Part shown: positions 1 to 64,000 of the stretch, piece by piece | Numbering within the stretch: position 1 is the stretch's first letter | How the letters are laid out: each line of letters begins with the position of its first letter | NCBI RefSeq assembly: GCF_002005465.1 | Contig: NZ_CP014691.1 | Location: 1,798,001 to 1,862,000, forward strand | Direction of reading: 5' to 3' | DNA: 64,000 nucleotides | DNA from: Neoasaia chiangmaiensis | GTDB taxonomy: Bacteria > Pseudomonadota > Alphaproteobacteria > Acetobacterales > Acetobacteraceae | Made by a program: the position numbers and the translations under genes | The notes under the pieces: model-generated | What the model was told of the DNA's origin: nothing | Database searches by the model: none | What the model saw: only the letters and a program-made list of their open reading frames with translations

Positions 1-963
1 AAGAGCGCGGGGCAAGCCGCGTCGCAGTCGGGACGCGCCAATCCGGGAGCCGACGCAGGGCCAACGCAAAAGGCGCCGTCGCCGACCGTGAAAAACGGCA
101 AACCAGATAATAGTTCCACAAGACGCGAGGACGGACCCTGCGTCACCTGCGCAGCAGAGCGTCCTGAAACGACCGATGTTACGGCAGAAAAGCATGCAGA
201 GCTTATGCAGTGGGAAAAATTCCGGACGGGACTGGAAGCGGCATCAGCGGCGTATCAGCCTCCCGAAACGCGTATAGCGCCTGCAGGATATCGAAATGCG
301 AATGCGGAGGATTTGAACAGCCTTGGTTTACGGGAAGATATGCTGGAGCATCCCCTCAACAAAGGCAGGAAAACAGAGTTTCGCGCGGCCGTCTTCATCC
401 ATCGGGAAACGGGAGATGCGATTGTCGCTTTTAAGGGAACGACGTCCTGGACGAAATGGCCAACCCTTAGGAGTCCGCATATTTTGGGTCAGGATGTAGC
501 ACAAAATTTGAGGCAGGGTCTCGGCCGGGAAAGTTTTTACTACACTCAGGCTCAATTTATAGCTGGGCAAATTCAAAGATATGCAGCCGGTCGTAATGTT
601 GTTTTTGTCGGGCACTCTCTGGGTGGCGGCATGGCCTCCGCTGCCAGTCGGGCCACGGGGCTCCCGGCGATCACCTACAACGCGGCCGGACTTCATGCCA
701 GGACGGTGCCCTATATGCAGGGAAATCAGATCGACGCCGTCTCTCTGAAAGGGGATGCGCTGACCTGGCTGCAACGGCACCTGCCAATGCCAAAGGCGGC
801 GGCAGATAAGGTCTGGGAACTGGATCCGGGAACAAAAACGACCAGTCTGGCGGAAAAAATGCCCATATTGAAGAATGGCCTCTATCACATGGGCGGCTAC
901 ATCAAGAAGGCGATCGGCGAGAAAATAGAAAGTCTCGAATCCCTGCTGAATGGAGGAAATTGA
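1..963 (+). CDS. Lipase-like alpha/beta hydrolase, probable T6SS effector (5' end missing)
   Basis: The reading frame is open from base 1, so the gene probably begins outside the window; an internal GTG at 88 is the first start codon visible. A lipase nucleophile elbow GHSLGGG lies at about 610-630, preceded by AIVAFKGTTS, the usual upstream strand of class 3 or Mbeg1-like lipases. The N-terminal ~60 visible residues are hydrophilic linker with a CVTC motif. I infer a phospholipase or esterase acting on target-cell lipids. The next two genes are an ankyrin protein and a DUF1795/DcrB-like protein; that order is typical of a type VI effector with its immunity protein and loading chaperone. Any PAAR or Rhs domain would lie upstream of the window. 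The hydrolase fold is fairly sure; the secretion role is inference. Confidence 0.6.
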   Translation, partial: KSAGQAASQSGRANPGADAGPTQKAPSPTVKNGKPDNSSTRREDGPCVTCAAERPETTDVTAEKHAELMQWEKFRTGLEAASAAYQPPETRIAPAGYRNANAEDLNSLGLREDMLEHPLNKGRKTEFRAAVFIHRETGDAIVAFKGTTSWTKWPTLRSPHILGQDVAQNLRQGLGRESFYYTQAQFIAGQIQRYAAGRNVVFVGHSLGGGMASAASRATGLPAITYNAAGLHARTVPYMQGNQIDAVSLKGDALTWLQRHLPMPKAAADKVWELDPGTKTTSLAEKMPILKNGLYHMGGYIKKAIGEKIESLESLLNGGN

Positions 964-964
964 C

Positions 965-1378
965 GTGGGATGGTTTGGAAAGAAGAAGTCATATGATGGC
1001 GAACTGATAGACGCCATCATGGGGAGCGAAAGAAAGGAAGCTATGGATCTTGTTAAGTCTGGAGCAAGTCTTGAAGAAAAATACGACAGATACGCCGGTT
1101 CAACGCCTCTGCTCATGGCGTCAGCAACGGATCAATGGGATTTGGTTGAATTTTTTATCGAATATGGAGCAAATATTTGGGCGTACAGTAAATTTGGCAT
1201 GAATGTTGGTGACTATGCTGAAGGCAGTCGCGTTATACCTGACTGCCCCGAAGGTCAGGCTTTGCAGCGCGTCAGGGCAATCCTGCACCAGCGAGGCTTC
1301 CCTTCCCCGGCACCGCACCCAAAGGAGGTCGTACGCCTGGCCGCGGAAGGCAAATGGCCGCCTGCGGGGGCGCATTGA
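965..1378 (+). CDS. Small ankyrin-repeat protein, candidate immunity protein
   Basis: A protein of 137 residues with one to two ankyrin-like repeats (STPLLMASATDQWDLVEFFIEYGANI). It has no signal peptide or membrane segment. I chose the GTG at 965 because GGAGGAA sits 7 bases upstream, at the very end of the preceding gene; an in-frame ATG at 950 would overlap that gene and lacks such a site. The start lies 1 base after the stop of the lipase gene, so the two are translationally coupled. Ankyrin proteins often serve as cognate immunity proteins beside T6SS lipase effectors, and I infer that role from position only. It is lower in GC than the housekeeping genes of the window, as accessory cassettes often are. 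Confidence 0.65.
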   Translation: MGWFGKKKSYDGELIDAIMGSERKEAMDLVKSGASLEEKYDRYAGSTPLLMASATDQWDLVEFFIEYGANIWAYSKFGMNVGDYAEGSRVIPDCPEGQALQRVRAILHQRGFPSPAPHPKEVVRLAAEGKWPPAGAH

Positions 1379-1380
1379 AG

Positions 1381-1824
1381 ATGGAGGCCCCACGCAATCA
1401 TCTTTCGATCGCTCTTCCGGAAGGCTGGCGCGATGAGTCGACAATCCTCATCAAGGCACCGGTCATCGACATGAGGATGCCGTTCGCTCCCATCTTCGGC
1501 ACCCAGCGGGAGCCGCTCCCCGAGGACTTCGTCGGCATGGGATACGAGGGCCTCGAGCTCTATGCCCAGCATCATCTTCGGTATCTGAAGCGGGAGTATG
1601 AAAACGTCGTTGTCGAGGCCGATCCGGCCAATTCGCTGGATCGTTCGATGCGCGAGATGATCGTGCGGTGCGACCTCGAGGAAATGACCGTCACGCAGTG
1701 GATCACCCTTTCATACTGGAATGAGGCAACCGTTCTCATCACAACAGCTGCGGCCGGCTATCTGGATTTCCCCTCTCTGGAGCAGACATTTCGACGACTG
1801 CGTGAAACCTTGCGCATTTCATAA
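1381..1824 (+). CDS. DcrB/DUF1795-like protein, candidate Eag-type T6SS chaperone
   Basis: A protein of 147 residues. Near the start comes the DUF1795-type opening (LSIALPEGWRDES), and at the end the usual helix after a Phe/Leu-rich strand (FPSLEQTFRRLRETLRI). Proteins of this family (EagR/EagT) bind the N-terminal transmembrane region of T6SS effectors and deliver them to VgrG. It overlaps or abuts the ankyrin gene: ATG 1381 is 2 bases after that stop, while an alternative ATG at 1354 has GGAAGG just upstream and would add nine residues. The neighbourhood supports the chaperone role, but no VgrG, Hcp or baseplate gene is visible here. Family assignment is from pattern, not from a search. Confidence 0.55.
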   Translation: MEAPRNHLSIALPEGWRDESTILIKAPVIDMRMPFAPIFGTQREPLPEDFVGMGYEGLELYAQHHLRYLKREYENVVVEADPANSLDRSMREMIVRCDLEEMTVTQWITLSYWNEATVLITTAAAGYLDFPSLEQTFRRLRETLRIS

Positions 1825-1944
1825 GATGGGCCTTCGGAAAAGCCGGACTTGTGCCAATGACCCGCAAGAGCTGTGCGATGCGCGGGAAACGTGTCATTTC
1901 AGGGGCCGGCTGCCGTTGAGGACGAAGAAACGCCTTTCGTGTAA

Positions 1945-4899
1945 TCAGCCTTTTAGGATCACGTCCACTTGATCGGGTTGATATCGTTCTGCGAAAACGC
2001 CGTCCGCCGGGACGATCCGAGCGCGGCCATTACGTTTCGCCTGGTAAAGTGCCCGGTCCGCACGACGAATGATTGAGTTCCAGCTATCCCCCTCACCTGC
2101 GACCGCAACACCAGCACTGACGCTCAGTGTCAGGGTCAACCCTTCGATCGCAAACGGACTGGCTGTTGCAGTGTCGATGATGGCAGTGACCCGTCTGAAT
2201 CCGTCAGAACCACTCTGCGGCACGAGAAGCACATATTCCTCTCCCCCATAGCGTCCAATGGTTTCGTCGGGGGCGAGCTGATGGCGGAACCGCTCGCCCA
2301 AGGCGACCAGCGCGGCGTCACCGACCAGATGGCCATGCGTGTCGTTGAGCCGCTTGAAGTGATCAATGTCGATCAGGCTGACCGCCAGTCGTGGCACGAT
2401 CGTGCCAGTCAGCGCCTTGGTCAAGCTTTCCTGCACGGCCGCCCGGTTCAACAGCCCCGTCAGGCCGTCATGGGTAGCACGGTAAACAAGCTGCCGGGAT
2501 TGAGCTTCAAGGGCGGCATGGGCGTCCAACAAGTCGGCTGTCTGCGCCCTGACTGTAGCTTCGAGCCGGGCGCGCTGTTGCATGAGGTAGCGGGTCCGCA
2601 GCCGTAGCAGAAGCCATCCAGTCCCTATCAGCAGGACAACGTAACCGGCATAGGCCCAAGGCTGTCGCCACCATGGCAGTCTGATGGTGATCACAAGTGT
2701 GATCGGATCCGATGGCGCACGCGTGTCCGGATCGACCGTCTCGATCAGCAAGCGGTGTTGGCCCGAGGGAAGGGCCGGGTAGACAAGGTGATCGGTCGAG
2801 AGTGCCTGCCAGCGGGGGGCGATGCCTGCGATCTGATAACGAAAGAAGGTCCGCCCACCGCGCCTTCCGCCAAGGAGACCGATCCAGACATCAAGCCGAG
2901 GATGTGCATAGGGAAGCATCTCGCCGTGATAGGGAACACCATCGACCGTCACTTTCTGAATCGACGGATGGGGCGCATCCAGCTGCCACAGGATGTCAGG
3001 TTTCAGAATGTGCGACAGACCTTGGGCGGTACCGATCCAGATTGAACCGTCCGCATCTTCGTAAATGCTGTCCTGCGCCACGTCGTTACCGACAAGGCCG
3101 GATGTCACATCAGCGGAGACCCATTGCCCATCATGCAGGATCGCAACCCCGCTCGACGTTCCAACCCAGACGTTGTTGCGCCGGTCCACCATGACAGCGG
3201 CGATCGTGCGATCCGGGAGGCGATCCGGATCGATTTTGGTGACGCGGGGCTGAGGTGTGGTGGTATCGACCCGAAAGAGACCATCCAGAGTGCCGACCCA
3301 GACCGGTCCGCCGGGCCGATGCGCCAGGGTCTCCGTGTTAACCTTCGGCTCCCCCCATTGCCGGACGAACGGGCGCATGTCCTCGCCGGGCCGTTTGCGC
3401 CAGAGCATTCCGCTCCCGGTCAGCCAGATCGTGCCGTCCGGATCGATGACCAGATCAGTCAATGAGGTGTCATGCGCGCTGCTTAGAACGGGCATCGGCC
3501 GGGTGCGGCCGTCGTCTTCCAGACGATATAGGCCGTTCCCGGTTGCAACCCATGCCGTGCCATCCGGCGCGGTGTGGACCGTTGAAATATCCGGGAATGG
3601 ATATTCGGTCTTCGCACCCGTGCGCGTATCGAGCCGGACCAGAGTACTGGCGTTCACCGACATCCAGAGGATACCTGGCCGTCCTACAGCCAGAGACTGT
3701 ATACTCCGGTTCTCGAAACTGGGACGAGGCGGTTTGCCGGGCGAAAGAAGATCGAGCCCGCCATCCGTGGCAATCCACAGGCGACCATCTTGCGCACGGA
3801 TAATTCCCCAGACGACACCGTTGGACAAACCACCCAGCCGGGTCAGGTTATCTATAGCGCCCCAGCCCACATACTGGCGGACCCCCTCACCCAAAAGGCC
3901 GAGCCAGATAGAACCGGCCTGGTCGATGGCCATGGGCAAGAGCTGATTGAAACCATCAGTGAGCGTGATCGCATGCCAGACGCCATCATGCCGCACCGCG
4001 ACGCCATGAACGGCCTGCGTTATCAGATCGCCGTTTGCAGCCCTATCGATCCGTAAGAAGCGAGAGAGGCCATCGAGAGCCGGCACGTTGTCCGGAATCA
4101 TCTCAAGACGGACAGACGCCTGCTGCGGATCAAGGATGGCGGCGATATTGCCGGTTCGGACGATCACACTTCGCCCGCTTGTGGCGAGGAAACCACCCCA
4201 GCGTCGCGTCGGTAGCCCTTCCTGCGCCGCCCAGCAGTGGTCACGCGTCGCACCAAAGACACAGATGCGTCCATCGTGGTCGCTCACCCAAAGATCAGGG
4301 CCATTGCCATAAACGTCCAATGGGGTGCGCAAGGAACGATTGGCGCGTGTTATTTGAGGCGGAGGGACGATGAATTTTGGTTCAGCAGGAACATCAAGCG
4401 ACAGATACAGAAGATCATGCCCGGTCGAGACCGCCACGCCATTCCCAAAGGCACTTAAAGCCGAGGTCTGCACATAGCGACCGTTAACCGGAAGGGCGAT
4501 TGTCCTGAAATGGAGGCGCACCAAAGAAAATGGAGAGGGATCTTGCGCGACCAGCAGTCGGTTTTCCTGCGAAGCAATGATGGTTCGAGCGTCTGGCCCA
4601 AGTGTGATGTCGTTCACGGCCGTACTATCAGGCAAGCCCTGCTCGGCTCCGAGCGGCAGAAAGCTGTGACCGTCAAAGACGAACGACGCTCCCTGGGTGG
4701 TCGCAATGATCGCGCCGGACCTCGTTTCGATCAGATGATCCGGGTCGAGGTTCGTCAGGCCAGATGTCTGATTGAACAGACGCGATGATAAAGACTGAGC
4801 ATAGGACGTAGAAATAATCGCCAGATAGAAACAGGCAATGAGGATACCGTATGTTGTTACACGATTCACAACCTGCTGTTCCTGTAATCGCCCGAACAA
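1945..4899 (-). CDS. Beta-propeller sensor diguanylate cyclase (GGDEF)
   Basis: This 984-residue membrane sensor should make cyclic-di-GMP. In order it has an N-terminal signal or anchor segment (ILIACFYLAIIST), about 600 residues of Reg_prop-type repeats (recurring W.G...GL) forming two periplasmic propellers, a Y_Y_Y-like immunoglobulin domain, a transmembrane helix (YAGYVVLLIGTGWLLL), a short coiled coil and a C-terminal GGDEF domain. The active-site loop is GGEEY at residue 885, so the cyclase should be active. The usual RxxD inhibitory site just upstream is absent (APDE in its place). The first codon of this frame is TTG 4899; GTG 4869 gives a more normal signal peptide with AGG upstream and may be the true start. 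The ligand is unknown. Confidence 0.88.
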   Translation of the reverse strand: MFGRLQEQQVVNRVTTYGILIACFYLAIISTSYAQSLSSRLFNQTSGLTNLDPDHLIETRSGAIIATTQGASFVFDGHSFLPLGAEQGLPDSTAVNDITLGPDARTIIASQENRLLVAQDPSPFSLVRLHFRTIALPVNGRYVQTSALSAFGNGVAVSTGHDLLYLSLDVPAEPKFIVPPPQITRANRSLRTPLDVYGNGPDLWVSDHDGRICVFGATRDHCWAAQEGLPTRRWGGFLATSGRSVIVRTGNIAAILDPQQASVRLEMIPDNVPALDGLSRFLRIDRAANGDLITQAVHGVAVRHDGVWHAITLTDGFNQLLPMAIDQAGSIWLGLLGEGVRQYVGWGAIDNLTRLGGLSNGVVWGIIRAQDGRLWIATDGGLDLLSPGKPPRPSFENRSIQSLAVGRPGILWMSVNASTLVRLDTRTGAKTEYPFPDISTVHTAPDGTAWVATGNGLYRLEDDGRTRPMPVLSSAHDTSLTDLVIDPDGTIWLTGSGMLWRKRPGEDMRPFVRQWGEPKVNTETLAHRPGGPVWVGTLDGLFRVDTTTPQPRVTKIDPDRLPDRTIAAVMVDRRNNVWVGTSSGVAILHDGQWVSADVTSGLVGNDVAQDSIYEDADGSIWIGTAQGLSHILKPDILWQLDAPHPSIQKVTVDGVPYHGEMLPYAHPRLDVWIGLLGGRRGGRTFFRYQIAGIAPRWQALSTDHLVYPALPSGQHRLLIETVDPDTRAPSDPITLVITIRLPWWRQPWAYAGYVVLLIGTGWLLLRLRTRYLMQQRARLEATVRAQTADLLDAHAALEAQSRQLVYRATHDGLTGLLNRAAVQESLTKALTGTIVPRLAVSLIDIDHFKRLNDTHGHLVGDAALVALGERFRHQLAPDETIGRYGGEEYVLLVPQSGSDGFRRVTAIIDTATASPFAIEGLTLTLSVSAGVAVAGEGDSWNSIIRRADRALYQAKRNGRARIVPADGVFAERYQPDQVDVILKG

Positions 4900-4974
4900 T
4901 TTCTAGGAGATCGTTTACAGCATGTGAGTGATTGAGGTAAGAAAAAACGAATGCATCGTCCTGATGCTTTATAC

Positions 4975-5012
4975 TCCGAAAAAAGCCCCAAACTCTCGCG
5001 AGTTCAGGGCTT
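4975..5012 (-). terminator. Rho-independent terminator after the 53-residue peptide gene
   Basis: Read on the minus strand, AAGCCC-TGA-ACTC is followed by the complementary arm and a run of T (AAAAAA on + at 4979-4984). The stem pairs AAGCCC with GGGCTT and ACTC with GAGT around a CG loop. It starts 11 bases after the stop of the small gene, which supports that gene as a real transcription unit. Confidence 0.75.
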
Positions 5013-5023
5013 CACACAAGTTA

Positions 5024-5185
5024 TCAGCGCGGTCCCGCAGGGTGCAGAATGAATGTATGCACCCCGCTCGACGTGCTCGACACAACAGGCGCGTTGGGTG
5101 CGGCAGCGGACGCAGTATGGGCGACAGCAGCGCCCGCGAGCATGACGACGGCTGCAAGACTCTTGGCATTCAAGTAACGCATCAT
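5024..5185 (-). CDS. 53-residue secreted peptide of unknown function
   Basis: A short reading frame starting ATG at 5185 (second ATG at 5182), with GGAG five bases upstream. The product opens with MMRYLNAKSLAAVVMLAGAA, a clear signal peptide, and a cleavage site is likely after SAA or AHTASA. The mature part is only about 25 residues (APNAPVVSSTSSGVHTFILH and four more) with no cysteine. A strong terminator lies directly downstream and an AT-rich region upstream could hold the promoter, so the gene is well framed by signals despite its size. I do not recognise a family. A role in the envelope is all that can be said. Confidence 0.6.
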   Translation of the reverse strand: MMRYLNAKSLAAVVMLAGAAVAHTASAAAPNAPVVSSTSSGVHTFILHPAGPR

Positions 5186-5544
5186 GGTACTCCGTTTTCA
5201 GTAGGGGATGGTCCTTCTGACAGGACACTGCTCAAATAAAATGAAAAGAGATTAGAATCGAGTTAAAACGTGCTTTTTAGTTTCAAATCAGACATGCAAT
5301 ATAAGTATCTACCAAATAATATTAGTACTGTTAAGGTTAAAGATTTTATTTTTAATAAATCTACGCCTTTTGCAGTGAAAATCCCCTGAACATTTATGGC
5401 GTCTATCCTGTCTGCATCCAGAACTGCATTTACATTCGCCTGCGCGTATTGAACCTATGGGTGCCATCAAACCCCGGGACCAAACATCTAAAGCGCTGAA
5501 GCCTGCCTGCGTCTGCCACTCCCATCTGGACTACGGCAGCCCTT
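5186..5544. other. AT-rich intergenic stretch, no gene seen
   Basis: About 5240-5400 is clearly richer in A and T than the surroundings, with runs such as TTTTATTTTTAATAAA. It probably contains the promoter of the small secreted peptide on the minus strand. I see no coding frame with a ribosome site and no RNA family I can name. Confidence 0.5.
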
Positions 5545-5820
5545 TCAGCCTGTCGCCGCACATCCACGCATGCGACCCGTTGGGCGACCATATCGCGGCT
5601 GTGACACGATCACCCGGATATAAGCCCTCGCGTGATCCGAAACAGACACCCTCGCCTGCTCCCAAGCGCGCAGTATCCCTAATGCGACGCAGAAGCGCAC
5701 GGCGAACTCTTGTTGTGACAGGACCAGGTTCGAGCGTCATGCAGACAAGCCGTGCGCTCTGTTGACGCCACTGGCAGACTTGCCGAAACCGATCGTGTCA
5801 ATGCCTTGATGTGGACTCAT
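5545..5820 (-). pseudogene. Decayed HigA/NadS-like HTH antitoxin
   Basis: On the minus strand a frame with a stop at 5545 reads LVLSQQEFAVRFCVALGILR and then AWEQARVSVSDHARAYIRVI. That is the pattern of the HTH in HigA-type antitoxins (..LSQ.EFA.RFG..LGTLR.WEQGR..P...ARAYL.VI). The frame is cut by an in-frame TGA at 5737-5739, with a possible original ATG at 5820 before it, and the normal Gly in the helix-turn is replaced (FCVALG). No toxin gene is recognisable next to it. I read it as a relic of a toxin-antitoxin pair. Confidence 0.5.
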
Positions 5821-6029
5821 TGTGGCACGCTGCTGGCGCCTATCATACACCCAGCCTGCCCGGAGATGCAGAGGAAGCTAGGTCATGCCACCCGGATGTG
5901 ACATTCAGATTTTCACGGAAACATCGTGACTGCCGAAAGAACGGCGCTGACGGTGATGGGAACGCGGCGCAACAGCCTGATGAATGAGGCGAGGCGCAGG
6001 CGCCGTTTCGTCACTGACGATGTCGATAT

Positions 6030-6737
6030 TCAGACTGGCACGCGCGCTGCTGCCAGAATGGGGCCGCCCTGCGACGCTTCCACGAGAATAGCCGAACGAA
6101 GGTCCGGATTGCGCGCATCTGGCATCCGATAGCTGTGCGATCCGCCGCTAAAAGTGCCGAGCACGGTGACCTGCCGCACGAGGTTGCGATGCGGGAGAAC
6201 CCGCCCACCGTTCTCGCCGCGCAGGATCGGTACTCTGATAATCTTGGGATCGAAACGCACCAGCACGACAAGCGCCGTTCCGGCATGGCCGGAAATCGTC
6301 ACGTCGAGACCCGAGACGACGATCCGGGGCCCACCCTCGCCACGATCGGCCTGAACGATCGTGCGTTCAAGTTCTGGCCGGTCCGCCCCGACTGTATCCG
6401 CGCGGCCGTTGACGACGATCTCCGGCGTGAACACCTCGCGCCGATGGAACGCGTGAGCATAATCCCACTGGCGCGCCGTGAAAGCCGGTGCGCTGAACGT
6501 ATCTTTCCAGCCGAGATCGTCCCAATAGGTTACTTCCCACGACAGGGTCAGCAGATCGGGGCGATCGGACAATGCCAGAAGATTGGCATTCGCAGGCGGG
6601 CAGGACGAACAACCCTGGCTTTGGAACAGCTCCACCACGGTCGGGTGGTCCGGGTCCGCAGCCATGGCCGGTACCGATGTGCCGACAAGCGCCAACATGC
6701 CGCCCAGTGCGGTGGATATGACGCTTTTGCGCTTCAT
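6030..6737 (-). CDS. DUF1223 exported thioredoxin-like protein
   Basis: A protein of 235 residues with an N-terminal signal peptide (ALGGMLALVGTSVPAMAA) and then the DUF1223 hallmark VVELFQSQGCSSCPPAN, with a CSSC pair at residues 43 and 46. The family has a thioredoxin-like fold and its function is not known. The gene starts 38 bases after the stop of the Met-rich repeat gene on the same strand, with no promoter motif of its own visible, so it is likely co-transcribed from the sigma-F-type promoter at 7203-7228. That would place it in the periplasmic oxidant response, perhaps in disulfide or thiol handling. The role is inference from context. Confidence 0.8.
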   Translation of the reverse strand: MKRKSVISTALGGMLALVGTSVPAMAADPDHPTVVELFQSQGCSSCPPANANLLALSDRPDLLTLSWEVTYWDDLGWKDTFSAPAFTARQWDYAHAFHRREVFTPEIVVNGRADTVGADRPELERTIVQADRGEGGPRIVVSGLDVTISGHAGTALVVLVRFDPKIIRVPILRGENGGRVLPHRNLVRQVTVLGTFSGGSHSYRMPDARNPDLRSAILVEASQGGPILAAARVPV

Positions 6738-6775
6738 GAATACGCCTGCCAGCCGGATAATGCGCGAAGCCCGGC

Positions 6776-7141
6776 TTAGTTCGGCTTCGCCATGCTGTCC
6801 TGCGGCGCGGCCATCGCGTTGTCATGGCTCATGCTGTCGTGGCTCATGCTGTCGTGGGACATCGCGTCCTTCTTCATGCCGTGATGCCCCATGCCACCAT
6901 GCTTCTTCATGCCGCCATGAGACATGCCGTTATGCGACATCGCATTTGGAGCCATCGCATTCGGGGCCATCGCATCGTGCGCCATGCCGTTCTTCGACAT
7001 GCTGTCATGCGCCATCGCGTTCGGCGCCATCTGGTTCGGGGCCATGGCATCGTGCGACATGGTGTCCTGTGCGTGGGCAACGCCACCCAGAGCGACGGCG
7101 GACGAGAAAGCGGCGGCAATGGCGATATTGCGAATAGACAT
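6776..7141 (-). CDS. Periplasmic Met/His-rich pentapeptide-repeat protein (MXKDX / MrpX type)
   Basis: A protein of 121 residues. A signal peptide (IAIAAAFSSAVALGGVAHA) is followed by a low-complexity chain in which Met recurs about every five residues (MSHDA, MAPNQ, MAHDS, MKKHG, MSHDS), giving 18 Met in the last 97 residues with many His. ATG 7141 is chosen because AGGAAA precedes it and the signal peptide begins there. This matches the MXKDX-repeat family and the methionine-rich peptide MrpX, which in Azospira scavenges hypochlorite and is re-reduced by a YedY-type reductase. Here a YedY-like gene lies directly upstream and a sigma-F-type promoter precedes this gene. Metal binding by the His residues is an alternative role. 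Confidence 0.8.
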   Translation of the reverse strand: MSIRNIAIAAAFSSAVALGGVAHAQDTMSHDAMAPNQMAPNAMAHDSMSKNGMAHDAMAPNAMAPNAMSHNGMSHGGMKKHGGMGHHGMKKDAMSHDSMSHDSMSHDNAMAAPQDSMAKPN

Positions 7142-7202
7142 GGTAATTTCCTGATCTGTCGATGATGTGGAGGCGGAAACATTCCGCCTCTCTGTTCTAT
7201 TC

Positions 7203-7228
7203 TTCGGTGAGGCCCGTCGTCGGGTTAC
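7203..7228 (-). promoter_or_regulatory. SigF-type promoter for the Met-rich repeat gene
   Basis: On the minus strand GTAACC (7228-7223) and CGAA (7206-7203) are separated by exactly 16 bases. This is the motif known for Caulobacter sigma-F promoters. It lies 17 bases below the stop of msrP and about 60 bases above ATG 7141. Confidence 0.75.
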
Positions 7229-7244
7229 AGGGGCGCGTCTTTTT

Positions 7245-7994
7245 TTATGACCCGCCAAACCAGTCGTAACCCTGATCTTCCCAATAGCCGCCCGGAAAGC
7301 GATTGGTGACCTCGATGGACGCGAGATATTTCGGATTCTTGTAGCCGAGCTTCGTTGGAATCCGGACCTTCATCGGCGCGCCATAGGCAGGCGGAAGGGC
7401 ACCGTCTCCATAATCCAGCGCCAGTATGGTCTGCGGATGCAGCGCGGTCGCCATGTCGATGCTCGTCGAATAATCGTCGAAGCAGCGAAAATTGACATAT
7501 TTCGCACGCAGATCCGCGCCGACCCTTTGCAGGAACATCGAAAGCGGCACACCGGACCAGTCGCCGATCGCACTCCATCCCTCGACGCAGATATGGCGTG
7601 TAATTTGCCGTTTCTGCGGCAGCGCGCGGAACTGCGCGAGCGACCACGGGCGTCTGTCCGACACCAGACCGTCAACCTCCAGGCGCCACCCAGCGGGATC
7701 GACAGTGCGAACCTCGCTCTCGTCGTAATAGGCGTTGAACGGAAAAGGATGCGTGATCCTGGATGCGTCGAATTCCCGCGCGAGCCGCTGGCGGCTGAAC
7801 AGCATGGCCTGCATCCGGTCGGTGAAACGCGACATCGCGCTGAGCGCACGCTCCACGGATGGCTCGTCGTCCAGCGCACAGCCGGACAGCATCGACAGCC
7901 CACCGAGCGACAGGGCGCCTTTGAGCATCAGACGGCGCTCGATCCGGCGCAGTTCGGGGGCGATCGCCGAGCGATCGAGGCGGTTGTGACTCAT
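7245..7994 (-). CDS. msrP: YedY/MsrP-like molybdopterin methionine sulfoxide reductase
   Basis: A protein of 249 residues of the sulfite-oxidase fold. A twin-arginine leader (ERRLMLKGALSLGGLSML) ends in SGC, so it may also be a lipoprotein. The molybdenum-binding cysteine is Cys136 in RHICVEGWS, and the later KYVNFRCFDD and YGAPMKVRIPTKLGYKNPK are family signatures. It reduces methionine sulfoxide in periplasmic proteins with electrons from a membrane cytochrome. ATG 7994 overlaps the stop of the cytochrome b gene (ATGA), which fixes the start and shows translational coupling. A longer in-frame extension upstream only runs through the cytochrome gene. It resembles the YedY1 branch paired with a b-type cytochrome rather than classic MsrPQ, judged from the partner. 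Confidence 0.88.
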   Translation of the reverse strand: MSHNRLDRSAIAPELRRIERRLMLKGALSLGGLSMLSGCALDDEPSVERALSAMSRFTDRMQAMLFSRQRLAREFDASRITHPFPFNAYYDESEVRTVDPAGWRLEVDGLVSDRRPWSLAQFRALPQKRQITRHICVEGWSAIGDWSGVPLSMFLQRVGADLRAKYVNFRCFDDYSTSIDMATALHPQTILALDYGDGALPPAYGAPMKVRIPTKLGYKNPKYLASIEVTNRFPGGYWEDQGYDWFGGS

Positions 7995-8644
7995 CGGGCG
8001 GCCCCCTCCTGAATGCTCGCTTCCGGCGCCGCGCTGGGACGGCGGCCGAACACCATGCCGAACAGGGTCGACGGCACGAGCAGGGCGAGCGCGATGTGAA
8101 TGACGAGAAAGGCGACGATCAGCGTCATCATCGCGAAATGAATGCGGCGGGCGATATCGTAACCGCCGAACAGCCATGTCAGCCATCCAAGCTGCACCGG
8201 CTTCCAGATGGACAGCCCGCTTGCAACAGTCAGCAGGGCGACAATCAGCACGCCGGTATAAAGCAGCCGCTGGACAGCGTTGTAATGACCGGCGGCATGG
8301 GACAGCCTGAAGCGCAGCGCCTGCGCCATATCACGACCGATGGCGCGCGGGCCGACGGGCCGCAGATCGCGGCGGAAATGCCCCGACAGCACGCCATACC
8401 CCATGTAAACGACACCGGCAGCCATCAGCACCCACATCGCCGCGAAATGCCAGGCGATCCCGCCGCCCAGCCAGCCACCCAACGTGGCCCAGGCCGGGAA
8501 TTCGAAAGGCAGGATGGGCGAGGCATTATAGATCTGCCAGCCACTGCCGATCATGGCGAGCATCGACAATGCGCCGATCCAGTGGGTGATGCGAATAACG
8601 GGCGATGGCGTGCGACGCGGTCGCACGCGGCGTGATGAGAGCAT
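7991..8644 (-). CDS. Cytochrome b561-type membrane electron donor to the YedY-like reductase
   Basis: A protein of 217 residues with four or five membrane helices (WIGALSMLAMIGSGWQIY, FAAMWVLMAAGVVYMGYGVL, LLYTGVLIVALLTVASGLSI, HFAMMTLIVAFLVIHIALAL) and His residues suited to two b hemes (near 21, 66, 169 and 183). It looks like a Ni/Fe-hydrogenase-type cytochrome b561 rather than the ferric-reductase-like MsrQ. It should carry quinol electrons to the molybdoenzyme encoded immediately downstream, with which it shares an ATGA overlap. A sigma-F-type promoter (8714-8689) lies about 45 bases upstream. The product is equivalent in place and kind to YedZ1 of the hypochlorite response. Confidence 0.82.
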   Translation of the reverse strand: MLSSRRVRPRRTPSPVIRITHWIGALSMLAMIGSGWQIYNASPILPFEFPAWATLGGWLGGGIAWHFAAMWVLMAAGVVYMGYGVLSGHFRRDLRPVGPRAIGRDMAQALRFRLSHAAGHYNAVQRLLYTGVLIVALLTVASGLSIWKPVQLGWLTWLFGGYDIARRIHFAMMTLIVAFLVIHIALALLVPSTLFGMVFGRRPSAAPEASIQEGAAR

Positions 8645-8688
8645 GTCCGGACTTTCCGACTGAATGGTCAGGCGTTGATGCGGATGCG

Positions 8689-8714
8689 TTCGTCGGTCAG
8701 GCGCGAAAGGTTAC
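8689..8714 (-). promoter_or_regulatory. SigF-type promoter for the cytochrome b and msrP operon
   Basis: Minus strand GTAACC (8714-8709), 16 bases, CGAA (8692-8689). It is divergent from the next promoter with 46 bases between them, so both operons can be switched on together. The expected transcript start is about 35-40 bases before ATG 8644. Confidence 0.78.
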
Positions 8715-8760
8715 AGTTTCCGCCATCTCCTGACGGAAATAAAAAATTCTTCTTGCCCGC

Positions 8761-8786
8761 GTAACCGGACAGGGAATTTTCGCGAA
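8761..8786 (+). promoter_or_regulatory. SigF-type promoter for msrB-msrA-sigF-nrsF
   Basis: GTAACC at 8761-8766, 16 bases, CGAA at 8783-8786; the gene start follows at 8823. Because the sigma factor gene lies in this operon, the site implies positive autoregulation. Confidence 0.78.
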
Positions 8787-8822
8787 GAACGCTGTGACAA
8801 CCCAAAACAAGGGGGACACAAC

Positions 8823-9284
8823 ATGACATCCCGCCGCCAGTTCTTTCTTGCCGCCGTTGCCATGGCGGCATTCGGCCGCGCACGGGCCACCGGGCATTAT
8901 CCCGTCACGCATACCGACGCCGAATGGCACCGCCTGCTGACGCCCGCGCAATACAATGTGCTGCGCGAGGCAGGCACCGAAATGCCGTATTCGAGCCCAT
9001 TGCTGACTGAGCATCGCCCCGGCCGCTTCGCCTGTGCCGGATGCGACACGGCAGCCTTCGACGCCCGCACGAAGTTCGACAGCGGCACCGGCTGGCCGAG
9101 TTTCGACAGCGCCCTGCCGCACGCCGTGCAGGAACGTGGCGATGACAGCCTGGGCATGGAACGCACGGAGGTGCGGTGCGCGACCTGCGGCAGTCATCTC
9201 GGCCACGTGTTCGATGACGGACCGCAGCCAACGGGCCTGCGCTACTGCATGAACGGCGTGGCACTCTCGTTCCATACGGCCTGA
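8823..9284 (+). CDS. msrB: Exported peptide-methionine (R)-S-oxide reductase MsrB
   Basis: A protein of 153 residues that reduces the R form of methionine sulfoxide. It opens with a Tat-like leader (SRRQFFLAAVAMAAFGRARA), so it should act outside the cytoplasm. Zinc ligands are the CAGC (71, 74) and CATC (119, 122) pairs; GTGWPSF and the catalytic Cys142 in RYCMNG are present. GGGGG lies seven bases before the ATG. It is the first gene of the operon driven by the promoter at 8761, and msrA follows after 13 bases. An exported MsrB next to an exported MsrA covers both sulfoxide isomers. Confidence 0.93.
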   Translation: MTSRRQFFLAAVAMAAFGRARATGHYPVTHTDAEWHRLLTPAQYNVLREAGTEMPYSSPLLTEHRPGRFACAGCDTAAFDARTKFDSGTGWPSFDSALPHAVQERGDDSLGMERTEVRCATCGSHLGHVFDDGPQPTGLRYCMNGVALSFHTA

Positions 9285-9297
9285 AGGAGCTGAAATC

Positions 9298-10005
9298 ATG
9301 ACACGATCAGGACTTTTCGGCGTTTCCCTGATGGCGCTGACCACATTCGGCGCCGCCTGCCACACGGCAATGGGCGAACCCGGTCCCCATATTCTTCCGG
9401 CACCCGTCCTGGCGGAACCGGCACCCGCGACGCACCATGCCAGCGCCGTCTTCGCGGGTGGCTGCTTCTGGGGCGTGCAGAGCGTGTTCGAACATATCCG
9501 TGGCGTGACCGCGACCCGCGCGGGTTTCGACGGCGGCGCGCGCGACACGGCGGATTATGAAACCGTCAGCAGCGGCGATACGGGACACGCAGAATCGGTC
9601 GAAGTCGATTTCGATCCGACGCAGGTCAGCTACGGCACGCTGATGCGCATCTTCTTTTCCGTCGCCCTCGACCCGACACAGGTGAACCGCCAGTTCCCGG
9701 ATGACGGCACGCAATATCGCTCCGTGCTCTATACCCGCTCCACCGAACAGGCACGGGAAGCGCACGCCTATATCGCACAGCTCGACGCGGCGCATGTCTT
9801 CGCGCGGCCCATCGCAACGCAGGTGACGCCGGATCATGGATTCTACCCGGCCGAGGCGGATCACCAAAATTTCGCGGCCCGCTATCCGGATCACCCATAT
9901 ATCGCTACATATGACGCACCACGGATCGAGGCGCTGCACGCGTTGTTCGCATCGTCCTGGCGCCCGCAGCCTGTGCTGACGCTGGCCGACGATGGCGGGA
10001 GCTGA
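9298..10005 (+). CDS. msrA: Exported peptide-methionine (S)-S-oxide reductase MsrA
   Basis: A protein of 235 residues. A hydrophobic leader (LFGVSLMALTTFGAACH) is followed by a Pro/Ala linker and the MsrA core beginning VFAGGCFWGV, with catalytic Cys56. HAESVEVDFDP, QYRSVLYT and FYPAEADHQNF are family motifs. Total length exceeds the cytosolic form because of the leader. The leader may end in a lipid-modified Cys21, although the -3 residue does not fit well. It sits between msrB (13 bases) and the sigma factor gene (29 bases). The reducing partner for a periplasmic MsrA is not evident in the window. Confidence 0.93.
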   Translation: MTRSGLFGVSLMALTTFGAACHTAMGEPGPHILPAPVLAEPAPATHHASAVFAGGCFWGVQSVFEHIRGVTATRAGFDGGARDTADYETVSSGDTGHAESVEVDFDPTQVSYGTLMRIFFSVALDPTQVNRQFPDDGTQYRSVLYTRSTEQAREAHAYIAQLDAAHVFARPIATQVTPDHGFYPAEADHQNFAARYPDHPYIATYDAPRIEALHALFASSWRPQPVLTLADDGGS

Positions 10006-10034
10006 CTCCCGCCGTAACCAGGGATGGAGGGTTC

Positions 10035-10565
10035 GTGACGGAAGCGGATTGGAGCCGCTGGATGGCAGCGGCTCAGGCCGGCGATGCCGATGCCTATCGC
10101 CGCGTGCTCGCCGAGGCGCAGGCATGGCTGAGACGCTTCTTTCTCCGGCGCCTGCCGCCATCCATGGTTGACGACGCCGTGCAGGACACGCTGCTGGCCG
10201 TTCACGAGAAACGGCATACATTCAATCCGTCCCAGAAGTTCGGTCCCTGGATCGCCGCAATCGCCCGATACAAATGGATCGACCGGTTGCGGGCCACCAG
10301 CCGGGTGGACGATGCACCGCTCGACGACGACCTGCCGGTGCAGGATCATGAGGAGCAGGTGACGACGGCCCATGCGCTGGAGCGCCTGCTCGGACAGCTG
10401 AAGCCCGCGCAGGCGGAAACCATCCGCCTCGTCAAGCTGCGCGGATTGAGTATCGAGGAGGCGGCACGCCAGACGGGACAGTCCGCCACGCTGGTCAAGG
10501 TCAACATTCATCGCGGTCTGAACCGCATGAATGCTTTAGTAATGCGAGGTAGTGATGTCGACTGA
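10035..10565 (+). CDS. sigF: ECF RNA polymerase sigma factor, SigF type
   Basis: A protein of 176 residues with sigma region 2 (DDAVQDTLLAVHEKRHTF, FGPWIAAIARYKWIDRLR) and region 4 (LKPAQAETIRLVKLRGLSIE, then a helix-turn-helix ending NIHRGLNRM). The start is GTG 10035 with GGAGG five bases upstream. The 3' end overlaps the DUF1109 gene, as in known sigF-nrsF pairs. The three GTAACC-N16-CGAA promoters nearby are the expected targets, including its own operon. In Caulobacter and Azospira this sigma factor answers oxidative stress, metals or hypochlorite through its membrane anti-sigma partner. Confidence 0.88.
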   Translation: MTEADWSRWMAAAQAGDADAYRRVLAEAQAWLRRFFLRRLPPSMVDDAVQDTLLAVHEKRHTFNPSQKFGPWIAAIARYKWIDRLRATSRVDDAPLDDDLPVQDHEEQVTTAHALERLLGQLKPAQAETIRLVKLRGLSIEEAARQTGQSATLVKVNIHRGLNRMNALVMRGSDVD

Positions 10566-11196
10566 TCCCTTGATCGATCGGCTCGCGACCGGCCTGCGTC
10601 CCGTCAGACGGCGGACGCCGTGGCGGGACGCGACGATCCTGCTGGCGCTGGGCGCGATCGAGATCGTCTTCGTGCTGAAGCTGGGCCTGATGCGTCCGGA
10701 TATGCCGCACGCCATGGGAATGCCGAGCTTCTGGTGGAAGGCCGTGAGCCTGGCCGTGATCGCCGCCGTCGGCGGGACGACGGCGCTCCTGTCCCTCGAT
10801 CCCACACGCTCACCACGACGGGGTCTGCGCATCGTGGGCATGCTCGCCCTCGCGGCGCTCGCGCTCGGCTGGCTGGTGGATGTGCTTCAGGCCGGTCCCG
10901 CCGTGCTCTGGCAGCGGCTCGATCCGACGCACGGCATCGTCTGCGCACGGAAAATCGTGGAATTATCCCTGCCGGCGGTGCTGGCACTCGGCCTGTTCGC
11001 GCGGCGCGGCGCACCGGTGGATGCGCGCGGCACGGCCTGGGCAGTGGGCATCGCCGCCGCGGCCTTTGGCGCGCTGGCCTTCGTGCTGGCCTGTCCGTTC
11101 GACGACCCGCTTTATGTCGCCGTCTGGTATTCGGCGGCCTGCGGCGTCGTGACACTCGTGACACGTCTGGTCCTGCCGCCACTGACCCGCTGGTAG
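10555..11196 (+). CDS. nrsF: NrsF-type membrane anti-sigma factor (DUF1109)
   Basis: A protein of 213 residues with six predicted membrane helices. A short cytosolic N-terminus (MSTDPLIDRLATGLRPVRRR) should hold the sigma factor. Two conserved cysteines stand in GIVC (130) and LACPFDDPLY (180); in NrsF such cysteines are linked to signal sensing. ATG 10555 is preferred over GTG 10552 because GAGG is well placed; either way it overlaps the sigF stop by about ten bases, giving coupled synthesis. It would keep SigF inactive until oxidants or metals modify it. Confidence 0.88.
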   Translation: MSTDPLIDRLATGLRPVRRRTPWRDATILLALGAIEIVFVLKLGLMRPDMPHAMGMPSFWWKAVSLAVIAAVGGTTALLSLDPTRSPRRGLRIVGMLALAALALGWLVDVLQAGPAVLWQRLDPTHGIVCARKIVELSLPAVLALGLFARRGAPVDARGTAWAVGIAAAAFGALAFVLACPFDDPLYVAVWYSAACGVVTLVTRLVLPPLTRW

Positions 11197-11204
11197 GGTG
11201 AACA

Positions 11205-11228
11205 CCGCCATCCGGATCCGGATGGCGG
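11205..11228. terminator. Bidirectional hairpin between nrsF and yghU
   Basis: A perfect 24-base palindrome with arms CCGCCATCCGGA and TCCGGATGGCGG lies between two convergent genes. The T run on either side is weak (GGTTTT on + about ten bases later), so this is a likely but not ideal terminator. Confidence 0.5.
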
Positions 11229-11266
11229 CCGAGGGCCGGTTTTCAGCGGGACCGGTCCACGAAACA

Positions 11267-12142
11267 TCAGCCTTGGGCAAGCCGGTCCTGCGTTTTCGTC
11301 TCGAAGTCGGACGCATCATGGCGTTCGTGCAGCTGGCCTGACGGCTCGCCGACCATACGGTTGACCATTCGACCACGCCGCACGGCCGGGCGTTCGAGCA
11401 GCCGGTCCGCCCAGGCCCGGACATGCGGATAGTCCTGTACATTCAGGAACGTGGCGGCATCGTTATACATCCAGCCTTCCACGAGGCCGCCATACCATGG
11501 GAAGATCGCCATATCGGCAATCGTGTAATCATCGCCTGCGATGAACGGGCTTTCGGCAAGCCGTCGGTTGAGAACGTCGAGCTGACGTTTGGCCTCCATG
11601 GTGAAGCGGTTAATCGCGTATTCGATTTTCTCCGGCGCATAGGCATAAAAATGCCCGAAGCCGCCGCCGATATACGGACCGCTTCCAACCTGCCAGAACA
11701 GCCAGTTGAGACACGCCGTTCGACCCACGATATCCTTCGGCAGGAACGCATCGAATTTCTCGGCAAGATACAGCAGGATGGAGCCGGATTCGAACACATT
11801 CAGCGGCCTGTCCAGACTATGATCCACGAGCGCCGGAATCTTGGAATTCGGATTCACGTCGGTAAAACCGGAACCGAACTGATCGCCCTCCCCGATGCGG
11901 ATCAGCCACGCATCATACTCGGCGCCCGCATGACCCGCCGCCAGCAGCTCTTCCAGCATGATCGTGACCTTCACGCCGTTCGGCGTCCCCAGCGAATAGA
12001 GCTGGAGCGGATGGCGACCGACAGGAAGCGCCTTCTCATGCGTGGGGCCTGCGACCGGGCGGTTGATGCTGGCGAATGCGCCACCATTCTGGGCATTCCA
12101 TGTCCAGACCGGCGGCGGCATATAGGTGTTCGATGAAGACAT
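11267..12142 (-). CDS. yghU: YghU-like glutathione S-transferase / disulfide-bond reductase
   Basis: A protein of 291 residues, the length usual for YghU. It has the N-terminal extension before the thioredoxin fold, then LYSLGTPNGVKVTIMLEELL, the glutathione-site DVNPNSKIPALVDHS and ESGSILLYLAEKF, and a helical C-terminal domain (DYTIADMAIFPWYGG). YghU proteins bind two glutathione molecules and reduce organic hydroperoxides and disulfides. It is the last gene of a minus-strand run that starts near 17.1 kb, 18 bases after another GST gene. It converges with the SigF operon, with a hairpin between. Confidence 0.85.
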   Translation of the reverse strand: MSSSNTYMPPPVWTWNAQNGGAFASINRPVAGPTHEKALPVGRHPLQLYSLGTPNGVKVTIMLEELLAAGHAGAEYDAWLIRIGEGDQFGSGFTDVNPNSKIPALVDHSLDRPLNVFESGSILLYLAEKFDAFLPKDIVGRTACLNWLFWQVGSGPYIGGGFGHFYAYAPEKIEYAINRFTMEAKRQLDVLNRRLAESPFIAGDDYTIADMAIFPWYGGLVEGWMYNDAATFLNVQDYPHVRAWADRLLERPAVRRGRMVNRMVGEPSGQLHERHDASDFETKTQDRLAQG

Positions 12143-12160
12143 GTAACGGACCTTTCGCGA

Positions 12161-12859
12161 TTATGCCGGGAAATTCGAAGGATAGAGCGCGCGCAGCGCT
12201 TGCTCGTCCATCTCGCTCTTGAAGGTATGGGTGGCCATGAGGGCGCGGGCACGGGCAACGGCCGGACGTGCGTTCACAAGGTTCATGAAGCGCACCAGAT
12301 TAGGCCAGGGTGCCAACGGTGTGTCTGACCCTTTCATCACGCGCGGCGCGCGGTCGAGCCAGCCCCATGCCGACATATCGGCGATGGTATAATCCTCACC
12401 GACGACGAAGGCGCGGCCTTCCAGATGGTCGTTCAGCACCTGATAATGCCGCTCTATCTCCCGCCGGTAGCGGTTGACGGCATAATCGAGCCCGCCGGGC
12501 GCGGCATACTGGAAATGCACGGCCTGACCGGAAAACGGGCCGAGGCCGGTGCCCAGAAACATCAGCCAGGACAGGAGCTCCGGACGGTCGGCATCGGTGC
12601 CGAGGAACCGACCCGTCTTTTCAGCCAGATAAAGAAGAATGGCCGTGGAATCGAAGACGCGCGCCTCATGGCCGCCGGGGCCGTCCGTATCGACGATGGC
12701 CGGAAGCTTGCCGTTCGGATTGATCCTGCGGAAAGCCGGCGCGTGCTGCTCCCCCTTGCTGGTATCGATCGGCACGGCTTCATAGGGAAGTCCGGCCTCC
12801 TCCAGGAACAGCGCGATTTTCGCGGGGTTCGGTGTCGGGTGGTAATAGAAGCGGATCAT
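12161..12859 (-). CDS. Glutathione S-transferase family protein
   Basis: A protein of 232 residues with an N-terminal thioredoxin fold (MIRFYYHPTPNPAKIALFLE, INPNGKLPAIVD, FDSTAILLYLAEKT) and a helical C-terminal domain (VVGEDYTIADMSAWGWLDRA). It resembles the GST branch with Asn or Ser as the catalytic residue. ATG 12859 is chosen because AGGA precedes it and the domain begins at once; a longer in-frame start at 12898 has no ribosome site. It probably conjugates or reduces electrophiles. Gaps of 18 bases to yghU and about 165 bases to the upstream SDR gene suggest one transcript. Confidence 0.85.
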   Translation of the reverse strand: MIRFYYHPTPNPAKIALFLEEAGLPYEAVPIDTSKGEQHAPAFRRINPNGKLPAIVDTDGPGGHEARVFDSTAILLYLAEKTGRFLGTDADRPELLSWLMFLGTGLGPFSGQAVHFQYAAPGGLDYAVNRYRREIERHYQVLNDHLEGRAFVVGEDYTIADMSAWGWLDRAPRVMKGSDTPLAPWPNLVRFMNLVNARPAVARARALMATHTFKSEMDEQALRALYPSNFPA

Positions 12860-13024
12860 GGGCGTCCATCCTTTCGATATGTCGGCCGGGATACTCATGG
12901 TGGGAAAAATGACGACTGTTGTGGAGAAGACCGGTGCGGGACCGGCGTTTCATTCAGCCGCAGGGATCGTTCCCGCAGGACGAGCATTACCCCGTCAGAG
13001 GCCGGATCGGGCGCCAGCGCCACC

Positions 13025-13735
13025 TCAGGCTCTTCCGATCGAAGCGCCACCGTCGATATGCAGGGTCTGCCCCGTCATGAACGATGCGTCTTCCGACAGC
13101 ACGAACGCGATCGCCGCCGCCACTTCCTCCGGTCTTCCGAACCGCTTCATGGGGACGCCCGACAGATAGCGTTTTTCACCATCGCTGCCGGGCATGTTGT
13201 TGGCGCGAAACAGTTCGGTCTCCGTCGGACCAGGAGCGACGGTGTTGACCGTGATCCCGGTCGTGGCAAGTTCGAGGGCCCACCCCCGCGAAAAACTGAT
13301 CAGTGCCGACTTCGCCGCGGCATAGGCGGTCCGTTGCACGGCCCCAAGGGCTGTCAGGCTGGATATGTTGACGATGCGTCCCCAGCCACGCGCCTTCATC
13401 CCCGGCAGAAAGGCCTGGGCCGTCAGGACAGCCGGGTGAAGATTGACCCGCATGACCTCGTCGAGAGCGGACAAGGAAACCTCTTCAAGATATTGCGCTC
13501 TGACGAGGCCGACGTTGTTGACGACACCATCGACATCGTACCGCTCCGCGAGCTCGGCGCACAGGCGTGCCGTTGCATCGCTATCGGCAAGATCCGCCTG
13601 CACAAGGGTGCCAGGAAAGCCATCCGTGCGATTGCGCGCCAGGCCGATGACGCGATGGCCCTGCTTCGCCAGATTATGCGCCAGAGCAAGACCGATGCCC
13701 TTGCTGGCGCCGGTAATCAGAAAGGTTCGTTGCAT
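13025..13735 (-). CDS. Short-chain dehydrogenase/reductase
   Basis: A protein of 236 residues, a classical SDR with the cofactor motif TGASKGIGLAL, NNVG, the catalytic Ser in NISS, the Tyr-Lys pair YAAAKSAL and the tail ASFMTGQTLHIDGG. It will reduce a carbonyl or oxidise an alcohol with NAD(P)H; the substrate is unknown. Beside an old yellow enzyme and GSTs it may reduce reactive aldehydes or ketones. It lies 93 bases downstream of the carboxymuconolactone decarboxylase-like gene on the same strand. Confidence 0.85.
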   Translation of the reverse strand: MQRTFLITGASKGIGLALAHNLAKQGHRVIGLARNRTDGFPGTLVQADLADSDATARLCAELAERYDVDGVVNNVGLVRAQYLEEVSLSALDEVMRVNLHPAVLTAQAFLPGMKARGWGRIVNISSLTALGAVQRTAYAAAKSALISFSRGWALELATTGITVNTVAPGPTETELFRANNMPGSDGEKRYLSGVPMKRFGRPEEVAAAIAFVLSEDASFMTGQTLHIDGGASIGRA

Positions 13736-13828
13736 TGTCAGGTCTCCGGGATTGGGCGGGAGGCGGCGAAAAAGAGATCGCAGACCAGGTCACGTCGCGT
13801 TTCGACGCCTGCGGTCCCCTGCCTTTTT

Positions 13829-14245
13829 TCAGAGGAGGCCGCGATGTCCGGCGTAACCGGCCGTCTTGTCCAGGCCGCGCTCTGCGATGATCGTCGTTGC
13901 GATCGGCAAAACGCTCGAAATCGCCGGAAAGCCGACATAAGGGAGCATCTGGATCAGCGCTTCCTCGATCTCGCGAAGCGGCATGCCATGATCGAGCGCG
14001 AAATTCATATGCAGGCCGAATTCATGCGGCTGTCGCAGCGCCACCATGACCGTCATGGTGATGAGACTTCTGCGCGCCTGATCCAGGCCATCGCGCGTCC
14101 AGATATCGCCAAAAACGTGATCGATGGCGTATCCGGCAATATCGGCCCCGAACGTGTTGGACGCGGCGGCGGCGGCAAGCCGCTCGGACGGCGCAGCCCC
14201 CATCAGGGCGCGTGTTGCCGCATTGCCTTTTTCTCTCGGTGTCAT
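13829..14245 (-). CDS. Carboxymuconolactone decarboxylase-family protein
   Basis: A protein of 138 residues containing the PF02627-type helices (GDIWTRDGLDQARRSLITMT, LRQPHEFGLHMNFALDHG, EIEEALIQMLPYVGFPA). This branch (YurZ/PcaC-like) lacks the CxxC of AhpD: His and Glu remain but no cysteine pair is visible. ATG 14245 has GGGAG seven bases upstream; an in-frame upstream start has no such site. The function may be a ring-opening decarboxylase or a stress protein of unknown activity. It lies between the peroxiredoxin-like and SDR genes. Confidence 0.78.
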   Translation of the reverse strand: MTPREKGNAATRALMGAAPSERLAAAAASNTFGADIAGYAIDHVFGDIWTRDGLDQARRSLITMTVMVALRQPHEFGLHMNFALDHGMPLREIEEALIQMLPYVGFPAISSVLPIATTIIAERGLDKTAGYAGHRGLL

Positions 14246-14335
14246 CGTCTGTCTCCCATTTTGCAAAGCCTCTTTCCACGGCACCTGACGTGCGCCGGGC
14301 CGAAGCGATCGCTCGAACCGACCCGGCGCGCCGGA

Positions 14336-15010
14336 TCAGGCCGTGACGCTCGCCGCCTTGCGCAGGGCCGGCAGCATGTCTTCTGGCTCCGGGCGGCGGG
14401 TATAGTCCGGGTTGACCTCGGCATAGAGAATCACACTGTCCTGACCGATCACGAAGCGGCCCGGCATCGGCAAGGTCCAGCTGTCGTCACCGTTGAAGCC
14501 CGGCAGATCGTTCTTCAGGTTCCGGTAGAGTTCGACGAGATAATCCGGCAGCGCGAAACGCAGGCCGAATTTTGCGGCCACATCGTTATGCGTGTCCGAC
14601 AGGATCGGGAAATCAAGCGCGTTCTGGCGCACCGACTTGCGGCTGTTGACCGCCGTCTGCGGCGAGATGGCGATCAGGTTCGCGCCAAGTTCGCGGAACG
14701 ACGGCAGCGCGGCTTCGAGCGCCTGTAGTTCCATGTTGCAGTAAGGGCACCAGACTCCGCGATAGAAACTCACGACCAGCGGGCCCTTCGCCAGAAGATC
14801 GGCGGAGGAAACGGGATTGCCTTCCGGATCGTTCAGCGTGAAACCCGGGGCCCTGTCACCGGCCTTGAGCGCCTTCTCGGCAGCACCGGCGGCAATCAGT
14901 TCGGCAGTGGCACGGTGCATCACCTCGATGACCGCATGCGGCACGTTATAGGGCGGCTTGCCGGCTTCGAAATCGGCCTTGAAAGCATCGAGTTTTGCCT
15001 GAAGTGACAT
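14336..15010 (-). CDS. Peroxiredoxin-like protein (AhpC/TSA, thioredoxin fold)
   Basis: A protein of 224 residues with about 50 helical residues at the N-terminus, then FTLNDPEGNPVSSADLLAKG and PLVVSFYRGVWCPYCNMEL, the active pair being Cys88 and Cys91. It resembles the AhpC/TSA branch often placed beside old yellow enzymes and GSTs, and is likely to reduce peroxides. It lies below the palindrome at 15096-15112, which may be a second regulated entry point in the cluster, and about 90 bases above the CMD gene. Confidence 0.85.
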   Translation of the reverse strand: MSLQAKLDAFKADFEAGKPPYNVPHAVIEVMHRATAELIAAGAAEKALKAGDRAPGFTLNDPEGNPVSSADLLAKGPLVVSFYRGVWCPYCNMELQALEAALPSFRELGANLIAISPQTAVNSRKSVRQNALDFPILSDTHNDVAAKFGLRFALPDYLVELYRNLKNDLPGFNGDDSWTLPMPGRFVIGQDSVILYAEVNPDYTRRPEPEDMLPALRKAASVTA

Positions 15011-15095
15011 GGTCGTTTCCTTTGTCAGTCGTTGCGATATGCTTGAGATAGAGCGGTCTGCTGCATGGGGGATGACGGCTCGGACGACTATCGGT

Positions 15096-15112
15096 CATTC
15101 CGGGCCGGAATG
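15096..15112. promoter_or_regulatory. Palindromic site CATTCC-N5-GGAATG, candidate LysR box
   Basis: CATTCCGGGCCGGAATG lies in the gap between the old yellow enzyme gene and the peroxiredoxin-like gene, about 85 bases above the latter. It contains the T-N11-A spacing of LysR boxes and shares both outer arms with the palindrome at 17123-17139 in front of the LysR gene. Confidence 0.5.
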
Positions 15113-15117
15113 GGGTC

Positions 15118-16212
15118 TCAACCCACGGATTCAAGCGCCGGATAATCGGTGTAGCCATGCGCATCGCCGCCGTAGAAGGTCGAACGGTCATACGGGTTCA
15201 GCGGCAGATTGCGTCGCAGACGCGCCGGCAGATCGGGGTTGCTGATGAACGCCCGCCCGAAAGCGACGGCATCGGCGTCGCCCGCCCGGATGATCGCCTC
15301 GGCACTGGCGCCATCGAAACCGCCGGCGGCGATGAGCGTGCCGCTGAACGCACCGCGCAAATGCCGGGCCGCGACCGCATCGCTCTCGGCGATCAGTTCC
15401 GTGCCCTTGATGCGCGGCTCGACGACGTGGAGATAGGCGATGCCCATTTCGTCCAGCTTCTCCGCGACATAGCCGAAGGTCTCCTGCGGGTTGCTGTCGG
15501 ACATCGAACCGTAAGTGCCGCTTGGGCTCAGCCGCACGCCGACACGGTCCGCACCCCACACATCGATGGCCGCCTGCGTCACTTCCAGCAGGAAGCGCGC
15601 GCGGTTTTCGATCGGGCCGCCATATTCATCGGTGCGGTGGTTGGTGCCGTCCTGCAAAAACTGGTCGGGCAGGTAACCATTCGCACCGTGGATTTCCACA
15701 CCGTCGAAACCGGCCGCTTTCGCACGCGCCGCGCCCTGGCGGAACTGCTCGATCACGCCGGGAATTTCATGAAGCGCCAGCGCACGCGGCATCGAGAACG
15801 GCGCCGGCCCGTTCGGCGTGTAGGCATCGCCTTCCGCCTGGATGGCGGAGGGGGCCACGGGCGCGCCACCGTCCGGCTGAAGATCGCGGTGGGACTGCCG
15901 TCCGACATGCCAGAGCTGCATGACGATCCTGCCGCCGCCGGCATGCACGGCGTCGGTCACCGTGCGCCAGCCCTCGATCTGCGCATCGTCGTAAATGCCG
16001 GGCGCCCCGGCATAACCATATCCCTCCCGCGCGACAGGCGTGGCTTCGGACACGATGAGGCCACCATGCGATGTGCGCTGGGTGTAGTATTCGCGCATGA
16101 GCGCACCGGCCTTGTCACCGGGTTCCGAACGCATGCGGGTGAGCGGCGCCATGACGACCCGATGGTCGAGCGACAGCGCACCTGCCCTGAAAGGCGTGAA
16201 AAGCATGGACAT
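15118..16212 (-). CDS. Old yellow enzyme family alkene reductase (NemA-like)
   Basis: A protein of 364 residues, a normal length for this FMN TIM barrel. Motifs include PLTRMRS near the start, GYGYAGAPGIY, LWHVGRQSH, the substrate-binding pair in EIHGANGYLPDQFLQDGTN, and the phosphate-binding AAGGFDGASA and VAFGRAFISNPDLP. It uses NADPH to reduce activated C=C bonds in quinones, maleimides and nitro compounds. ATG 16212 is fixed by AGGAAA upstream. The stop of the adjacent GST gene lies 25 bases away on the same strand, so they form an operon. NemA of E. coli is likewise controlled by an electrophile and hypochlorite sensor. Confidence 0.92.
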   Translation of the reverse strand: MSMLFTPFRAGALSLDHRVVMAPLTRMRSEPGDKAGALMREYYTQRTSHGGLIVSEATPVAREGYGYAGAPGIYDDAQIEGWRTVTDAVHAGGGRIVMQLWHVGRQSHRDLQPDGGAPVAPSAIQAEGDAYTPNGPAPFSMPRALALHEIPGVIEQFRQGAARAKAAGFDGVEIHGANGYLPDQFLQDGTNHRTDEYGGPIENRARFLLEVTQAAIDVWGADRVGVRLSPSGTYGSMSDSNPQETFGYVAEKLDEMGIAYLHVVEPRIKGTELIAESDAVAARHLRGAFSGTLIAAGGFDGASAEAIIRAGDADAVAFGRAFISNPDLPARLRRNLPLNPYDRSTFYGGDAHGYTDYPALESVG

Positions 16213-16237
16213 GATGTTTTCCTTGATGGGGATGATG

Positions 16238-16873
16238 TCAGTCTTGCGGGACAAGCGCTTCAACACGGGCGATGCCGCGTTGCACGGCCGGGCGTGCTTC
16301 GACCGTTTCGTACCAGCGGGCGACATGCGGTGCGTCGTCGAACGTCACGTTGGGAAAGCCACGACGCCACAGCCAGCCGAAATGGGCGATGTCCGCGATG
16401 GTGAAGTCCTCCCCGGCAACAAAGGGACGGTCCGCCAGCACGCCATCGAGCACGCCCAGCGTGCGTGTCGCTTCAGCGGCGAAACGCTCGATGGCAAGGG
16501 GCTGAGGCTCGGCGGCAAAGCGCTGGAAGAAGCCGGACTGGCCGAAAGCCGGACTCAGACCGGAGGCGTGAAAGAAAAGCTGCTCGAAAACGCGGGCGCG
16601 CTCCTCGCCACCGGCCGGCAGGAGCCGCCCGGTTTTCTCGGCGAGATAAACGAGGATTGCCGCCGATTCCGTAAGGACGAACGGCTCGCCGCTCTCGGGC
16701 GTGTCGACCAGGACCGGCACCTTGCCGTTGGGATTCAGCCTGAGGAACGCCGGCGTCTTCTGTTCGCCCTTGCGGACATTGACGCCGTGCAGCGTATAGG
16801 AAAGCCCCAGTTCCTCCAGCGCGATCGGCACCTTGACGCTGTTGGGCGTCGCGAAAGCATAGACATCAAGCAT
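16238..16873 (-). CDS. Glutathione S-transferase family protein
   Basis: A protein of 211 residues, a two-domain GST (MLDVYAFATPNSVKVPIALE, LNPNGKVPVLVDT, ESAAILVYLAEKTGRLLP, then VAGEDFTIADIAHFGWLWRR). The catalytic residue of this branch is probably Ser or Asn near position 11. AAGGAG lies nine bases before ATG 16873. It is the first well-supported gene of the minus-strand detoxification run and overlaps by eight bases the end of a small upstream frame. The LysR gene is divergent from it. Confidence 0.87.
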   Translation of the reverse strand: MLDVYAFATPNSVKVPIALEELGLSYTLHGVNVRKGEQKTPAFLRLNPNGKVPVLVDTPESGEPFVLTESAAILVYLAEKTGRLLPAGGEERARVFEQLFFHASGLSPAFGQSGFFQRFAAEPQPLAIERFAAEATRTLGVLDGVLADRPFVAGEDFTIADIAHFGWLWRRGFPNVTFDDAPHVARWYETVEARPAVQRGIARVEALVPQD

Positions 16874-17096
16874 CGTCGTTTTCTCCTTCTTGGCGGGCTT
16901 GCGGGCCGGAGAGGACATGCCCGACCAACGCCAGCAGGGCATGAAGCGGGCTGCCGGTGAGCTGGAAGGCGAGCATGCCGTGCGCGATGGCCGGTTCGGA
17001 CGCCGCGACAATGAAGGGTCCGAACATCGGGTCTTCTTTCTCTCTGGCCCGGCCTGTCCGGGCGAAGAAGACGATATCGTCCATGCCGCTCGACAT
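16866..17096 (-). CDS. Possible small hydrophobic protein ahead of the GST gene
   Basis: A frame of 76 residues (or 53 from an internal ATG) reading FGPFIVAASEPAIAHGMLAF and then LTGSPLHALLALVGHVLSG, which could form one or two membrane helices. Its stop overlaps the GST start by eight bases, which suggests coupling. The ribosome site is poor and I do not recognise a family. It may be only leader sequence. Confidence 0.35.
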   Translation of the reverse strand: MSSGMDDIVFFARTGRAREKEDPMFGPFIVAASEPAIAHGMLAFQLTGSPLHALLALVGHVLSGPQARQEGENDDA

Positions 17097-17122
17097 GGCA
17101 GTCGTCTCGGGGCGATAAAGGT

Positions 17123-17139
17123 CATTCCTCGGAGGAATG
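17123..17139. promoter_or_regulatory. Palindrome in front of the LysR gene, candidate autoregulatory LysR box
   Basis: CATTCCTCGGAGGAATG is a perfect palindrome (arms of eight around one G) with T-N11-A spacing. It covers the ribosome site of the LysR gene and lies between that gene and the divergent detoxification operon. The outer arms match the site at 15096-15112. Confidence 0.5.
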
Positions 17140-17141
17140 GC

Positions 17142-18026
17142 ATGGACCGATATCAGGCAATGACCACGTTCGTGCGCGTGGTGGAAACAGGCTCGTTCTC
17201 AGCCGCGGCACGTCAGCTTGGCGTGGGGCAGCCGGCGGTCTCCAAGACCGTGGCGCAACTCGAGGCCCGGCTTCAGGTCAGCCTGCTGATCCGCACCACG
17301 CACGGCCTGACGCCGACCGAGGCCGGGCAGAACTTCTATGAACGCGCGCGCAACGCCATCCAGGAGGCGGACGAGGCGGAACGCGCCGCCAAAGGGGCGG
17401 GCATCGGGCTGTCCGGGCGATTGCGGGTGTCGGCGGCGACGACGTTTTCGCGCCTGCATGTGATTCCGAAATTGCCTGAGTTTCTGGCGGCGCATCCGCA
17501 ACTCGATGTCGATTTCCTCCTCGACGACCGGATGATCGATCTCGTGGCGGAGGGCGTCGATATCTCCCTGCGCATGGGCGCGCTTTCCGATTCCACCGCC
17601 GTTGCGAAAAAAATCGCGACCGGCCGGCGATCGGTCATCGCAACGCCCGCCTATCTGGCGCGCGCGGGAATACCGCGGCACCCTGCGGATCTCGCGAACC
17701 ACGACACCGTCATCTACAGTCAACTGCCGAGCGTCTGGTCGTTCACGCGGGATGGGGCGGCGGTGTCGGTTTCCGTCTCGGGACGGCTGCGCGTCAGCGC
17801 CGCCGAAGGATTGCGCGCCGCGATACTGGCGGACATGGGCCTGACCATCACGTCGGACTGGATGTTCGCACCGGAACTGGAACACGGCGCCGTCGTGCGG
17901 GTGCTGGAAGGATGGTCGTTGCCCCCCATCGATCTCTGGGCCGTTTTTCCGGCCGGTCGCATGATGACCGCGAAAGCACGCCAGTTTGCCGAATTCGTCG
18001 GGGATCTCATGAATTCGACGCCGTGA
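17142..18026 (+). CDS. LysR-family transcriptional regulator
   Basis: A protein of 294 residues with an N-terminal winged helix (FVRVVETGSFSAAARQLGVG, QPAVSKTVAQLEARLQVSLL, TPTEAGQNFYERA) and a substrate-binding domain typical of the DsdC/AaeR-like group near oxidoreductases. The start ATG 17142 follows GGAGG; longer in-frame frames only read through the upstream region. It is divergent from the GST, old yellow enzyme and peroxiredoxin operon and is its likely regulator, since two matching palindromes with LysR-box spacing lie before that operon and inside it. The inducer is probably a reactive electrophile, but this is inference. Confidence 0.9.
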   Translation: MDRYQAMTTFVRVVETGSFSAAARQLGVGQPAVSKTVAQLEARLQVSLLIRTTHGLTPTEAGQNFYERARNAIQEADEAERAAKGAGIGLSGRLRVSAATTFSRLHVIPKLPEFLAAHPQLDVDFLLDDRMIDLVAEGVDISLRMGALSDSTAVAKKIATGRRSVIATPAYLARAGIPRHPADLANHDTVIYSQLPSVWSFTRDGAAVSVSVSGRLRVSAAEGLRAAILADMGLTITSDWMFAPELEHGAVVRVLEGWSLPPIDLWAVFPAGRMMTAKARQFAEFVGDLMNSTP

Positions 18027-18045
18027 ACGGTCCCGCCACCCACTC

Positions 18046-18693
18046 TCAGAATGGAAGCTCCCGCCCGGCGACACCGGCATGTCGTTTTACGTGTGCAAGC
18101 GCCATGTCGATGGCGAGTTCCAGCGGACGGGTTTCGCGGCTCGTTTTCGCCAGAACTATTCCGCCCTGGACCGCCGCGACCATCGCCACGGCCATGGCAG
18201 CGACATCCGTATCGGCGTCCAGCTGACCGGCCCGCCGCATCCGGCACAAGCCGTTCTCAATGACACTGCTCCAGCTTGAAAAGCTTTGCCTGAGCTGAAG
18301 CCTTGCTTCTTCCGACCGTGTTGCCAACTCGTTGGCCAGCGAGCCGATCGGACAGCCGCCAATGCCGCCACCGGCCCGGAACGCCGCAATAATCATGTCG
18401 CCCCATGCACGCAACGCGACGAAGGAATCCAGCGCACCGAGGGATTGTGCGTTGGCGGCCACGATCCGACTGGTTTGCAGGTCAATGACATCGCGGATGA
18501 GCGCCTGTTTATTGGCGAAGTAATGATAAAGCTGGGATTTGCTGGTGTTCGTCACGTCCATCACAGTGTCGAGGCTCACGTTTTCAGCGCCGTGCAGATA
18601 AATCAACTCGGCGGCCGCCTCGACGATACGCTGCTTCGTCGCCGCGCCACGGGGCGTCAACGGGCGGTTTGCAATCGTCCTCTCGCGGGTCAT
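18046..18693 (-). CDS. TetR-family transcriptional regulator
   Basis: A protein of 215 residues. The DNA-binding helices are RIVEAAAELIYLHGAENVSL, DTVMDVTNTSKSQLYHYFAN and KQALIRDVID; the C-terminal ligand domain has GGCPIGSLANEL. Two cysteines (in GGCPIG and in LCRMRR) could sense oxidants or electrophiles, as in NemR, but that is a guess. It is divergent from a peroxiredoxin-like gene, and the 85-base gap between them holds a perfect 20-bp palindrome, so it likely represses both. It converges with the LysR gene. Confidence 0.9.
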   Translation of the reverse strand: MTRERTIANRPLTPRGAATKQRIVEAAAELIYLHGAENVSLDTVMDVTNTSKSQLYHYFANKQALIRDVIDLQTSRIVAANAQSLGALDSFVALRAWGDMIIAAFRAGGGIGGCPIGSLANELATRSEEARLQLRQSFSSWSSVIENGLCRMRRAGQLDADTDVAAMAVAMVAAVQGGIVLAKTSRETRPLELAIDMALAHVKRHAGVAGRELPF

Positions 18694-18709
18694 GGCTCAA
18701 TTCCACCAT

Positions 18710-18729
18710 AATGGACTGGACAGTCCATT
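18710..18729. promoter_or_regulatory. TetR operator candidate, 20-bp perfect palindrome
   Basis: AATGGACTGGACAGTCCATT: nine-base arms around GA, in the divergent gap between the TetR gene (start 18693) and the peroxiredoxin-like gene (start 18779). Size, symmetry and place are those of a TetR-family operator. Confidence 0.7.
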
Positions 18730-18778
18730 CCGGAAGTCGCATGCCACGACGCCATTGTCCATATCAACGAGGACGAAA

Positions 18779-19270
18779 ATGACAGGACAGCTCAAGAACG
18801 GCGATATCTTCCCGGATCTCGCGATCCCGAAAGTCGGGGGAGGCACACTGCGCCCGGCGAAAGACCTCAACGAAAAATATAGGGTTATCCTGATCTACCG
18901 GGGTCACTGGTGCCCGTTCTGCAATGAACAGATCGCCGCATTCGCGCAGGCCGCCAACGTCTTGTCGGAGGCCGAAATCGACGTAATGGCGTTCTCGGTG
19001 GATGACGAAGCGGCGTCGGCCATGTTTGCCGCGAAACATCACTGGCCATTCCCACTGGGCCATTCCGCCGACGTTGAGACAATCGTCGAAAACACCGGAG
19101 CCTATGACATGCACCACCCCAGCCGAGGCCATTTTCTGGAAACGACCGGCTTCATCCTCGCACCGGATGGCTCGATCGTGAATGCCGTGTATTCGACCCG
19201 CGCCATCGGACGCCTCGTTCCGGGAGACGCGATCCGGCTGGTCGCGTTCATGCGTTCGTTATCGAAATAA
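18779..19270 (+). CDS. Peroxiredoxin-like protein
   Basis: A protein of 163 residues with a thioredoxin fold. After MTGQLKNGDIFPDLAIPKVG comes VILIYRGHWCPFCNEQIAAF, with the redox pair Cys45 and Cys48, and the later VMAFSVDDEAAS is a usual strand and helix of AhpC/TSA-like proteins. It is likely a thiol peroxidase using a CxxC pair. The start ATG 18779 has GAGGA upstream. It is expressed divergently from the TetR regulator, behind the palindrome at 18710-18729, and ends at a strong hairpin shared with the AhpD-like gene. Confidence 0.87.
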   Translation: MTGQLKNGDIFPDLAIPKVGGGTLRPAKDLNEKYRVILIYRGHWCPFCNEQIAAFAQAANVLSEAEIDVMAFSVDDEAASAMFAAKHHWPFPLGHSADVETIVENTGAYDMHHPSRGHFLETTGFILAPDGSIVNAVYSTRAIGRLVPGDAIRLVAFMRSLSK

Positions 19271-19287
19271 AACGCCGGCCCAGCTTT

Positions 19288-19322
19288 CAAAAAAAGGGCG
19301 CCCGGCATCATGCCGGGCGCCC
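19288..19322 (-). terminator. Strong terminator for the AhpD-like gene
   Basis: A hairpin with 12-base arms (GGGCGCCCGGCA and its complement, 19296-19322) is followed on the minus strand by seven T. On the + strand the hairpin may also stop the peroxiredoxin transcript, though with few T after it. Confidence 0.8.
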
Positions 19323-19327
19323 GAAAA

Positions 19328-19894
19328 TCACGACGCGTTGCCGGTCGGCTTCGTCCATTCATTCCCCTTCATGAAATCGTCGAGGGGCGTGTGAACAATG
19401 TGGTTGGTGTAATTGCTCATCACTTTGGTGGCGACGCCCAGCACAACCTCAAGCACGTTGCGGCGGGTGAAACCGGCATTGATAAAAGCGTCGACATCGG
19501 CATCCGCGACCTGGCCGCGGTTGCGGACAACCAACGTCGTGAAGTGATGGAGCGCTTCCAGCTTCGCATCCGGCAAGGGCTTGCCGGCACGCAAAGCCTC
19601 AATCACGCCCGCTTCCATCTTCTGCATTTTGGCCAGCGTCGTATGACCGGCCATGCAGTAACGGCACTCATTCTCGTAGTTCGAGGTGAGGTAAACGACC
19701 TGCTGCTCATGAGCGGTCAGTGTCGTCTTGGAAAACAGATCCCAAAGCGCCGTGTAGCCTGCCAGCAACTCCGGTGACTCGGCCATGTAGGATTGCAGGT
19801 TGGGCACGAAGCCGAAGGCACCCTTGACACCCTCGAAAATGGGGCGGGCCGCTTCGGGAGCGGTGTCGGTCGTATAAGCGGTGAATTGGGTCAT
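19328..19894 (-). CDS. AhpD-like alkylhydroperoxidase (carboxymuconolactone decarboxylase family)
   Basis: A protein of 188 residues with the AhpD active-site signature NECRYCMAGH (Cys77 and Cys80, His nearby) after helices typical of the family, and GAFGFVPNLQSYMAESPELL at the start. AhpD-like proteins reduce peroxides or recycle AhpC. AGAGGAAA precedes the ATG. It is convergent with the peroxiredoxin-like gene and separated from it by a strong terminator, so it is a single-gene unit in the same stress cluster. Confidence 0.87.
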   Translation of the reverse strand: MTQFTAYTTDTAPEAARPIFEGVKGAFGFVPNLQSYMAESPELLAGYTALWDLFSKTTLTAHEQQVVYLTSNYENECRYCMAGHTTLAKMQKMEAGVIEALRAGKPLPDAKLEALHHFTTLVVRNRGQVADADVDAFINAGFTRRNVLEVVLGVATKVMSNYTNHIVHTPLDDFMKGNEWTKPTGNAS

Positions 19895-20128
19895 TGGTCT
19901 GGTTTCCTCTCTGCCAAGGATTAGGTGACGGAGAGGAACTTGATCGATCGATTGCCGTGATCCTAGGGAGCGTCCGGGACTAACGCTTATGCCGCGCTGG
20001 AATAAGCAGAGCGCTTTCAGACCTTTCGCCTCATCCTCGTCGCCCAGTCCGGCAATCGGCGGGTTTCAAACAGGCCGTAACCCGCCAGAACGCGCAGCAC
20101 CTCAAACAGCGCTACGCATCGTGTTTCA

Positions 20129-23100
20129 TTAAAGCGTGACGTTCACGCCGAACTGGAAGGAACGCATGATCACGCCCTTCTGGGACCAGGACGAGTTGTA
20201 GAGATATCCGCCATAGGTCGCGTAATCCAGCGGTGCGCGGAAACCCAGCAGATTGTAGACGTTCGCATACATCGACCACCTTTTATTGATTTGATAGTTG
20301 ACGGTCATATCGACGTCCCAAAAACCCTTGACGCGGCACTGGGTCGGATAAGCCGGCCCGTTCACCTGCACGCTCGCGCTGCCCAGGGCATTGGCACAGC
20401 TATGGCTGTAAAGCCCGTTGGCACCAGGCGATGCCACGCCGGAGTCATCGGCCACCGTTTTATAGCCGCTGGTGTAGTAAACCGTGGGCGTCACCGACAG
20501 GTTTTTGTAGGCAAAGGTGTTGGCCCAGTTGGCCCGCCAGCGCGGCGTGCCCGAAGCGGAAACGGCAGCGTAAGGCCCCAATGTGCCAGCAAATCGATAG
20601 ACCGATCCATCCGGATTGACCTGATTGAAACGCCGCACGAAGGTCGCCGAGCCATTGCTGTACCACAGGATATTATGCAGAGCGCCTGGCAGATGGGCGT
20701 GCGCACTGATCGACATGTCAAAGCCATCCGTCATCTGGCTTTTGGCATTGATATATTCACCAGCAACATAGGCCGGGGCGGCCAGCGCATTCGGGTAGTT
20801 GCTGTCCTTCGGACCCTGGACGACAGTAATCCCGGCAGGCATTCCCGCATTCGTCCCACCGTTCTCAATCCACTGATTGAAATATTCGTTCGGGTTCAGA
20901 ATGCCACTCGTGATATAGTGGTTTTTCTTGATGTAGTAGTATTCGAAGGAGAGCGTCATCCAGTTGGTCGGCTTGAAAACCGGGCCAATGGTATAGCTGG
21001 TCGATACTTCCGGCTTCAGGTTGGGATTGCCGACGTTCAACTGTCCCAGATAATTGCCCGACTGAACATAAGAGTCGTTACCATGGGTGTTCTGCCACGC
21101 CTGCACGGCGGGGCTGGTGCCCCAGGAGACCGGCACGAAACCTTCGGTCTGACCACCGGTTTCGGCAAAGCTCGGCACGCGGAACCCGCGATTGAAAGTG
21201 CCACGCAGAGTGATCTGCTTGATGGGTTTGAACTGAAAGCCGACTTTTGGCGAAAAGTGGCTGAAGCCTTCCGAATAGTGATCGAAACGACCCGATGTAT
21301 CGATATTGAACTGCTTGACGATCGGCGCGCTGACTTCATAGAAGCCGGCTTCAACCCAGCGGTGGCCAAACTCGTCGACCGGGTTGTAGCTGGCCCACTG
21401 ATTACCCGGGTTGTTCAGATCAAGCGGGTTGGCATTGGGATCGTTGACGGCTTCGTAGCGGATATTGCCGCCAATCGCCAGGCGCGCCATGCCGCCAGGC
21501 AGCTTGAACAGGCCTTTGCTCAACGTCGCCTGTCCGGAATACTCCTGTGAGCGTGCATTGATGGTCGCGGGCGGCATGATGTAGTTTATGACGCTCTGGG
21601 AATTTTGCGATGGGTTAACGAAGTTATACGTCCCATTCGTGATGGCGTTTTGCAGATGGCTGATATAGGGCTCGCCGGTCTGCACCTGATTGAGCAGGGT
21701 ATTCATCCCCACAAAGTCGGCATTGTAGTCCCAATCCGACCCCCAATCGGAATGCGCCCAACCGGAATACCGAACCGATCCACGGAAATTGTTGGAGGTA
21801 TCCGAGTTGACGGGAATCTGGTGGAACAGGCCGACCGCCTGAGCATCTTCGTGTTGTGCGGCATAAGGGTCATTCGGGTTGAGCTGACCGTTGGGCAATT
21901 GCCAGGGCAGAACCGTCGGGCTCGTCGTCACAAGTTCTGACTGCGTGGCCGCAGCATAGGCAGAAGGCGTTCCGGTAGTGACCGTGCGCGCCTGTGACCA
22001 GTTGAACATTGCAACCAGCTGGGAATTATCCGTCACATTCGCCGTGAAATGCGCAGTCGCGCTGACACGACGTATATCCGGTGCGATCATCGAATACTGC
22101 TTGGCATTCTGCGTGCAGGCCTGCGTCGTCGAGGTATCGCTTCCCCCCGTGAAGCCGGTACCCGTAACGGGCGGCAGACTGCCGCATCCAGCGGCAGGAT
22201 TGAGCAAACCATAGCCCCCAACGCCCGCGCCATTAACGAACGGACGTGCAATCGCCGTAGGTGTGGCGCCGGTATAGGTCGAATTGAACTGGTTGGTGCC
22301 CGGCATCAGGGTATTGGTGTTGCCATTCGACCCACCGATGCCGGTCAGATCGCCATTGTTAAAGGGCGATTGCAACTGCCGGTAATAAAGCGGATCGTCC
22401 TGCTGATACTCGGAGTTGACGTAAAAATTGTAACCGTCGTTGTTCAGATCACCATGGCCATAGGTCGCATACAGGCGCTGATGACCCGCATCGCCACGCT
22501 GCGTCAGGCCACCTTCGGCATTGCCTTCGAAGCCCTTGATCTCCTTACGCGTCGTGAAGTTCACAACACCCGCAACGGCGTCAGCACCGTATGTCGCCGA
22601 CCCGCCATCCTGCAGGACATCCGTACTTTCCAGGATCGACTGCGGAATCCAGGTTGTGTCGACGTAATTTCGCTCGCCATCGTCAGCAAGCGGATAATAG
22701 GAGTTTCGCTGTCCATCGATCAGCACAAGCGTCGAATCGGTGCTGAGACCCCGCAATGAAGGGGCCGAACCGCCCGGTGAAAAGCCACCCCCGGCGCTCC
22801 ACTGGCTGGTGAGATTACCCGCACCGTTTGACGAGAGTTGCTGGACGATATCGTTGGCCGTCTTCAAGCCACGCGCCGCCATGTCCCGACGTGTGATGTG
22901 CGTAATCTCCGATGAACTCGTCGCATTCGGGTCATGAAAAAGCGTGCCGGTGACGACGATGTTCTCATTGCCTGAAGACGCGACCGGGAGTTGTGTCGCA
23001 TCAGTCTGCGCTTGGGTCACGGTAGCCTGACGAGCCGATGTCACCCCGGTCGCAGATGCAGGGGCTGTTTGTTGCACAACCGGAGCGACGACCGGCTGCG

Positions 23101-23266
23101 CGGCCTGCGAAGCAGGATGGTGGTGCCGCTTGTGATTAGGCGTGGCCTGCGAAGATGTTGTGGCGGAAAACGCCGAGTGCGTTGACAAAACGGTCGCACC
23201 AAGCAGCAGGAGTGTTCGATGGGCCTTGGTGTAGGTCATTGTGAGAGACATCGTAAAACTTTGCAT
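20129..23266 (-). CDS. TonB-dependent outer-membrane receptor
   Basis: From ATG 23266 the protein is about 1045 residues. It has a signal segment (TLLLLGATVLSTHSAFSA), a His/Pro/Gln-rich linker, a TonB box-like stretch NENIVVTGTL, a plug domain with GSATYGADAVAGVVNFTTR, and a large 22-strand barrel ending RSFQFGVNVTL. The length and the plug resemble the group that imports peptides or carbohydrates rather than classic siderophores; the substrate is not known. The frame stays open to 23449, but that part reads into an IS relic. Ribosome sites are weak for ATG 23266, 23251 and 23239, so the start is uncertain. No TonB, ExbB or transporter gene is adjacent. Confidence 0.9.
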   Translation of the reverse strand: MQSFTMSLTMTYTKAHRTLLLLGATVLSTHSAFSATTSSQATPNHKRHHHPASQAAQPVVAPVVQQTAPASATGVTSARQATVTQAQTDATQLPVASSGNENIVVTGTLFHDPNATSSSEITHITRRDMAARGLKTANDIVQQLSSNGAGNLTSQWSAGGGFSPGGSAPSLRGLSTDSTLVLIDGQRNSYYPLADDGERNYVDTTWIPQSILESTDVLQDGGSATYGADAVAGVVNFTTRKEIKGFEGNAEGGLTQRGDAGHQRLYATYGHGDLNNDGYNFYVNSEYQQDDPLYYRQLQSPFNNGDLTGIGGSNGNTNTLMPGTNQFNSTYTGATPTAIARPFVNGAGVGGYGLLNPAAGCGSLPPVTGTGFTGGSDTSTTQACTQNAKQYSMIAPDIRRVSATAHFTANVTDNSQLVAMFNWSQARTVTTGTPSAYAAATQSELVTTSPTVLPWQLPNGQLNPNDPYAAQHEDAQAVGLFHQIPVNSDTSNNFRGSVRYSGWAHSDWGSDWDYNADFVGMNTLLNQVQTGEPYISHLQNAITNGTYNFVNPSQNSQSVINYIMPPATINARSQEYSGQATLSKGLFKLPGGMARLAIGGNIRYEAVNDPNANPLDLNNPGNQWASYNPVDEFGHRWVEAGFYEVSAPIVKQFNIDTSGRFDHYSEGFSHFSPKVGFQFKPIKQITLRGTFNRGFRVPSFAETGGQTEGFVPVSWGTSPAVQAWQNTHGNDSYVQSGNYLGQLNVGNPNLKPEVSTSYTIGPVFKPTNWMTLSFEYYYIKKNHYITSGILNPNEYFNQWIENGGTNAGMPAGITVVQGPKDSNYPNALAAPAYVAGEYINAKSQMTDGFDMSISAHAHLPGALHNILWYSNGSATFVRRFNQVNPDGSVYRFAGTLGPYAAVSASGTPRWRANWANTFAYKNLSVTPTVYYTSGYKTVADDSGVASPGANGLYSHSCANALGSASVQVNGPAYPTQCRVKGFWDVDMTVNYQINKRWSMYANVYNLLGFRAPLDYATYGGYLYNSSWSQKGVIMRSFQFGVNVTL

Positions 23267-23420
23267 ACCAAGATTGCGGACTATGTCCGATGTGCGGCAA
23301 AGTTGTTCAGCGTTTCGCGAAGACACAATTAAATTGTTGCCACCCAGGATCATTCCGATGTCGTTCGGGAGATTATGTTGCAAATAAGACACGATTTGAC
23401 TTGAACGAAGGATTGCTACG

Positions 23421-24307
23421 CGCCCGCTTGGAAAATCACGCGTAGACATTTCAGCGCATGAGATGAGCGCCTATGGAGACGAAGATCATATTCTGTGACA
23501 CGTCGAGGCGACGCTCGTCATCACGCACGAGCCGCCGCCAACCGGTCATCCAGCCGAAAGTCCTCTTGACCACCCAGCGTCGCGGCAGCACCTCGAAACC
23601 CTTTGTTCCGACGCGGCGGCGGATAATCTCGACGATGAAATCCAGATAGGTCGCCTTGCCCATCAACTTCAAAAGGGCATAAGCGCCATCCGCAAACAGA
23701 TGCTTCACCCATGGCCAACGCCTGCGGATTGCATCCAGGATCATCTGGGCGCCGGCACTGTCGGAGATATCGGCCGAGGCCCAGATTGACCATCAGCAGG
23801 CGCCCGTCCGTGTCGATAGCAATAGGGCGCTTGCGTTCGGCGACCTTCTTGCCGGCATCGTAACCCCTTGTCTTTGCATGAGGTGCCTTGATGCTCTGGC
23901 TGTCGATCACCGCCGCTGTCGGACTGGCCTCGCAACCTGCCTGCTCCCGGTCGAGGCATCGGTTCAACGTCATGAATGGTCTGGAACAGGAACCGTCGCG
24001 CCAACTCACGAAACCAGCCATTAGACCGTGCGCCAGTGTCCGAAATGGATCGGCAGCATGCGCCAACCGCACCCTGAACGAACAAGATAGCGCACCGCGT
24101 TGATGACCTCGCAGAATTCACCCTCCCCTTGGACAGCCACGACGCCCAGGGTCTGGCATCAATGGCGCGATCCGCTCCCGTTCCTCATCGGTCAGATCAG
24201 ACGGATAACGCTTCGTCTTGCGCGTCATGTTGGCCATTCGGCCTCGTTGTTCTGGCGTCCATATCCAGAGCCTGAATCACATCAGACGAATCTTCCAAAC
24301 AGACTCT
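23421..24307 (-). mobile_element. IS5-family insertion sequence relic with broken transposase
   Basis: Transposase fragments in different minus-strand frames line up as one IS5-type (IS427/IS1031-like) protein. ATG 24237 begins MANMTRKTKRYPSDLTDEER and stops early; [23 protein letters not shown] follows in another frame, then AVIDSQSIKAPHAKTRGYDA, and finally WPWVKHLFADGAY..EVLPRRWVV, ending at 23451. At least two frameshifts and one short deletion make it inactive. The left terminal repeat is seen at 24288-24307 (GAGTCTGTTTGGAAGATTCG on the minus strand); the right one is diverged near 23421-23440. It lies directly upstream of the TonB receptor gene and may have replaced part of its promoter region. 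Confidence 0.8.
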
Positions 24308-24370
24308 GAGGGCGGGTTCGCGCATTGTAAATACCTGAACGAACTCAACACGAAACCAGATAACAAATTA

Positions 24371-25753
24371 TCACTGGTTCAAGTATATTTTCTCCAGTTT
24401 TTGGAAATATTCTGACATTTTCTCATATTTTTGCTCGGAAGTATGTCCCCAGAAATGAACGAATCCGGAGACGTCGCGCAATGTTTCCGGATCATTGCTG
24501 ACATATTTTGCATATTTGGATATGCACGATGTATCTACATTGTATATCTTATAAGACAGATAGTTTATAACCTCCTGGTCCACCCAGACATTAAAACCCC
24601 TTCCATATGATTTTCCAATGTTTGTAATAGTTCTGCGGGCAATATCGAAAAAATCCTTTACTACACCATTTTTTGTGTTCGGGATGATAATCGTTCCACC
24701 ATTATATCCAGCGGCATAGCTACTGACTTCAATATGGTCGAGTTGTATCAAGCCGGCACCAATTGCCGGATGAGTTTTCAACCGGTGAAAATCCTCCAGA
24801 GCCGCACATATTTTCCCAGATGCCGTTGCCTCTACCAACATCGGCTCCACAGGCCTGTCAAAAACAATATCCGGGTCAAGATACATTATCGGCTGATATT
24901 CTTTATACATCTCCTCGTTTATAATACTGAACTTCGAAGAAACATACCCAACGAAATCTTTCGGATACTTATTGTCAACCTGAAGTCGAGAAAACGGCAG
25001 TTCGTCACAAAGCGTCCGTATGTGCTCAATATTGCTGTCGGTCATAACAACAATCTTTCCACTAAAATCACCGAACTTTCGCAGCGATTTAATGCAGATA
25101 CTCAACTGGTCCATGACGCTTTTACTTGAGTATGCCGTGATGTAAATCAGAGGGTTATATAATGAAAACAGTTCCACCTTCCAGGAATCGACAAACGCCC
25201 TCAACTGAAACTCACCGAAATCCTCAATTTTCTGGCGTCGAAAATCAATATCGAATGGCCCTATGGACATCAGGAACGGACTTCCGAAATATATTTCGGA
25301 GCCTGCATACAAATTCCCGTTACGTCTGGACACCCAGCTTTTGGACAGGGAAACAGCGACCTTGTCGAGCAAGGCCTCATCCAGCAGCATAAACTTCTCC
25401 CATAAGCTTATACTGTCTCTCGAGAAGGAAAATAAACTTTCGTCGCCAGATGACCTATAGTCGTAGCATAAATATTTCTTATCGTTGCTTATGAACGAGA
25501 AGGTGTTGTCCTCTTCGTTGTATTCAGCAAAAACTTCTCCAAAAGGTGAAATATAGCACAATATAGGCTCAATGTCATTTTCCATGAAAATGAAACGGTC
25601 TTCTTCATTTCCCAGGTCGATTTTTATATTCACCCGTACCGAAAATTCTTTTTCAACCTTTGCGATATCTGTGAAGTAGAATGATCCGTCTTTGTAATGT
25701 GCCACCTTGCATGCATGGTTTAATAAATACATATCTTCCTGCACAAAAATCAT
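24371..25753 (-). CDS. AT-rich glycosyltransferase (GT8-like nucleotide-sugar fold)
   Basis: A protein of 460 residues. The C-terminal half contains a nucleotide-sugar transferase core: LIYITAYSSKSVMDQLSICI, SGKIVVMTDSN, YQPIMYLDPDIVFDRP (with a DPD metal-binding motif), then AAGYNGGTIIIP and VWVDQEVINYL. The N-terminal ~180 residues are a separate, unrecognised domain. Base composition is far more AT-rich than every neighbour, and its codon use (ATA, AAA, TTT) is foreign to the rest of the window. With the IS relic next door this indicates recent transfer. The acceptor could be a surface polysaccharide or a protein. The first ATG 25753 is used, but an internal ATG 21 bases later is possible. 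Confidence 0.8.
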   Translation of the reverse strand: MIFVQEDMYLLNHACKVAHYKDGSFYFTDIAKVEKEFSVRVNIKIDLGNEEDRFIFMENDIEPILCYISPFGEVFAEYNEEDNTFSFISNDKKYLCYDYRSSGDESLFSFSRDSISLWEKFMLLDEALLDKVAVSLSKSWVSRRNGNLYAGSEIYFGSPFLMSIGPFDIDFRRQKIEDFGEFQLRAFVDSWKVELFSLYNPLIYITAYSSKSVMDQLSICIKSLRKFGDFSGKIVVMTDSNIEHIRTLCDELPFSRLQVDNKYPKDFVGYVSSKFSIINEEMYKEYQPIMYLDPDIVFDRPVEPMLVEATASGKICAALEDFHRLKTHPAIGAGLIQLDHIEVSSYAAGYNGGTIIIPNTKNGVVKDFFDIARRTITNIGKSYGRGFNVWVDQEVINYLSYKIYNVDTSCISKYAKYVSNDPETLRDVSGFVHFWGHTSEQKYEKMSEYFQKLEKIYLNQ

Positions 25754-25909
25754 GTGGGGTTGGGAGAAAATCTTGTTTTTAACGCCGTCGCCTTATACCC
25801 GCATTCCATAAAAATTAGGAAGTGACGCTATTTTTATAGCAACCATTCCTCCGGCCAATCTCGAAAGATTTTATCACAGAAACTGGTCAAAAAGAGTAAA
25901 CCCGACATA

Positions 25910-26947
25910 ATGAATGATACTGCGGCACCCCAGATTCGGAAAATGGAGAGTATTAATACGCGGACCCCTGTCCTCTCGTTGGACAGTCTTCTTCTCCGCC
26001 GCGTCATTGCGTCTTTCGTCCCCAAATGGTTCGATCGTCTCCTGGCGGCCGGCGTTACGGTCTTTCTCCTGGCCGGCATTCACACGGAAATGGAAAAAGC
26101 AAATCTCCCCGCCATCATCGCTCTCGGAATTTTTACCGGAGCCATAATAGCCCGTATCGCTCGACACTATACTTCAGCGCGCCTGCGATTTCACGAAACA
26201 TATGGCCCGCTTACCGCGTACATGAACCCGATTACGCGCAAAAACTATACCGCCGCCATTCATATAACAACCTGCGGCATCATGACCGTGATCGCGACAA
26301 TCCTGGACTACCGTTCAGCTATACCCGTCCTGACGGGCTATATTTCAGCAAATCTCGTTCCCCTTCCGTCAAAAACCCGCGCGCCGCTCTCACCCCCACG
26401 CCAACGACGCTTCCGGTTCCCCACCTTCCGCAACGGCATCGCCCAGGCCATCGTCATCCTCGCCACCACCGCCGCCCTCAAGAGCGTCAGCCCACCCCAC
26501 ATCCTCCTCCCGCTTTTCGGCATCGCTGCCTTCCTGTCCCTCGCGCACCTCTCCCGCATGGACCACGCAACAATCCGCTTCATGGCCATCGCCGGCCTCG
26601 GCTGCGCCACCACCCTCCGGCACCACATTCACGGCCTGCTCGGCTTCGCCACCATCATGCTCCCCGCCGCACCCTGCCTGCTCGGCGCAGCAGGCTTCGC
26701 CATCACCGGCGGCCTGCTGACCGTCAGCAGCATCACGGCCGTCCTCACCGTCTTCCTCCACCGCCTCTACAACCGCCGAACCTGCGACGCCCTCCTGACC
26801 CTCATCCTCCTCGCCTACGTCCTCACCGCCGCCTTCTTCATCGCATCCGGCCCCGTCGGCATCGTGTCCATCCTCCTCCTCGTCACAGCCCTGCTGCTGA
26901 CCGCACTCCACCGCATCGCCCGAACCCGAACCTGGCGCCTCCCATGA
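25910..26947 (+). CDS. Polytopic membrane protein, partner of the ABC ATPase
   Basis: A protein of 345 residues with about ten hydrophobic segments (LLAAGVTVFLLAGIHTEM, IIALGIFTGAIIARIA, ILLPLFGIAAFLSLAHL, IVSILLLVTALLLTAL) and basic loops. I do not recognise the family. The stop overlaps the start of the ABC ATPase gene (ATGA), so they are made together and the protein is probably the transmembrane part of a small ABC transporter. No binding protein or substrate clue is present. The first 400 bases are lower in GC than the rest, like the adjacent glycosyltransferase region, while the remainder is extremely C-rich. The start is uncertain: no good ribosome site precedes ATG 25910. Confidence 0.65.
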   Translation: MNDTAAPQIRKMESINTRTPVLSLDSLLLRRVIASFVPKWFDRLLAAGVTVFLLAGIHTEMEKANLPAIIALGIFTGAIIARIARHYTSARLRFHETYGPLTAYMNPITRKNYTAAIHITTCGIMTVIATILDYRSAIPVLTGYISANLVPLPSKTRAPLSPPRQRRFRFPTFRNGIAQAIVILATTAALKSVSPPHILLPLFGIAAFLSLAHLSRMDHATIRFMAIAGLGCATTLRHHIHGLLGFATIMLPAAPCLLGAAGFAITGGLLTVSSITAVLTVFLHRLYNRRTCDALLTLILLAYVLTAAFFIASGPVGIVSILLLVTALLLTALHRIARTRTWRLP

Positions 26948-27663
26948 CCAACCCGCATCTCACCCTCCGGAACGTCAGCGTCGCACGCGGCACCCGTCTC
27001 GCCGTGCAGGACATCTCCCTCTCCATCCACCGCAGCCAATGGTTCGGCATCATCGGCGCCAACGGCTCCGGCAAGACAACCCTCCTGCGCGCCACCGCCG
27101 GTCGCCTGCCCTTCGCCACAGGCACCTGCACCCTCGACAACACCGACATCACGACGAACCGCGAACACCGCGCCCGCCACATCGGCTTCGCCCCACCCGC
27201 CGACACCCTGCCGGACGCCCTGCGCGTCCGCGAACTCCTCGGCTTCGTCACGCCGGACCCCGACACCTTCACCAGGCAACTCGGCCCCCTCGGCCACGCC
27301 CTCGGCCTGTCGGACATGCTCGACCGCTGGATCGGCGACTGCTCCGCCGGCATGCGCCAACGCGTCGCTCTGGCCCTCGCCTTCACGACCGACACAGGAA
27401 CGGTCATCCTGGACGAACCCTTCAACTGGCTCGATCCCGTCGCCACCTACGACCTCAAACACGCCCTGCAAGCCCGCGTCGCCCAGGGCCTCACACTCAT
27501 CACCGCCCTGCACGACCTCACCACACTGGCACAATGCTGCACCGGCGGCGCCATGCTCGCGAACGGCCGCATCGTCCTCAACCTCACCGAACACGACCTG
27601 TCGGACGCCAACCATGACCTCCGGGATTTCGAAGCCCGCACCATCGAACGCCTGCGCCACTGA
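26944..27663 (+). CDS. ABC transporter ATP-binding protein
   Basis: A protein of 239 residues with a complete ABC ATPase: Walker A GANGSGKTT near residue 40, signature SAGMRQRVALALAF, Walker B TVILDEPFNWLDP and the H-loop LITALHD. It energises transport by the membrane protein encoded immediately upstream (four-base overlap). A frame reading through from 26026 is only an extension over that gene. Short length and lack of a solute-binding protein suggest an exporter or a two-gene transporter of the CcmA type. Substrate unknown. Confidence 0.87.
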   Translation: MTNPHLTLRNVSVARGTRLAVQDISLSIHRSQWFGIIGANGSGKTTLLRATAGRLPFATGTCTLDNTDITTNREHRARHIGFAPPADTLPDALRVRELLGFVTPDPDTFTRQLGPLGHALGLSDMLDRWIGDCSAGMRQRVALALAFTTDTGTVILDEPFNWLDPVATYDLKHALQARVAQGLTLITALHDLTTLAQCCTGGAMLANGRIVLNLTEHDLSDANHDLRDFEARTIERLRH

Positions 27664-27891
27664 ACCACCACCCCGCTGCGACAACGCCACCAAAGACAGC
27701 GGACACCCCACCTGGGCCACCTTTCTTTCCTGCCGAAAAAGCCCGTTCCGCCATAAAATCCCCTCACGAACCCTCTATCGACGATCCCGACCCGAAACTT
27801 TCCTTCTGTTCTTAAGCACTTCGCGGCTATAGTTCATCCAAAGCCCGAATGCAGCAGAGTCCCGCCGCCGCCCACGCGCCACGGCTGGCCC

Positions 27892-30630
27892 ATGATGACA
27901 GGATCGCGATACTTGGCCTCGTTCAGCCGACTCACCACCCCCGGTATGACCTCGCCGAAGCTTCGCGGGCAACTCCGTGCCCGCCTCGCCGAACTCGGCG
28001 GCCTCGGCCTGCTCGTCCTGGCCGCCGCACTGGCCGCGGCATTGTGGAGCTACAACCCACTCGACCCGTCGTTCAACACCGCGACCGGCGCCGCACCAAC
28101 CAACCTCCTGGGCCAGATCGGCGCCTCCCTCGCCGACGGCCTCGTGCAATGGCTGGGCCTGGCCAGCGGCCTGCCCATCGTCGTGCTCGTCGCCTGGGCC
28201 TGGCAGATCGCCCGCCACCACCGCCTCGGCGCCCCGCTGGTGCGCCTGTTCTCGCTGATCTTCCTGCTGCCCGTCTTCGCCGCCACGGTCGCCTCCATCC
28301 AGGTGCTCATCCCCGCCCTGCAAACCACTTGGCCCGCCCGCGCCGGCTTCGGCGGCCAGATCGGCCTCAGCCTCGCCCAACGCGCGGTCGGCGCCGGACA
28401 GGCGGAACTCGGCCACGCAGGCAGCCTCGTCGGCGTGGTCCTCGGCGCGCTGCTGCTTCTGCTGCTCCTGCCACTCTCCATGGGCCTGACACGCCGGGAA
28501 TGGAATTTCCTGTGGCGCGGCGCGAACACCCTCGCCCGTCAGCCCAACCGCATCGTGCAACGCCTCAACGGCAAGTCCCAGGCCACCCCGCCGGACTGGC
28601 GCCAATACGAGGCGCAATACGCCCCCCGGACCGATTACGACGCCCCGCGCGCCGCCGATCCCGCCCGGCGACGCCCCTTCACCCCGGCCAATACCGGCTG
28701 GCTGCAACCCCCGGGCCAGGACGACGAACACGCCTTCGCCGAAGCCACCTCCCGTCGCGCCGCCACGCCGGAGGAACCCCGCCCGGCCCCCTCGAACCCC
28801 TATGCCGACCAGCTCGCCCGCATCGCGCGCGACCGGGAGACGCCCCCCGCACCCCTGCCCGCCGAACGCGGTAACGGCCGTTTCGAAGGCCCGGCCACCC
28901 ACGCCCCCGTCGCCGAAACGGCACAGGACACGATGCTCATGCCACCCCCGGCCGACACGCTGGCGGATGAGGACGAGGACAACGACACGCCGGAGCCCAT
29001 CGGCACCTTCAAGCGCGGCTTCTTCAGCCGCCTGCGCGGCGAACGCCCCGCCGAGCGCGAACCCGCGCGCCCCACACCCGGCCCGTCGAGCTGGGAACCT
29101 TCCGACTGGAAACTCCCCTCGCTCGACCTGCTCAAAAAGGCCCCACCCCACGCCAATACCGGCCCCTCGCAGGAAGTGCTGCAAGCCAATGCCCGCCTGC
29201 TGGAAACGGTGCTGAGCGACTACGGCGTGCAGGGCCAGATCGGCGATATCCATGCCGGGCCGGTCGTCACGCTCTACGAACTCGAACCCGCACCGGGCAT
29301 CCGCTCCGCCCGCGTCATCGGCCTGGCGGACGATATCGCCCGCTCGCTCTCCGTGCTCAGCGTGCGCATCGCCACCGTGCCGGGCCGCAACGTCATCGGC
29401 ATCGAAGTCCCCAACGCCTCGCGTGAGACGGTGTATTTCTCGGAACTGCTCGAAGCCCCGGAATGGCGCAACGCATCCGGCCAGCTCAGCCTCGCCCTGG
29501 GCAAGGACATCGCCGGCAACCCCGTCTATGCCGACCTCGCCCGCATGCCGCACCTGCTGATCGCCGGCACCACCGGCTCGGGCAAGTCGGTCGGCGTCAA
29601 CGCCATGATCCTCTCGCTGCTCTACCGCCTCTCGCCGGAAGAGTGCCGCCTGATCATGATCGATCCCAAGATCCTCGAACTCTCGATCTACGACGGCATC
29701 CCCCACCTGCTGACCCCCGTCGTCACCGAACCCAACAAGGCCGTCTCCGCCCTGAAATGGACGGTGCGCGAGATGGACAAGCGCTACCGCTCGATGGCCC
29801 ATCTCCAGGTCCGCAACCTCGCCGGCTACAACCAGCGCGTCCGAGAGGCCCGCGCCTCCGGCGAACTCCTGACCCGCCGCGTCCAGACCGGCTTCGACCC
29901 CGAAACCAACCGGCCGGTCTTCGACGAACAACAGCTCAACCTCGAAACCATGCCCCATATCGTCGTCATCATCGACGAGATGGCCGACCTCATGATGGTC
30001 GCGGGCAAGGAAATCGAAGCCGCCGTCCAGCGCCTCGCCCAGAAAGCCCGCGCCGCCGGCATCCACGTCATCATGGCCACCCAGCGCCCGTCGGTGGACG
30101 TCATCACCGGCACCATCAAGGCCAACTTCCCCACGCGCATCTCCTTCCAGGTCATCAGCAAGTTCGACAGCCGCACCATCCTGGGCGAACAGGGCGCCGA
30201 ACAGCTCCTCGGCCAGGGCGACATGCTGTTCATGCAGGGCGGCGGCCGCATCACCCGCGTCCACGGCCCCTTCGTCGGCGACGCGGAAGTCGAGGACGTC
30301 GTGGCCGACCTGCGCTCCAAGGGCGAGCCGGTCTATAACGACGACGTCATCGCCGGACTGGAAGAGGAAGCCGACGCCAAGAGCAGCAGCGGCAACGGTG
30401 GCAGCGGCGGCGGCTACGACGCCGAAACCAGCCTGTTCGACCAAGCCGTGCAGATCGTCGCGCGCGAAGGCAAGGCCTCCACCTCCTTCATCCAGCGCCA
30501 TCTCTCGATCGGCTACAACCGCGCCGCCAAAATCATCGAACAGATGGAAAAGGAAGGCATCGTCAGCGCCGCCAACCACGTCGGCAAACGCGAGATCCTG
30601 GTCCGGCGCACCACAGACGACGACGAATGA
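27892..30630 (+). CDS. ftsK: DNA translocase FtsK
   Basis: A protein of about 912 residues. Four membrane helices in the first 200 residues are followed by a Pro/Ala-rich linker of about 270 residues, then the motor domain with Walker [12 protein letters not shown] at ~558-568 and Walker [14 protein letters not shown] near 692, and a C-terminal gamma winged helix ([38 protein letters not shown]). It pumps DNA at the septum and activates dimer resolution. The start is the first ATG of a pair without a clear ribosome site; an internal ATG at 27946 is possible. The stop overlaps the next gene by four bases. Confidence 0.95.
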
Positions 30631-31439
30631 AACCCCCGCGCCGTCGCCCCAACGGCGGCAACCACAAGGACAATCACAGGGGTGGCCACAGGGACAGCAC
30701 CAACAGACCGGACGGCGAACGCGCCCCGCCCCTCTTCCCCTACCCGATCCTCTACCGCTCCCCGCGCTTCGTCGTCGTCGAGAAGCCACCCGGCCTCCCC
30801 GTCCATCCCGGCCCCCGCACCACGCGAACCCTCGAAGACGCCCTGCCCGCCCTCAGCCGCCGCCCGGACGGCCCCTGGCTCGCCCACCGGCTGGACGCGG
30901 ACACCGCCGGCTGCGTCCTCATCGCCCTCCGCAAACAGGCCCTGCTCGACGCCCAGGAATGCTTCCGCGCCCATCGCGTCGGCAAGACCTACTGGGCCGT
31001 CGTGACCGGCAGGCCCGCCAGCGAGAGCGGCACGATCGACATCCCCCTCGCCCGTCAGGACAGCCCCAGCGGCTGGCGCATGATCGCCACCCCCTCGCCG
31101 GACGCCCAACCCGCCCGAACAGACTGGCGCACACTCGGCCACGCCAATGGCCTGACATGGCTGGAACTCACGCTGCACACCGGCCGCACACATCAGGCCC
31201 GCGTCCATTGCGCCGCCCTCGGCTGCCCGATCCTCGGAGACCCGCTCTACAATCCCGAAAAAACCACCGCGCCGCTGCACCTGCTCAGCCGTCGCCTGCA
31301 ACTCACACCCGGCACGGAACGGATCGACGCCACCGCCACGCCACCGCCCGCCATGGCCGACACACTCGCCCGCCTCGGCTACCGCCGCGAGGAAAGCAGG
31401 AACCAGAGCCGGAAAACCAGCGTCTCGGACGGCGTCTGA
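30627..31439 (+). CDS. RluA-family RNA pseudouridine synthase
   Basis: A protein of 270 residues with the family motifs [15 protein letters not shown], the catalytic Asp in [24 protein letters not shown] and [20 protein letters not shown]. There is no S4 domain: the N-terminus is a short basic and polar stretch ([14 protein letters not shown]). It isomerises uridine in rRNA or tRNA; which site cannot be told. ATG overlaps the ftsK stop (ATGA). The last 61 bases overlap the 3' end of a convergent glycosyltransferase gene. Confidence 0.9.
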
Positions 31440-32389
31440 CGCACCAGCCCGCGCCACCGGCGCAAGACCCGCCAGCGCGCCCGCACACCCTGCGACAGAC
31501 ACGCCCGCAAATCCGAAAGAATCGCCCGCGCCGTCGCATCCAGCCGCTCCGGCCGCGCCGACAGACGCACCACATTGGCGTCGAAAATCGCCATGAACAT
31601 ATTCGGCCCACGCCGCAACGCCGCCCAGCCACGCCACATCCAGGAAGGATGCGCGCCGACCGTATTGCCGCTATGCTGCCGATAATAACTGACACAACGC
31701 GGATCAGCCGCCACGCGCCCCCCCGCCGCCGTCACGACGAGATACGCCCACCAGTCGTGCAGAACCCCGGCAGGCGGGCCGAAATCACGCAACAGCGCCA
31801 CCGCCGCCGCATTCAGTACGATCGTATGCCCCGTGGCGATATTCTGCGTCAGCGCCGCCGCGAACCCCGGCGCCCGCCGAAAAACCGCCGATTCCGCCCG
31901 TACCTTCAGGGCCGCATCCGTCAGATATTGCCGCCCGCAATACAGGATCGGCCGCTCCCCGGCGGCCCCGGTGCCCATCGTCGCCATCGCCCAGGCCAGC
32001 TTCTCCGCCCGCCAGACATCGTCCTGATCGGCAAACGCCACGCAGGCCCCCACCGGCACCCCGGCAAGCAACGCCATGTAGGAATCCGCAATCCCCAGCC
32101 GCCCCGGATGCGACGTGATCTCCACACAACGCCCGGCCCCACGATGCGCCTGAAAGGACAGCATGATGGCCCGCGATGCATCGTCCGATCCGTCGTCGCG
32201 CCAGTAAACCACCCAGTTCGGGTCCGTCTGAGCCACGATGCTGTCAAGCTGATCGTTGAGGAACGCCTCCCCATTATAAACGGAAAGCAGGATCGCGACC
32301 GGTTGCCCGACACGCCCACCCTGCTCCTCCGTTCCACGAACCATACGCGGTAACCATCGGCGCGCTGCACCGCTCTCAGACATCGCCAA
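31379..32389 (-). CDS. Family 2 glycosyltransferase
   Basis: A protein of 336 residues with a GT2 core: VAILLSVYNGEAFLNDQLDS, WRDDGSDDASR, the metal-binding AFADQDDVW and DWWAYLVV. It resembles rhamnosyl and other O-antigen transferases, which fits its place 34 bases after rfbD, so it may use the dTDP-rhamnose made by the operon. The start at 32389 lies at the ribosome-poor end; an internal ATG at 32344 is possible. Its final 20 codons overlap the pseudouridine synthase gene on the other strand. Confidence 0.87.
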   Translation of the reverse strand: MAMSESGAARRWLPRMVRGTEEQGGRVGQPVAILLSVYNGEAFLNDQLDSIVAQTDPNWVVYWRDDGSDDASRAIMLSFQAHRGAGRCVEITSHPGRLGIADSYMALLAGVPVGACVAFADQDDVWRAEKLAWAMATMGTGAAGERPILYCGRQYLTDAALKVRAESAVFRRAPGFAAALTQNIATGHTIVLNAAAVALLRDFGPPAGVLHDWWAYLVVTAAGGRVAADPRCVSYYRQHSGNTVGAHPSWMWRGWAALRRGPNMFMAIFDANVVRLSARPERLDATARAILSDLRACLSQGVRARWRVLRRWRGLVRQTPSETLVFRLWFLLSSRR

Positions 32390-32422
32390 CCCTACCGCGT
32401 CGCGGTCATCGTCAGCCGGCCA

Positions 32423-33319
32423 TCACGGCGCGGCGAACAACGTCCGTACCGTCCGCGCCACACTCTCACGCCAGTCCGGCAACGTCACGCCGAAAACCCG
32501 CGTCAGCTTGCCGCAATCCAGCCGCGAATCCTGCGGTCGCTTCGCCGGCGTCGGCCAGTCCTCGGTGCGGATCGCCGTCACGCCCGGCATCGCCTGCCCA
32601 TGCTCGCGCGCCTCTTCCAGCGCCGCCACGGCCAGACCATGCCACGTCGTCTCACCCTGGCCACTGGCATGATAGATCCCGGCATAGGAATCCTGCCAGC
32701 CACCCTGCTCGATCCTGCCGATGATCGCCAGGATCGCCGCCGCCAGATCGTCCGAACTGGTCGGATTGCCGCGCTGGTCACCCACCACTTTCAATTGCGG
32801 GTTCTTCGCGCCCGCATTTATCATCGTCTTGACGAAATTCTTGCCATGCGCCGAATAAACCCACGACGTCCGCAGAACGATACTGCGCGGATTGGCCGCC
32901 AGCACCGCCTGCTCGCCCTCAGCCTTCGTGCGGCCGTAAACCGTCTGCGGCGTCACTGGATCGGTCTCCAGATACGGCGCGCCCTTGTCCCCGGCAAAAA
33001 CATAATCGGTCGAGACATGGATGAACGGAATGCCCGCCGCGGCGCAGGCCCCGGCCAATGCCGCCGGACCACTGTTATTGGCCCGCTCCGCGCCTTCGGT
33101 CTCGGTCTCCGCCAGATCGACCGCCGTCCAGGCCGCCGCATTCACCACCACCGCCGGGCTGTATTTCCCGACAGCCGCCGCAATCGTCTCAGGCCTGTCG
33201 AAATCGAACTCCGGTCGCCCGACCCGCACGATCCGCGACCCGCCGAGATTGACCAGCGACGTCGCCAGCTGCCCGTTACCGCCCGTCACCAGGATCGGGC
33301 CCTGCATGTTCTCAGCCAT
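32423..33319 (-). CDS. rfbD: dTDP-4-dehydrorhamnose reductase
   Basis: A protein of 298 residues that makes dTDP-L-rhamnose from the 4-keto sugar with NAD(P)H. VTGGNGQLATSLV is the cofactor motif, the substrate-site STDYVFAGDKGAPYLETDPV and YGRTKAEGE (Tyr-Lys pair) are present, and RTSWVYSAHGKNFVKTM is the usual later block. ATG 33319 shares its A with the rfbC stop (TGATG), so the frame reading further upstream is not used. It is the last sugar-nucleotide gene before the glycosyltransferase. Confidence 0.94.
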   Translation of the reverse strand: MAENMQGPILVTGGNGQLATSLVNLGGSRIVRVGRPEFDFDRPETIAAAVGKYSPAVVVNAAAWTAVDLAETETEGAERANNSGPAALAGACAAAGIPFIHVSTDYVFAGDKGAPYLETDPVTPQTVYGRTKAEGEQAVLAANPRSIVLRTSWVYSAHGKNFVKTMINAGAKNPQLKVVGDQRGNPTSSDDLAAAILAIIGRIEQGGWQDSYAGIYHASGQGETTWHGLAVAALEEAREHGQAMPGVTAIRTEDWPTPAKRPQDSRLDCGKLTRVFGVTLPDWRESVARTVRTLFAAP

Positions 33320-33876
33320 CAGTAATGGAACCACCCCTTCGCTTCGGTGAAATGCGGCGCCACCAGATCCTTGTCGGACAGCACCGCCTCCTCCGGCTTG
33401 ATCGGCCAGTCGATGCCGATATGCGGACAATTCCAGATCACCGCCCGCTCGGACGCCTTGTCATAAACGTCGGTGCACTTGTACTGCACCTCGGCATTCT
33501 CGGTCAGCGTCACGAAACCATGCAGGAACCCCGGCGGCACCCAGAGCTGCGACCAGTTCTCCTCGGAAAGCTCCGCCGCCACCCACTTGCCATAGGTCGG
33601 CGATCCCGTCCGCGCATCCACCGCCACGTCCCAGATCGCACCCTTCGTGCACCGCACCAGCTTGCCCTGAACATGCGGCGACACCTGGCAATGCAATCCA
33701 CGCACAACGCCCTTCTGGCGCGACAGGCTCTGATTGTCCTGCACGAACGGCAGATCGATCCCCGCATCGGTCATCCGATGCAGGTTATACGTCTCGGAAA
33801 AGAACCCCCGATTGTCACCGAAACGCGGCGGCGTCACCAGAATGACGTCGGGAATCTCAAGCCGTTCAACCTTCAT
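33319..33876 (-). CDS. rfbC: dTDP-4-dehydrorhamnose 3,5-epimerase
   Basis: A protein of 185 residues, a cupin epimerase of normal length. PPRFGDNRGFFSETYN, VQDNQSLSRQKGVVRGLHCQ, the catalytic His in GLHCQ, QLWVPPGFLHGFVTL and VQYKCTDVYDKASE are all characteristic. It acts between RfbB and RfbD. The gene is 78 bases after rfbA and one base overlaps rfbD, so the operon order is B-A-C-D. Confidence 0.95.
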   Translation of the reverse strand: MKVERLEIPDVILVTPPRFGDNRGFFSETYNLHRMTDAGIDLPFVQDNQSLSRQKGVVRGLHCQVSPHVQGKLVRCTKGAIWDVAVDARTGSPTYGKWVAAELSEENWSQLWVPPGFLHGFVTLTENAEVQYKCTDVYDKASERAVIWNCPHIGIDWPIKPEEAVLSDKDLVAPHFTEAKGWFHY

Positions 33877-33954
33877 GCACTCAGCCTCGCTGCTGGATAA
33901 ACTGGGGAACCGTCGTCAAAGCGCGCCGACGGCCCGTTCGTTTCCCCGTCCAGT

Positions 33955-34872
33955 TCAATGATTGGGATGCTGCCCATGATCGGCAAGCTCGAAAAGCATC
34001 CGCCCCAACTCCGTCTTTTTAACTTTCGTCGCCAGTTCACGGAGCTGCGCCTTGTCGATGAACCCCATGCGGAACGCCACCTCTTCCGGCGATCCCACCA
34101 GCATGCCCTGACGGGACTGGATGGTCTGCACGAACGTGCCGGCCTGCATCAGGCTGTCCGGCATCCCGGCATCCAGCCACGCACAGCCACGACCCAGACG
34201 ATCGACCTGCAACGTGCCCTCCTCCAGATACATCCGGTTCAGGTCGGTGATCTCAAGCTCCCCGCGCGGACTCGGCTTCACCTTCTTGGCCAGTTCGACC
34301 ACCCGTTTGTCGTAGAAATAAAGCCCCGTGATCGCCCAGTTGGACTCGGGTTTCTCCGGCTTCTCGACCACCTCCAGCGCCCGGCCGCTCTCGTCGAACG
34401 ACACCACGCCATAACGCTCCGGATCGCGCACCTGATAGGCGAACACCGTCGCCCCCTGCGGCCGCTTCGCCGCTGCCCGCAACAGAACGCCCAGATGATC
34501 GGCGAAGATCAGGTTGTCGCCCAGCGCCAGCGCACAGGCCGAATTCTCCAGCCAGTCCTCGGCAATCAGGAACGCCTGCGCCAGACCGTCCGGCGAAGGC
34601 TGCTCCCGATACTCGAACCGCACGCCGAACTGCGAACCATCGCCAAGCAGGCGCTGGAACTGCGGCATGTCATGCGGCGTCGTGATAATCATGATCTCCC
34701 GAATACCCGCCAGCATCAGCGTGGAGAGCGGGTAATAGATCATCGGCTTGTCATAGACCGGCAGCAACTGCTTGGACGACGCCAGCGTCATCGGATGCAA
34801 CCGCGTCCCCGACCCGCCGGCCAGGATGATGCCCTTCATGGGCGCTGCGTTCGTGATCGGTGTCGTCGGCAT
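33955..34872 (-). CDS. rfbA: Glucose-1-phosphate thymidylyltransferase
   Basis: A protein of 305 residues that makes dTDP-glucose. The nucleotide-binding start [52 protein letters not shown] and [19 protein letters not shown] are hallmark blocks. ATG 34872 shares a base with the rfbB stop (TGATG); an internal ATG at 34839 begins directly at the catalytic domain and is the alternative start. Confidence 0.95.
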
Positions 34873-35927
34873 CAGGCGTTCGTCCCCAGGCGCTGGCCCG
34901 TATAACGCCGGGCGCGAATGCTCTCCCACCAGGCGCGGTTGTCGAGATACCACTGCACGGTCTTGCGAATGCCCGTCTCGAAATCGTGCTTCGCCTTCCA
35001 GTCCAGAGCCTGCTCCGCATGGCTCGGATCGATCTCATAGCGGAAATCATGCCCGGGCCGATCCGTGACATAACGGATCAGGCGCTCGCGCGGCCCCGCC
35101 GGATCGGGCAGCAATTCGTCCAGAATGCCGCAGATCGCCTTGACCACCTGCAGATTGGTGCGCGGCTGGCGCGCGCCGATCGCATAGGTCTCGCCCGGCT
35201 CGCCACGCTCCACCGCCAGCACCAGCGCCTCGGCATGGTCCTCGACGAACAGCCAGTCGCGGATGTTCTCGCCCTTGCCATAAACCGGCAGCTCCTTGCC
35301 CTCGATGGCATTGATCGTCACCAGCGGGATCAGCTTCTCGGGAAAGTGCCAGACGCCATAGTTGTTCGTGGTGTTCGTCACGAAAGTCGGCAGGCCATAG
35401 GTATGATACCACGCCCGCACCAGATGATCGGAAGACGCCTTGGACGCCGAATACGGGCTGCGCGGATCGTAGGGCGTCGTCTCGGTGAACGGCGGGTCGT
35501 TCGGCTCCAGATGCCCGAACACCTCATCCGTCGAGATATGATGGAAGCGGAACGCCTTCTGCCCGTCCGCATCCAGACCGTTCCAGTATTTGCGCGCCGC
35601 CTCCAGCAGCGAATAGGTGCCGACGACATTGGTCTGCACGAACACACCCGGCCCGTCGATCGAACGGTCCACATGGCTCTCCGCCGCCAGATGCATCACC
35701 GCATCCGGACGATACGTCTCGAACAGCCGCGACATCTCGACGCCATTGACGATATTCGCCCGAACATGCTCGTAACGACCGCTCGACGCCGCCTCGGCCA
35801 CCGTCTCCTCGGAGGCCGCGTAGGTCATGCAGTCAACATTCACCACGCTATGGTCCGTATGCCGTATCAGATGCCTGACCACGGCAGACCCGATGAACCC
35901 GCAACCGCCCGTCAACAATATTCGCAT
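34872..35927 (-). CDS. rfbB: dTDP-glucose 4,6-dehydratase
   Basis: A protein of 351 residues, an extended SDR with the NAD motif [28 protein letters not shown], the STDEVFGHL block and the [10 protein letters not shown] Tyr-Lys pair. It makes dTDP-4-keto-6-deoxyglucose. It is first in the minus-strand rhamnose operon; the 214-base gap upstream separates it from the divergent PLP-fold gene and should hold both promoters. Confidence 0.95.
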
Positions 35928-36141
35928 CTACAAACCTCATCCCGACAGCATCCGGTCGGCAAACATCGATGTTGAACCGCAACACGCATACTACAGGCTC
36001 GGGACAATAGAGCAACCAACCCTCCTGCACCTCACCGCCGAACCTGCAACACCCCCTCGCCCGATCCGGACGATTGCTTTAGACCACTGGCAAACACGGC
36101 GCTCACCCGGCCTGCGCGCCGACGGACGGAAGGGAAAATCC

Positions 36142-38205
36142 ATGCTGGCGGAAGACCTCACACGATCCCTCCTCGATACACTCGAACGGCCCGACCTGCG
36201 CACCATCGCCGGGCCCCTCGATATCCGCCTCGAATCCACCCTGCCCATCCCCTTCCGCGTCGCCGATACCCGGATTCGCCTCGGCCGCCCCACGCTGGAT
36301 CACCCCGAACTCGCCGCCACCATCCTGCGCCACGCCATCGAACTCGGCCGCCTGCGCCACGACACACCGGAAATCGACGCACCCCTCGCCGTCTTCACCG
36401 CCGCCCGCATCGCCGCCCTGTTCCACGACCTGGACGCCAACCCCGCACCAGCCCCCACGCTCCCCTGGCTCGCCCCGCTGCGACAGGACACCCCGCCCGA
36501 TCCCGAAACCCTCGCCCGGCTCTGGCCCCTCCTCGCCGCCGCCCTGCCCGATGCATCAATTAGTATCGATACCGAAACATTATCCCGCCGGCTCGCCCGC
36601 GCATGGCCCCATCTCGGCCCCACCGAATCCCTGATGGCGGAAGGCGGGGACGCACGCCTGAAAGTCGATCCCCAGACCGGCCTCAACCGCTACGGCTGCT
36701 CGCACCGTCCCCGCCCCTGGGCCATCACCTTCGCCTCATCCACCGCGTCCTCCCTTTCCGAACGCGGCTTCGGCGGCGCGGAAAACGCCCGACGCACCAT
36801 GGTCGCCGCCCTCCTGCACGACACACCGCCGGATGACGCCCGCCAGAACATCGTGCAGGCCGCCCGTCGCGGCATCGCCCGATGTTACAGCCTCGACAAC
36901 CCCGAGCAGGTCCTCCTCGCCGCCTCCGGCACGGACTGCGAACTCGCCGTCCTCGCCATCGCCGCAAGCCACGCCGATGGCCGTCCCATCACCAACATCC
37001 TCGTCGCCCCGGACGAAACCGGCAGCGGCGTGCCCCTCGCCGCCGCCGGACGCCACTTCGCCGCGGACGCCGCCAACGGCCACAGCGTCGGCAAGGGCCA
37101 ACTCATCGACGGCTTCCCGCAGGATACACGCCTCATCGGCATCCCCATCCGGCAGGACGACGGCACACCGCGCAGCCTCGCGGAGATCGACGCCGAATGC
37201 ATCGCCTCCATCGCGCAGGAAATCGCCCAGGGCCGCCATGTCGTGCTGCATCAGCTGGACATGTCCAAAACCGGCCTGATCGGCCCCAGCGCCGCCTGCC
37301 TGCACACGCTGCAAGCGCGACACGCCCACCATCTCGATATCGTCGTGGACGCCTGCCAGGCCCGCCTCGAACCCACCCGCATCCGCGACATGGTCGCGCG
37401 CGGCATCATGGTGATGATTACCGGCTCCAAGTTCTTCACCGGGCCACCCTTCTGCGGCGCCGTGCTCCTGCCACCGGCCATCGTTACGCAACTCGCCCAC
37501 GCAACACTGCCGGCCGGTCTGCGCGCCTACGCCCATCGGGGCGAATGGCCCCGACTGCACCCGAACCACCCGCTGGACGACGGCGCCAATCTCGGCCTCG
37601 CCCTGCGCTGGCATGCGGCACTGGCCGAAATGAACGCCCTGGCCGCCTGCCCGCCAGACCACATCCGCACGACACTGCAACGCTTCCTAGACGCCGGGCG
37701 CACCGCGATCGACAACCACCCCGACCTGACCCTGCTCGAACCGCCGAAACTCGACCGCCCACCGATCGACGGCCGACCCGTCTGGGACGACGTGCCGACC
37801 ATCCTGTCATTCCTGATCCGCGACCCGCACCAGCCCCACCAGCCGCTGGAACTGGAAGACGCCCGACGCCTGCACCGCTGGCTCAATGCCGACCTCTCGC
37901 CCTGGCTCGCCGGAGACTGCGCCGCCCGCCTCTGCCATCTCGGCCAGCCCGTGCCGGTCAACACACCGGAACTCGGGCCCGACCGGCTGGCCGGCGCCCT
38001 GCGCCTGTGCGCCGGCGCGCGCCTCGTCTCCGGCGAGCCGTCCCATGCCGGCCTCAACCACGAAGCTCGCCTGACGCGCGAACTCGCCGACGCACAACAG
38101 ACCCTGCAAAAAATCGCCCTGATCCGCGAGCACTGGGACCGGCTGCACAGCATCGATCCCGTCCCGCACTACGCACCCGTCAATCCAGAACGAAAGCTCT
38201 CATGA
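36142..38205 (+). CDS. PLP-dependent-fold protein of unknown function, 687 residues
   Basis: The C-terminal ~480 residues look like a fold-type I PLP enzyme: ASGTDCELAVLAIA (cofactor phosphate loop), VVDACQAR (Asp403, pairs with the pyridine N) and ITGSKFFTGPPF with Lys430 as the Schiff-base lysine. Regions before it (about 190 residues) and the end of the chain are not recognised. ATG 36142 has GAAGGGAA upstream; a longer in-frame start at 35827 would run through the promoter gap of rfbB. The stop overlaps a histidine phosphatase gene (ATGA). I cannot name the substrate. Together with the phosphatase it could act on a phosphorylated amino compound, but that is conjecture. Confidence 0.72.
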   Translation: MLAEDLTRSLLDTLERPDLRTIAGPLDIRLESTLPIPFRVADTRIRLGRPTLDHPELAATILRHAIELGRLRHDTPEIDAPLAVFTAARIAALFHDLDANPAPAPTLPWLAPLRQDTPPDPETLARLWPLLAAALPDASISIDTETLSRRLARAWPHLGPTESLMAEGGDARLKVDPQTGLNRYGCSHRPRPWAITFASSTASSLSERGFGGAENARRTMVAALLHDTPPDDARQNIVQAARRGIARCYSLDNPEQVLLAASGTDCELAVLAIAASHADGRPITNILVAPDETGSGVPLAAAGRHFAADAANGHSVGKGQLIDGFPQDTRLIGIPIRQDDGTPRSLAEIDAECIASIAQEIAQGRHVVLHQLDMSKTGLIGPSAACLHTLQARHAHHLDIVVDACQARLEPTRIRDMVARGIMVMITGSKFFTGPPFCGAVLLPPAIVTQLAHATLPAGLRAYAHRGEWPRLHPNHPLDDGANLGLALRWHAALAEMNALAACPPDHIRTTLQRFLDAGRTAIDNHPDLTLLEPPKLDRPPIDGRPVWDDVPTILSFLIRDPHQPHQPLELEDARRLHRWLNADLSPWLAGDCAARLCHLGQPVPVNTPELGPDRLAGALRLCAGARLVSGEPSHAGLNHEARLTRELADAQQTLQKIALIREHWDRLHSIDPVPHYAPVNPERKLS

Positions 38206-38873
38206 CCCAACCACACGGCCATTTTCTCGATTCCATGCAACTGCCCGACGGCGTAACCCGCTTCTGGCTCATCCGGCACGCCCTCGTCGAACCGGCGGCC
38301 CGCCTGCGCCTCTACGGCAGCCTGGACGTCGATCTCTGCACGGAGACACTCGGCCTCCAGCGTCCCTATTATGCCGCCCTGGGCCGCCGCCTGCCCGTCG
38401 ACGCGGAATGGATCGCCTCCCCCCTGACGCGCACGCACAAGACGGCGCAGGCCATCTTCGACGCCGGCTACGGCCCGCGCGACCTCACCATCGAACCCCG
38501 CTTCATCGAGCAATCCATGGGCGACTGGCACGACCTGCCGCACGGCGACCTGCCCGGCAAGCTCCGGCAGAAAGCCCATCATTTCTGGTCAACCTCCGCG
38601 ACCGAACGCCCACCCGGCGGCGAAAGCATGCTCGACGTCTGCGCCCGCGTCGCCCATGCGCTGGACGACATCGCGGATCGCAACGACGGCCGCAACACGG
38701 TCATCGTCAGCCACGGCGGCGCCATCCGCGCCGCGCTCGCCCACGCGCTGCAAATCCATCCGGACACCGCCCTGCGCTTCTCGATCCAGAATCTCTCGCT
38801 CTCGATCATCGAACGCATCGGCCCGCTCTGGCGCGTCGTCGCCGTCAACGAACTGCCCACCATCGCCGACTGA
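38202..38873 (+). CDS. Histidine phosphatase family protein
   Basis: A protein of 223 residues of the phosphoglycerate-mutase-like group. RFWLIRHALVEPAARLRLYG holds the phospho-acceptor RH, WIASPLTRTHKTAQAI the second Arg, MGDWHDL and PPGGESMLDVCARV the Glu, and NTVIVSHGGAIRAALAHAL the second His. This resembles alpha-ribazole or fructose-bisphosphatase-type phosphatases. ATG 38202 overlaps the stop of the PLP-fold gene by four bases, so the two products are probably used in one pathway. The substrate is unknown. Confidence 0.87.
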   Translation: MTQPHGHFLDSMQLPDGVTRFWLIRHALVEPAARLRLYGSLDVDLCTETLGLQRPYYAALGRRLPVDAEWIASPLTRTHKTAQAIFDAGYGPRDLTIEPRFIEQSMGDWHDLPHGDLPGKLRQKAHHFWSTSATERPPGGESMLDVCARVAHALDDIADRNDGRNTVIVSHGGAIRAALAHALQIHPDTALRFSIQNLSLSIIERIGPLWRVVAVNELPTIAD

Positions 38874-38999
38874 AAACAGGCTCGCGCCCATGGTCCCACC
38901 CCAACGGGGGCCATGACCAGACGGCACGGCAGATCGCTCAGGCGAAACAGCCAGACAGAACAAAAACATCATTTTCAAAGGAAAAACCGGAGCGGGGCA

Positions 39000-39075
<76 letters not shown>

Positions 39076-39163
39076 ATAGCCCCGTTCCGATGAGCGGGCT
39101 TTTAACAGCCCTCCGCACCGGGCTCAACCCCTATTTTTGAAGTTTCCGTCGCCGAAACGGAAA

Positions 39164-40048
39164 TTATTTATACTCGGGATTGAGCAGACGCAGAATGCCG
39201 TCGAACTGGTCCAGCGTCCGATAATCCACCCGCAGCGAACCGCCCTTGCCATCGAACTGGATATGCACCTTCAGCCCCAACCGGCTCGACAGATCGCGCT
39301 CCAGTTGCAGGATCTCTCCATCGCGCGGCGTCGCCTCCACACGCGCCTTCTCCTTCGGCGCCTGCTGCGCGAGCGCCTCCGTCTGCCGCACGTTCAACTG
39401 CCGGGCGATCACCACCTGCGCCGCCGCCACCGGGTCCGGATGGGACAGAAGTGCACGGGCATGCCCGGCACTCAACAACCCGTCACGCACTAACGCACGC
39501 ACCGCTTCCGGCAGGTTCAGCAAACGCAGCGTATTGGCGATATGCGAGCGCGACTTGCCCACGGCACCGGCCAGTTCCTCCTGCGTGAGCGCAAAATCGC
39601 TCATCAGGCGCTGCAATCCCTCGCCTTCTTCGATGGCATTCAGATCGGCCCGCTGGAGATTCTCCACCAACGCCGCCGCCATGGCATCGGCATCGTCGAG
39701 CGGGCGCACATGCACCGGCACCTCGTGCAGACCCGCAAGCTGCGACGCCCGCCAACGCCGCTCACCGGCGATGATCTGGAAACGACCATCCTTCTCCGGG
39801 TTCGGCCGGACAAGGATCGGCTGCAAAACACCACGACTGCGGATCGAATCCGCAAGTTCGGACAGGCGCTCCTCATTCATGTCCAGCCGGGGCTGGAACG
39901 GACCCGGCTCCAGCAGGTCGATCGGCAGGCTCGAAGAAAACTGCGCCGCCTCCGGCGCCTGGCGCGAAACCTTGGCAAGCTGCGTTGCCTGCTCACCCAA
40001 CAACGCTGCCAACCCGCGCCCCAAACGCGGCGACTCCTTCTTCGCCAT
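39164..40048 (-). CDS. parB: Chromosome partitioning protein ParB
   Basis: A protein of 294 residues with the N-terminal LGRGLAALLG helix that touches ParA, LEPGPFQPRLDMNEERLSEL, the CTP-binding GERRWRASQLAGLHEVPVHV and ENLQRADLNAIEEGEGLQRL, the central HTH (LTQEELAGAVGKSRSHIANT), and a C-terminal dimer domain. It binds parS and loads condensin near the origin. It starts three bases after parA. Three candidate parS sites lie within 10 kb. Confidence 0.97.
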   Translation of the reverse strand: MAKKESPRLGRGLAALLGEQATQLAKVSRQAPEAAQFSSSLPIDLLEPGPFQPRLDMNEERLSELADSIRSRGVLQPILVRPNPEKDGRFQIIAGERRWRASQLAGLHEVPVHVRPLDDADAMAAALVENLQRADLNAIEEGEGLQRLMSDFALTQEELAGAVGKSRSHIANTLRLLNLPEAVRALVRDGLLSAGHARALLSHPDPVAAAQVVIARQLNVRQTEALAQQAPKEKARVEATPRDGEILQLERDLSSRLGLKVHIQFDGKGGSLRVDYRTLDQFDGILRLLNPEYK

Positions 40049-40051
40049 GCC

Positions 40052-40835
<784 letters not shown>

Positions 40836-40846
<11 letters not shown>

Positions 40847-41417
40847 GCCGGATGTCGCTCACCTTAATAATCGCACCTTGGCCATCGGTGCGGCTGTTCA
40901 AAATCGTGTGGCTCATGTGCCAGTCCGCTTCCGCATCGGTCAACTCGCCCGCGAGGTTTTTTCCCTTCAAAAACAACGCAACGCCGTTCGGCGAAAGCAA
41001 CGGCGCCGTCCAACCCAGCAGAACGCGCAGCGGCGCGAGCGCACGCGCAGTGACGAACGGCGCCGGATCGAGATCCAACGTCTCGATCCGCTGGGCCAGG
41101 ACCTGCGCCTTCACACCGCATTCGCGGGCAGCCTCACGCAGGAAGGCCGCCTTTCGGCGGTCGGATTCGACCAGCACCATTTCGGCATCCGACGCGATAC
41201 CGACGATGATGCCCGGGAACCCCCCGCCCGATCCAAGGTCGATGACGCGGCTCCCCTGCGGGATCATCGGCGCAAGTTGCAGCGAGTCCTCGATATGGCG
41301 CGGCCAGAGATGCTCGATGTCGCGAGGACTGACGAGATTGATCCGCGCATTCCACTTCACCAGAAGTTCGGCGAACACATTCAGCCGCGCCGACGTTTCA
41401 CGTGAAACATCCCTCAT
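40836..41417 (-). CDS. rsmG: 16S rRNA (guanine-527-N7)-methyltransferase RsmG
   Basis: A protein of 193 residues (GidB) with a Rossmann SAM-binding fold: [38 protein letters not shown] and [19 protein letters not shown] 41417 overlaps the mnmG stop (ATGA), so I prefer it to the in-frame GTG at 41426. A parS-like palindrome lies inside its first codons. Confidence 0.95.
41394..41409. promoter_or_regulatory. parS site 1 (inside rsmG start)
   Basis: CGTTTCACGTGAAACA matches the TGTTTCACGTGAAACA consensus at 15 of 16 bases, with the inner 14-base palindrome perfect. It lies about 0.5 kb from parA. Confidence 0.85.
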
Positions 41418-43270
41418 GCCGCGCACCGCAGATGAGCCAGAAGTGCCACCAGTGCGGCAGGCGTCACACCCGGCACGCGCTGTGCGGCGGCAAAATTTGT
41501 CGGGCGCGCCGCCATCAGCCGCTCGCGCATCTCATTGCTCAACCCGCCGATCGCCGCGTAGTCCATATCCTGCGGAAACACCATTTGCGCTTCATTCGCC
41601 AGTTGTCTGATTTCCCGGCTCTGCCGCTGAAGATACCCACCATATCGCGCCTCGGTCTCGACATGCCGTCGAACGCGCATGGGCAATCCGGCGAACCATG
41701 GCGCCAGATGGTCGAGCACCTCGGGCGTCGCCCGTGCGACCAGAACGTCACGCAGGCTCCGGCGACGCCCATCCTGCGACACGGCCATGCCGGCATCGCG
41801 CAGCGCGGCGGGCGTGTGGGCTTCCGCTTCCGCACGATGCATCGCATCGTCAATCGCCGCACTCTCGGCCGCAAAAGCCGCCGCACGTTTTTGCCCCACG
41901 CATCCCGCCGCAATACCGCGCGACGTCAGACGGAGATCGGCGTTATCGGCGCGCAGAATCAGCCGATATTCGGCACGCGAGGTAAACATCCGATAGGGCT
42001 CGGTGATTCCCTGCAATGTGAGATCATCGAGCATCACGCCGATATAGGCCTCGCTCCGCTCAAACACGATCGGGGCCTGACCGGTGCTGGCGCGCGCGGC
42101 GTTGAGACCGGCCATGAGCCCCTGCGCCCCAGCCTCCTCATACCCCGTGGTGCCGTTGATCTGCCCGGCAAGATACAGCCCCGGCAGACGCCGCAATTCG
42201 AGGCTTGGGTCGAGCTCTCGCGGATCGACGTAATCGTATTCCACCGCATAGCCCGGCGTGACGATGCGCGCTTTCTCCAGCCCGGGGATCGAGGCCATCA
42301 TCAGGGCCTGCACATCGGCCGGCAGGCTTGTGGAAATGCCGTTCGGGTAAACGAGATCGCCGCCCGGATTACCGGGGAGCCCTTCCGGTTCGAGAAAGAT
42401 CTGGTGCCCGTCCCGCTCGCCGAACCGCACCACCTTATCCTCGATCGACGGGCAGTATCGCGGCCCCCGCCCGGCGATCGCACCGCCATACATGGCCGAT
42501 CTGGTCAGATTGTCGATGATGATCTGGTGCGTTCGGGGCGTGGTCGTGGTGATCCGGCAGGCCACCTGCGGGTTGTCGATCCGCGTGGTCAGCGTGCTGA
42601 ACGGTTCCGGCGTCGCATCACCATGGTCCGGGGCCAGCGCTTCCCAGTCGATGCTGTCCCGGGCAAGACGGGCCGGCGTACCGGTCTTCAGGCGCCCCAT
42701 TCGCAGGCCCAATGCTTCGAGCCTGCGCCCCAGTGCCGCCGCCGGACGCTCGCCGACGCGCCCGGCTTCCTCCTGCACATGACCGATATGAATGACACCG
42801 CGCAGAAAGGTGCCGCTCGTCAACACAACGCTGCGCGCGGCGATTTCCGTTCCATCCGCGAGAACGACCCCGGCAACGCGCGCGCCGTCCATCCGCAGGT
42901 CGGTGACTTCGCCTTCCCGCAGTTCCAGATTGGCCGTTTCATCGAGCAGATCGCGGATGGCGCGGCGATACAGCGAGCGATCGGCCTGCGCGCGCGGACC
43001 CTGCACGGCCGGTCCCTTGGAGCGGTTGAGCAGCTTGAAGTGAATGCCCGCGCGATCCGCGGCAATGCCCATGAGGCCATCCAGCGCGTCGATCTCCCGC
43101 ACCAGATGTCCCTTGCCGACGCCGCCGATCGCCGGATTGCAGGACATCGCGCCGATCGTGGCCAGGTTCTGGGTCAACAACAGCGTACGCGCACCGACAC
43201 GCGCCGACGCCGCGGCGGCTTCGCAACCCGCGTGGCCGCCCCCGATGACGATCACATCATACGCGCTCAC
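41414..43270 (-). CDS. mnmG: tRNA uridine 5-carboxymethylaminomethyl modification enzyme MnmG
   Basis: A protein of 618 residues (GidA). An FAD dinucleotide fold opens it ([20 protein letters not shown]), followed by [20 protein letters not shown], the catalytic-loop [14 protein letters not shown] and a C-terminal tRNA-binding domain. With MnmE it modifies the wobble uridine of several tRNAs. Start GTG 43270 has GAGG upstream. It is nine bases after mnmE and overlaps rsmG. Confidence 0.97.
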
Positions 43271-43279
43271 AACACGACC

Positions 43280-44575
43280 TCACTTCCCGATACAGAACTG
43301 ACCGAACACCACATCCAGCAACGACTCGACATCGACCTGCCCGGTGAGACGACCCAACGCCCGCATGGCCAGACGCAACTCCTCGCCCCTCAACTCGGCC
43401 CACTCGGCCTCCGACGCCAGTGCGAGATGCTGCGCCGCCTCCTGAATGCCGGCCCGATGGCGCGCCCGCGTCAATGGCACGCCCGCCCCGGACATGAGTG
43501 TGCGAATCCGCTCACGCAAAAGATCGCGCAGCGTATCGAGCCCCGCGCCGGTCGTGGCGCTGATGCCTAGCACATCCTCCGGCGCGGGTGCGAGGTCCGT
43601 TTTGTTGCGCACGATGATGGCATCCGGCAGCAGCGGCGCCGGGCGCTCATCGGCATACAGATGCACGACGAGATCGGCTTGTTTCACGTGAAACATCGCG
43701 CGGCGAATACCCTCTGCCTCGATCTCGTCCTCGGTCTCTCGCAGACCTGCCGTGTCGATCAGCCGCAGCTTGATGCCATCCAGAATCCAGTCCACGGCGA
43801 TCGCATCGCGCGTCGTGCCCGCACGTTGCGTCACGATGGCTGCGTCGTAACCCGCCAGGGCGTTCAGCAGGCTGGACTTGCCCGCGTTCGGCGCGCCGGC
43901 GATCACGACCGTGATGCCGCGCCGCACAAGCTCGCCCCGCTGGTCGGCCAGATGCAAGGCCATCTCGGCCTGCAACGCGGCACGCTCCGCTTCCAGCGCG
44001 GCTTCGACCGCATCCGGCAGGGTTTCATCCGGGAAGTCGATCAGCGCCTCCTGCTGCGCCAACAGGCGACGCAGACGTTCCGCCCATTCCTGATACAGGC
44101 GGCTCAGCGCACCATCCGCCTGCGACAGGGCCTGTCGACGCTGGGCCGCGCTTTCCGCCTCCACAAGATCGGCCACGGCTTCCGCCTGCAACAGGTCCAG
44201 ACGCCCGGCCTGCACGGCGCGGCGCGTGAACTCGCCTGGTTCGGCGGGACGCGCGCCGAGTTCGGTCAGGGCCAGGGACACGCCCTCGATGATGGCCGGA
44301 CCGGCATGGAGATGCAGTTCGAAGCTGTCCTCCCCGCTATAGGAGCGCGGACCCGGCAGCCAGAGCACCACGGCTTCATCGAGTATTTCGTTTCTGTATC
44401 GTATCGGTCGGAAGCTTGCACGCCTTGCCTCGGGCAGCATTCCGCAAAGAGCGCGCAGGATCGTCCCGCACCCTTCGCCGCTGACACGCATGACGGCGAT
44501 CGCCGCACGGCCCATGCCTGTGGCGACGGCGAAAATGACGGGTCCGCCCGCGTTCCTCGTTCGATCATCGGTCAT
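43280..44575 (-). CDS. mnmE: tRNA modification GTPase MnmE
   Basis: A protein of 431 residues. An N-terminal folate-binding domain ([20 protein letters not shown]) is followed by a helical domain with an inserted G domain: G1 [15 protein letters not shown]3 DTAGLRE, G4 NKTD. The C-terminal CIGK carries the catalytic cysteine. ATG 44575 is chosen because the domain starts there; ATG 44593 is a possible alternative and longer frames lack support. It is divergent from ogt with a gap of about 20 bases. A perfect parS lies within the G-domain region. Confidence 0.95.
43680..43695. promoter_or_regulatory. parS site 2 (inside mnmE)
   Basis: TGTTTCACGTGAAACA, all 16 bases of the consensus, embedded in mnmE coding sequence. 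Confidence 0.92.
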
Positions 44576-44596
44576 GCCGATGCTATAACCCATCTC

Positions 44597-45046
44597 ATGC
44601 CACAACTCTCCCTTCATTCTCCGCTCGGTCCCCTCACGATTTCCGAGGACGAGGGCCATATCGTCGCCCTCGACTGGGGATGGGGCCGGGATCAGGCGGA
44701 GACGCCGCTCCTGCTGCGCGCGCGTGACATGCTGGATCGCTATTTCGATGGCGAGGCCGTTGTTTTCGACCTGCCGCTCGCACCATTCGGCACTGCCTAT
44801 CGGCAACGTGTCTGGCAGGCGTTGCAGACGGTCCCGCATGGCACGACCACCAGCTATCAGGCCCTGGCTGCCCGCGTTGGCGGGTCAGCGCGCGCCGTTG
44901 GCGGTGCGATGGGCGCGAACCCGATCCCGATCATCATCCCCTGCCACCGTGTTCTGGGCGCCAGGGGGCTGGGCGGTTATTCCGGCATGGGCGGGCTCGA
45001 CGACAAGCGCATCCTGCTGACCCTCGAGGGGTATTTCGACGACTGA
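44597..45046 (+). CDS. ogt: Methylated-DNA-protein cysteine methyltransferase
   Basis: A protein of 149 residues that removes methyl groups from O6-methylguanine in a suicide reaction. [20 protein letters not shown], the catalytic cysteine in [10 protein letters not shown] and the following GLGGYSGM are diagnostic. The N-terminal domain is short, as in Ogt. ATG 44597 begins a few bases from the divergent mnmE gene. Confidence 0.93.
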
Positions 45047-45186
45047 CCGCGGCGGGTTCCTTTCACGTCTTCGGGATATCGGATGAATTCGGACCGGCCC
45101 GGTGCATCTTCCATGACCGCTGTGACGTTGGGGCCATTACCACCAATCCCGGGGTGCATCGATGCCCCCATGTGGGAGATCTGGTC

Positions 45187-45819
45187 ATGGCAAACGAACT
45201 CTTCATCGCCTTCTTCGATTCACTGGCCGGCGCTCAGGCTGCGACCGATGATCTGCTGGGCAACGATGTCCGGCCCGAGAGCATTCGCCAGTATGCGCTC
45301 GACGCCAATGCCCGCATCGACGGCGAGCCGGACCCCGGCACGGAAATCCACCGCAAGGCGAGCGTCTGGTCGTGGCTGCTGAACGACCGGCAGGACACGA
45401 CGGATGAGGAGCGCGCGCGGCACAACGCGCTTTACGAACAGGCCCGGAAGGGCGGACAGGTGGCCGTGACGGTCCTGACGGCGGACTCGGTCGCGACCTA
45501 TATCGTGAAGCATATCCTCAACGATCACGCGCCGAGCCAGATGCAAAGCCGCCCGGTAAAGGACGAGTCATCGCCGATCGTGGAAGGCCTGACTCCCGTC
45601 TCCAGCGACCAGTTCAGCCCCCAGGGCTCACTGGGTGCCATGGTGCAGGCCGCAAAGACGCGCGCGCAACGCGCCATGCATGGCAACGACGCTTTTTCCT
45701 ATGTCGAGCCGACGCATGGGGGATTGCTGGACCCCACCCTGCAATCGCCACGCGACCCGGCGGAGAACAGGCCACAGACCCGTTCCGACGATCACGCCCC
45801 GGCACGCCCGACGCGCTGA
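45187..45819 (+). CDS. Stress-type protein of unknown function
   Basis: A protein of 210 residues. The first 120 residues (ELFIAFFDSLAGAQAATDDL through VAVTVLTADSVATYIVKHIL) resemble the YflT-type general stress domain: two short ferredoxin-like halves in which a strand is followed by AQAATDDL. The remainder is polar and probably disordered, with a short TRAQRAMHG. No signal peptide is visible. GGGAG precedes ATG 45187. It ends in a hairpin shared with rho and is not linked to ogt. Confidence 0.7.
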   Translation: MANELFIAFFDSLAGAQAATDDLLGNDVRPESIRQYALDANARIDGEPDPGTEIHRKASVWSWLLNDRQDTTDEERARHNALYEQARKGGQVAVTVLTADSVATYIVKHILNDHAPSQMQSRPVKDESSPIVEGLTPVSSDQFSPQGSLGAMVQAAKTRAQRAMHGNDAFSYVEPTHGGLLDPTLQSPRDPAENRPQTRSDDHAPARPTR

Positions 45820-45826
45820 TCGCGCA

Positions 45827-45861
45827 TAAAAAAAGCCCGGAGTTTCTGGCTCCGGGCTTTC
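45827..45861. terminator. Bidirectional terminator between the stress-type gene and rho
   Basis: Stem AGCCCGGAG (45834-45842) and CTCCGGGCT (45850-45858) around TTTCTGG, with A run before and T-rich end after. It serves both the + strand stress-type gene and the minus-strand rho gene. Confidence 0.85.
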
Positions 45862-45866
45862 TGTCT

Positions 45867-47156
<1,290 letters not shown>

Positions 47157-47390
47157 GAAGGGTGCCTTGAAATTGGCTGGTCGGTGAATCCAGAGACACG
47201 GGGAAGGACGAAAATCCGTTATCGTTCGACGATTGCTGACGGTGTTTCGTGAATATGTCGGCCTTGACCAACGAACCGTCGGGCGAAGCGGATATGTCCG
47301 TGCGTGAAATGCAGGGCGGCAGGACGCCGCTCGTAACGGGCAGAAGGATTACGCCCGGGCCGAGGCCGCGTCAAGCGGCGTGTTGATCGC

Positions 47391-47921
47391 TCAGCGCCAG
47401 GGGGCCAGCCAGTATTCGCCATCGGTGACTGGCGGGCTCATCAGCCCCACCGTCACGAGGATGGCCGGCAGCGTCCTGTCCTCGGTGCGGTAATGCCCGG
47501 CGAGCAGGTCGCGTCCGCAGGTGCCCTGCATGTCGAGTGCGACGGGAAGTGCCACATGCAGCGTGCAGGCGGCGGGGCGGCGTGCCGGATCGGCCGCCTC
47601 ATCGATGCTGCCGGTGAACGGCGCGGCGGCGAGCGGCCGGTTTTCCGCATCCAGCGCCACGACTTCACCGCTCAGCCGCGCGCCTTCCGGATGCATGCCG
47701 ACCAGCACGCGTGACGGCTTGCGCCCGTCCCGGACGATGGTCTGGCCCAGCCCGACATGGCTCTGGGAATAGCCTTCGAAACGCCACGGTTCCTGCACGA
47801 TCCGATCGACGAGTTGCTGCGGCGTGGCCGGGGCGGGCGCCGGGGCGGCGGCGGCCAGCAGGGTGCCGAGGACAAGCGGCAGGCCGGCGGCGGCGAAGCG
47901 TGTGAATTGAGGCATGTTCAT
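47391..47921 (-). CDS. Exported protein of unknown function
   Basis: A protein of 176 residues with a signal peptide (FAAAGLPLVLGTLLAAAAPA) and a mature domain containing WRFEGYSQSHVGLGQTIVRD and ACTLHVALPVALDMQGTCGRD, with a likely disulfide between two cysteines. I do not recognise the family. ATG 47921 overlaps the stop of the CorA-like gene (ATGA), so it is co-translated with that transporter. A periplasmic role is all that can be inferred. Confidence 0.7.
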   Translation of the reverse strand: MNMPQFTRFAAAGLPLVLGTLLAAAAPAPAPATPQQLVDRIVQEPWRFEGYSQSHVGLGQTIVRDGRKPSRVLVGMHPEGARLSGEVVALDAENRPLAAAPFTGSIDEAADPARRPAACTLHVALPVALDMQGTCGRDLLAGHYRTEDRTLPAILVTVGLMSPPVTDGEYWLAPWR

Positions 47922-48901
47922 CGGTCTCCAAACCATCCGCGACGCCAGAAGAAACCCAGCGGGACGATGACGGAGAGAGCCATCAGTCCCAGGCAGTAAT
48001 AATAACCGTAATGCCAGTCGAGTTCCGGAATGTTCTTGAAATTCATGCCGTAGATGCCGGCGATCAGGGTCGGTGCGATGCCGACGAAGCTGACGACGGT
48101 GAGCAGTTTCATGCCGTCGTTCTGTTCGATGCTGATGAAGCCGAGCGTTGCGTCCAGCAGGAACTGCACCTTGTTCATGTTCTGCGCCACGAAGTCGTTC
48201 AGGGAGGCGATGTCGCGCCCGGCGACTTTCATCCGCACCTGCAACGGGCCGGAAAGGGTGTAGTGACCGCTATCGGCCAGGAAGATGCCCATGCGATCAA
48301 GGCCGAGCAGGCTGTCGCGGATGTAGGAGGCCAGATCGCCGCCGCGGCCGAGGCGACGCAGTGTTTCACGCAGCATTTCCGCGGAGCGGGCGCGCCGGCG
48401 GGGCGTATCGGCGGCGAAGACCTTGCGCGAGATATCGTCGAGTGTGCGGCCCAGCCCCTCCAGCACGTCGGCCAGACGATTAATCATGGCTTCGAGCAGG
48501 ATGACCATGATCTCCGGCGCATCCGGCGCGGCATTGTCTTCGGGCCATTCCGCGACTTCGCGGCCCGTGACGTCGAAAGCGGTGTAGTCCGAATAACGCA
48601 CGGTGATGACGAGGTGATCGGTCAGGACGAGACCGACGGGGAAGGCCGTCGTTTCCCCACCGTCGTGGCGCCGCACCAGAGGTGTCGAGAGATAGACCAC
48701 GTTGTCGCGCTTGTAGTGGCGTGACGAGCTTTCGATCTCCTCCAGTTCCTCCCGGCGTGGCATGGTCAGCCCGGTCAGGCGCTGGGCGCGGGAGAGTTCC
48801 TCGGGCGTGGGGTTGATCAGGTCCAGCCACGCGGCATGGTCGATGTCGCGATCGTCGATGATTTCATGCGCCGTCGTACCGGGTGGGCGGGCAAGGAACA
48901 T
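47918..48901 (-). CDS. CorA-family divalent cation transporter
   Basis: A protein of 327 residues. The large cytosolic domain is followed by two C-terminal helices ([20 protein letters not shown] and [17 protein letters not shown]) with the selectivity motif GMN in [13 protein letters not shown]. This imports Mg2+ or related ions. GGGAG lies before ATG 48901; a long in-frame extension up to 49819 is antisense to trpB and is not used. The stop overlaps the exported-protein gene. Confidence 0.92.
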
Positions 48902-49033
48902 TCCGGGTCTCCCAATTGGCCTGCCCTCAATGTCTCGTTCTGTTGCTGGGTGCAAGGGATGCGATGGACGCCGGGGCGCTCCCTCTGGTATCGCAGACGA
49001 CCCGAGATGGATCGGACACGAGGACACGCCACG

Positions 49034-50278
49034 ATGAGCACGACCGCGACCCCCCAGACGAGCGCGCCGGCGCAACCGAACAGCCTGCGCACGGGCCCCG
49101 ATGCGCGGGGACGCTTTGGCACGTTCGGCGGCCGGTTCGTTGCCGAGACCCTGATGCCGCTGGTTCAGGATCTGGAGGCCGCCTACGACGCGGCGCAGGC
49201 CGATCCGATGTTTCACGTGAAACTTTCCTATTATTTCCGCGACTATGTGGGCCGTCCCAGCCCGCTGTGGTTCGCGGAGCGGCTGACGGAGACCCTGGGC
49301 GGCGCCAAGGTCTATCTGAAGCGTGAGGAACTGAACCACACGGGCTCGCACAAGCTCAACAACGTCATGGGGCAGATTCTGCTGGCCCAGCGCATGGGCA
49401 AGACGCGCATCGTCGCGGAAACCGGCGCGGGACAGCACGGCGTGGCGACGGCGACGGTGTGCGCGCTGTTCGGCATGAAATGCGTGATCTACATGGGCGC
49501 GACCGACGTGGAGCGGCAGAAGCCCAATGTTTTTCGCATGCATCTGCTGGGGGCGGAGGTGAAGCCGGTGACGGCCGGTGCGGGCACGCTGAAGGATGCC
49601 ATGAACGAGGCGATGCGCGACTGGGTCGCGAACGTTTCGGACACGTATTTTCTGGTCGGCACGGTGGCGGGACCGCATCCCTATCCGCGCATGGTGCGCG
49701 ATTTCCAGTCCGTCATCGGGGAGGAGACGCGCACGCAGATGATGGAAGCGGAGGGCCGCCTGCCGGATTACATCGTCGCGGCCATCGGGGGTGGTTCGAA
49801 TGCGATGGGCATTTTCCATCCGTTCCTCGACGAACCCGAGGTGAAGCTGATTGGCGTCGAGGCTGCCGGGCTTGGGCTGGATAGCGGCAAGACGGCCGCT
49901 TCCATCTCACGCGGGCGATCCGGCGTGCTGCATGGCAACCGCACCTATCTGTTGCAGGATGAGAACGGCCAGATCGAGGAGGCGCATTCGATCAGCGCGG
50001 GGCTGGATTATCCGGGCATCGGGCCGGAGCATTCCTGGCTCAACGATATCGGGCGTGCGGAATATGTGGGTGTCACGGATAGCGAGGCGCTGGAAGCCTT
50101 TCAGCTTCTGACGCGCACGGAGGGCATCATTCCCGCGCTGGAATGCGCGCATGGGCTTGCGCATGTCATGAAACTCGCGCCGACGCTGGATAAGGACAAG
50201 ATCATCGTGCTCAACGTCTCCGGGCGCGGCGACAAGGACATCTTCACGGTGGCCAAGCATCTGGGAGTGGATCTGTGA
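49034..50278 (+). CDS. trpB: Tryptophan synthase beta chain
   Basis: A protein of 414 residues. [19 protein letters not shown], the PLP-lysine block [40 protein letters not shown] and [13 protein letters not shown] are diagnostic. It condenses indole and serine to tryptophan with TrpA. GAGGA precedes ATG 49034. The stop overlaps the trpA GTG. A parS-like site lies in codons near the start. Confidence 0.97.
49209..49224. promoter_or_regulatory. parS site 3 (inside trpB)
   Basis: TGTTTCACGTGAAACT matches the consensus at 15 of 16 bases and keeps the 14-base palindrome. It lies about 8 kb from parA, in trpB. Confidence 0.82.
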
Positions 50279-51087
50279 GCCGTATCAAGACCCGTTTCGA
50301 CGCTCTCAAGGCCGAGGGGCGCGGGGCGCTGATCCCCTATCTTCAGGCGTTCGATCCCGATCTGGAGACGTCCCTCGAACTGCTGAAGGCCATGCCTGCT
50401 GCGGGGGCCGATCTGATCGAGATCGGCGTTCCGTTCTCCGATCCGTCCGCCGATGGGCTCACCATTCAGGCGGCGGCGTTGCGCGGCCTGAAGGCGGGCG
50501 CGACGCTGACGCGCGTGCTGGAGATGGTGAAGCGTTTCCGTGAAGGCGACGATGCCACGCCGATCGTGCTGATGGGCTACCTGAACCCGATCGACAGCTA
50601 CGGCCCGGCGCGCTTCTGCGCCGATGCGGCGGCGGCGGGTGTGGATGGGCTGATCGTCGTCGATCTGCCGCCGGAGGAGGCCGACCTGCTGGAGGACGAC
50701 GCGCGGGCGAACGGGCTGGATATCGTCCGGCTGGTCGCGCCGAATACGTCTGACGCGCGGCTTCGGCAGATCCTGCCGGAGGCGAGCGGGTTCATCTATT
50801 ACGTGAGCATCACCGGCATCACGGGGACGCGGACGGCGACGGAAGACGAACTGGCGGCGGCCATGCCGCGCATCCGGGCGGTCAGCGACCTGCCGGTGGC
50901 CGTGGGTTTCGGCATCCGCACGCCGTCGCAGGCGGCTGTCGCATCGCGCACGGGCGATGCGGCGGTGGTGGCCTCGGCCCTGATTACCACGCTGGCCGCG
51001 ACGCTGGACGACGGGCGCGCCACGGACCAGACGGTGCCGCGCGTCCTGGGCCAGTTGCGGGAGCTGGCGGAGGCGGTGCGCGGCTGA
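50275..51087 (+). CDS. trpA: Tryptophan synthase alpha chain
   Basis: A protein of 270 residues, a TIM barrel that cleaves indoleglycerol phosphate. Catalytic Glu is in [16 protein letters not shown], Asp in [28 protein letters not shown] follows. Start GTG 50275 overlaps the trpB stop (GTGA). The gene converges with an HdeD-like gene one base beyond its stop, so the two units have almost no spacer. Confidence 0.97.
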
Positions 51088-51088
51088 T

Positions 51089-51664
51089 TCAGGCCTGTTT
51101 GCGCAGGGCCAGGCCGAACATCACGGCGGAGACGCCGGCGATGATGAGTTCGATGGCGATCAGCGTGCCGATCAGGAACAGGCCGGACCAGGGCAGGGTC
51201 GCCCAGATGAGGATGCCGACGAGCAGCGTGATGATCGCGCTCAGCAGGATACTCCACCAGTTGCCGACGGTGCGGTGTCCGCTGATCCAGACCGCGCGGG
51301 CGATGCCGGCGAAGATCAGGCAGCCGGCCAGGAAGGCGGTGAGGAAGACGGAGCCGGTCGCGGGCTCCTCGATCATCAGCAGGCCGCCGAGGATGTAGAG
51401 CACGCCCCCGAGTGCGGCGAGCCACTGGTTCTGCACCGCAACGCGGCGATGGGCGAAGACCTGCGCCAGTTGCGCGATGCCGGCGACGACGAGCAGCACG
51501 CCGAGCACGACGACGCTGGCGAGGGTGGCCATGACGGCGTCGATCCATGCCAGGACGCCGAGCACGACGAGCACGACGCCGATGGCGATGAACGTCTCCG
51601 GCCGCAGGCTGGGCATCGGGCCGCCGCCGGGGAAACCGGACGGAAGGTTGCGGAAGTCTGACAT
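51089..51664 (-). CDS. HdeD-like (DUF308) membrane protein
   Basis: A protein of 191 residues with six membrane helices (FIAIGVVLVVLGVLAWIDAV, SVVVLGVLLVVAGIAQLAQV, WLAALGGVLYILGGLLMIEE and others), each pair followed by the family pattern of Gly-rich ends. HdeD is an acid-stress protein in E. coli; here the function is unknown. GAAGGAG precedes ATG 51664. It ends one base from the trpA stop. Confidence 0.88.
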   Translation of the reverse strand: MSDFRNLPSGFPGGGPMPSLRPETFIAIGVVLVVLGVLAWIDAVMATLASVVVLGVLLVVAGIAQLAQVFAHRRVAVQNQWLAALGGVLYILGGLLMIEEPATGSVFLTAFLAGCLIFAGIARAVWISGHRTVGNWWSILLSAIITLLVGILIWATLPWSGLFLIGTLIAIELIIAGVSAVMFGLALRKQA

Positions 51665-51849
51665 AAGGGCTCCTTCTATTGCGTGTGGAAAATGATCCTC
51701 GGGCACTATAACGAGCGGCGTGGGCTTCGGATTGCGCGGGACACTGGTATTGCTTGCGTGGCGAGGGTAAAACGCGCGCCCAAGAGAATGAACATGCGGG
51801 GCGCGGAGCCTTCCTCCCCCCTTTCCCACCGCCTGTGGAGAATGATGAG

Positions 51850-52737
51850 ATGAGTTGGCTGACCGATTACGTGCGCCCCAAGATTCGCGGCCTGTTGCAG
51901 CGCGAAGTGCCGGATAATCTCTGGACGAGTTGCGAGTCCTGCTCGCAGATGATTCTGGTGCGCGATCTGGAGAAGGCGCAGAAGGTCTGCCCGCATTGCG
52001 GCCATCACATGCGCGCCAGTGCGCTGGAGCGTCTGGCCTGGACGTTCGACAATGGTGAGTTCACGCGGATCGAGCTGCCGAAGGTGCCGGTCGATCCGTT
52101 GGGGTTTCGCGACAGCAAGCGCTATACCGAGCGCCTGAAGGAGCAGCGCGCCAAGTCGCATCTCGATGAATCGATGGTGGTGGCGCACGGCACGATCGGC
52201 GGCCAGAACGCGGTCGTGGCCGTGATGGCGTTCGAGTTCCTGTCGGGCACGATGGGTGCGGCGCTGGGTGAGGCGTTCGTGGCGGCGTGCCGCCTGGCCG
52301 TGTTGCAGAAGGCGCCGCTGATCGTGTTCACGGCATCGGGCGGGGCGCGGATGCAGGAAGGCGTGGTATCGCTGATGCAGATGCCACGCACGACCATCGG
52401 CGTGCAGATGCTCAACGATGCGCACCTGCCCTATATCGTGGTGCTGACGAACCCGACGACGGGGGGCGTTTCGGCCTCCTTCGCGATGCTGGGCGACATC
52501 CAGCTGGCCGAGCCGGAGGCGCTGATCGCCTTCACCGGGCCGCGCGTCATTCAGGACACGGTGCGCGAGAAGTTGCCGGAAGGTTTCCAGCGTTCGGAAT
52601 ATCTGCGCGATCACGGCATGGTGGACCGTGTGGTGAAGCGCACGGACCTGCATGAGGAACTGGGGCGGCTGATCGGGCTGCTGACCAAGCAGGTGCCCAA
52701 TGCCACGCCGGGCGCCACGCTCGAGACGGCGGCCTGA
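51850..52737 (+). CDS. accD: Acetyl-CoA carboxylase carboxyltransferase subunit beta
   Basis: A protein of 295 residues with an N-terminal zinc ribbon (CESC and CPHC) and the crotonase-like carboxyltransferase core (FEFLSGTMGAALGEAFVAAC, TASGGARMQEGVVSLMQMPR, TTGGVSASFAMLGDI). It transfers the carboxyl group to acetyl-CoA with AccA. A purine-rich site precedes ATG 51850. folC follows after 16 bases, the usual accD-folC pair in bacteria. Confidence 0.97.
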   Translation: MSWLTDYVRPKIRGLLQREVPDNLWTSCESCSQMILVRDLEKAQKVCPHCGHHMRASALERLAWTFDNGEFTRIELPKVPVDPLGFRDSKRYTERLKEQRAKSHLDESMVVAHGTIGGQNAVVAVMAFEFLSGTMGAALGEAFVAACRLAVLQKAPLIVFTASGGARMQEGVVSLMQMPRTTIGVQMLNDAHLPYIVVLTNPTTGGVSASFAMLGDIQLAEPEALIAFTGPRVIQDTVREKLPEGFQRSEYLRDHGMVDRVVKRTDLHEELGRLIGLLTKQVPNATPGATLETAA

Positions 52738-52753
52738 CGGAAGGCTTTTTTCC

Positions 52754-54070
52754 ATGAACGCGACGGGCGCGCCGGTGACATTGAGCGACGAATATCAGGG
52801 CCGCGCCGGCGCGATCCTGGGGCGGTTGCAGGGGCTTTATCCGAAGCTGATCGACCTGTCGCTCGACCGGCTTCACGGTCTGCTGGCCAGGCTGGGCCAT
52901 CCGGAGCGTGCGCTGCCGCCGGTCGTGCATGTGGCGGGCACCAACGGCAAGGGCAGCACCTGCGCCAATCTGCGCGCCATTGCCGAGGCGGCGGGATGGC
53001 GCGTGCATGTCATGACCAGCCCGCATCTGATCGACGTGACGGAGCGGTTCCGCCTTGCCGGGAAGCTGGTGAGCGAGGACGCGCTGGTGGCGGCGCTGGA
53101 GGAGGTCGAGCGCGTGAACGGGGATGCGCCGATCACGGTGTTCGAGGTGCTGACGGCGGCGGGGTTCCTGCTGTTTTCACGCACGCCGGCCGATCTGGCG
53201 ATCATCGAGGTCGGGCTTGGCGGGCGGCTGGATGCGACGAACGTGATCGACCGGCCGGCGGCCTGCGCGATCACGGCGATCAGCCTGGATCATCAGGCGT
53301 TTCTCGGGGATACGCTGGACGCGATCGCGGCGGAGAAGGCCGGGATCATGAAGCCGGGCGTGCCCGTGGTCTGTGCGCCGCAGCGGCCGGAGGCGCTCGC
53401 CGTGTTGCGGGCGCGGGCGGCGGCGGTGGGAGCGCCGCTCTGGGTTCTGGGCGAGGATGTGCGTATTTCGGGGGCGAGCGCCCTCGCCTATTCCGATCCG
53501 CTGGGCGAGCTGTCCCTGCCCGCGCCGGCGTTGCGTGGCCCGCACCAGCACGACAATGCGGCGCTGGCCGTGGCGGCGTTGCGAGCGAGCCGCCTGCCCC
53601 TGCCCGACCGTGCCTGGGCCGGCATTGCAGCGGCGCGCTGGCCCGCGCGGATGCAGCGGCTGACGGGCGCGCTGGCGGCGCGGTTGCCGGATGGTTGGGA
53701 GCTTTGGCTGGATGGCGGCCACAATCCCGGCGCGGGTGACGTGCTGGCGGCGGTGCTGGCGGACTGGCGGGATCGGCCGGTGCATCTGGTGGTCGGGATG
53801 AAGCAGAGCAAGGATGTGCGCGGGTTTCTCGACCCGCTGCTGTCGGGTGCCACGACGGCGCAGGCGGTGGCCGAGCCGGGGCAGCATCTGGCGCTGGGGG
53901 TGGATGAGATCGTGGCGGCGTCCGGTGGCCGGGCGGTGCCGGGACCGACGGTTGGCGCAGCGCTGGCGCGGTTGCGGGCGGCGGGTGGCCCCCCGGCGCG
54001 GGTGCTGATCTGTGGCAGCCTGTATCTGGCGGGGCTGGTATTGGCGCAGGATGGCGCGGTGCTGGACTGA
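52754..54070 (+). CDS. folC: Folylpolyglutamate / dihydrofolate synthase
   Basis: A protein of 438 residues of the Mur-ligase fold. The ATP loop HVAGTNGKGSTCANLRAIAE, TSPHLIDVTERFRLAGKLVS, FEVLTAAGFLLFS and LDGGHNPGAGD are diagnostic. It adds glutamate to dihydropteroate and folate. The frame continues upstream into accD but ATG 52754 begins the protein. Confidence 0.95.
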   Translation: MNATGAPVTLSDEYQGRAGAILGRLQGLYPKLIDLSLDRLHGLLARLGHPERALPPVVHVAGTNGKGSTCANLRAIAEAAGWRVHVMTSPHLIDVTERFRLAGKLVSEDALVAALEEVERVNGDAPITVFEVLTAAGFLLFSRTPADLAIIEVGLGGRLDATNVIDRPAACAITAISLDHQAFLGDTLDAIAAEKAGIMKPGVPVVCAPQRPEALAVLRARAAAVGAPLWVLGEDVRISGASALAYSDPLGELSLPAPALRGPHQHDNAALAVAALRASRLPLPDRAWAGIAAARWPARMQRLTGALAARLPDGWELWLDGGHNPGAGDVLAAVLADWRDRPVHLVVGMKQSKDVRGFLDPLLSGATTAQAVAEPGQHLALGVDEIVAASGGRAVPGPTVGAALARLRAAGGPPARVLICGSLYLAGLVLAQDGAVLD

Positions 54071-54142
54071 CATACGCGGATGTCATGAAACGACATAAAC
54101 GCGGGAATCGCTGATCGTCTTTCCTGAAAAAAGGCGATCGCG

Positions 54143-54522
54143 ATGACTATCCTGATCTATCTGATCGTCGCGCTGGGTGGCGTGATGACGTCCATCCAGT
54201 CCGGCACCAATGCGCAACTGGCGAAATCTCTGGATCGGTCCTGGATGGTGGGACTATTCACCGGGGCGCTGACGGCGGCGGTGCTGGCCGTGGTGACGCT
54301 GGTTTCGCGCGAAGGACTGCCCAGCAGCGACAGGATCGCGGCGACGCCGTGGTGGGCGTGGACCGGGGGTTTGTGTGGTGCGGTTTACGTGGTGAGCACG
54401 CTGTTTTTTGCGCAGAAGCTGGGATCGGGCGTTTTCACGGGGCTGACGGTGACGGCGGGGATCGGGCGTTCCTGGGTGGGGCGTTGATGATTGGCGGGCT
54501 GGTGATGGTGTCCCGCTTCTGA
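54143..54522 (+). pseudogene. Broken DUF606/YdcZ-family membrane protein
   Basis: The frame from 54143 starts like an intact DUF606 protein (LIVALGGVMTSIQSGTNAQL through GLTVTAG), but then stops at 54487 after a short wrong tail. The normal C-terminus (LGGALMIGGLVMVSRF) is present in another frame and ends at 54522. About 20 residues of the fourth-helix region are missing between them, so a deletion that changed the frame is likely. A sequence error could mimic this. Confidence 0.7.
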
Positions 54523-54565
54523 CGTCCGATGCCGCGCCGGAGGGGCGGCATCGGGGCGTGGGGCG

Positions 54566-56668
54566 TCAGTTCATCAGTTTTTCCTGCAGGTAGGTCATGG
54601 TCAGGGCCTGCGTGCGGGCGGATTGCTTGAGATCCGCGCCGGAGCCGTGGCCGCCTTCGGTATTTTCGTAATAGTAGAACGGCAGTTTCATCTCCTCCAT
54701 CCGCGCGGCGAATTTGCGGGCGTGCTGGGGGCCGACGCGGTCGTCCTTGGTGGTGGTGAAGATGAAGGGCTCGGGGTATTTCACGTCCGCCTTCAGGTTC
54801 TGGTAGGGCGAGGTTTTCTGCCAGAAGGCCATGACGGCGGGGTCGGCGTTCACGTCGCCGTATTCGCCCTGCCAGGACGCGCCGGCGGCGATTTTCGAGA
54901 TGCGGATCATGTCCAGCAGCGGGACCTGGATGACGACGGCGTTCCAGAGTTCCGGATGTTCCGTGAATTCCACGCCCATCAGCAGGCCGCCGTTGGAGCC
55001 GCCCTCGATGCCGAGGCGGCGTGGCGAGGTGATCTTGCGGGCGTCCAGATCCTTCGCGACGGCGGCGAAATCGTCGTAGATGACCTGTCGTCTGGTGGCG
55101 AGGCCGGCGTCGTGCCATTTCGGGCCGAATTCGCCGCCGCCGCGGATATTGGCCAGCACGAAGGCCCCGCCCCGCTCCAGCCACAGCTTGCCGATGGTGG
55201 CGGAATAGTAGGGCGTTTCGCTGACCTCGAAGCCGCCATAGGCGGTCATGAGGGTGGGTGTCTGGCCGTCGTAGCGGATATCTTTCCGGTGGACGATGAA
55301 ATACGGGATTTTCGTGCCGTCCGTGGACGTGGCCTCGAACTGTTCCACGATGTCCTGCGTGGCGTCGAACTGCGCGGGCAGTGTCTTGACGGGTTCCAGC
55401 GTGCCTTTGGCCGTGTCCGACAGGTAGAGGGTGGAAGGTGTGAGGAAGCCGCTGGCGCCGAGGAAGGCGCGGTCGGATTTCACGTCGGTCGAGCCCCAGG
55501 AGATGGCCAGGTTGTCGGGCAACGGCAGGGTCTGCGTGCGCCACTGGTCGTGGGGATGGGGCTTGAGGACGGTGGCGCGGCCCTGAACGTTGTGCAGGGT
55601 GGCGAGGAGGACGTTGTTTCTGGTGGAGGTATGGCTGTCCATCGCGTCCTGCGGGCCGGGGGCCCAGACGGGTTTGGGGTCGAGGTTCTGCGGGTCGGCC
55701 AGCAGGGCGTCGCGGTTCACGGCGACGAGGGCGCCGGCGGGGTGGCCTTTCCAGGGTTCGTCGAGGGAGAGGATGACGCGGTTGTCCACCAGATCGACCA
55801 CGTCCACCTTATCGGGGATGGCGAGGCGCTGGACGCCTTTGGGGGTGATGACGAAGGTCTGGTGGCGGAAGGTGTCCAGCGGGCGGACGATGATGGCCAG
55901 TTGGCGCCCCTGCCCGTCCTGCAGGACGGCGGGGGCGACGCCGTAGCCGCCGTCGTTTTTGTCGCCACGGTAGATTTCGATGGCCTGATCCAGTGACTGG
56001 CCGCGGGTGAGGCGTTTGACGATGAACGGGTAGCCGGAGGGCGTGACGTCGCCCGGTGTCCAGTCCGTTGCGATGAGGAGGTGGTTGGCGTCTTCCCACG
56101 CGATCTTGTGCTTGCCGCGCGGGAGGTGGAAGCCGTCCGGGACGAAGAGCTGGCGTGCGAGGTCGAATTCGCGGACCTCCACGGCGTCTTCCCCGCCGTT
56201 GGAGAGGGAGATCAGGCAGCGGTTTTCGTCCGGTTCCAGGCAGTTGCGGCCGCGCAGCACCCAGCTTTTGTTCTCCGCCTTGCCCAGCGCGTCGATATCC
56301 AGGACGGTGGACCATTGCGGGTGGGCGGTGCGGTAGCTGGCCAGTGTCGTCTTGCGCCAGATGCCGCGCAGGTGGTCCGCGTCTTGCCAGAAATTGAAGA
56401 TCTGGCCGTGGGTGAAGGTTGGGGCCGGGATGCGGTCCTTGTTGGCGGCGACGGCGAGGGCTTGATCGTAAAGGGTTTTATAGCGCGGGTCGGCTTGCAG
56501 CCGCTGGGTGGTGGTAGCGTTGTGCGCGTTGACCCAATCCATGGCGCGGGGGGATGAGACGTCTTCCAGCCAGATGTTGGGGTCGTCCAGGGTGGCGGCG
56601 TGCGCGCCGGCGATGGCGGTGGAGGCGAGGAGCGCCGTGGCGGCGAGTTTGTGGCGGAGGGGCGACAA
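54566..56668 (-). CDS. Prolyl oligopeptidase family serine peptidase
   Basis: A protein of 700 residues. A signal peptide (LAATALLASTAIAGAHA) is followed by a beta-propeller and a C-terminal alpha/beta hydrolase domain with catalytic Ser558 in GGSNGGLLMG, Asp in KDDRV (643) and His674 in EGGHGSG. It should cleave small peptides after proline in the periplasm. It is a single-gene unit that converges with the broken DUF606 gene. Confidence 0.93.
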   Translation of the reverse strand: MSPLRHKLAATALLASTAIAGAHAATLDDPNIWLEDVSSPRAMDWVNAHNATTTQRLQADPRYKTLYDQALAVAANKDRIPAPTFTHGQIFNFWQDADHLRGIWRKTTLASYRTAHPQWSTVLDIDALGKAENKSWVLRGRNCLEPDENRCLISLSNGGEDAVEVREFDLARQLFVPDGFHLPRGKHKIAWEDANHLLIATDWTPGDVTPSGYPFIVKRLTRGQSLDQAIEIYRGDKNDGGYGVAPAVLQDGQGRQLAIIVRPLDTFRHQTFVITPKGVQRLAIPDKVDVVDLVDNRVILSLDEPWKGHPAGALVAVNRDALLADPQNLDPKPVWAPGPQDAMDSHTSTRNNVLLATLHNVQGRATVLKPHPHDQWRTQTLPLPDNLAISWGSTDVKSDRAFLGASGFLTPSTLYLSDTAKGTLEPVKTLPAQFDATQDIVEQFEATSTDGTKIPYFIVHRKDIRYDGQTPTLMTAYGGFEVSETPYYSATIGKLWLERGGAFVLANIRGGGEFGPKWHDAGLATRRQVIYDDFAAVAKDLDARKITSPRRLGIEGGSNGGLLMGVEFTEHPELWNAVVIQVPLLDMIRISKIAAGASWQGEYGDVNADPAVMAFWQKTSPYQNLKADVKYPEPFIFTTTKDDRVGPQHARKFAARMEEMKLPFYYYENTEGGHGSGADLKQSARTQALTMTYLQEKLMN

Positions 56669-56771
56669 GGGGTGGGTGTCCTTCTTTCCGTGGCGGACGG
56701 CGTTGTTACGGAAAGAGAACAGCGGGTTTTGGGGTGGAGGGCAAGGGCCGTTTATCCGCGATGGCGTGGGG

Positions 56772-57065
56772 TCATGGAGAGGCCGGTAAGCGGTCGTTAT
56801 TCTCGGGAATATCGTTATTGGAATATTGCGGCGGTCCGCTGAGATAATGCCCGTTACCGCTTCGCAAGGGATTCAGGAGCATGTTCTGCGGACGGCCGGA
56901 GACGACCGCGGGATTATTTTCAGGGTGGGACGGGGCGGAGCCGGTGTAAACTCCGGCGCAGCCGGACAGGCCGATCAGTGCCACGGCGGCGCATAGGGAT
57001 GTTTTGTGAAATTTGTTTCGTTCAGGGGTGGTGGTCGGATTCAGAGTCTCGCGTGGAAATTTCAT
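56772..57065 (-). CDS. Small putative lipoprotein
   Basis: A protein of 97 residues with the lipobox LIGLSGCAG after a hydrophobic stretch, then a hydrophilic tail rich in Pro and Asn with no known domain (NNPAVVSGRPQNMLLNPLRS). AGGAAAAG precedes ATG 57065. The N-terminus before the signal is longer than usual (about 22 residues), so an internal start is possible. Function unknown. Confidence 0.65.
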   Translation of the reverse strand: MKFPRETLNPTTTPERNKFHKTSLCAAVALIGLSGCAGVYTGSAPSHPENNPAVVSGRPQNMLLNPLRSGNGHYLSGPPQYSNNDIPENNDRLPASP

Positions 57066-57539
57066 TTTTACTTTTCCTGATACGCTTATGCGATGCTTTC
57101 ATTTTTATGATCGGTTTTTATTTTCGGTTCGAATATAGATTGTTTTGCTTAAACAACATTTTTCGTGCCGAGCCGGGCGTGCTTTTGGCGGAGATGGGGG
57201 GTGAGCGGAATGTCCGCTGTCAGGCAGCCAATTTGAGATGGCGGACATTCTTACGGCCACCCTACTTTGACGGCTATGCGCATCTCAGACATTCAGGTGC
57301 CTGTATGAGCTTTCCGCCATTGGGCATGAGCATCGCTATAGGCAGCATGACCGGACTCAGCGGACAAGCGACCGGCAGCTAAGGGCTTTACGATGTTGTT
57401 GGCTACCGCCCGGTAATTGATGGATTTTTCTAGGTCCAGAAGCGGAACGAAGAATAAAGCAAGCAGTCCCAACGACCATTGGGACAAATATAGGGGGGAG
57501 AAAGACCCTCGTAATAACTCTGTTATACGTTATTGATAT
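57066..57539. other. AT-rich non-coding stretch left of the restriction system
   Basis: This gap holds AT-rich sequence (57066-57170) that could carry the lipoprotein promoter, then the repeat at 57204-57250. Short frames here (for example on the minus strand near 57293-57487) show no domain and no ribosome site, so I do not call a gene. Confidence 0.5.
57204..57250. repeat. Left copy of a ~47-bp repeat flanking the restriction system
   Basis: AGCGGAATGTCCGCTG (57204-57219), 21 bases, GCGGACATTC (57241-57250). The two ends also form a 10-base inverted repeat, GAATGTCCGC with GCGGACATTC. A diverged copy in the same orientation lies at 59752-59797. Confidence 0.6.
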
Positions 57540-58553
57540 CTACTCGGCCACCGCCTGGAACATCTCAACCTGTGTCATGTAGCAGGTTAGATCGGTCGAC
57601 TCTCCAGTTGATACCGAATCGTAAGCCGCTTGTAGCTTCGCCGCTGGCGTACCCTTCGGCATAAAGCGGAACACGCTCGCGGCAAGATAGTCCTGCCGTT
57701 CTTCGAAGGCGAGCCAACGCCTGCCCTCAATTTCGGCGACCGAACCCGTGGTGTTCGAGCCCGCGAAGATATCGAGGACAGTGTCACCGGGATCAGTCAG
57801 GAAACGGATGAAGAACTCGGGCAGTCTGGCCGGGAAACGTGCCGGATGCCGATCAGCACCCACCAGCTTACAACCTGCCACGTATCCGCCGTTCGATTCC
57901 GTGTTGGGGATCTGCAGCAGGTTGGACGGGATCGCGCCGCCGTTGTCTTTGGCAAAGCCTTTCCCTATATCATGACCGGAAGGACGCACGGCCGGTTTAT
58001 AGAATTTGTCCGGATCTTCCATCAGCTTACGCATGCGGTCGGAGTATGGCGCGAGAACCTTACTCACATCTGCCTTCGGCCACTCGGTCTTGGAGAACCA
58101 CCAAAGGTTGTTAACCGAATCCTTGGCGCGAATCTTCCGCTTGTTTACCCACTCGATCGGGCTTGGCAGCTTGGCCGGATTGAACCAGTAGAAGTCCTCC
58201 GCGAGGAAAAAACCGATCTCGTCACAGAAACGAATCGGCAGCCGGAGATGATAGAGACTGCGCGCCGGAACGCCCTTCTGATAGGCTCCGCCCACGTCCA
58301 TAACGAGGCTACCAGTCGGCTTCAGCTTGGCAAAGACGAGACGAGCGAAGTCCATCAGCCAGTCGAGGTAATCGGCCTGATCCAATCCGCCATACACCTT
58401 ATGACGTTGAAGGGCGAATGGCGGCGAGGTCATCACCAAATCGAGACTATCGTCGGGCAATGCCTCAAGAAGCTGACGCGAGTCACCGCAGTATGCCGCA
58501 CCACCTAAGGTCGTGTAACTCGGCCGTAGTCCTTCGATTTTGAAACCCGCCAA
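57540..58553 (-). CDS. PvuII-like N4-cytosine DNA methyltransferase
   Basis: A protein of 337 residues, nearly the length of M.PvuII. Catalytic motif IV TSPPFALQRHKVYGG is at 42-56 and the SAM motif I FAGSNTTGSVAE comes late, so the order is that of the beta class. Long blocks such as LAEDFYWFNPAKLPSPIEWV and VLAPYSDRMRKLMEDPDKFY agree with M.PvuII as I remember it. The expected product is N4-methylcytosine in CAGCTG. It is divergent from the controller and endonuclease genes, and tandem controller boxes lie in the 67-base gap. Confidence 0.92.
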   Translation of the reverse strand: MAGFKIEGLRPSYTTLGGAAYCGDSRQLLEALPDDSLDLVMTSPPFALQRHKVYGGLDQADYLDWLMDFARLVFAKLKPTGSLVMDVGGAYQKGVPARSLYHLRLPIRFCDEIGFFLAEDFYWFNPAKLPSPIEWVNKRKIRAKDSVNNLWWFSKTEWPKADVSKVLAPYSDRMRKLMEDPDKFYKPAVRPSGHDIGKGFAKDNGGAIPSNLLQIPNTESNGGYVAGCKLVGADRHPARFPARLPEFFIRFLTDPGDTVLDIFAGSNTTGSVAEIEGRRWLAFEERQDYLAASVFRFMPKGTPAAKLQAAYDSVSTGESTDLTCYMTQVEMFQAVAE

Positions 58554-58573
58554 CAGACAATCCTCTCAATCAC

Positions 58574-58601
58574 ACCCATAGTGTGTAGACTCATAGTGGT
58601 C
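58574..58601. promoter_or_regulatory. Tandem C-boxes between methyltransferase and controller genes
   Basis: Two CATAGTG repeats 15 bases apart (58577-58583 and 58592-58598), the second inside GACTCATAGTGGTC. This matches the C-box pattern (GACT..AGTC with ATAGT centre) bound by controller proteins of restriction systems. The controller gene starts about 25 bases downstream. Confidence 0.75.
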
Positions 58602-58620
58602 TTTTTTCAACCCTGCGCGG

Positions 58621-58842
58621 GTGAAATTGTGTCCCTCGAATCCTGTACGTGAAGCTGTCGCGGCCAACCTGCGCAAGATGCGGGCAGAGCGCAACCTAAG
58701 CCAAGAGGCGCTCGCCGATTTGGCGGGCGTCCACCGCAATTACCTTGGTGGCATCGAACGGTGCGAGCGGAACGTCGGTTTGGATAACCTTTCGAAACTG
58801 GCCTCGGCCCTTGGTGTGACGGTTGCGGAGCTTGTCGGCTGA
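58621..58842 (+). CDS. Restriction-system controller (C) protein
   Basis: A protein of up to 73 residues, an XRE-type helix-turn-helix: LRKMRAERNLSQEALADLAG, VHRNYLGGIERCERNVGLDN, LSKLASALGVTVAELVG. It should bind the C-boxes upstream and delay endonuclease synthesis on entry to a new host. Start codons are GTG 58621 or GTG 58630; neither has a strong ribosome site, as is common for leaderless C genes. The stop overlaps the endonuclease start (TGATG). Confidence 0.88.
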   Translation: MKLCPSNPVREAVAANLRKMRAERNLSQEALADLAGVHRNYLGGIERCERNVGLDNLSKLASALGVTVAELVG

Positions 58843-59492
58843 TGGCGAAGCACCCCGACTGGGATAAGCTCGAGAAGCTCATGCCCGCCGTGCGCGAGTT
58901 TCAGGCGCTCGCGAGCGAACACGGCATCGACGACGTGTTTCAGGACAATGGCGGCAAAATTCTACAAATGCTGCTGGCGCTGAATCTACAGGGAATTCCT
59001 GGCCGTGAGGGCAACGACGCGGTCGATATTGAAGGCCGAGAGTATGAACTTAAAAGCGTCAACATCCATTTAACCGCGGGGTTTTCCACGAACCACCATG
59101 TCAACATTCCAATCATAGAAAAATATCGTCAGGCGCAGTGGGTATTTGCGGTTTATGAAGGGATCGAAATGCGCCGCGCCTTTGCTGTAGCCACTGAAAA
59201 GCTTGAAGCGCATTTCTCCAAATGGGAGAAACAGCGGACGGAAACCGGAAAAGACATCAATAATCCGAAAATCCCGCTCAATTTTGTCTGCAATAACGGC
59301 GAGACACTTTATGACGACGGCAGGCCGCTCGATCTTAAGGCGGCCGCTGCCATTCGTCGCGAACGCACAAAGGAATCTGCCAATCGGCGCAAAGCTAAAG
59401 CCGAAGCTGTTGCTGATCTCAGGGGCGACCCGGCAGTAGGCGACAACCCCGTAGCAGTCGTGCGCCGACGAGAGAAGCGTCAGACTAGATAG
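58842..59492 (+). CDS. PvuII-like type II restriction endonuclease
   Basis: A protein of 216 residues. Its first 160 residues follow R.PvuII closely: HGIDDVFQDNGGKILQMLL, PGREGNDAVDIEGREYELKS, GFSTNHHVN and KDINNPKIPL. Metal and catalytic residues fall at Asp35, Asp59, Glu69 and Lys71, matching the PvuII Asp34, Asp58, Glu68, Lys70, and the His pair is kept at 85-86. It should cut CAGCTG. About 55 residues beyond the usual end are rich in Arg, Lys and Ala (AAAIRRERTKESANRRKAKA). It shares one base with the C-protein stop. Confidence 0.92.
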   Translation: MAKHPDWDKLEKLMPAVREFQALASEHGIDDVFQDNGGKILQMLLALNLQGIPGREGNDAVDIEGREYELKSVNIHLTAGFSTNHHVNIPIIEKYRQAQWVFAVYEGIEMRRAFAVATEKLEAHFSKWEKQRTETGKDINNPKIPLNFVCNNGETLYDDGRPLDLKAAAAIRRERTKESANRRKAKAEAVADLRGDPAVGDNPVAVVRRREKRQTR

Positions 59493-59527
59493 TTTCCTGC
59501 TGAGCCATTTACTGCTTGCCCTGATCC

Positions 59528-59680
59528 TTGCGCACAGGCACAGCCATCCAGCACGTAGACAAATATGATAAAGAAGAGGAGCCGGGCGTCTACGAATTAG
59601 GCGACGGCACAGTCTCAAGCTCGGCTGAAAAGCAACCTACAGATTATCACAGCTTTTGGGATGCAGGGAACGACGGTTGA
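59528..59680 (+). pseudogene. Remnant of a coding sequence, C-terminal piece
   Basis: A frame of 50 codons reading TAIQHVDKYDKEEEPGVYEL and then GDGTVSSSAEKQPTDYHSFW up to a stop at 59678. The composition looks like protein, but there is no ATG and a TGA lies just upstream, so it is probably the end of a truncated gene. No family recognised. Confidence 0.35.
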
Positions 59681-59751
59681 ACGACCGGCATGCCGGCGAG
59701 AGCAGCATTGCATCTTCTTGCTTGAAGCCTCCGGTCAAGACCGGAGTGGAC

Positions 59752-59797
59752 AGCGGAATACCCGCTGATGAAATCGGTTAGCAAAAAGCTGACATTC
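59752..59797. repeat. Right copy of the repeat flanking the restriction system
   Basis: AGCGGAATACCCGCTG (59752-59767), 20 bases, GCTGACATTC (59788-59797). Compared with the left copy the first block matches 14 of 16 bases and the last 9 of 10, in the same order and orientation. Confidence 0.55.
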
Positions 59798-59967
59798 GAA
59801 TGCATGATGCTTGAAACCACCATGCGCCCTTTATTGTGGGCCACGATCATGAACTCCTTTGCGTCGCAGCCTTGCTAAGGGCTTGCGGGCGGGAGAGTTC
59901 ATGAAAGGCGGGGTATCCATTTCGTCAGGTTTGGGCGGGCGGGAGGCCCGCGCCGCGTTGGGTCGGG

Positions 59968-62280
59968 TCAGAAGGCGGTGGAGATCGTTCCGGTCATGGT
60001 GAAGCGTGGCGTGACCATGAAGGAATTGCCGTAGCCGGTGTAGGACGGGCGGCTGGCGTTCCAGACGGTGCTGGTGTCGTTACGGCTGTAGATTGCGCCC
60101 ATGGCGCCGATGCGTTCGATCGAGCCGGTGAGGTTGGTGAAGTTCAGCTTGAAGGTGGGGGATTTCACGAAGCCGAAGGGCTTGAAGTGGTAGCCGAGGG
60201 AGAGCGTGTCGGTCACGTAGCCGGGCATGCGCTGGTCGCCTGCGACGGCGACGTTCTGGGGGCCGGTGTAGTGCACGCTGGCGTTGGAGAAGAAGCCTTT
60301 ATAGACGTAGGTGAGGCCGAAATTCGCCATGACGTGTGGGGCCATGATGGCCTGTGTGCCGGCGGAATGCAGCATGATGTTCTGGTAGGGGTCGAAGACG
60401 TTCGAGTCCTGCGAGGCGTGGAGGTATTCGACCGAGGCGTAGGGGCTGAAGCCGTGGATGGAGCGGCCGGCGATCATGAAGTCGAAGCCGCGCATCTGCT
60501 GGTTGCCGATGGAGAACGGCGAATAGTTGTTCATGCCGATGTATTGATCGACGATGCGGTTGGTGACGTTATAGTTGAAGAACGACGCGTCGATCATGAA
60601 ATACTGGTTGTGGTAGCGCCAGCCGAGTTCTTCCTTGATGGAATACTGGTTTTTCGGAATCGCGACGTCGGTGTAGAGCCAGCCGAGATCGACCTGGCTG
60701 GGCTGGCGGTAGTCGCCTTCGACGTTGAGGTAGACCTGGTTCTGGTCGTTGATCTGGTAGCCGATCTGGAGTTGCGGCAGGGGTTCGGTGCGGTTGGCGG
60801 ACTGGCGACCGAAATAGTCCTTGTTCCAGGTATTGGACATCACGAACTTGAAGCCGCCGTGGATGGTCAGGCGGTCGTTGAGATATTTCGCGGTGTCTTC
60901 GATGAACAGGGAATGGATTTCGTAACCGGCGTCCTGTTTATCGTCGTCCGAATAGCGGAAGGCCATGTTGGACGGGTTGGGGGCGCCGCCGCCGGGGAGA
61001 GCGTAGCTCTGCGGGTAGGATTGCAGGGTGTAGTTGTTTTCGTACCAGTAGCCCAGCGAGATCGTGTTGTGGCTGTCCGGCTGCCAGTTGAGGCGGGCGG
61101 TGGCGCCGACCTGTCGTGTGGCGTTCTGGTCGAAATAATTGATGAGGTTGCGTGTGGCGCCGTTGGCGTCCGTCACCGGGTCGAGGGGTGAGGCGTCGTA
61201 GCCGGTGCCGTAGCTGAAATAGGGCTGGAGGTCGAAGGAGAAGTGGTCCGGCAGGGCGATATGGATCGGCGCGGTCAGGAAGACCTGGTTCCAATGATCG
61301 TTGTTGTTTTTCCAGTAGTTGGGATTTGCCGGGTCGGCGGAGCGGCCGTAGCCCTGGCCGGTGTGTTTGTAGGCGTAGAATTCCTGCGCCGTCGGGTAGT
61401 TGTCGATGACGAAGTTTTCGTTGTTCCAGGAGACGAAGGCCTTGGCGTAGGAGCCGTTCTCCCAGTCTTTCTGCATGCCGAAATCGATGTGTTTGCGGTC
61501 GTTGATGCCGGAGCCGATCCAGCTGCGGGTATGGGTATTGGAGAAGGAGAAGAAGCTGCGCACGCCGGTATGGCCGATTTCGCCGGATTCGAGGCGGATG
61601 AATTCGCGCGAGAGGTTGTTGGTGCCGTAGGAGAAGTCCACGAGGCCGCCGAATTTCCTGTCCGGCGTGTGGGAGGTTTCCTGCAGGACGCCGGCGGCGG
61701 CGGAGATGACGGGCAGGTTGGTGGCGGCGCTGCCGGGGGTGAGGCTGACTTCCTCGAGGTTTTCGGAATCGATGTTTTCGGAGAGGTATTTGGCGGCGGC
61801 GGCGGGTGCGCCGTCGAGCAGCAGGCCCATATCGAGATCGGTGAGGCCGCGGGTCTGGATCTGGCCACCTTCCATGCCGTAGGCGTCCGGCTGGGAGACG
61901 TTGACGCTGGGCAGGGTCTGGATGAGGTCCAGCGCGTTGCTGGTGGGCGAGCGCATCTCGATATACTGCTTGTCCACCGTCTGCACGGCGCGCGGGGCGG
62001 TTTCGATGCGCATCATGCCGCCGCCGCCGTTCAGGGCGCGGCGGGAGGTGACGACGGAGATGGTTTCGGCCTGGCGCGCTTCCATGGCGCGGGGCTTCGC
62101 CGGAGCGGCTTTCGGTTGGGCGACCTGCGGTTGGGTGGCCTGTGGTTTGGCCGGGGTTGTCTGGTGGCTGCGGCGATGTTTGGCAGGTGTCGTCGCTGCC
62201 AGGGCGTTTGCGCCGGTCATGCCGATCAGACACGAGAGCATGTAGAGCCGTTTTTGACGCAGGGCGCGGCGAACTGCCAT
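59968..62280 (-). CDS. TonB-dependent outer-membrane receptor
   Basis: A protein of 770 residues. A signal peptide (LYMLSCLIGMTGANALAA) is followed by a linker rich in Pro, Ala, Lys and Gln, a TonB-box area AETISVVTSRR, a plug domain (ALDLIQTLPSVNVSQPDAYG, GGQIQTRGLTDLDMGLLLDG, LEEVSLTPGS) and a barrel ending in a terminal Phe (MTGTISTAF). GAAGG lies eight bases before ATG 62280, which is preferred over the TTG at 62295. Substrate unknown; its size is that of siderophore or small-molecule receptors. It follows nadC on the same strand after a gap of 147 bases. Confidence 0.92.
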   Translation of the reverse strand: MAVRRALRQKRLYMLSCLIGMTGANALAATTPAKHRRSHQTTPAKPQATQPQVAQPKAAPAKPRAMEARQAETISVVTSRRALNGGGGMMRIETAPRAVQTVDKQYIEMRSPTSNALDLIQTLPSVNVSQPDAYGMEGGQIQTRGLTDLDMGLLLDGAPAAAAKYLSENIDSENLEEVSLTPGSAATNLPVISAAAGVLQETSHTPDRKFGGLVDFSYGTNNLSREFIRLESGEIGHTGVRSFFSFSNTHTRSWIGSGINDRKHIDFGMQKDWENGSYAKAFVSWNNENFVIDNYPTAQEFYAYKHTGQGYGRSADPANPNYWKNNNDHWNQVFLTAPIHIALPDHFSFDLQPYFSYGTGYDASPLDPVTDANGATRNLINYFDQNATRQVGATARLNWQPDSHNTISLGYWYENNYTLQSYPQSYALPGGGAPNPSNMAFRYSDDDKQDAGYEIHSLFIEDTAKYLNDRLTIHGGFKFVMSNTWNKDYFGRQSANRTEPLPQLQIGYQINDQNQVYLNVEGDYRQPSQVDLGWLYTDVAIPKNQYSIKEELGWRYHNQYFMIDASFFNYNVTNRIVDQYIGMNNYSPFSIGNQQMRGFDFMIAGRSIHGFSPYASVEYLHASQDSNVFDPYQNIMLHSAGTQAIMAPHVMANFGLTYVYKGFFSNASVHYTGPQNVAVAGDQRMPGYVTDTLSLGYHFKPFGFVKSPTFKLNFTNLTGSIERIGAMGAIYSRNDTSTVWNASRPSYTGYGNSFMVTPRFTMTGTISTAF

Positions 62281-62427
62281 GGAAAGAACCTTCAATCAGT
62301 AAAACCCGGGGCCGCCCGTGACGGGCGACTTTGTTTATCGGGAAAAACTGACCGTCTCGGCAACAAAAAGACAGATTTGTGACAGCGATCGCCAGTCGCC
62401 CGTTGCCAAAAGATCACGTTCGGAACG

Positions 62428-63282
62428 TTACGCGTCGATATCCAATCCGATATCCAGTGCGGTGACGCTATGGGTGAGCCAGCCGAGCGAGAGGATATCG
62501 ACGCCGGTCTCGGCGATGGAGCGCGCGGTTTGCGGCGTGATGCCGCCGGAGGCTTCGGCGATGGCGCGGCCGTCGATCATCCTGACGGCGTCGCGCAGGG
62601 TTGGGGGTGGCATGTTGTCCAGCAGGTAGGCGTCCGCGCCGCCGGCGTCGAGGGCGTCTCGGAGCTGGTCCAGCGTGTCCACCTCCAGTTCGATCTTCAT
62701 CAGGTGCCCTGCCCTCTCCCGCGCGCCTTCCAGCGCGGGGCGGACGCCGCCGCAAAGGGCGATGTGGTTGTCCTTGATGAGGATGGCGTCGTCCAGCCGG
62801 TAGCGGTGGTTCGAGCCGCCGCCGGCCTTGACGGCGTATTTCTGCAGGGCGCGCATGCCGGGCATGGTCTTGCGCGTGCAGCAGACGCGGGCCTTCGTCC
62901 CCTGCACGGCTTCGACGACGGTGTGGGTGGCGGTGGCGATGCCGCTGAGGTGGGAGAGCAGGTTGAGGGCGACGCGCTCGCCGCCGAGCACGGTTTCGGC
63001 TCTGGCCTCGATGACGGCGAGTATATCGCCGGGCTGGACGACGTGGCCGTCATTGCGTTCGCTGTGGAAGCGGGCATGGGTGTCCAGCAGCGAGAAGGAC
63101 AGGCGGGCGGCGCTCATGCCCGCGACGACGCCGTGCTGACGGGCGCAGAAGATGGCGCGCAGGCGTTGGCCGGGCTGGGCGATGGCCTGGGTGGTGGCGT
63201 CGCCGCCCGTCCCGAGGTCCTCGAGCAGGCCGGCGCGGACGATGGGTTCCCACATGATGTCCGGCAGGGGGGAGAGATTCAT
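62428..63282 (-). CDS. nadC: Nicotinate-nucleotide pyrophosphorylase (quinolinate phosphoribosyltransferase)
   Basis: A protein of 284 residues converting quinolinate to nicotinate mononucleotide. LEDLGTGGDATTQAI, ALNLLSHLSGIATATHTVVE, CTRKTMPGMRALQKYAVKAG, RLDDAILIKDNHIA and EASGGITPQTARSIAETGVD are family blocks. ATG 63282 overlaps the nadB stop (ATGA), fixing the start; the longer upstream frame is not used. Confidence 0.95.
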   Translation of the reverse strand: MNLSPLPDIMWEPIVRAGLLEDLGTGGDATTQAIAQPGQRLRAIFCARQHGVVAGMSAARLSFSLLDTHARFHSERNDGHVVQPGDILAVIEARAETVLGGERVALNLLSHLSGIATATHTVVEAVQGTKARVCCTRKTMPGMRALQKYAVKAGGGSNHRYRLDDAILIKDNHIALCGGVRPALEGARERAGHLMKIELEVDTLDQLRDALDAGGADAYLLDNMPPPTLRDAVRMIDGRAIAEASGGITPQTARSIAETGVDILSLGWLTHSVTALDIGLDIDA

Positions 63283-64000
63283 CCGACGCGCTCCAGCGGT
63301 TGCGGCATGACATGCGACAGGGTGATCCGGCGGCGCAGCGGGGCCGTTGCGGGATCGGGGAAATCGGTGCGGTGGTGGCTGCCGCGGCTTTCGCGGCGCA
63401 GCAGGGCGGCGCGGGCGATCAGCGCGCCGACGAGGGCGTGATCGTCGGTTGCGACCCAGGGTGTCAGGCGGTCGAGCAGGCGGGACAGGCCGGGGGCGTC
63501 CCGCAGGATGCCGGCCTCCGCGCTCATCCACACGCCGATATCGCGGGCTGTGTGGTCCGGCGCGGGGCCGGTGGGCATGGCGTGGTCCGTGGCATCGACC
63601 GGGGCGAAGCGGTGGCCCGACCAGTCCCGCGCGACGTCGCGGCCGGTCAGGAAGGCTTCGAGCAGCGAATTGCTGGCGAGGCGGTTGGCGCCGTGCAGCC
63701 CGGTGCAGGCGGCTTCCCCGCAGGCCCAGAGGCCGTCGATGCTGCTGCGGCCATGAGGGTCCGTCGCGATGCCGCCCATGTGGTAATGGACCGCCGGGCG
63801 CACGGGGATGGGTTCGCGGGAAGGGTCGATGCCGGCGGCGCGGCAGGCGGCGTCGATGCCGGGGAAATGGGTGCCGAAATGCGGGCCGAGGGCGGTTCGG
63901 GCATCGAGAAAGACGCGGTGCCCGGCGTGCTGGTGGGCGGCCACGGCGCGGGAGACGACATCGCGCGGGGCGAGTTCGTCGGTGAATCGCGCGCCGGTTT
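63279..64000 (-). CDS. nadB: L-aspartate oxidase (5' part missing)
   Basis: The last ~240 residues of NadB, running off the window end (frame continues through TDELAPRDVVSRAVAAHQHA to base 64000). PIPVRPAVHYHMGGIATDPH and SIDGLWACGEAACTGLHGAN are the FAD- and substrate-site motifs, ending in the helical C-terminal domain. It makes iminoaspartate for NAD synthesis and is coupled to nadC by an ATGA overlap. nadA would be expected further upstream, outside the window. Confidence 0.93.
   Translation of the reverse strand, partial: TGARFTDELAPRDVVSRAVAAHQHAGHRVFLDARTALGPHFGTHFPGIDAACRAAGIDPSREPIPVRPAVHYHMGGIATDPHGRSSIDGLWACGEAACTGLHGANRLASNSLLEAFLTGRDVARDWSGHRFAPVDATDHAMPTGPAPDHTARDIGVWMSAEAGILRDAPGLSRLLDRLTPWVATDDHALVGALIARAALLRRESRGSHHRTDFPDPATAPLRRRITLSHVMPQPLERVG

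Follow-up and report, generated by a model that had tools for sequence, protein, structure and literature searches.

The analysed window is a 64,000-nt stretch of the Neoasaia chiangmaiensis genome (NZ_CP014691.1, 1,798,001-1,862,000). The block under study occupies window positions 6030-11196 and consists of eight genes arranged as two divergent gene strings (Table 1). A previous reading of this DNA, made from the sequence only, had claimed eight contiguous genes here, all of which were located by reading frames and family searches; the family searches also support its claim of a gene set that combines an oxidant sink with repair enzymes. The start of the YedY/MsrP-like molybdoenzyme was placed by judgement at an internal ATG (7994), the mechanical frame starting at 8186. 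The Met-rich protein had no match in a Pfam search and scores 72.9 against a cut-off of 41 in the MxKDx repeat family TIGR02953; it is also rich in histidine.

Table 1. Genes and exact promoter matches of the block, in window coordinates.
Feature	Position	Strand	Family match	Further features
DUF1223 protein	6030-6737	-	PF06764, E 1e-52	exported; CSSC (C43, C46); Q clade
Met-rich MxKDx repeat protein	6776-7141	-	TIGR02953, E 1.5e-20	exported; MrpX-like putative sink
SigF/ECF16-type promoter	7203-7228	-		upstream of mrpX-DUF1223
YedY/MsrP-like molybdoenzyme	7245-7994	-	PF00174, E 2.8e-30	lipobox LSGC, C39; Mo-site C136
Cytochrome b561-family membrane partner	7991-8644	-	PF01292, E 7e-22	
SigF/ECF16-type promoter	8689-8714	-		upstream of cytochrome b561-msrP
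SigF/ECF16-type promoter, GTAACC-N16-CGAA	8761-8786	+		upstream of msrB-msrA-sigF-nrsF
MsrB	8823-9284	+	PF01641, E 4.9e-46	exported; twin-arginine-like N terminus
MsrA	9298-10005	+	PF01625, E 8.5e-52	exported
ECF sigma factor, SigF-like	10035-10565	+	PF04542, E 6.8e-11	adjoins nrsF
NrsF (DUF1109) membrane anti-sigma factor	10552-11196	+	PF06532, E 1.1e-40	C131, C181

The identification of a SigF/NrsF pair was borne out: the sigma factor and its PF06532 anti-sigma factor stand side by side, their genes overlapping by 14 nt, and the key cysteines are present. NrsF scores 140.1 bits against the PF06532 cut-off of 26.8. In an alignment of 19 NrsF rows, C131 is invariant and C181 nearly invariant, and both are found in the window protein; as far as the published account goes, they are the conserved cysteine pair of the Caulobacter anti-sigma factor of this family. 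The best NCBIfam subfamily of the sigma factor is PRK12539 (140.6 bits, below the cut-off of 171). Because NrsF reaches only 71.8 bits in the equivalog family AntiSigF_NrsF, far under its 300-bit cut-off, and the MsrP-like enzyme only 89.2 bits against 207 for the NCBIfam MsrP equivalog, orthology with the experimentally tested proteins is loose.

Promoter motifs and recurrence of the layout

The pattern scored was the published SigF/ECF16 consensus GTAACC-N16-CGAA, a type of sequence described in PMC3511200 and PMC3420878. Three exact copies lie in the block, one preceding each of mrpX, the cytochrome gene and msrB, among nine genome-wide (six for the reversed pattern). At the genome's own motif rate, three exact matches within 5,167 bases have a Poisson probability of ~4e-7. 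Since these promoters are exact and of the ECF16 type, the proposal of a single switch stands as a prediction, namely that SigF would drive all three transcription units.

The three-promoter layout was found in 19 of the 79 loci identified through NrsF, each of which has a motif at all three equivalent positions, and this recurrence means that the gene grouping is not due to chance. The layout is also carried by a Kozakia plasmid, and the block is present in the complete genome of Gluconacetobacter diazotrophicus PA1 5. Our literature searches on acetic acid bacteria listed nothing describing the arrangement; the impression that it is rare among them is not supported by the gene-set search across relatives. 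A bleach-type defence would be widespread and mobile in this group.

The regulon had been called complete. This cannot be shown, because the genome has a fourth exact motif (L005) near dsbD, its only DsbD_TM gene. This motif is ~110 nt upstream of the point where dsbD probably starts, within the opening codons of a divergently oriented gene, presumably for an HrpB-like helicase. Among 22 related genomes, 20 had a DsbD_TM match (26 loci), and none of these 26 loci had an exact motif within 1,500 nt upstream of it; at four (L172, L173, L185 and L186), a match with one mismatch and spacer 17 occurs, but inside the dsbD-type gene, only 221-222 nt before the membrane domain. In 20 genomes lacking an NrsF match (28 DsbD_TM loci), one locus has an exact motif upstream (L214) and another a one-mismatch motif (L213). 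We treated the dsbD motif as chance, and the idea that SigF also controls an electron supply through dsbD was rejected. A search for further members with a looser motif was likewise abandoned, as it has no power (45 genome places versus 81 for the reversed pattern). The dsbD motif is one of six exact motifs outside the block; four fall within listed reading frames (L001, L003, L004 and L009), of which the one at L003 may not be a genuine gene, and the sixth (L002) precedes a short SDR-like frame.

Two candidate repair routes

The exported MsrA and MsrB of the block lack a conserved resolving cysteine, which is a new observation. Both match their family domains, and the catalytic cysteine is kept in 28/28 aligned MsrA rows and 27/27 MsrB rows. 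The window MsrA has the catalytic C56; the window MsrB has four zinc-type cysteines in addition to the catalytic C142. Apart from catalytic and zinc-type positions, no cysteine column is common to more than 12 of the 28 MsrA or 11 of the 27 MsrB rows, and the best-shared extra columns lie within or before the signal region. By this cysteine pattern neither enzyme fits the two-cysteine, thioredoxin-recycled type. This raises the question of which reductant serves exported Msr enzymes with one cysteine.

The sequence-only reading had also named a YedY-like reductase with a b-type cytochrome. Both genes are present, and the cytochrome can be specified further, as its sole Pfam match is PF01292 (cytochrome b561) and it does not match the MsrQ/ferric-reductase family; the partner is therefore not a YedZ/MsrQ protein. 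The molybdoenzyme matches PF00174, and its Mo-site cysteine is kept in all 36 aligned MsrP rows, one of which (L083) is frame-shifted further upstream. A further new point is that it is predicted to be a Tat lipoprotein beside a b561 cytochrome rather than MsrQ. Could it be a sulfite oxidoreductase, or one acting on other sulfoxides, rather than a protein-methionine-sulfoxide reductase? Its score under the MsrP cut-off, the cytochrome that is not MsrQ-like and the sulfite oxidases among its weaker PDB matches point that way. The best PDB match, however, is 1xdq, named there a bacterial sulfite oxidase, which we take to be YedY of E. coli, and the enzyme shares its block with the Met-rich protein and MsrA/MsrB; we regard the alternative as unlikely and retain methionine-sulfoxide reduction as the preferred role.

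DUF1223 and the SigF switch

The window DUF1223 scores 179.6 bits in PF06764, over the cut-off, and the CxxC is present in 20/20 aligned rows. Its model suggests a thioredoxin fold bearing the CxxC, the best match being 2axo (Z 22.2, 197 residues, 2.9 Å). S. meliloti SrlA (PMC9561847) is a homolog of Atu2684/2axo and therefore DUF1223-like; as described there, it is likewise a thioredoxin-fold protein with a predicted signal sequence, and its mutant shows sensitivity to both H2O2 and cumene hydroperoxide. A version with a cysteine of the CxxC altered could still complement the salt phenotype, a point against our main reading. SrlA differs in being under CenK-CenR control, and that account does not tie its phenotype to ECF sigma factors.

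The window's gene belongs to a Q clade of 27 rows on one side of a branch (SH-aLRT 99). In a scan of 420 nt upstream with spacers of 15-17, which left 9 of 87 genes unscored, the promoter was found ahead of 18 of the 22 scored Q-clade genes versus 10 of the 56 other DUF1223 genes (p ~2e-7, ignoring shared ancestry). Among DUF1223 genes in NrsF loci, the motif precedes 16/19, versus 2/19 on the antisense strand. A set of 22 other or overlapping NrsF genomes (28 places, with three fragments omitted and three not scored) gave 17 of 22 scored DUF1223 genes, against three for the antisense strand and one for the reversed motif. In a sample of 200 Acetobacteraceae, co-occurrence is weak (DUF1223 in 38/94 NrsF genomes versus 26/106 others, p 0.022), and the two genes lie within ~6 kb in nine of the 38 genomes with both genes, one of the nine being the window's. 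With spacer 16 and at most 450 nt, the motif was found ahead of 8/37 DUF1223 genes in NrsF genomes versus 0/26 in the others (controls: antisense 1/37, reversed 2/37); with spacers 15-17 and 420 nt, the counts are 10/34 versus 1/22. The EcfF-type motif is absent from three Bradyrhizobium/Afipia-type main DUF1223 copies (L292-L294).

These counts give DUF1223 membership of the regulon better support than the sequence alone allowed. That DUF1223 recurs in SigF/NrsF regulons is new, and the comparison with relatives suggests that it belongs to the SigF switch. The window's own gene has no motif directly upstream and would depend on the mrpX promoter, ~465 nt before its start. One might thus suppose that DUF1223 is a mere passenger beside mrpX, outside the SigF response, all the more as a complete DUF1223 occurs in none of the 19 loci with the acetic-acid-bacterium layout (L081 and L082 retain only an N-terminal part), and, the window's genome aside, all nine sampled family genomes with the layout lack a DUF1223 match genome-wide. 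Against this stand the motif enrichment of Q-type genes elsewhere and the proximity to NrsF in the nine genomes above, and we consider a passenger role doubtful.

Because other layouts lack DUF1223, an obligate partnership with the exported Msr enzymes was ruled out. If DUF1223 is a member of the SigF response, what might it do there? We tentatively propose, as a possibility with the odds against it, that DUF1223 proteins of the Q clade act in the envelope as dedicated thiol proteins under SigF control: with their thioredoxin fold they would serve as reductants, recycling the exported one-cysteine MsrA/MsrB or repairing oxidised thiols. The absence of DUF1223 from the nine layout genomes weakens the Msr-reductant role. 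If the proposal is true, SigF regulons would comprise a sacrificial Met sink together with quinol-driven and thiol-driven repair arms. Membership of the SigF response would in itself assign DUF1223, a family of unknown function, to a regulator and suggest a role that can be tested.

Proposed mechanism and related systems

The block probably represents a SigF/NrsF (ECF16-type) regulon that keeps cell-envelope methionines reduced. We infer its induction, electron flow and substrates as follows. NrsF would hold SigF back at the inner membrane; hypochlorite- or peroxide-type oxidants would be sensed via its two conserved cysteines, and perhaps via periplasm-facing methionines, whereupon the sigma factor would be released, by analogy with experiments in Caulobacter, Bradyrhizobium and Brucella. 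Free SigF would then act on its own operon with msrB-msrA, on the cytochrome-MsrP pair and on mrpX with DUF1223. The Met-rich protein may absorb oxidant, while the membrane-anchored molybdoenzyme would carry out repair with quinol electrons delivered via the b561 cytochrome, and the exported one-cysteine MsrA/MsrB, supplied by thiols, would provide a second route. DUF1223 with its redox-type CxxC would add a thiol function, the likeliest being Msr reduction or the repair of oxidised thiols.

SigF control could also be directed chiefly at metals or thiol stress, with copper, chromate and cadmium as signals and the Met- and His-rich protein mainly a metal binder. Chromate and cadmium trigger Caulobacter SigF (PMC3511200), and the high His content of the window's protein would suit such a function. 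We nevertheless find this reading improbable, as the same block holds two Met-sulfoxide repair routes, HOCl induces the Brucella counterpart (PMC8315932) and hypochlorite detoxification is the role described for the counterpart in perchlorate islands (PMC4623255). A point against our main reading comes from PMC6180224, in which RpoE7 of S. meliloti, another ECF16 system, showed no induction by H2O2, cadmium or chromate.

The preferred reading, an oxidant-responsive envelope regulon, makes the block a variation on an already known bleach defence, not a new kind of system. Brucella BcrS/AbcS with bcrXQP (PMC8315932) is likewise an ECF16 pair, its neighbours being a Met-rich protein and an MsrPQ-like pair, with promoters that fit GTAAC...CGAA; the main text of that paper has no msrA and does not mention DUF1223. 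A table in PMC9751292 gives, among chlorite dismutase neighbours, an 'RCS-sensing' anti-sigma factor (DUF1109) with its sigma factor, as well as Msr enzymes of both types; the setting there is that of chlorite dismutase, and DUF1223 goes unnamed. Bradyrhizobium EcfF/OsrA, also an ECF16 sigma factor with a DUF1109 anti-sigma factor, controls three MetSO reductases, one of them predicted periplasmic; its targets are described as scattered, with DsbD-like genes co-regulated (PMC3420878), whereas the window's putative targets are clustered and relatives do not conserve the motif that precedes dsbD in this genome. The added exported MsrA and MsrB, which had been put forward as novel, have precedents in this Msr-containing EcfF regulon and in two perchlorate islands, where both enzymes are predicted to be exported (PMC4623255). 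The Azospira/perchlorate-island system further shares the sigma factor, anti-sigma factor, Met-rich protein and YedY-type enzyme with cytochrome; the window's cytochrome is assigned to the b561 family. What sets the window apart from the published islands (PMC4623255) is that msrB-msrA lies inside the sigF operon, that the cytochrome-msrP pair is divergent and that DUF1223 is added.

Gene block, promoters and enzymes

Reading frames and family searches bore out all eight genes claimed for the block by the sequence-only reading. The minus strand carries, from the centre outward, genes for cytochrome b561, a YedY/MsrP-like molybdoenzyme (msrP), a Met- and His-rich MxKDx protein (mrpX) and a DUF1223 protein, and the plus strand those for MsrB, MsrA, an ECF sigma factor (sigF) and its anti-sigma factor NrsF. 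There is a 4-nt overlap between the cytochrome and molybdoenzyme genes and a 14-nt overlap between those for the sigma and anti-sigma factors. Judged by sequence evidence, this is a real, well-conserved, predicted SigF-type envelope methionine-repair regulon.

The ECF16/SigF consensus, as stated in the available text of PMC3511200 and PMC3420878, is GTAACC-N16-CGAA. Three exact copies occur in the window, each immediately upstream of one gene string of the block, along with a single further site with one mismatch (45035-45060). The four sites at up to one mismatch are not unusual in number against a shuffle mean of 2.3; the weight of the promoter evidence is in exactness and position, not in the one-mismatch count. 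Three exact motifs in 5,167 bases correspond to a Poisson P of ~4e-7, and the whole genome (3,407,860 bases) has 9 exact copies versus 6 of the reversed pattern. A sigma-70 consensus scan of 5900-11500 gave zero sites, where shuffles expect 1.3.

Exact SigF-type promoter motifs in the window
Feature	Position	Strand	Source
GTAACC-N16-CGAA before msrB	8761-8786	+	motif scan of window
GTAACC-N16-CGAA before cytochrome gene	8689-8714	-	motif scan of window
GTAACC-N16-CGAA before mrpX	7203-7228	-	motif scan of window

The mrpX 5′ leader contains a strong hairpin (7169-7191, minus strand) immediately after the promoter, whose position is kept and sequence altered in relatives; two-sided changes occur at 5/8 consensus pairs (11 sequences), with a weak consensus energy of -1.3 kcal/mol.

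The exported MsrA has a single conserved Cys (28/28 rows), and the exported MsrB has four zinc-type Cys plus the catalytic one (27/27 rows); no conserved resolving Cys is present in either alignment. The second MsrA of the genome has a GCFWC motif and a C-terminal Cys. This one-cysteine state of both exported enzymes in a SigF setting was undescribed in the literature searched, the coverage of which was partial. The molybdoenzyme has a lipobox, L-[STG]-G-C, in 35/36 rows, this stretch being out of frame in the remaining row (locus L083), and an upstream twin arginine in 34/36; it is therefore predicted to be a Tat lipoprotein. In contrast, MsrP of E. coli is not known to be a Tat lipoprotein.

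Known regulons and spread of the layout

By its gene content, the block is a variant of an already known type of regulon. Its extension by exported MsrA and MsrB, pointed out earlier, is not new in kind, given the gene sets described in the portions available of four publications. Perchlorate islands combine SigF/NrsF, yedYZ and mrpX, and two of them, like the window, also encode MsrA and MsrB with predicted export (PMC4623255); Bradyrhizobium EcfF/OsrA likewise joins a sigma/anti-sigma pair to Msr genes, three being under its control (PMC3420878). Brucella BcrS/AbcS is HOCl-responsive and governs MsrPQ-like genes together with a Met-rich protein (PMC8315932), and Msr genes as well as a DUF1109 anti-sigma factor are listed among the neighbours of chlorite dismutase (PMC9751292).

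Spread of the layout (divergent gene order with three SigF-type promoters) through acetic acid bacteria was undescribed in the partly covered literature. The NrsF alignment was scanned against the genome collection, and the 79 distinct loci from the best 80 matches were annotated using the window's proteins, allowing GTAAC-N16-18-CGAA as promoter. The msrB-msrA pair immediately precedes sigF-nrsF in 21/79 loci, and 19 of these, several of them close kin or near-copies, match the layout, with a motif at each of the three positions: Tanticharoenia, Acetobacter sacchari (two), Ga. diazotrophicus PA1 5, Brytella, Acidomonas, Nguyenibacter, Asaia (six), Ga. sacchari, Ga. dulcium, Acetobacter sp. 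DsW_063, A. nitrogenifigens, Swaminathania and Acetobacteraceae strain KSS12. The other two, Endobacter (L097) and Rhodovastum (L147), differ in layout. Among the layout loci, L085 lacks msrP and has a short cytochrome match, L095 lacks an mrpX match, and L083 has msrP over two frames and msrB in two pieces. In the Acetobacteraceae family sample, NrsF exceeded the cut-off in 94/200 genomes, and 9/40 loci taken from it have the layout.

Across 10,953 bases, L081 of A. sacchari and L082 of Ga. diazotrophicus share 99.9% identity, and Ameyamaea L156 shares 99.1% with L081 across 8,184 bases; identity of the window to Tanticharoenia, L081 and L082 is 91-93%. Kozakia baliensis carries the block on a plasmid, pKB14400_3, where it lacks DUF1223. 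These comparisons indicate that the block moves between genomes, although assembly contamination could also yield near-identical copies. At about 4.0-4.4 kb in the L081 and L082 loci, only an N-terminal part of DUF1223 is left, downstream of mrpX.

The adjoining cassette (11267-18690) encodes GSTs, one YghU-like per the Kozakia annotation, an SDR, a carboxymuconolactone decarboxylase family protein, AhpC/TSA, an old yellow enzyme family protein and a TetR regulator. Portions of it remain beside the sigF block in relatives, and it contains zero SigF motifs at up to one mismatch.

DUF1223 and the SigF motif

The most useful outcome is that the Q clade of DUF1223, marked by EL[FY]Q or EL[FY]E ahead of CxxC, gains a regulatory assignment. 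No description of DUF1223 as a SigF-regulon member was found in the partial literature coverage, nor any ECF link in the main-text literature searched by family name.

The window's genome has one DUF1223 copy, inside the block. No SigF motif was found immediately upstream of it. The 38-nt gap to mrpX contains a hairpin, but this stretch is no more stable than shuffled sequence (z -0.2), and a scan found no terminator-like site there; DUF1223 is most simply read as predicted to be co-transcribed with mrpX.

DUF1223 matches occur in 21/79 NrsF loci, those of L081 and L082 being partial. A SigF motif (spacer 15-17, up to one mismatch) lies no more than 450 nt ahead of 16 of the 19 remaining genes, which include the near-copies L123 and L127, as against 2/19 in the antisense control. 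In the motif-less L105 and L110, DUF1223 follows msrB-msrA, themselves behind a motif, and in L100 it is ~1.4 kb downstream of one. Further NrsF-locus genomes have DUF1223 in 17/22, at 28 places; with three fragments omitted and three more unscored, the motif precedes 17/22 genes, partly identical to those of the first set (antisense 3, reversed 1).

The signature residue divides the family: the motif accompanies 18/22 genes with Q or E and 10/56 with T (87 genes, 9 unscored), in statistics that ignore shared ancestry. In a quick tree of 85 rows, 27/27 Q-type rows including the window's are on one side of a single branch (SH-aLRT 99), and 22/27, certain genes being present twice, have the motif. 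Apart from the window's gene, the Acetobacteraceae sample holds four of Q type, spread over three genomes that each have NrsF. NrsF and DUF1223 are within ~6 kb in 9/38 genomes having both, the window's included.

The predicted DUF1223 structure (pLDDT 87, pTM 0.84) matches 2axo best (Z 22.2, 197 residues, 2.9 Å), then 5y1a (Z 16.4), with thioredoxins next (Z ~9). C43-x-x-C46 is at a helix start, and T104-P105, invariant in 18 rows, would sit at the thioredoxin cis-proline place in our reading of the modelled fold. The thioredoxin-like nature of DUF1223 is already published (PMC3091736, available part), and its S. meliloti relative SrlA is required for peroxide tolerance according to the portion available of PMC9561847.

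Elsewhere in the window's genome, an exact SigF motif (G000:C1:1384588-1384613; loci L005 and L163) is ~110 nt upstream of the likely dsbD start; an exact motif before dsbD is absent in 20 related genomes. In two Acetobacteraceae genomes without an NrsF match, a SigF-type motif precedes the second DsbD_TM match, by 515 nt with one mismatch in L213 and by 524 nt, exact, in L214.
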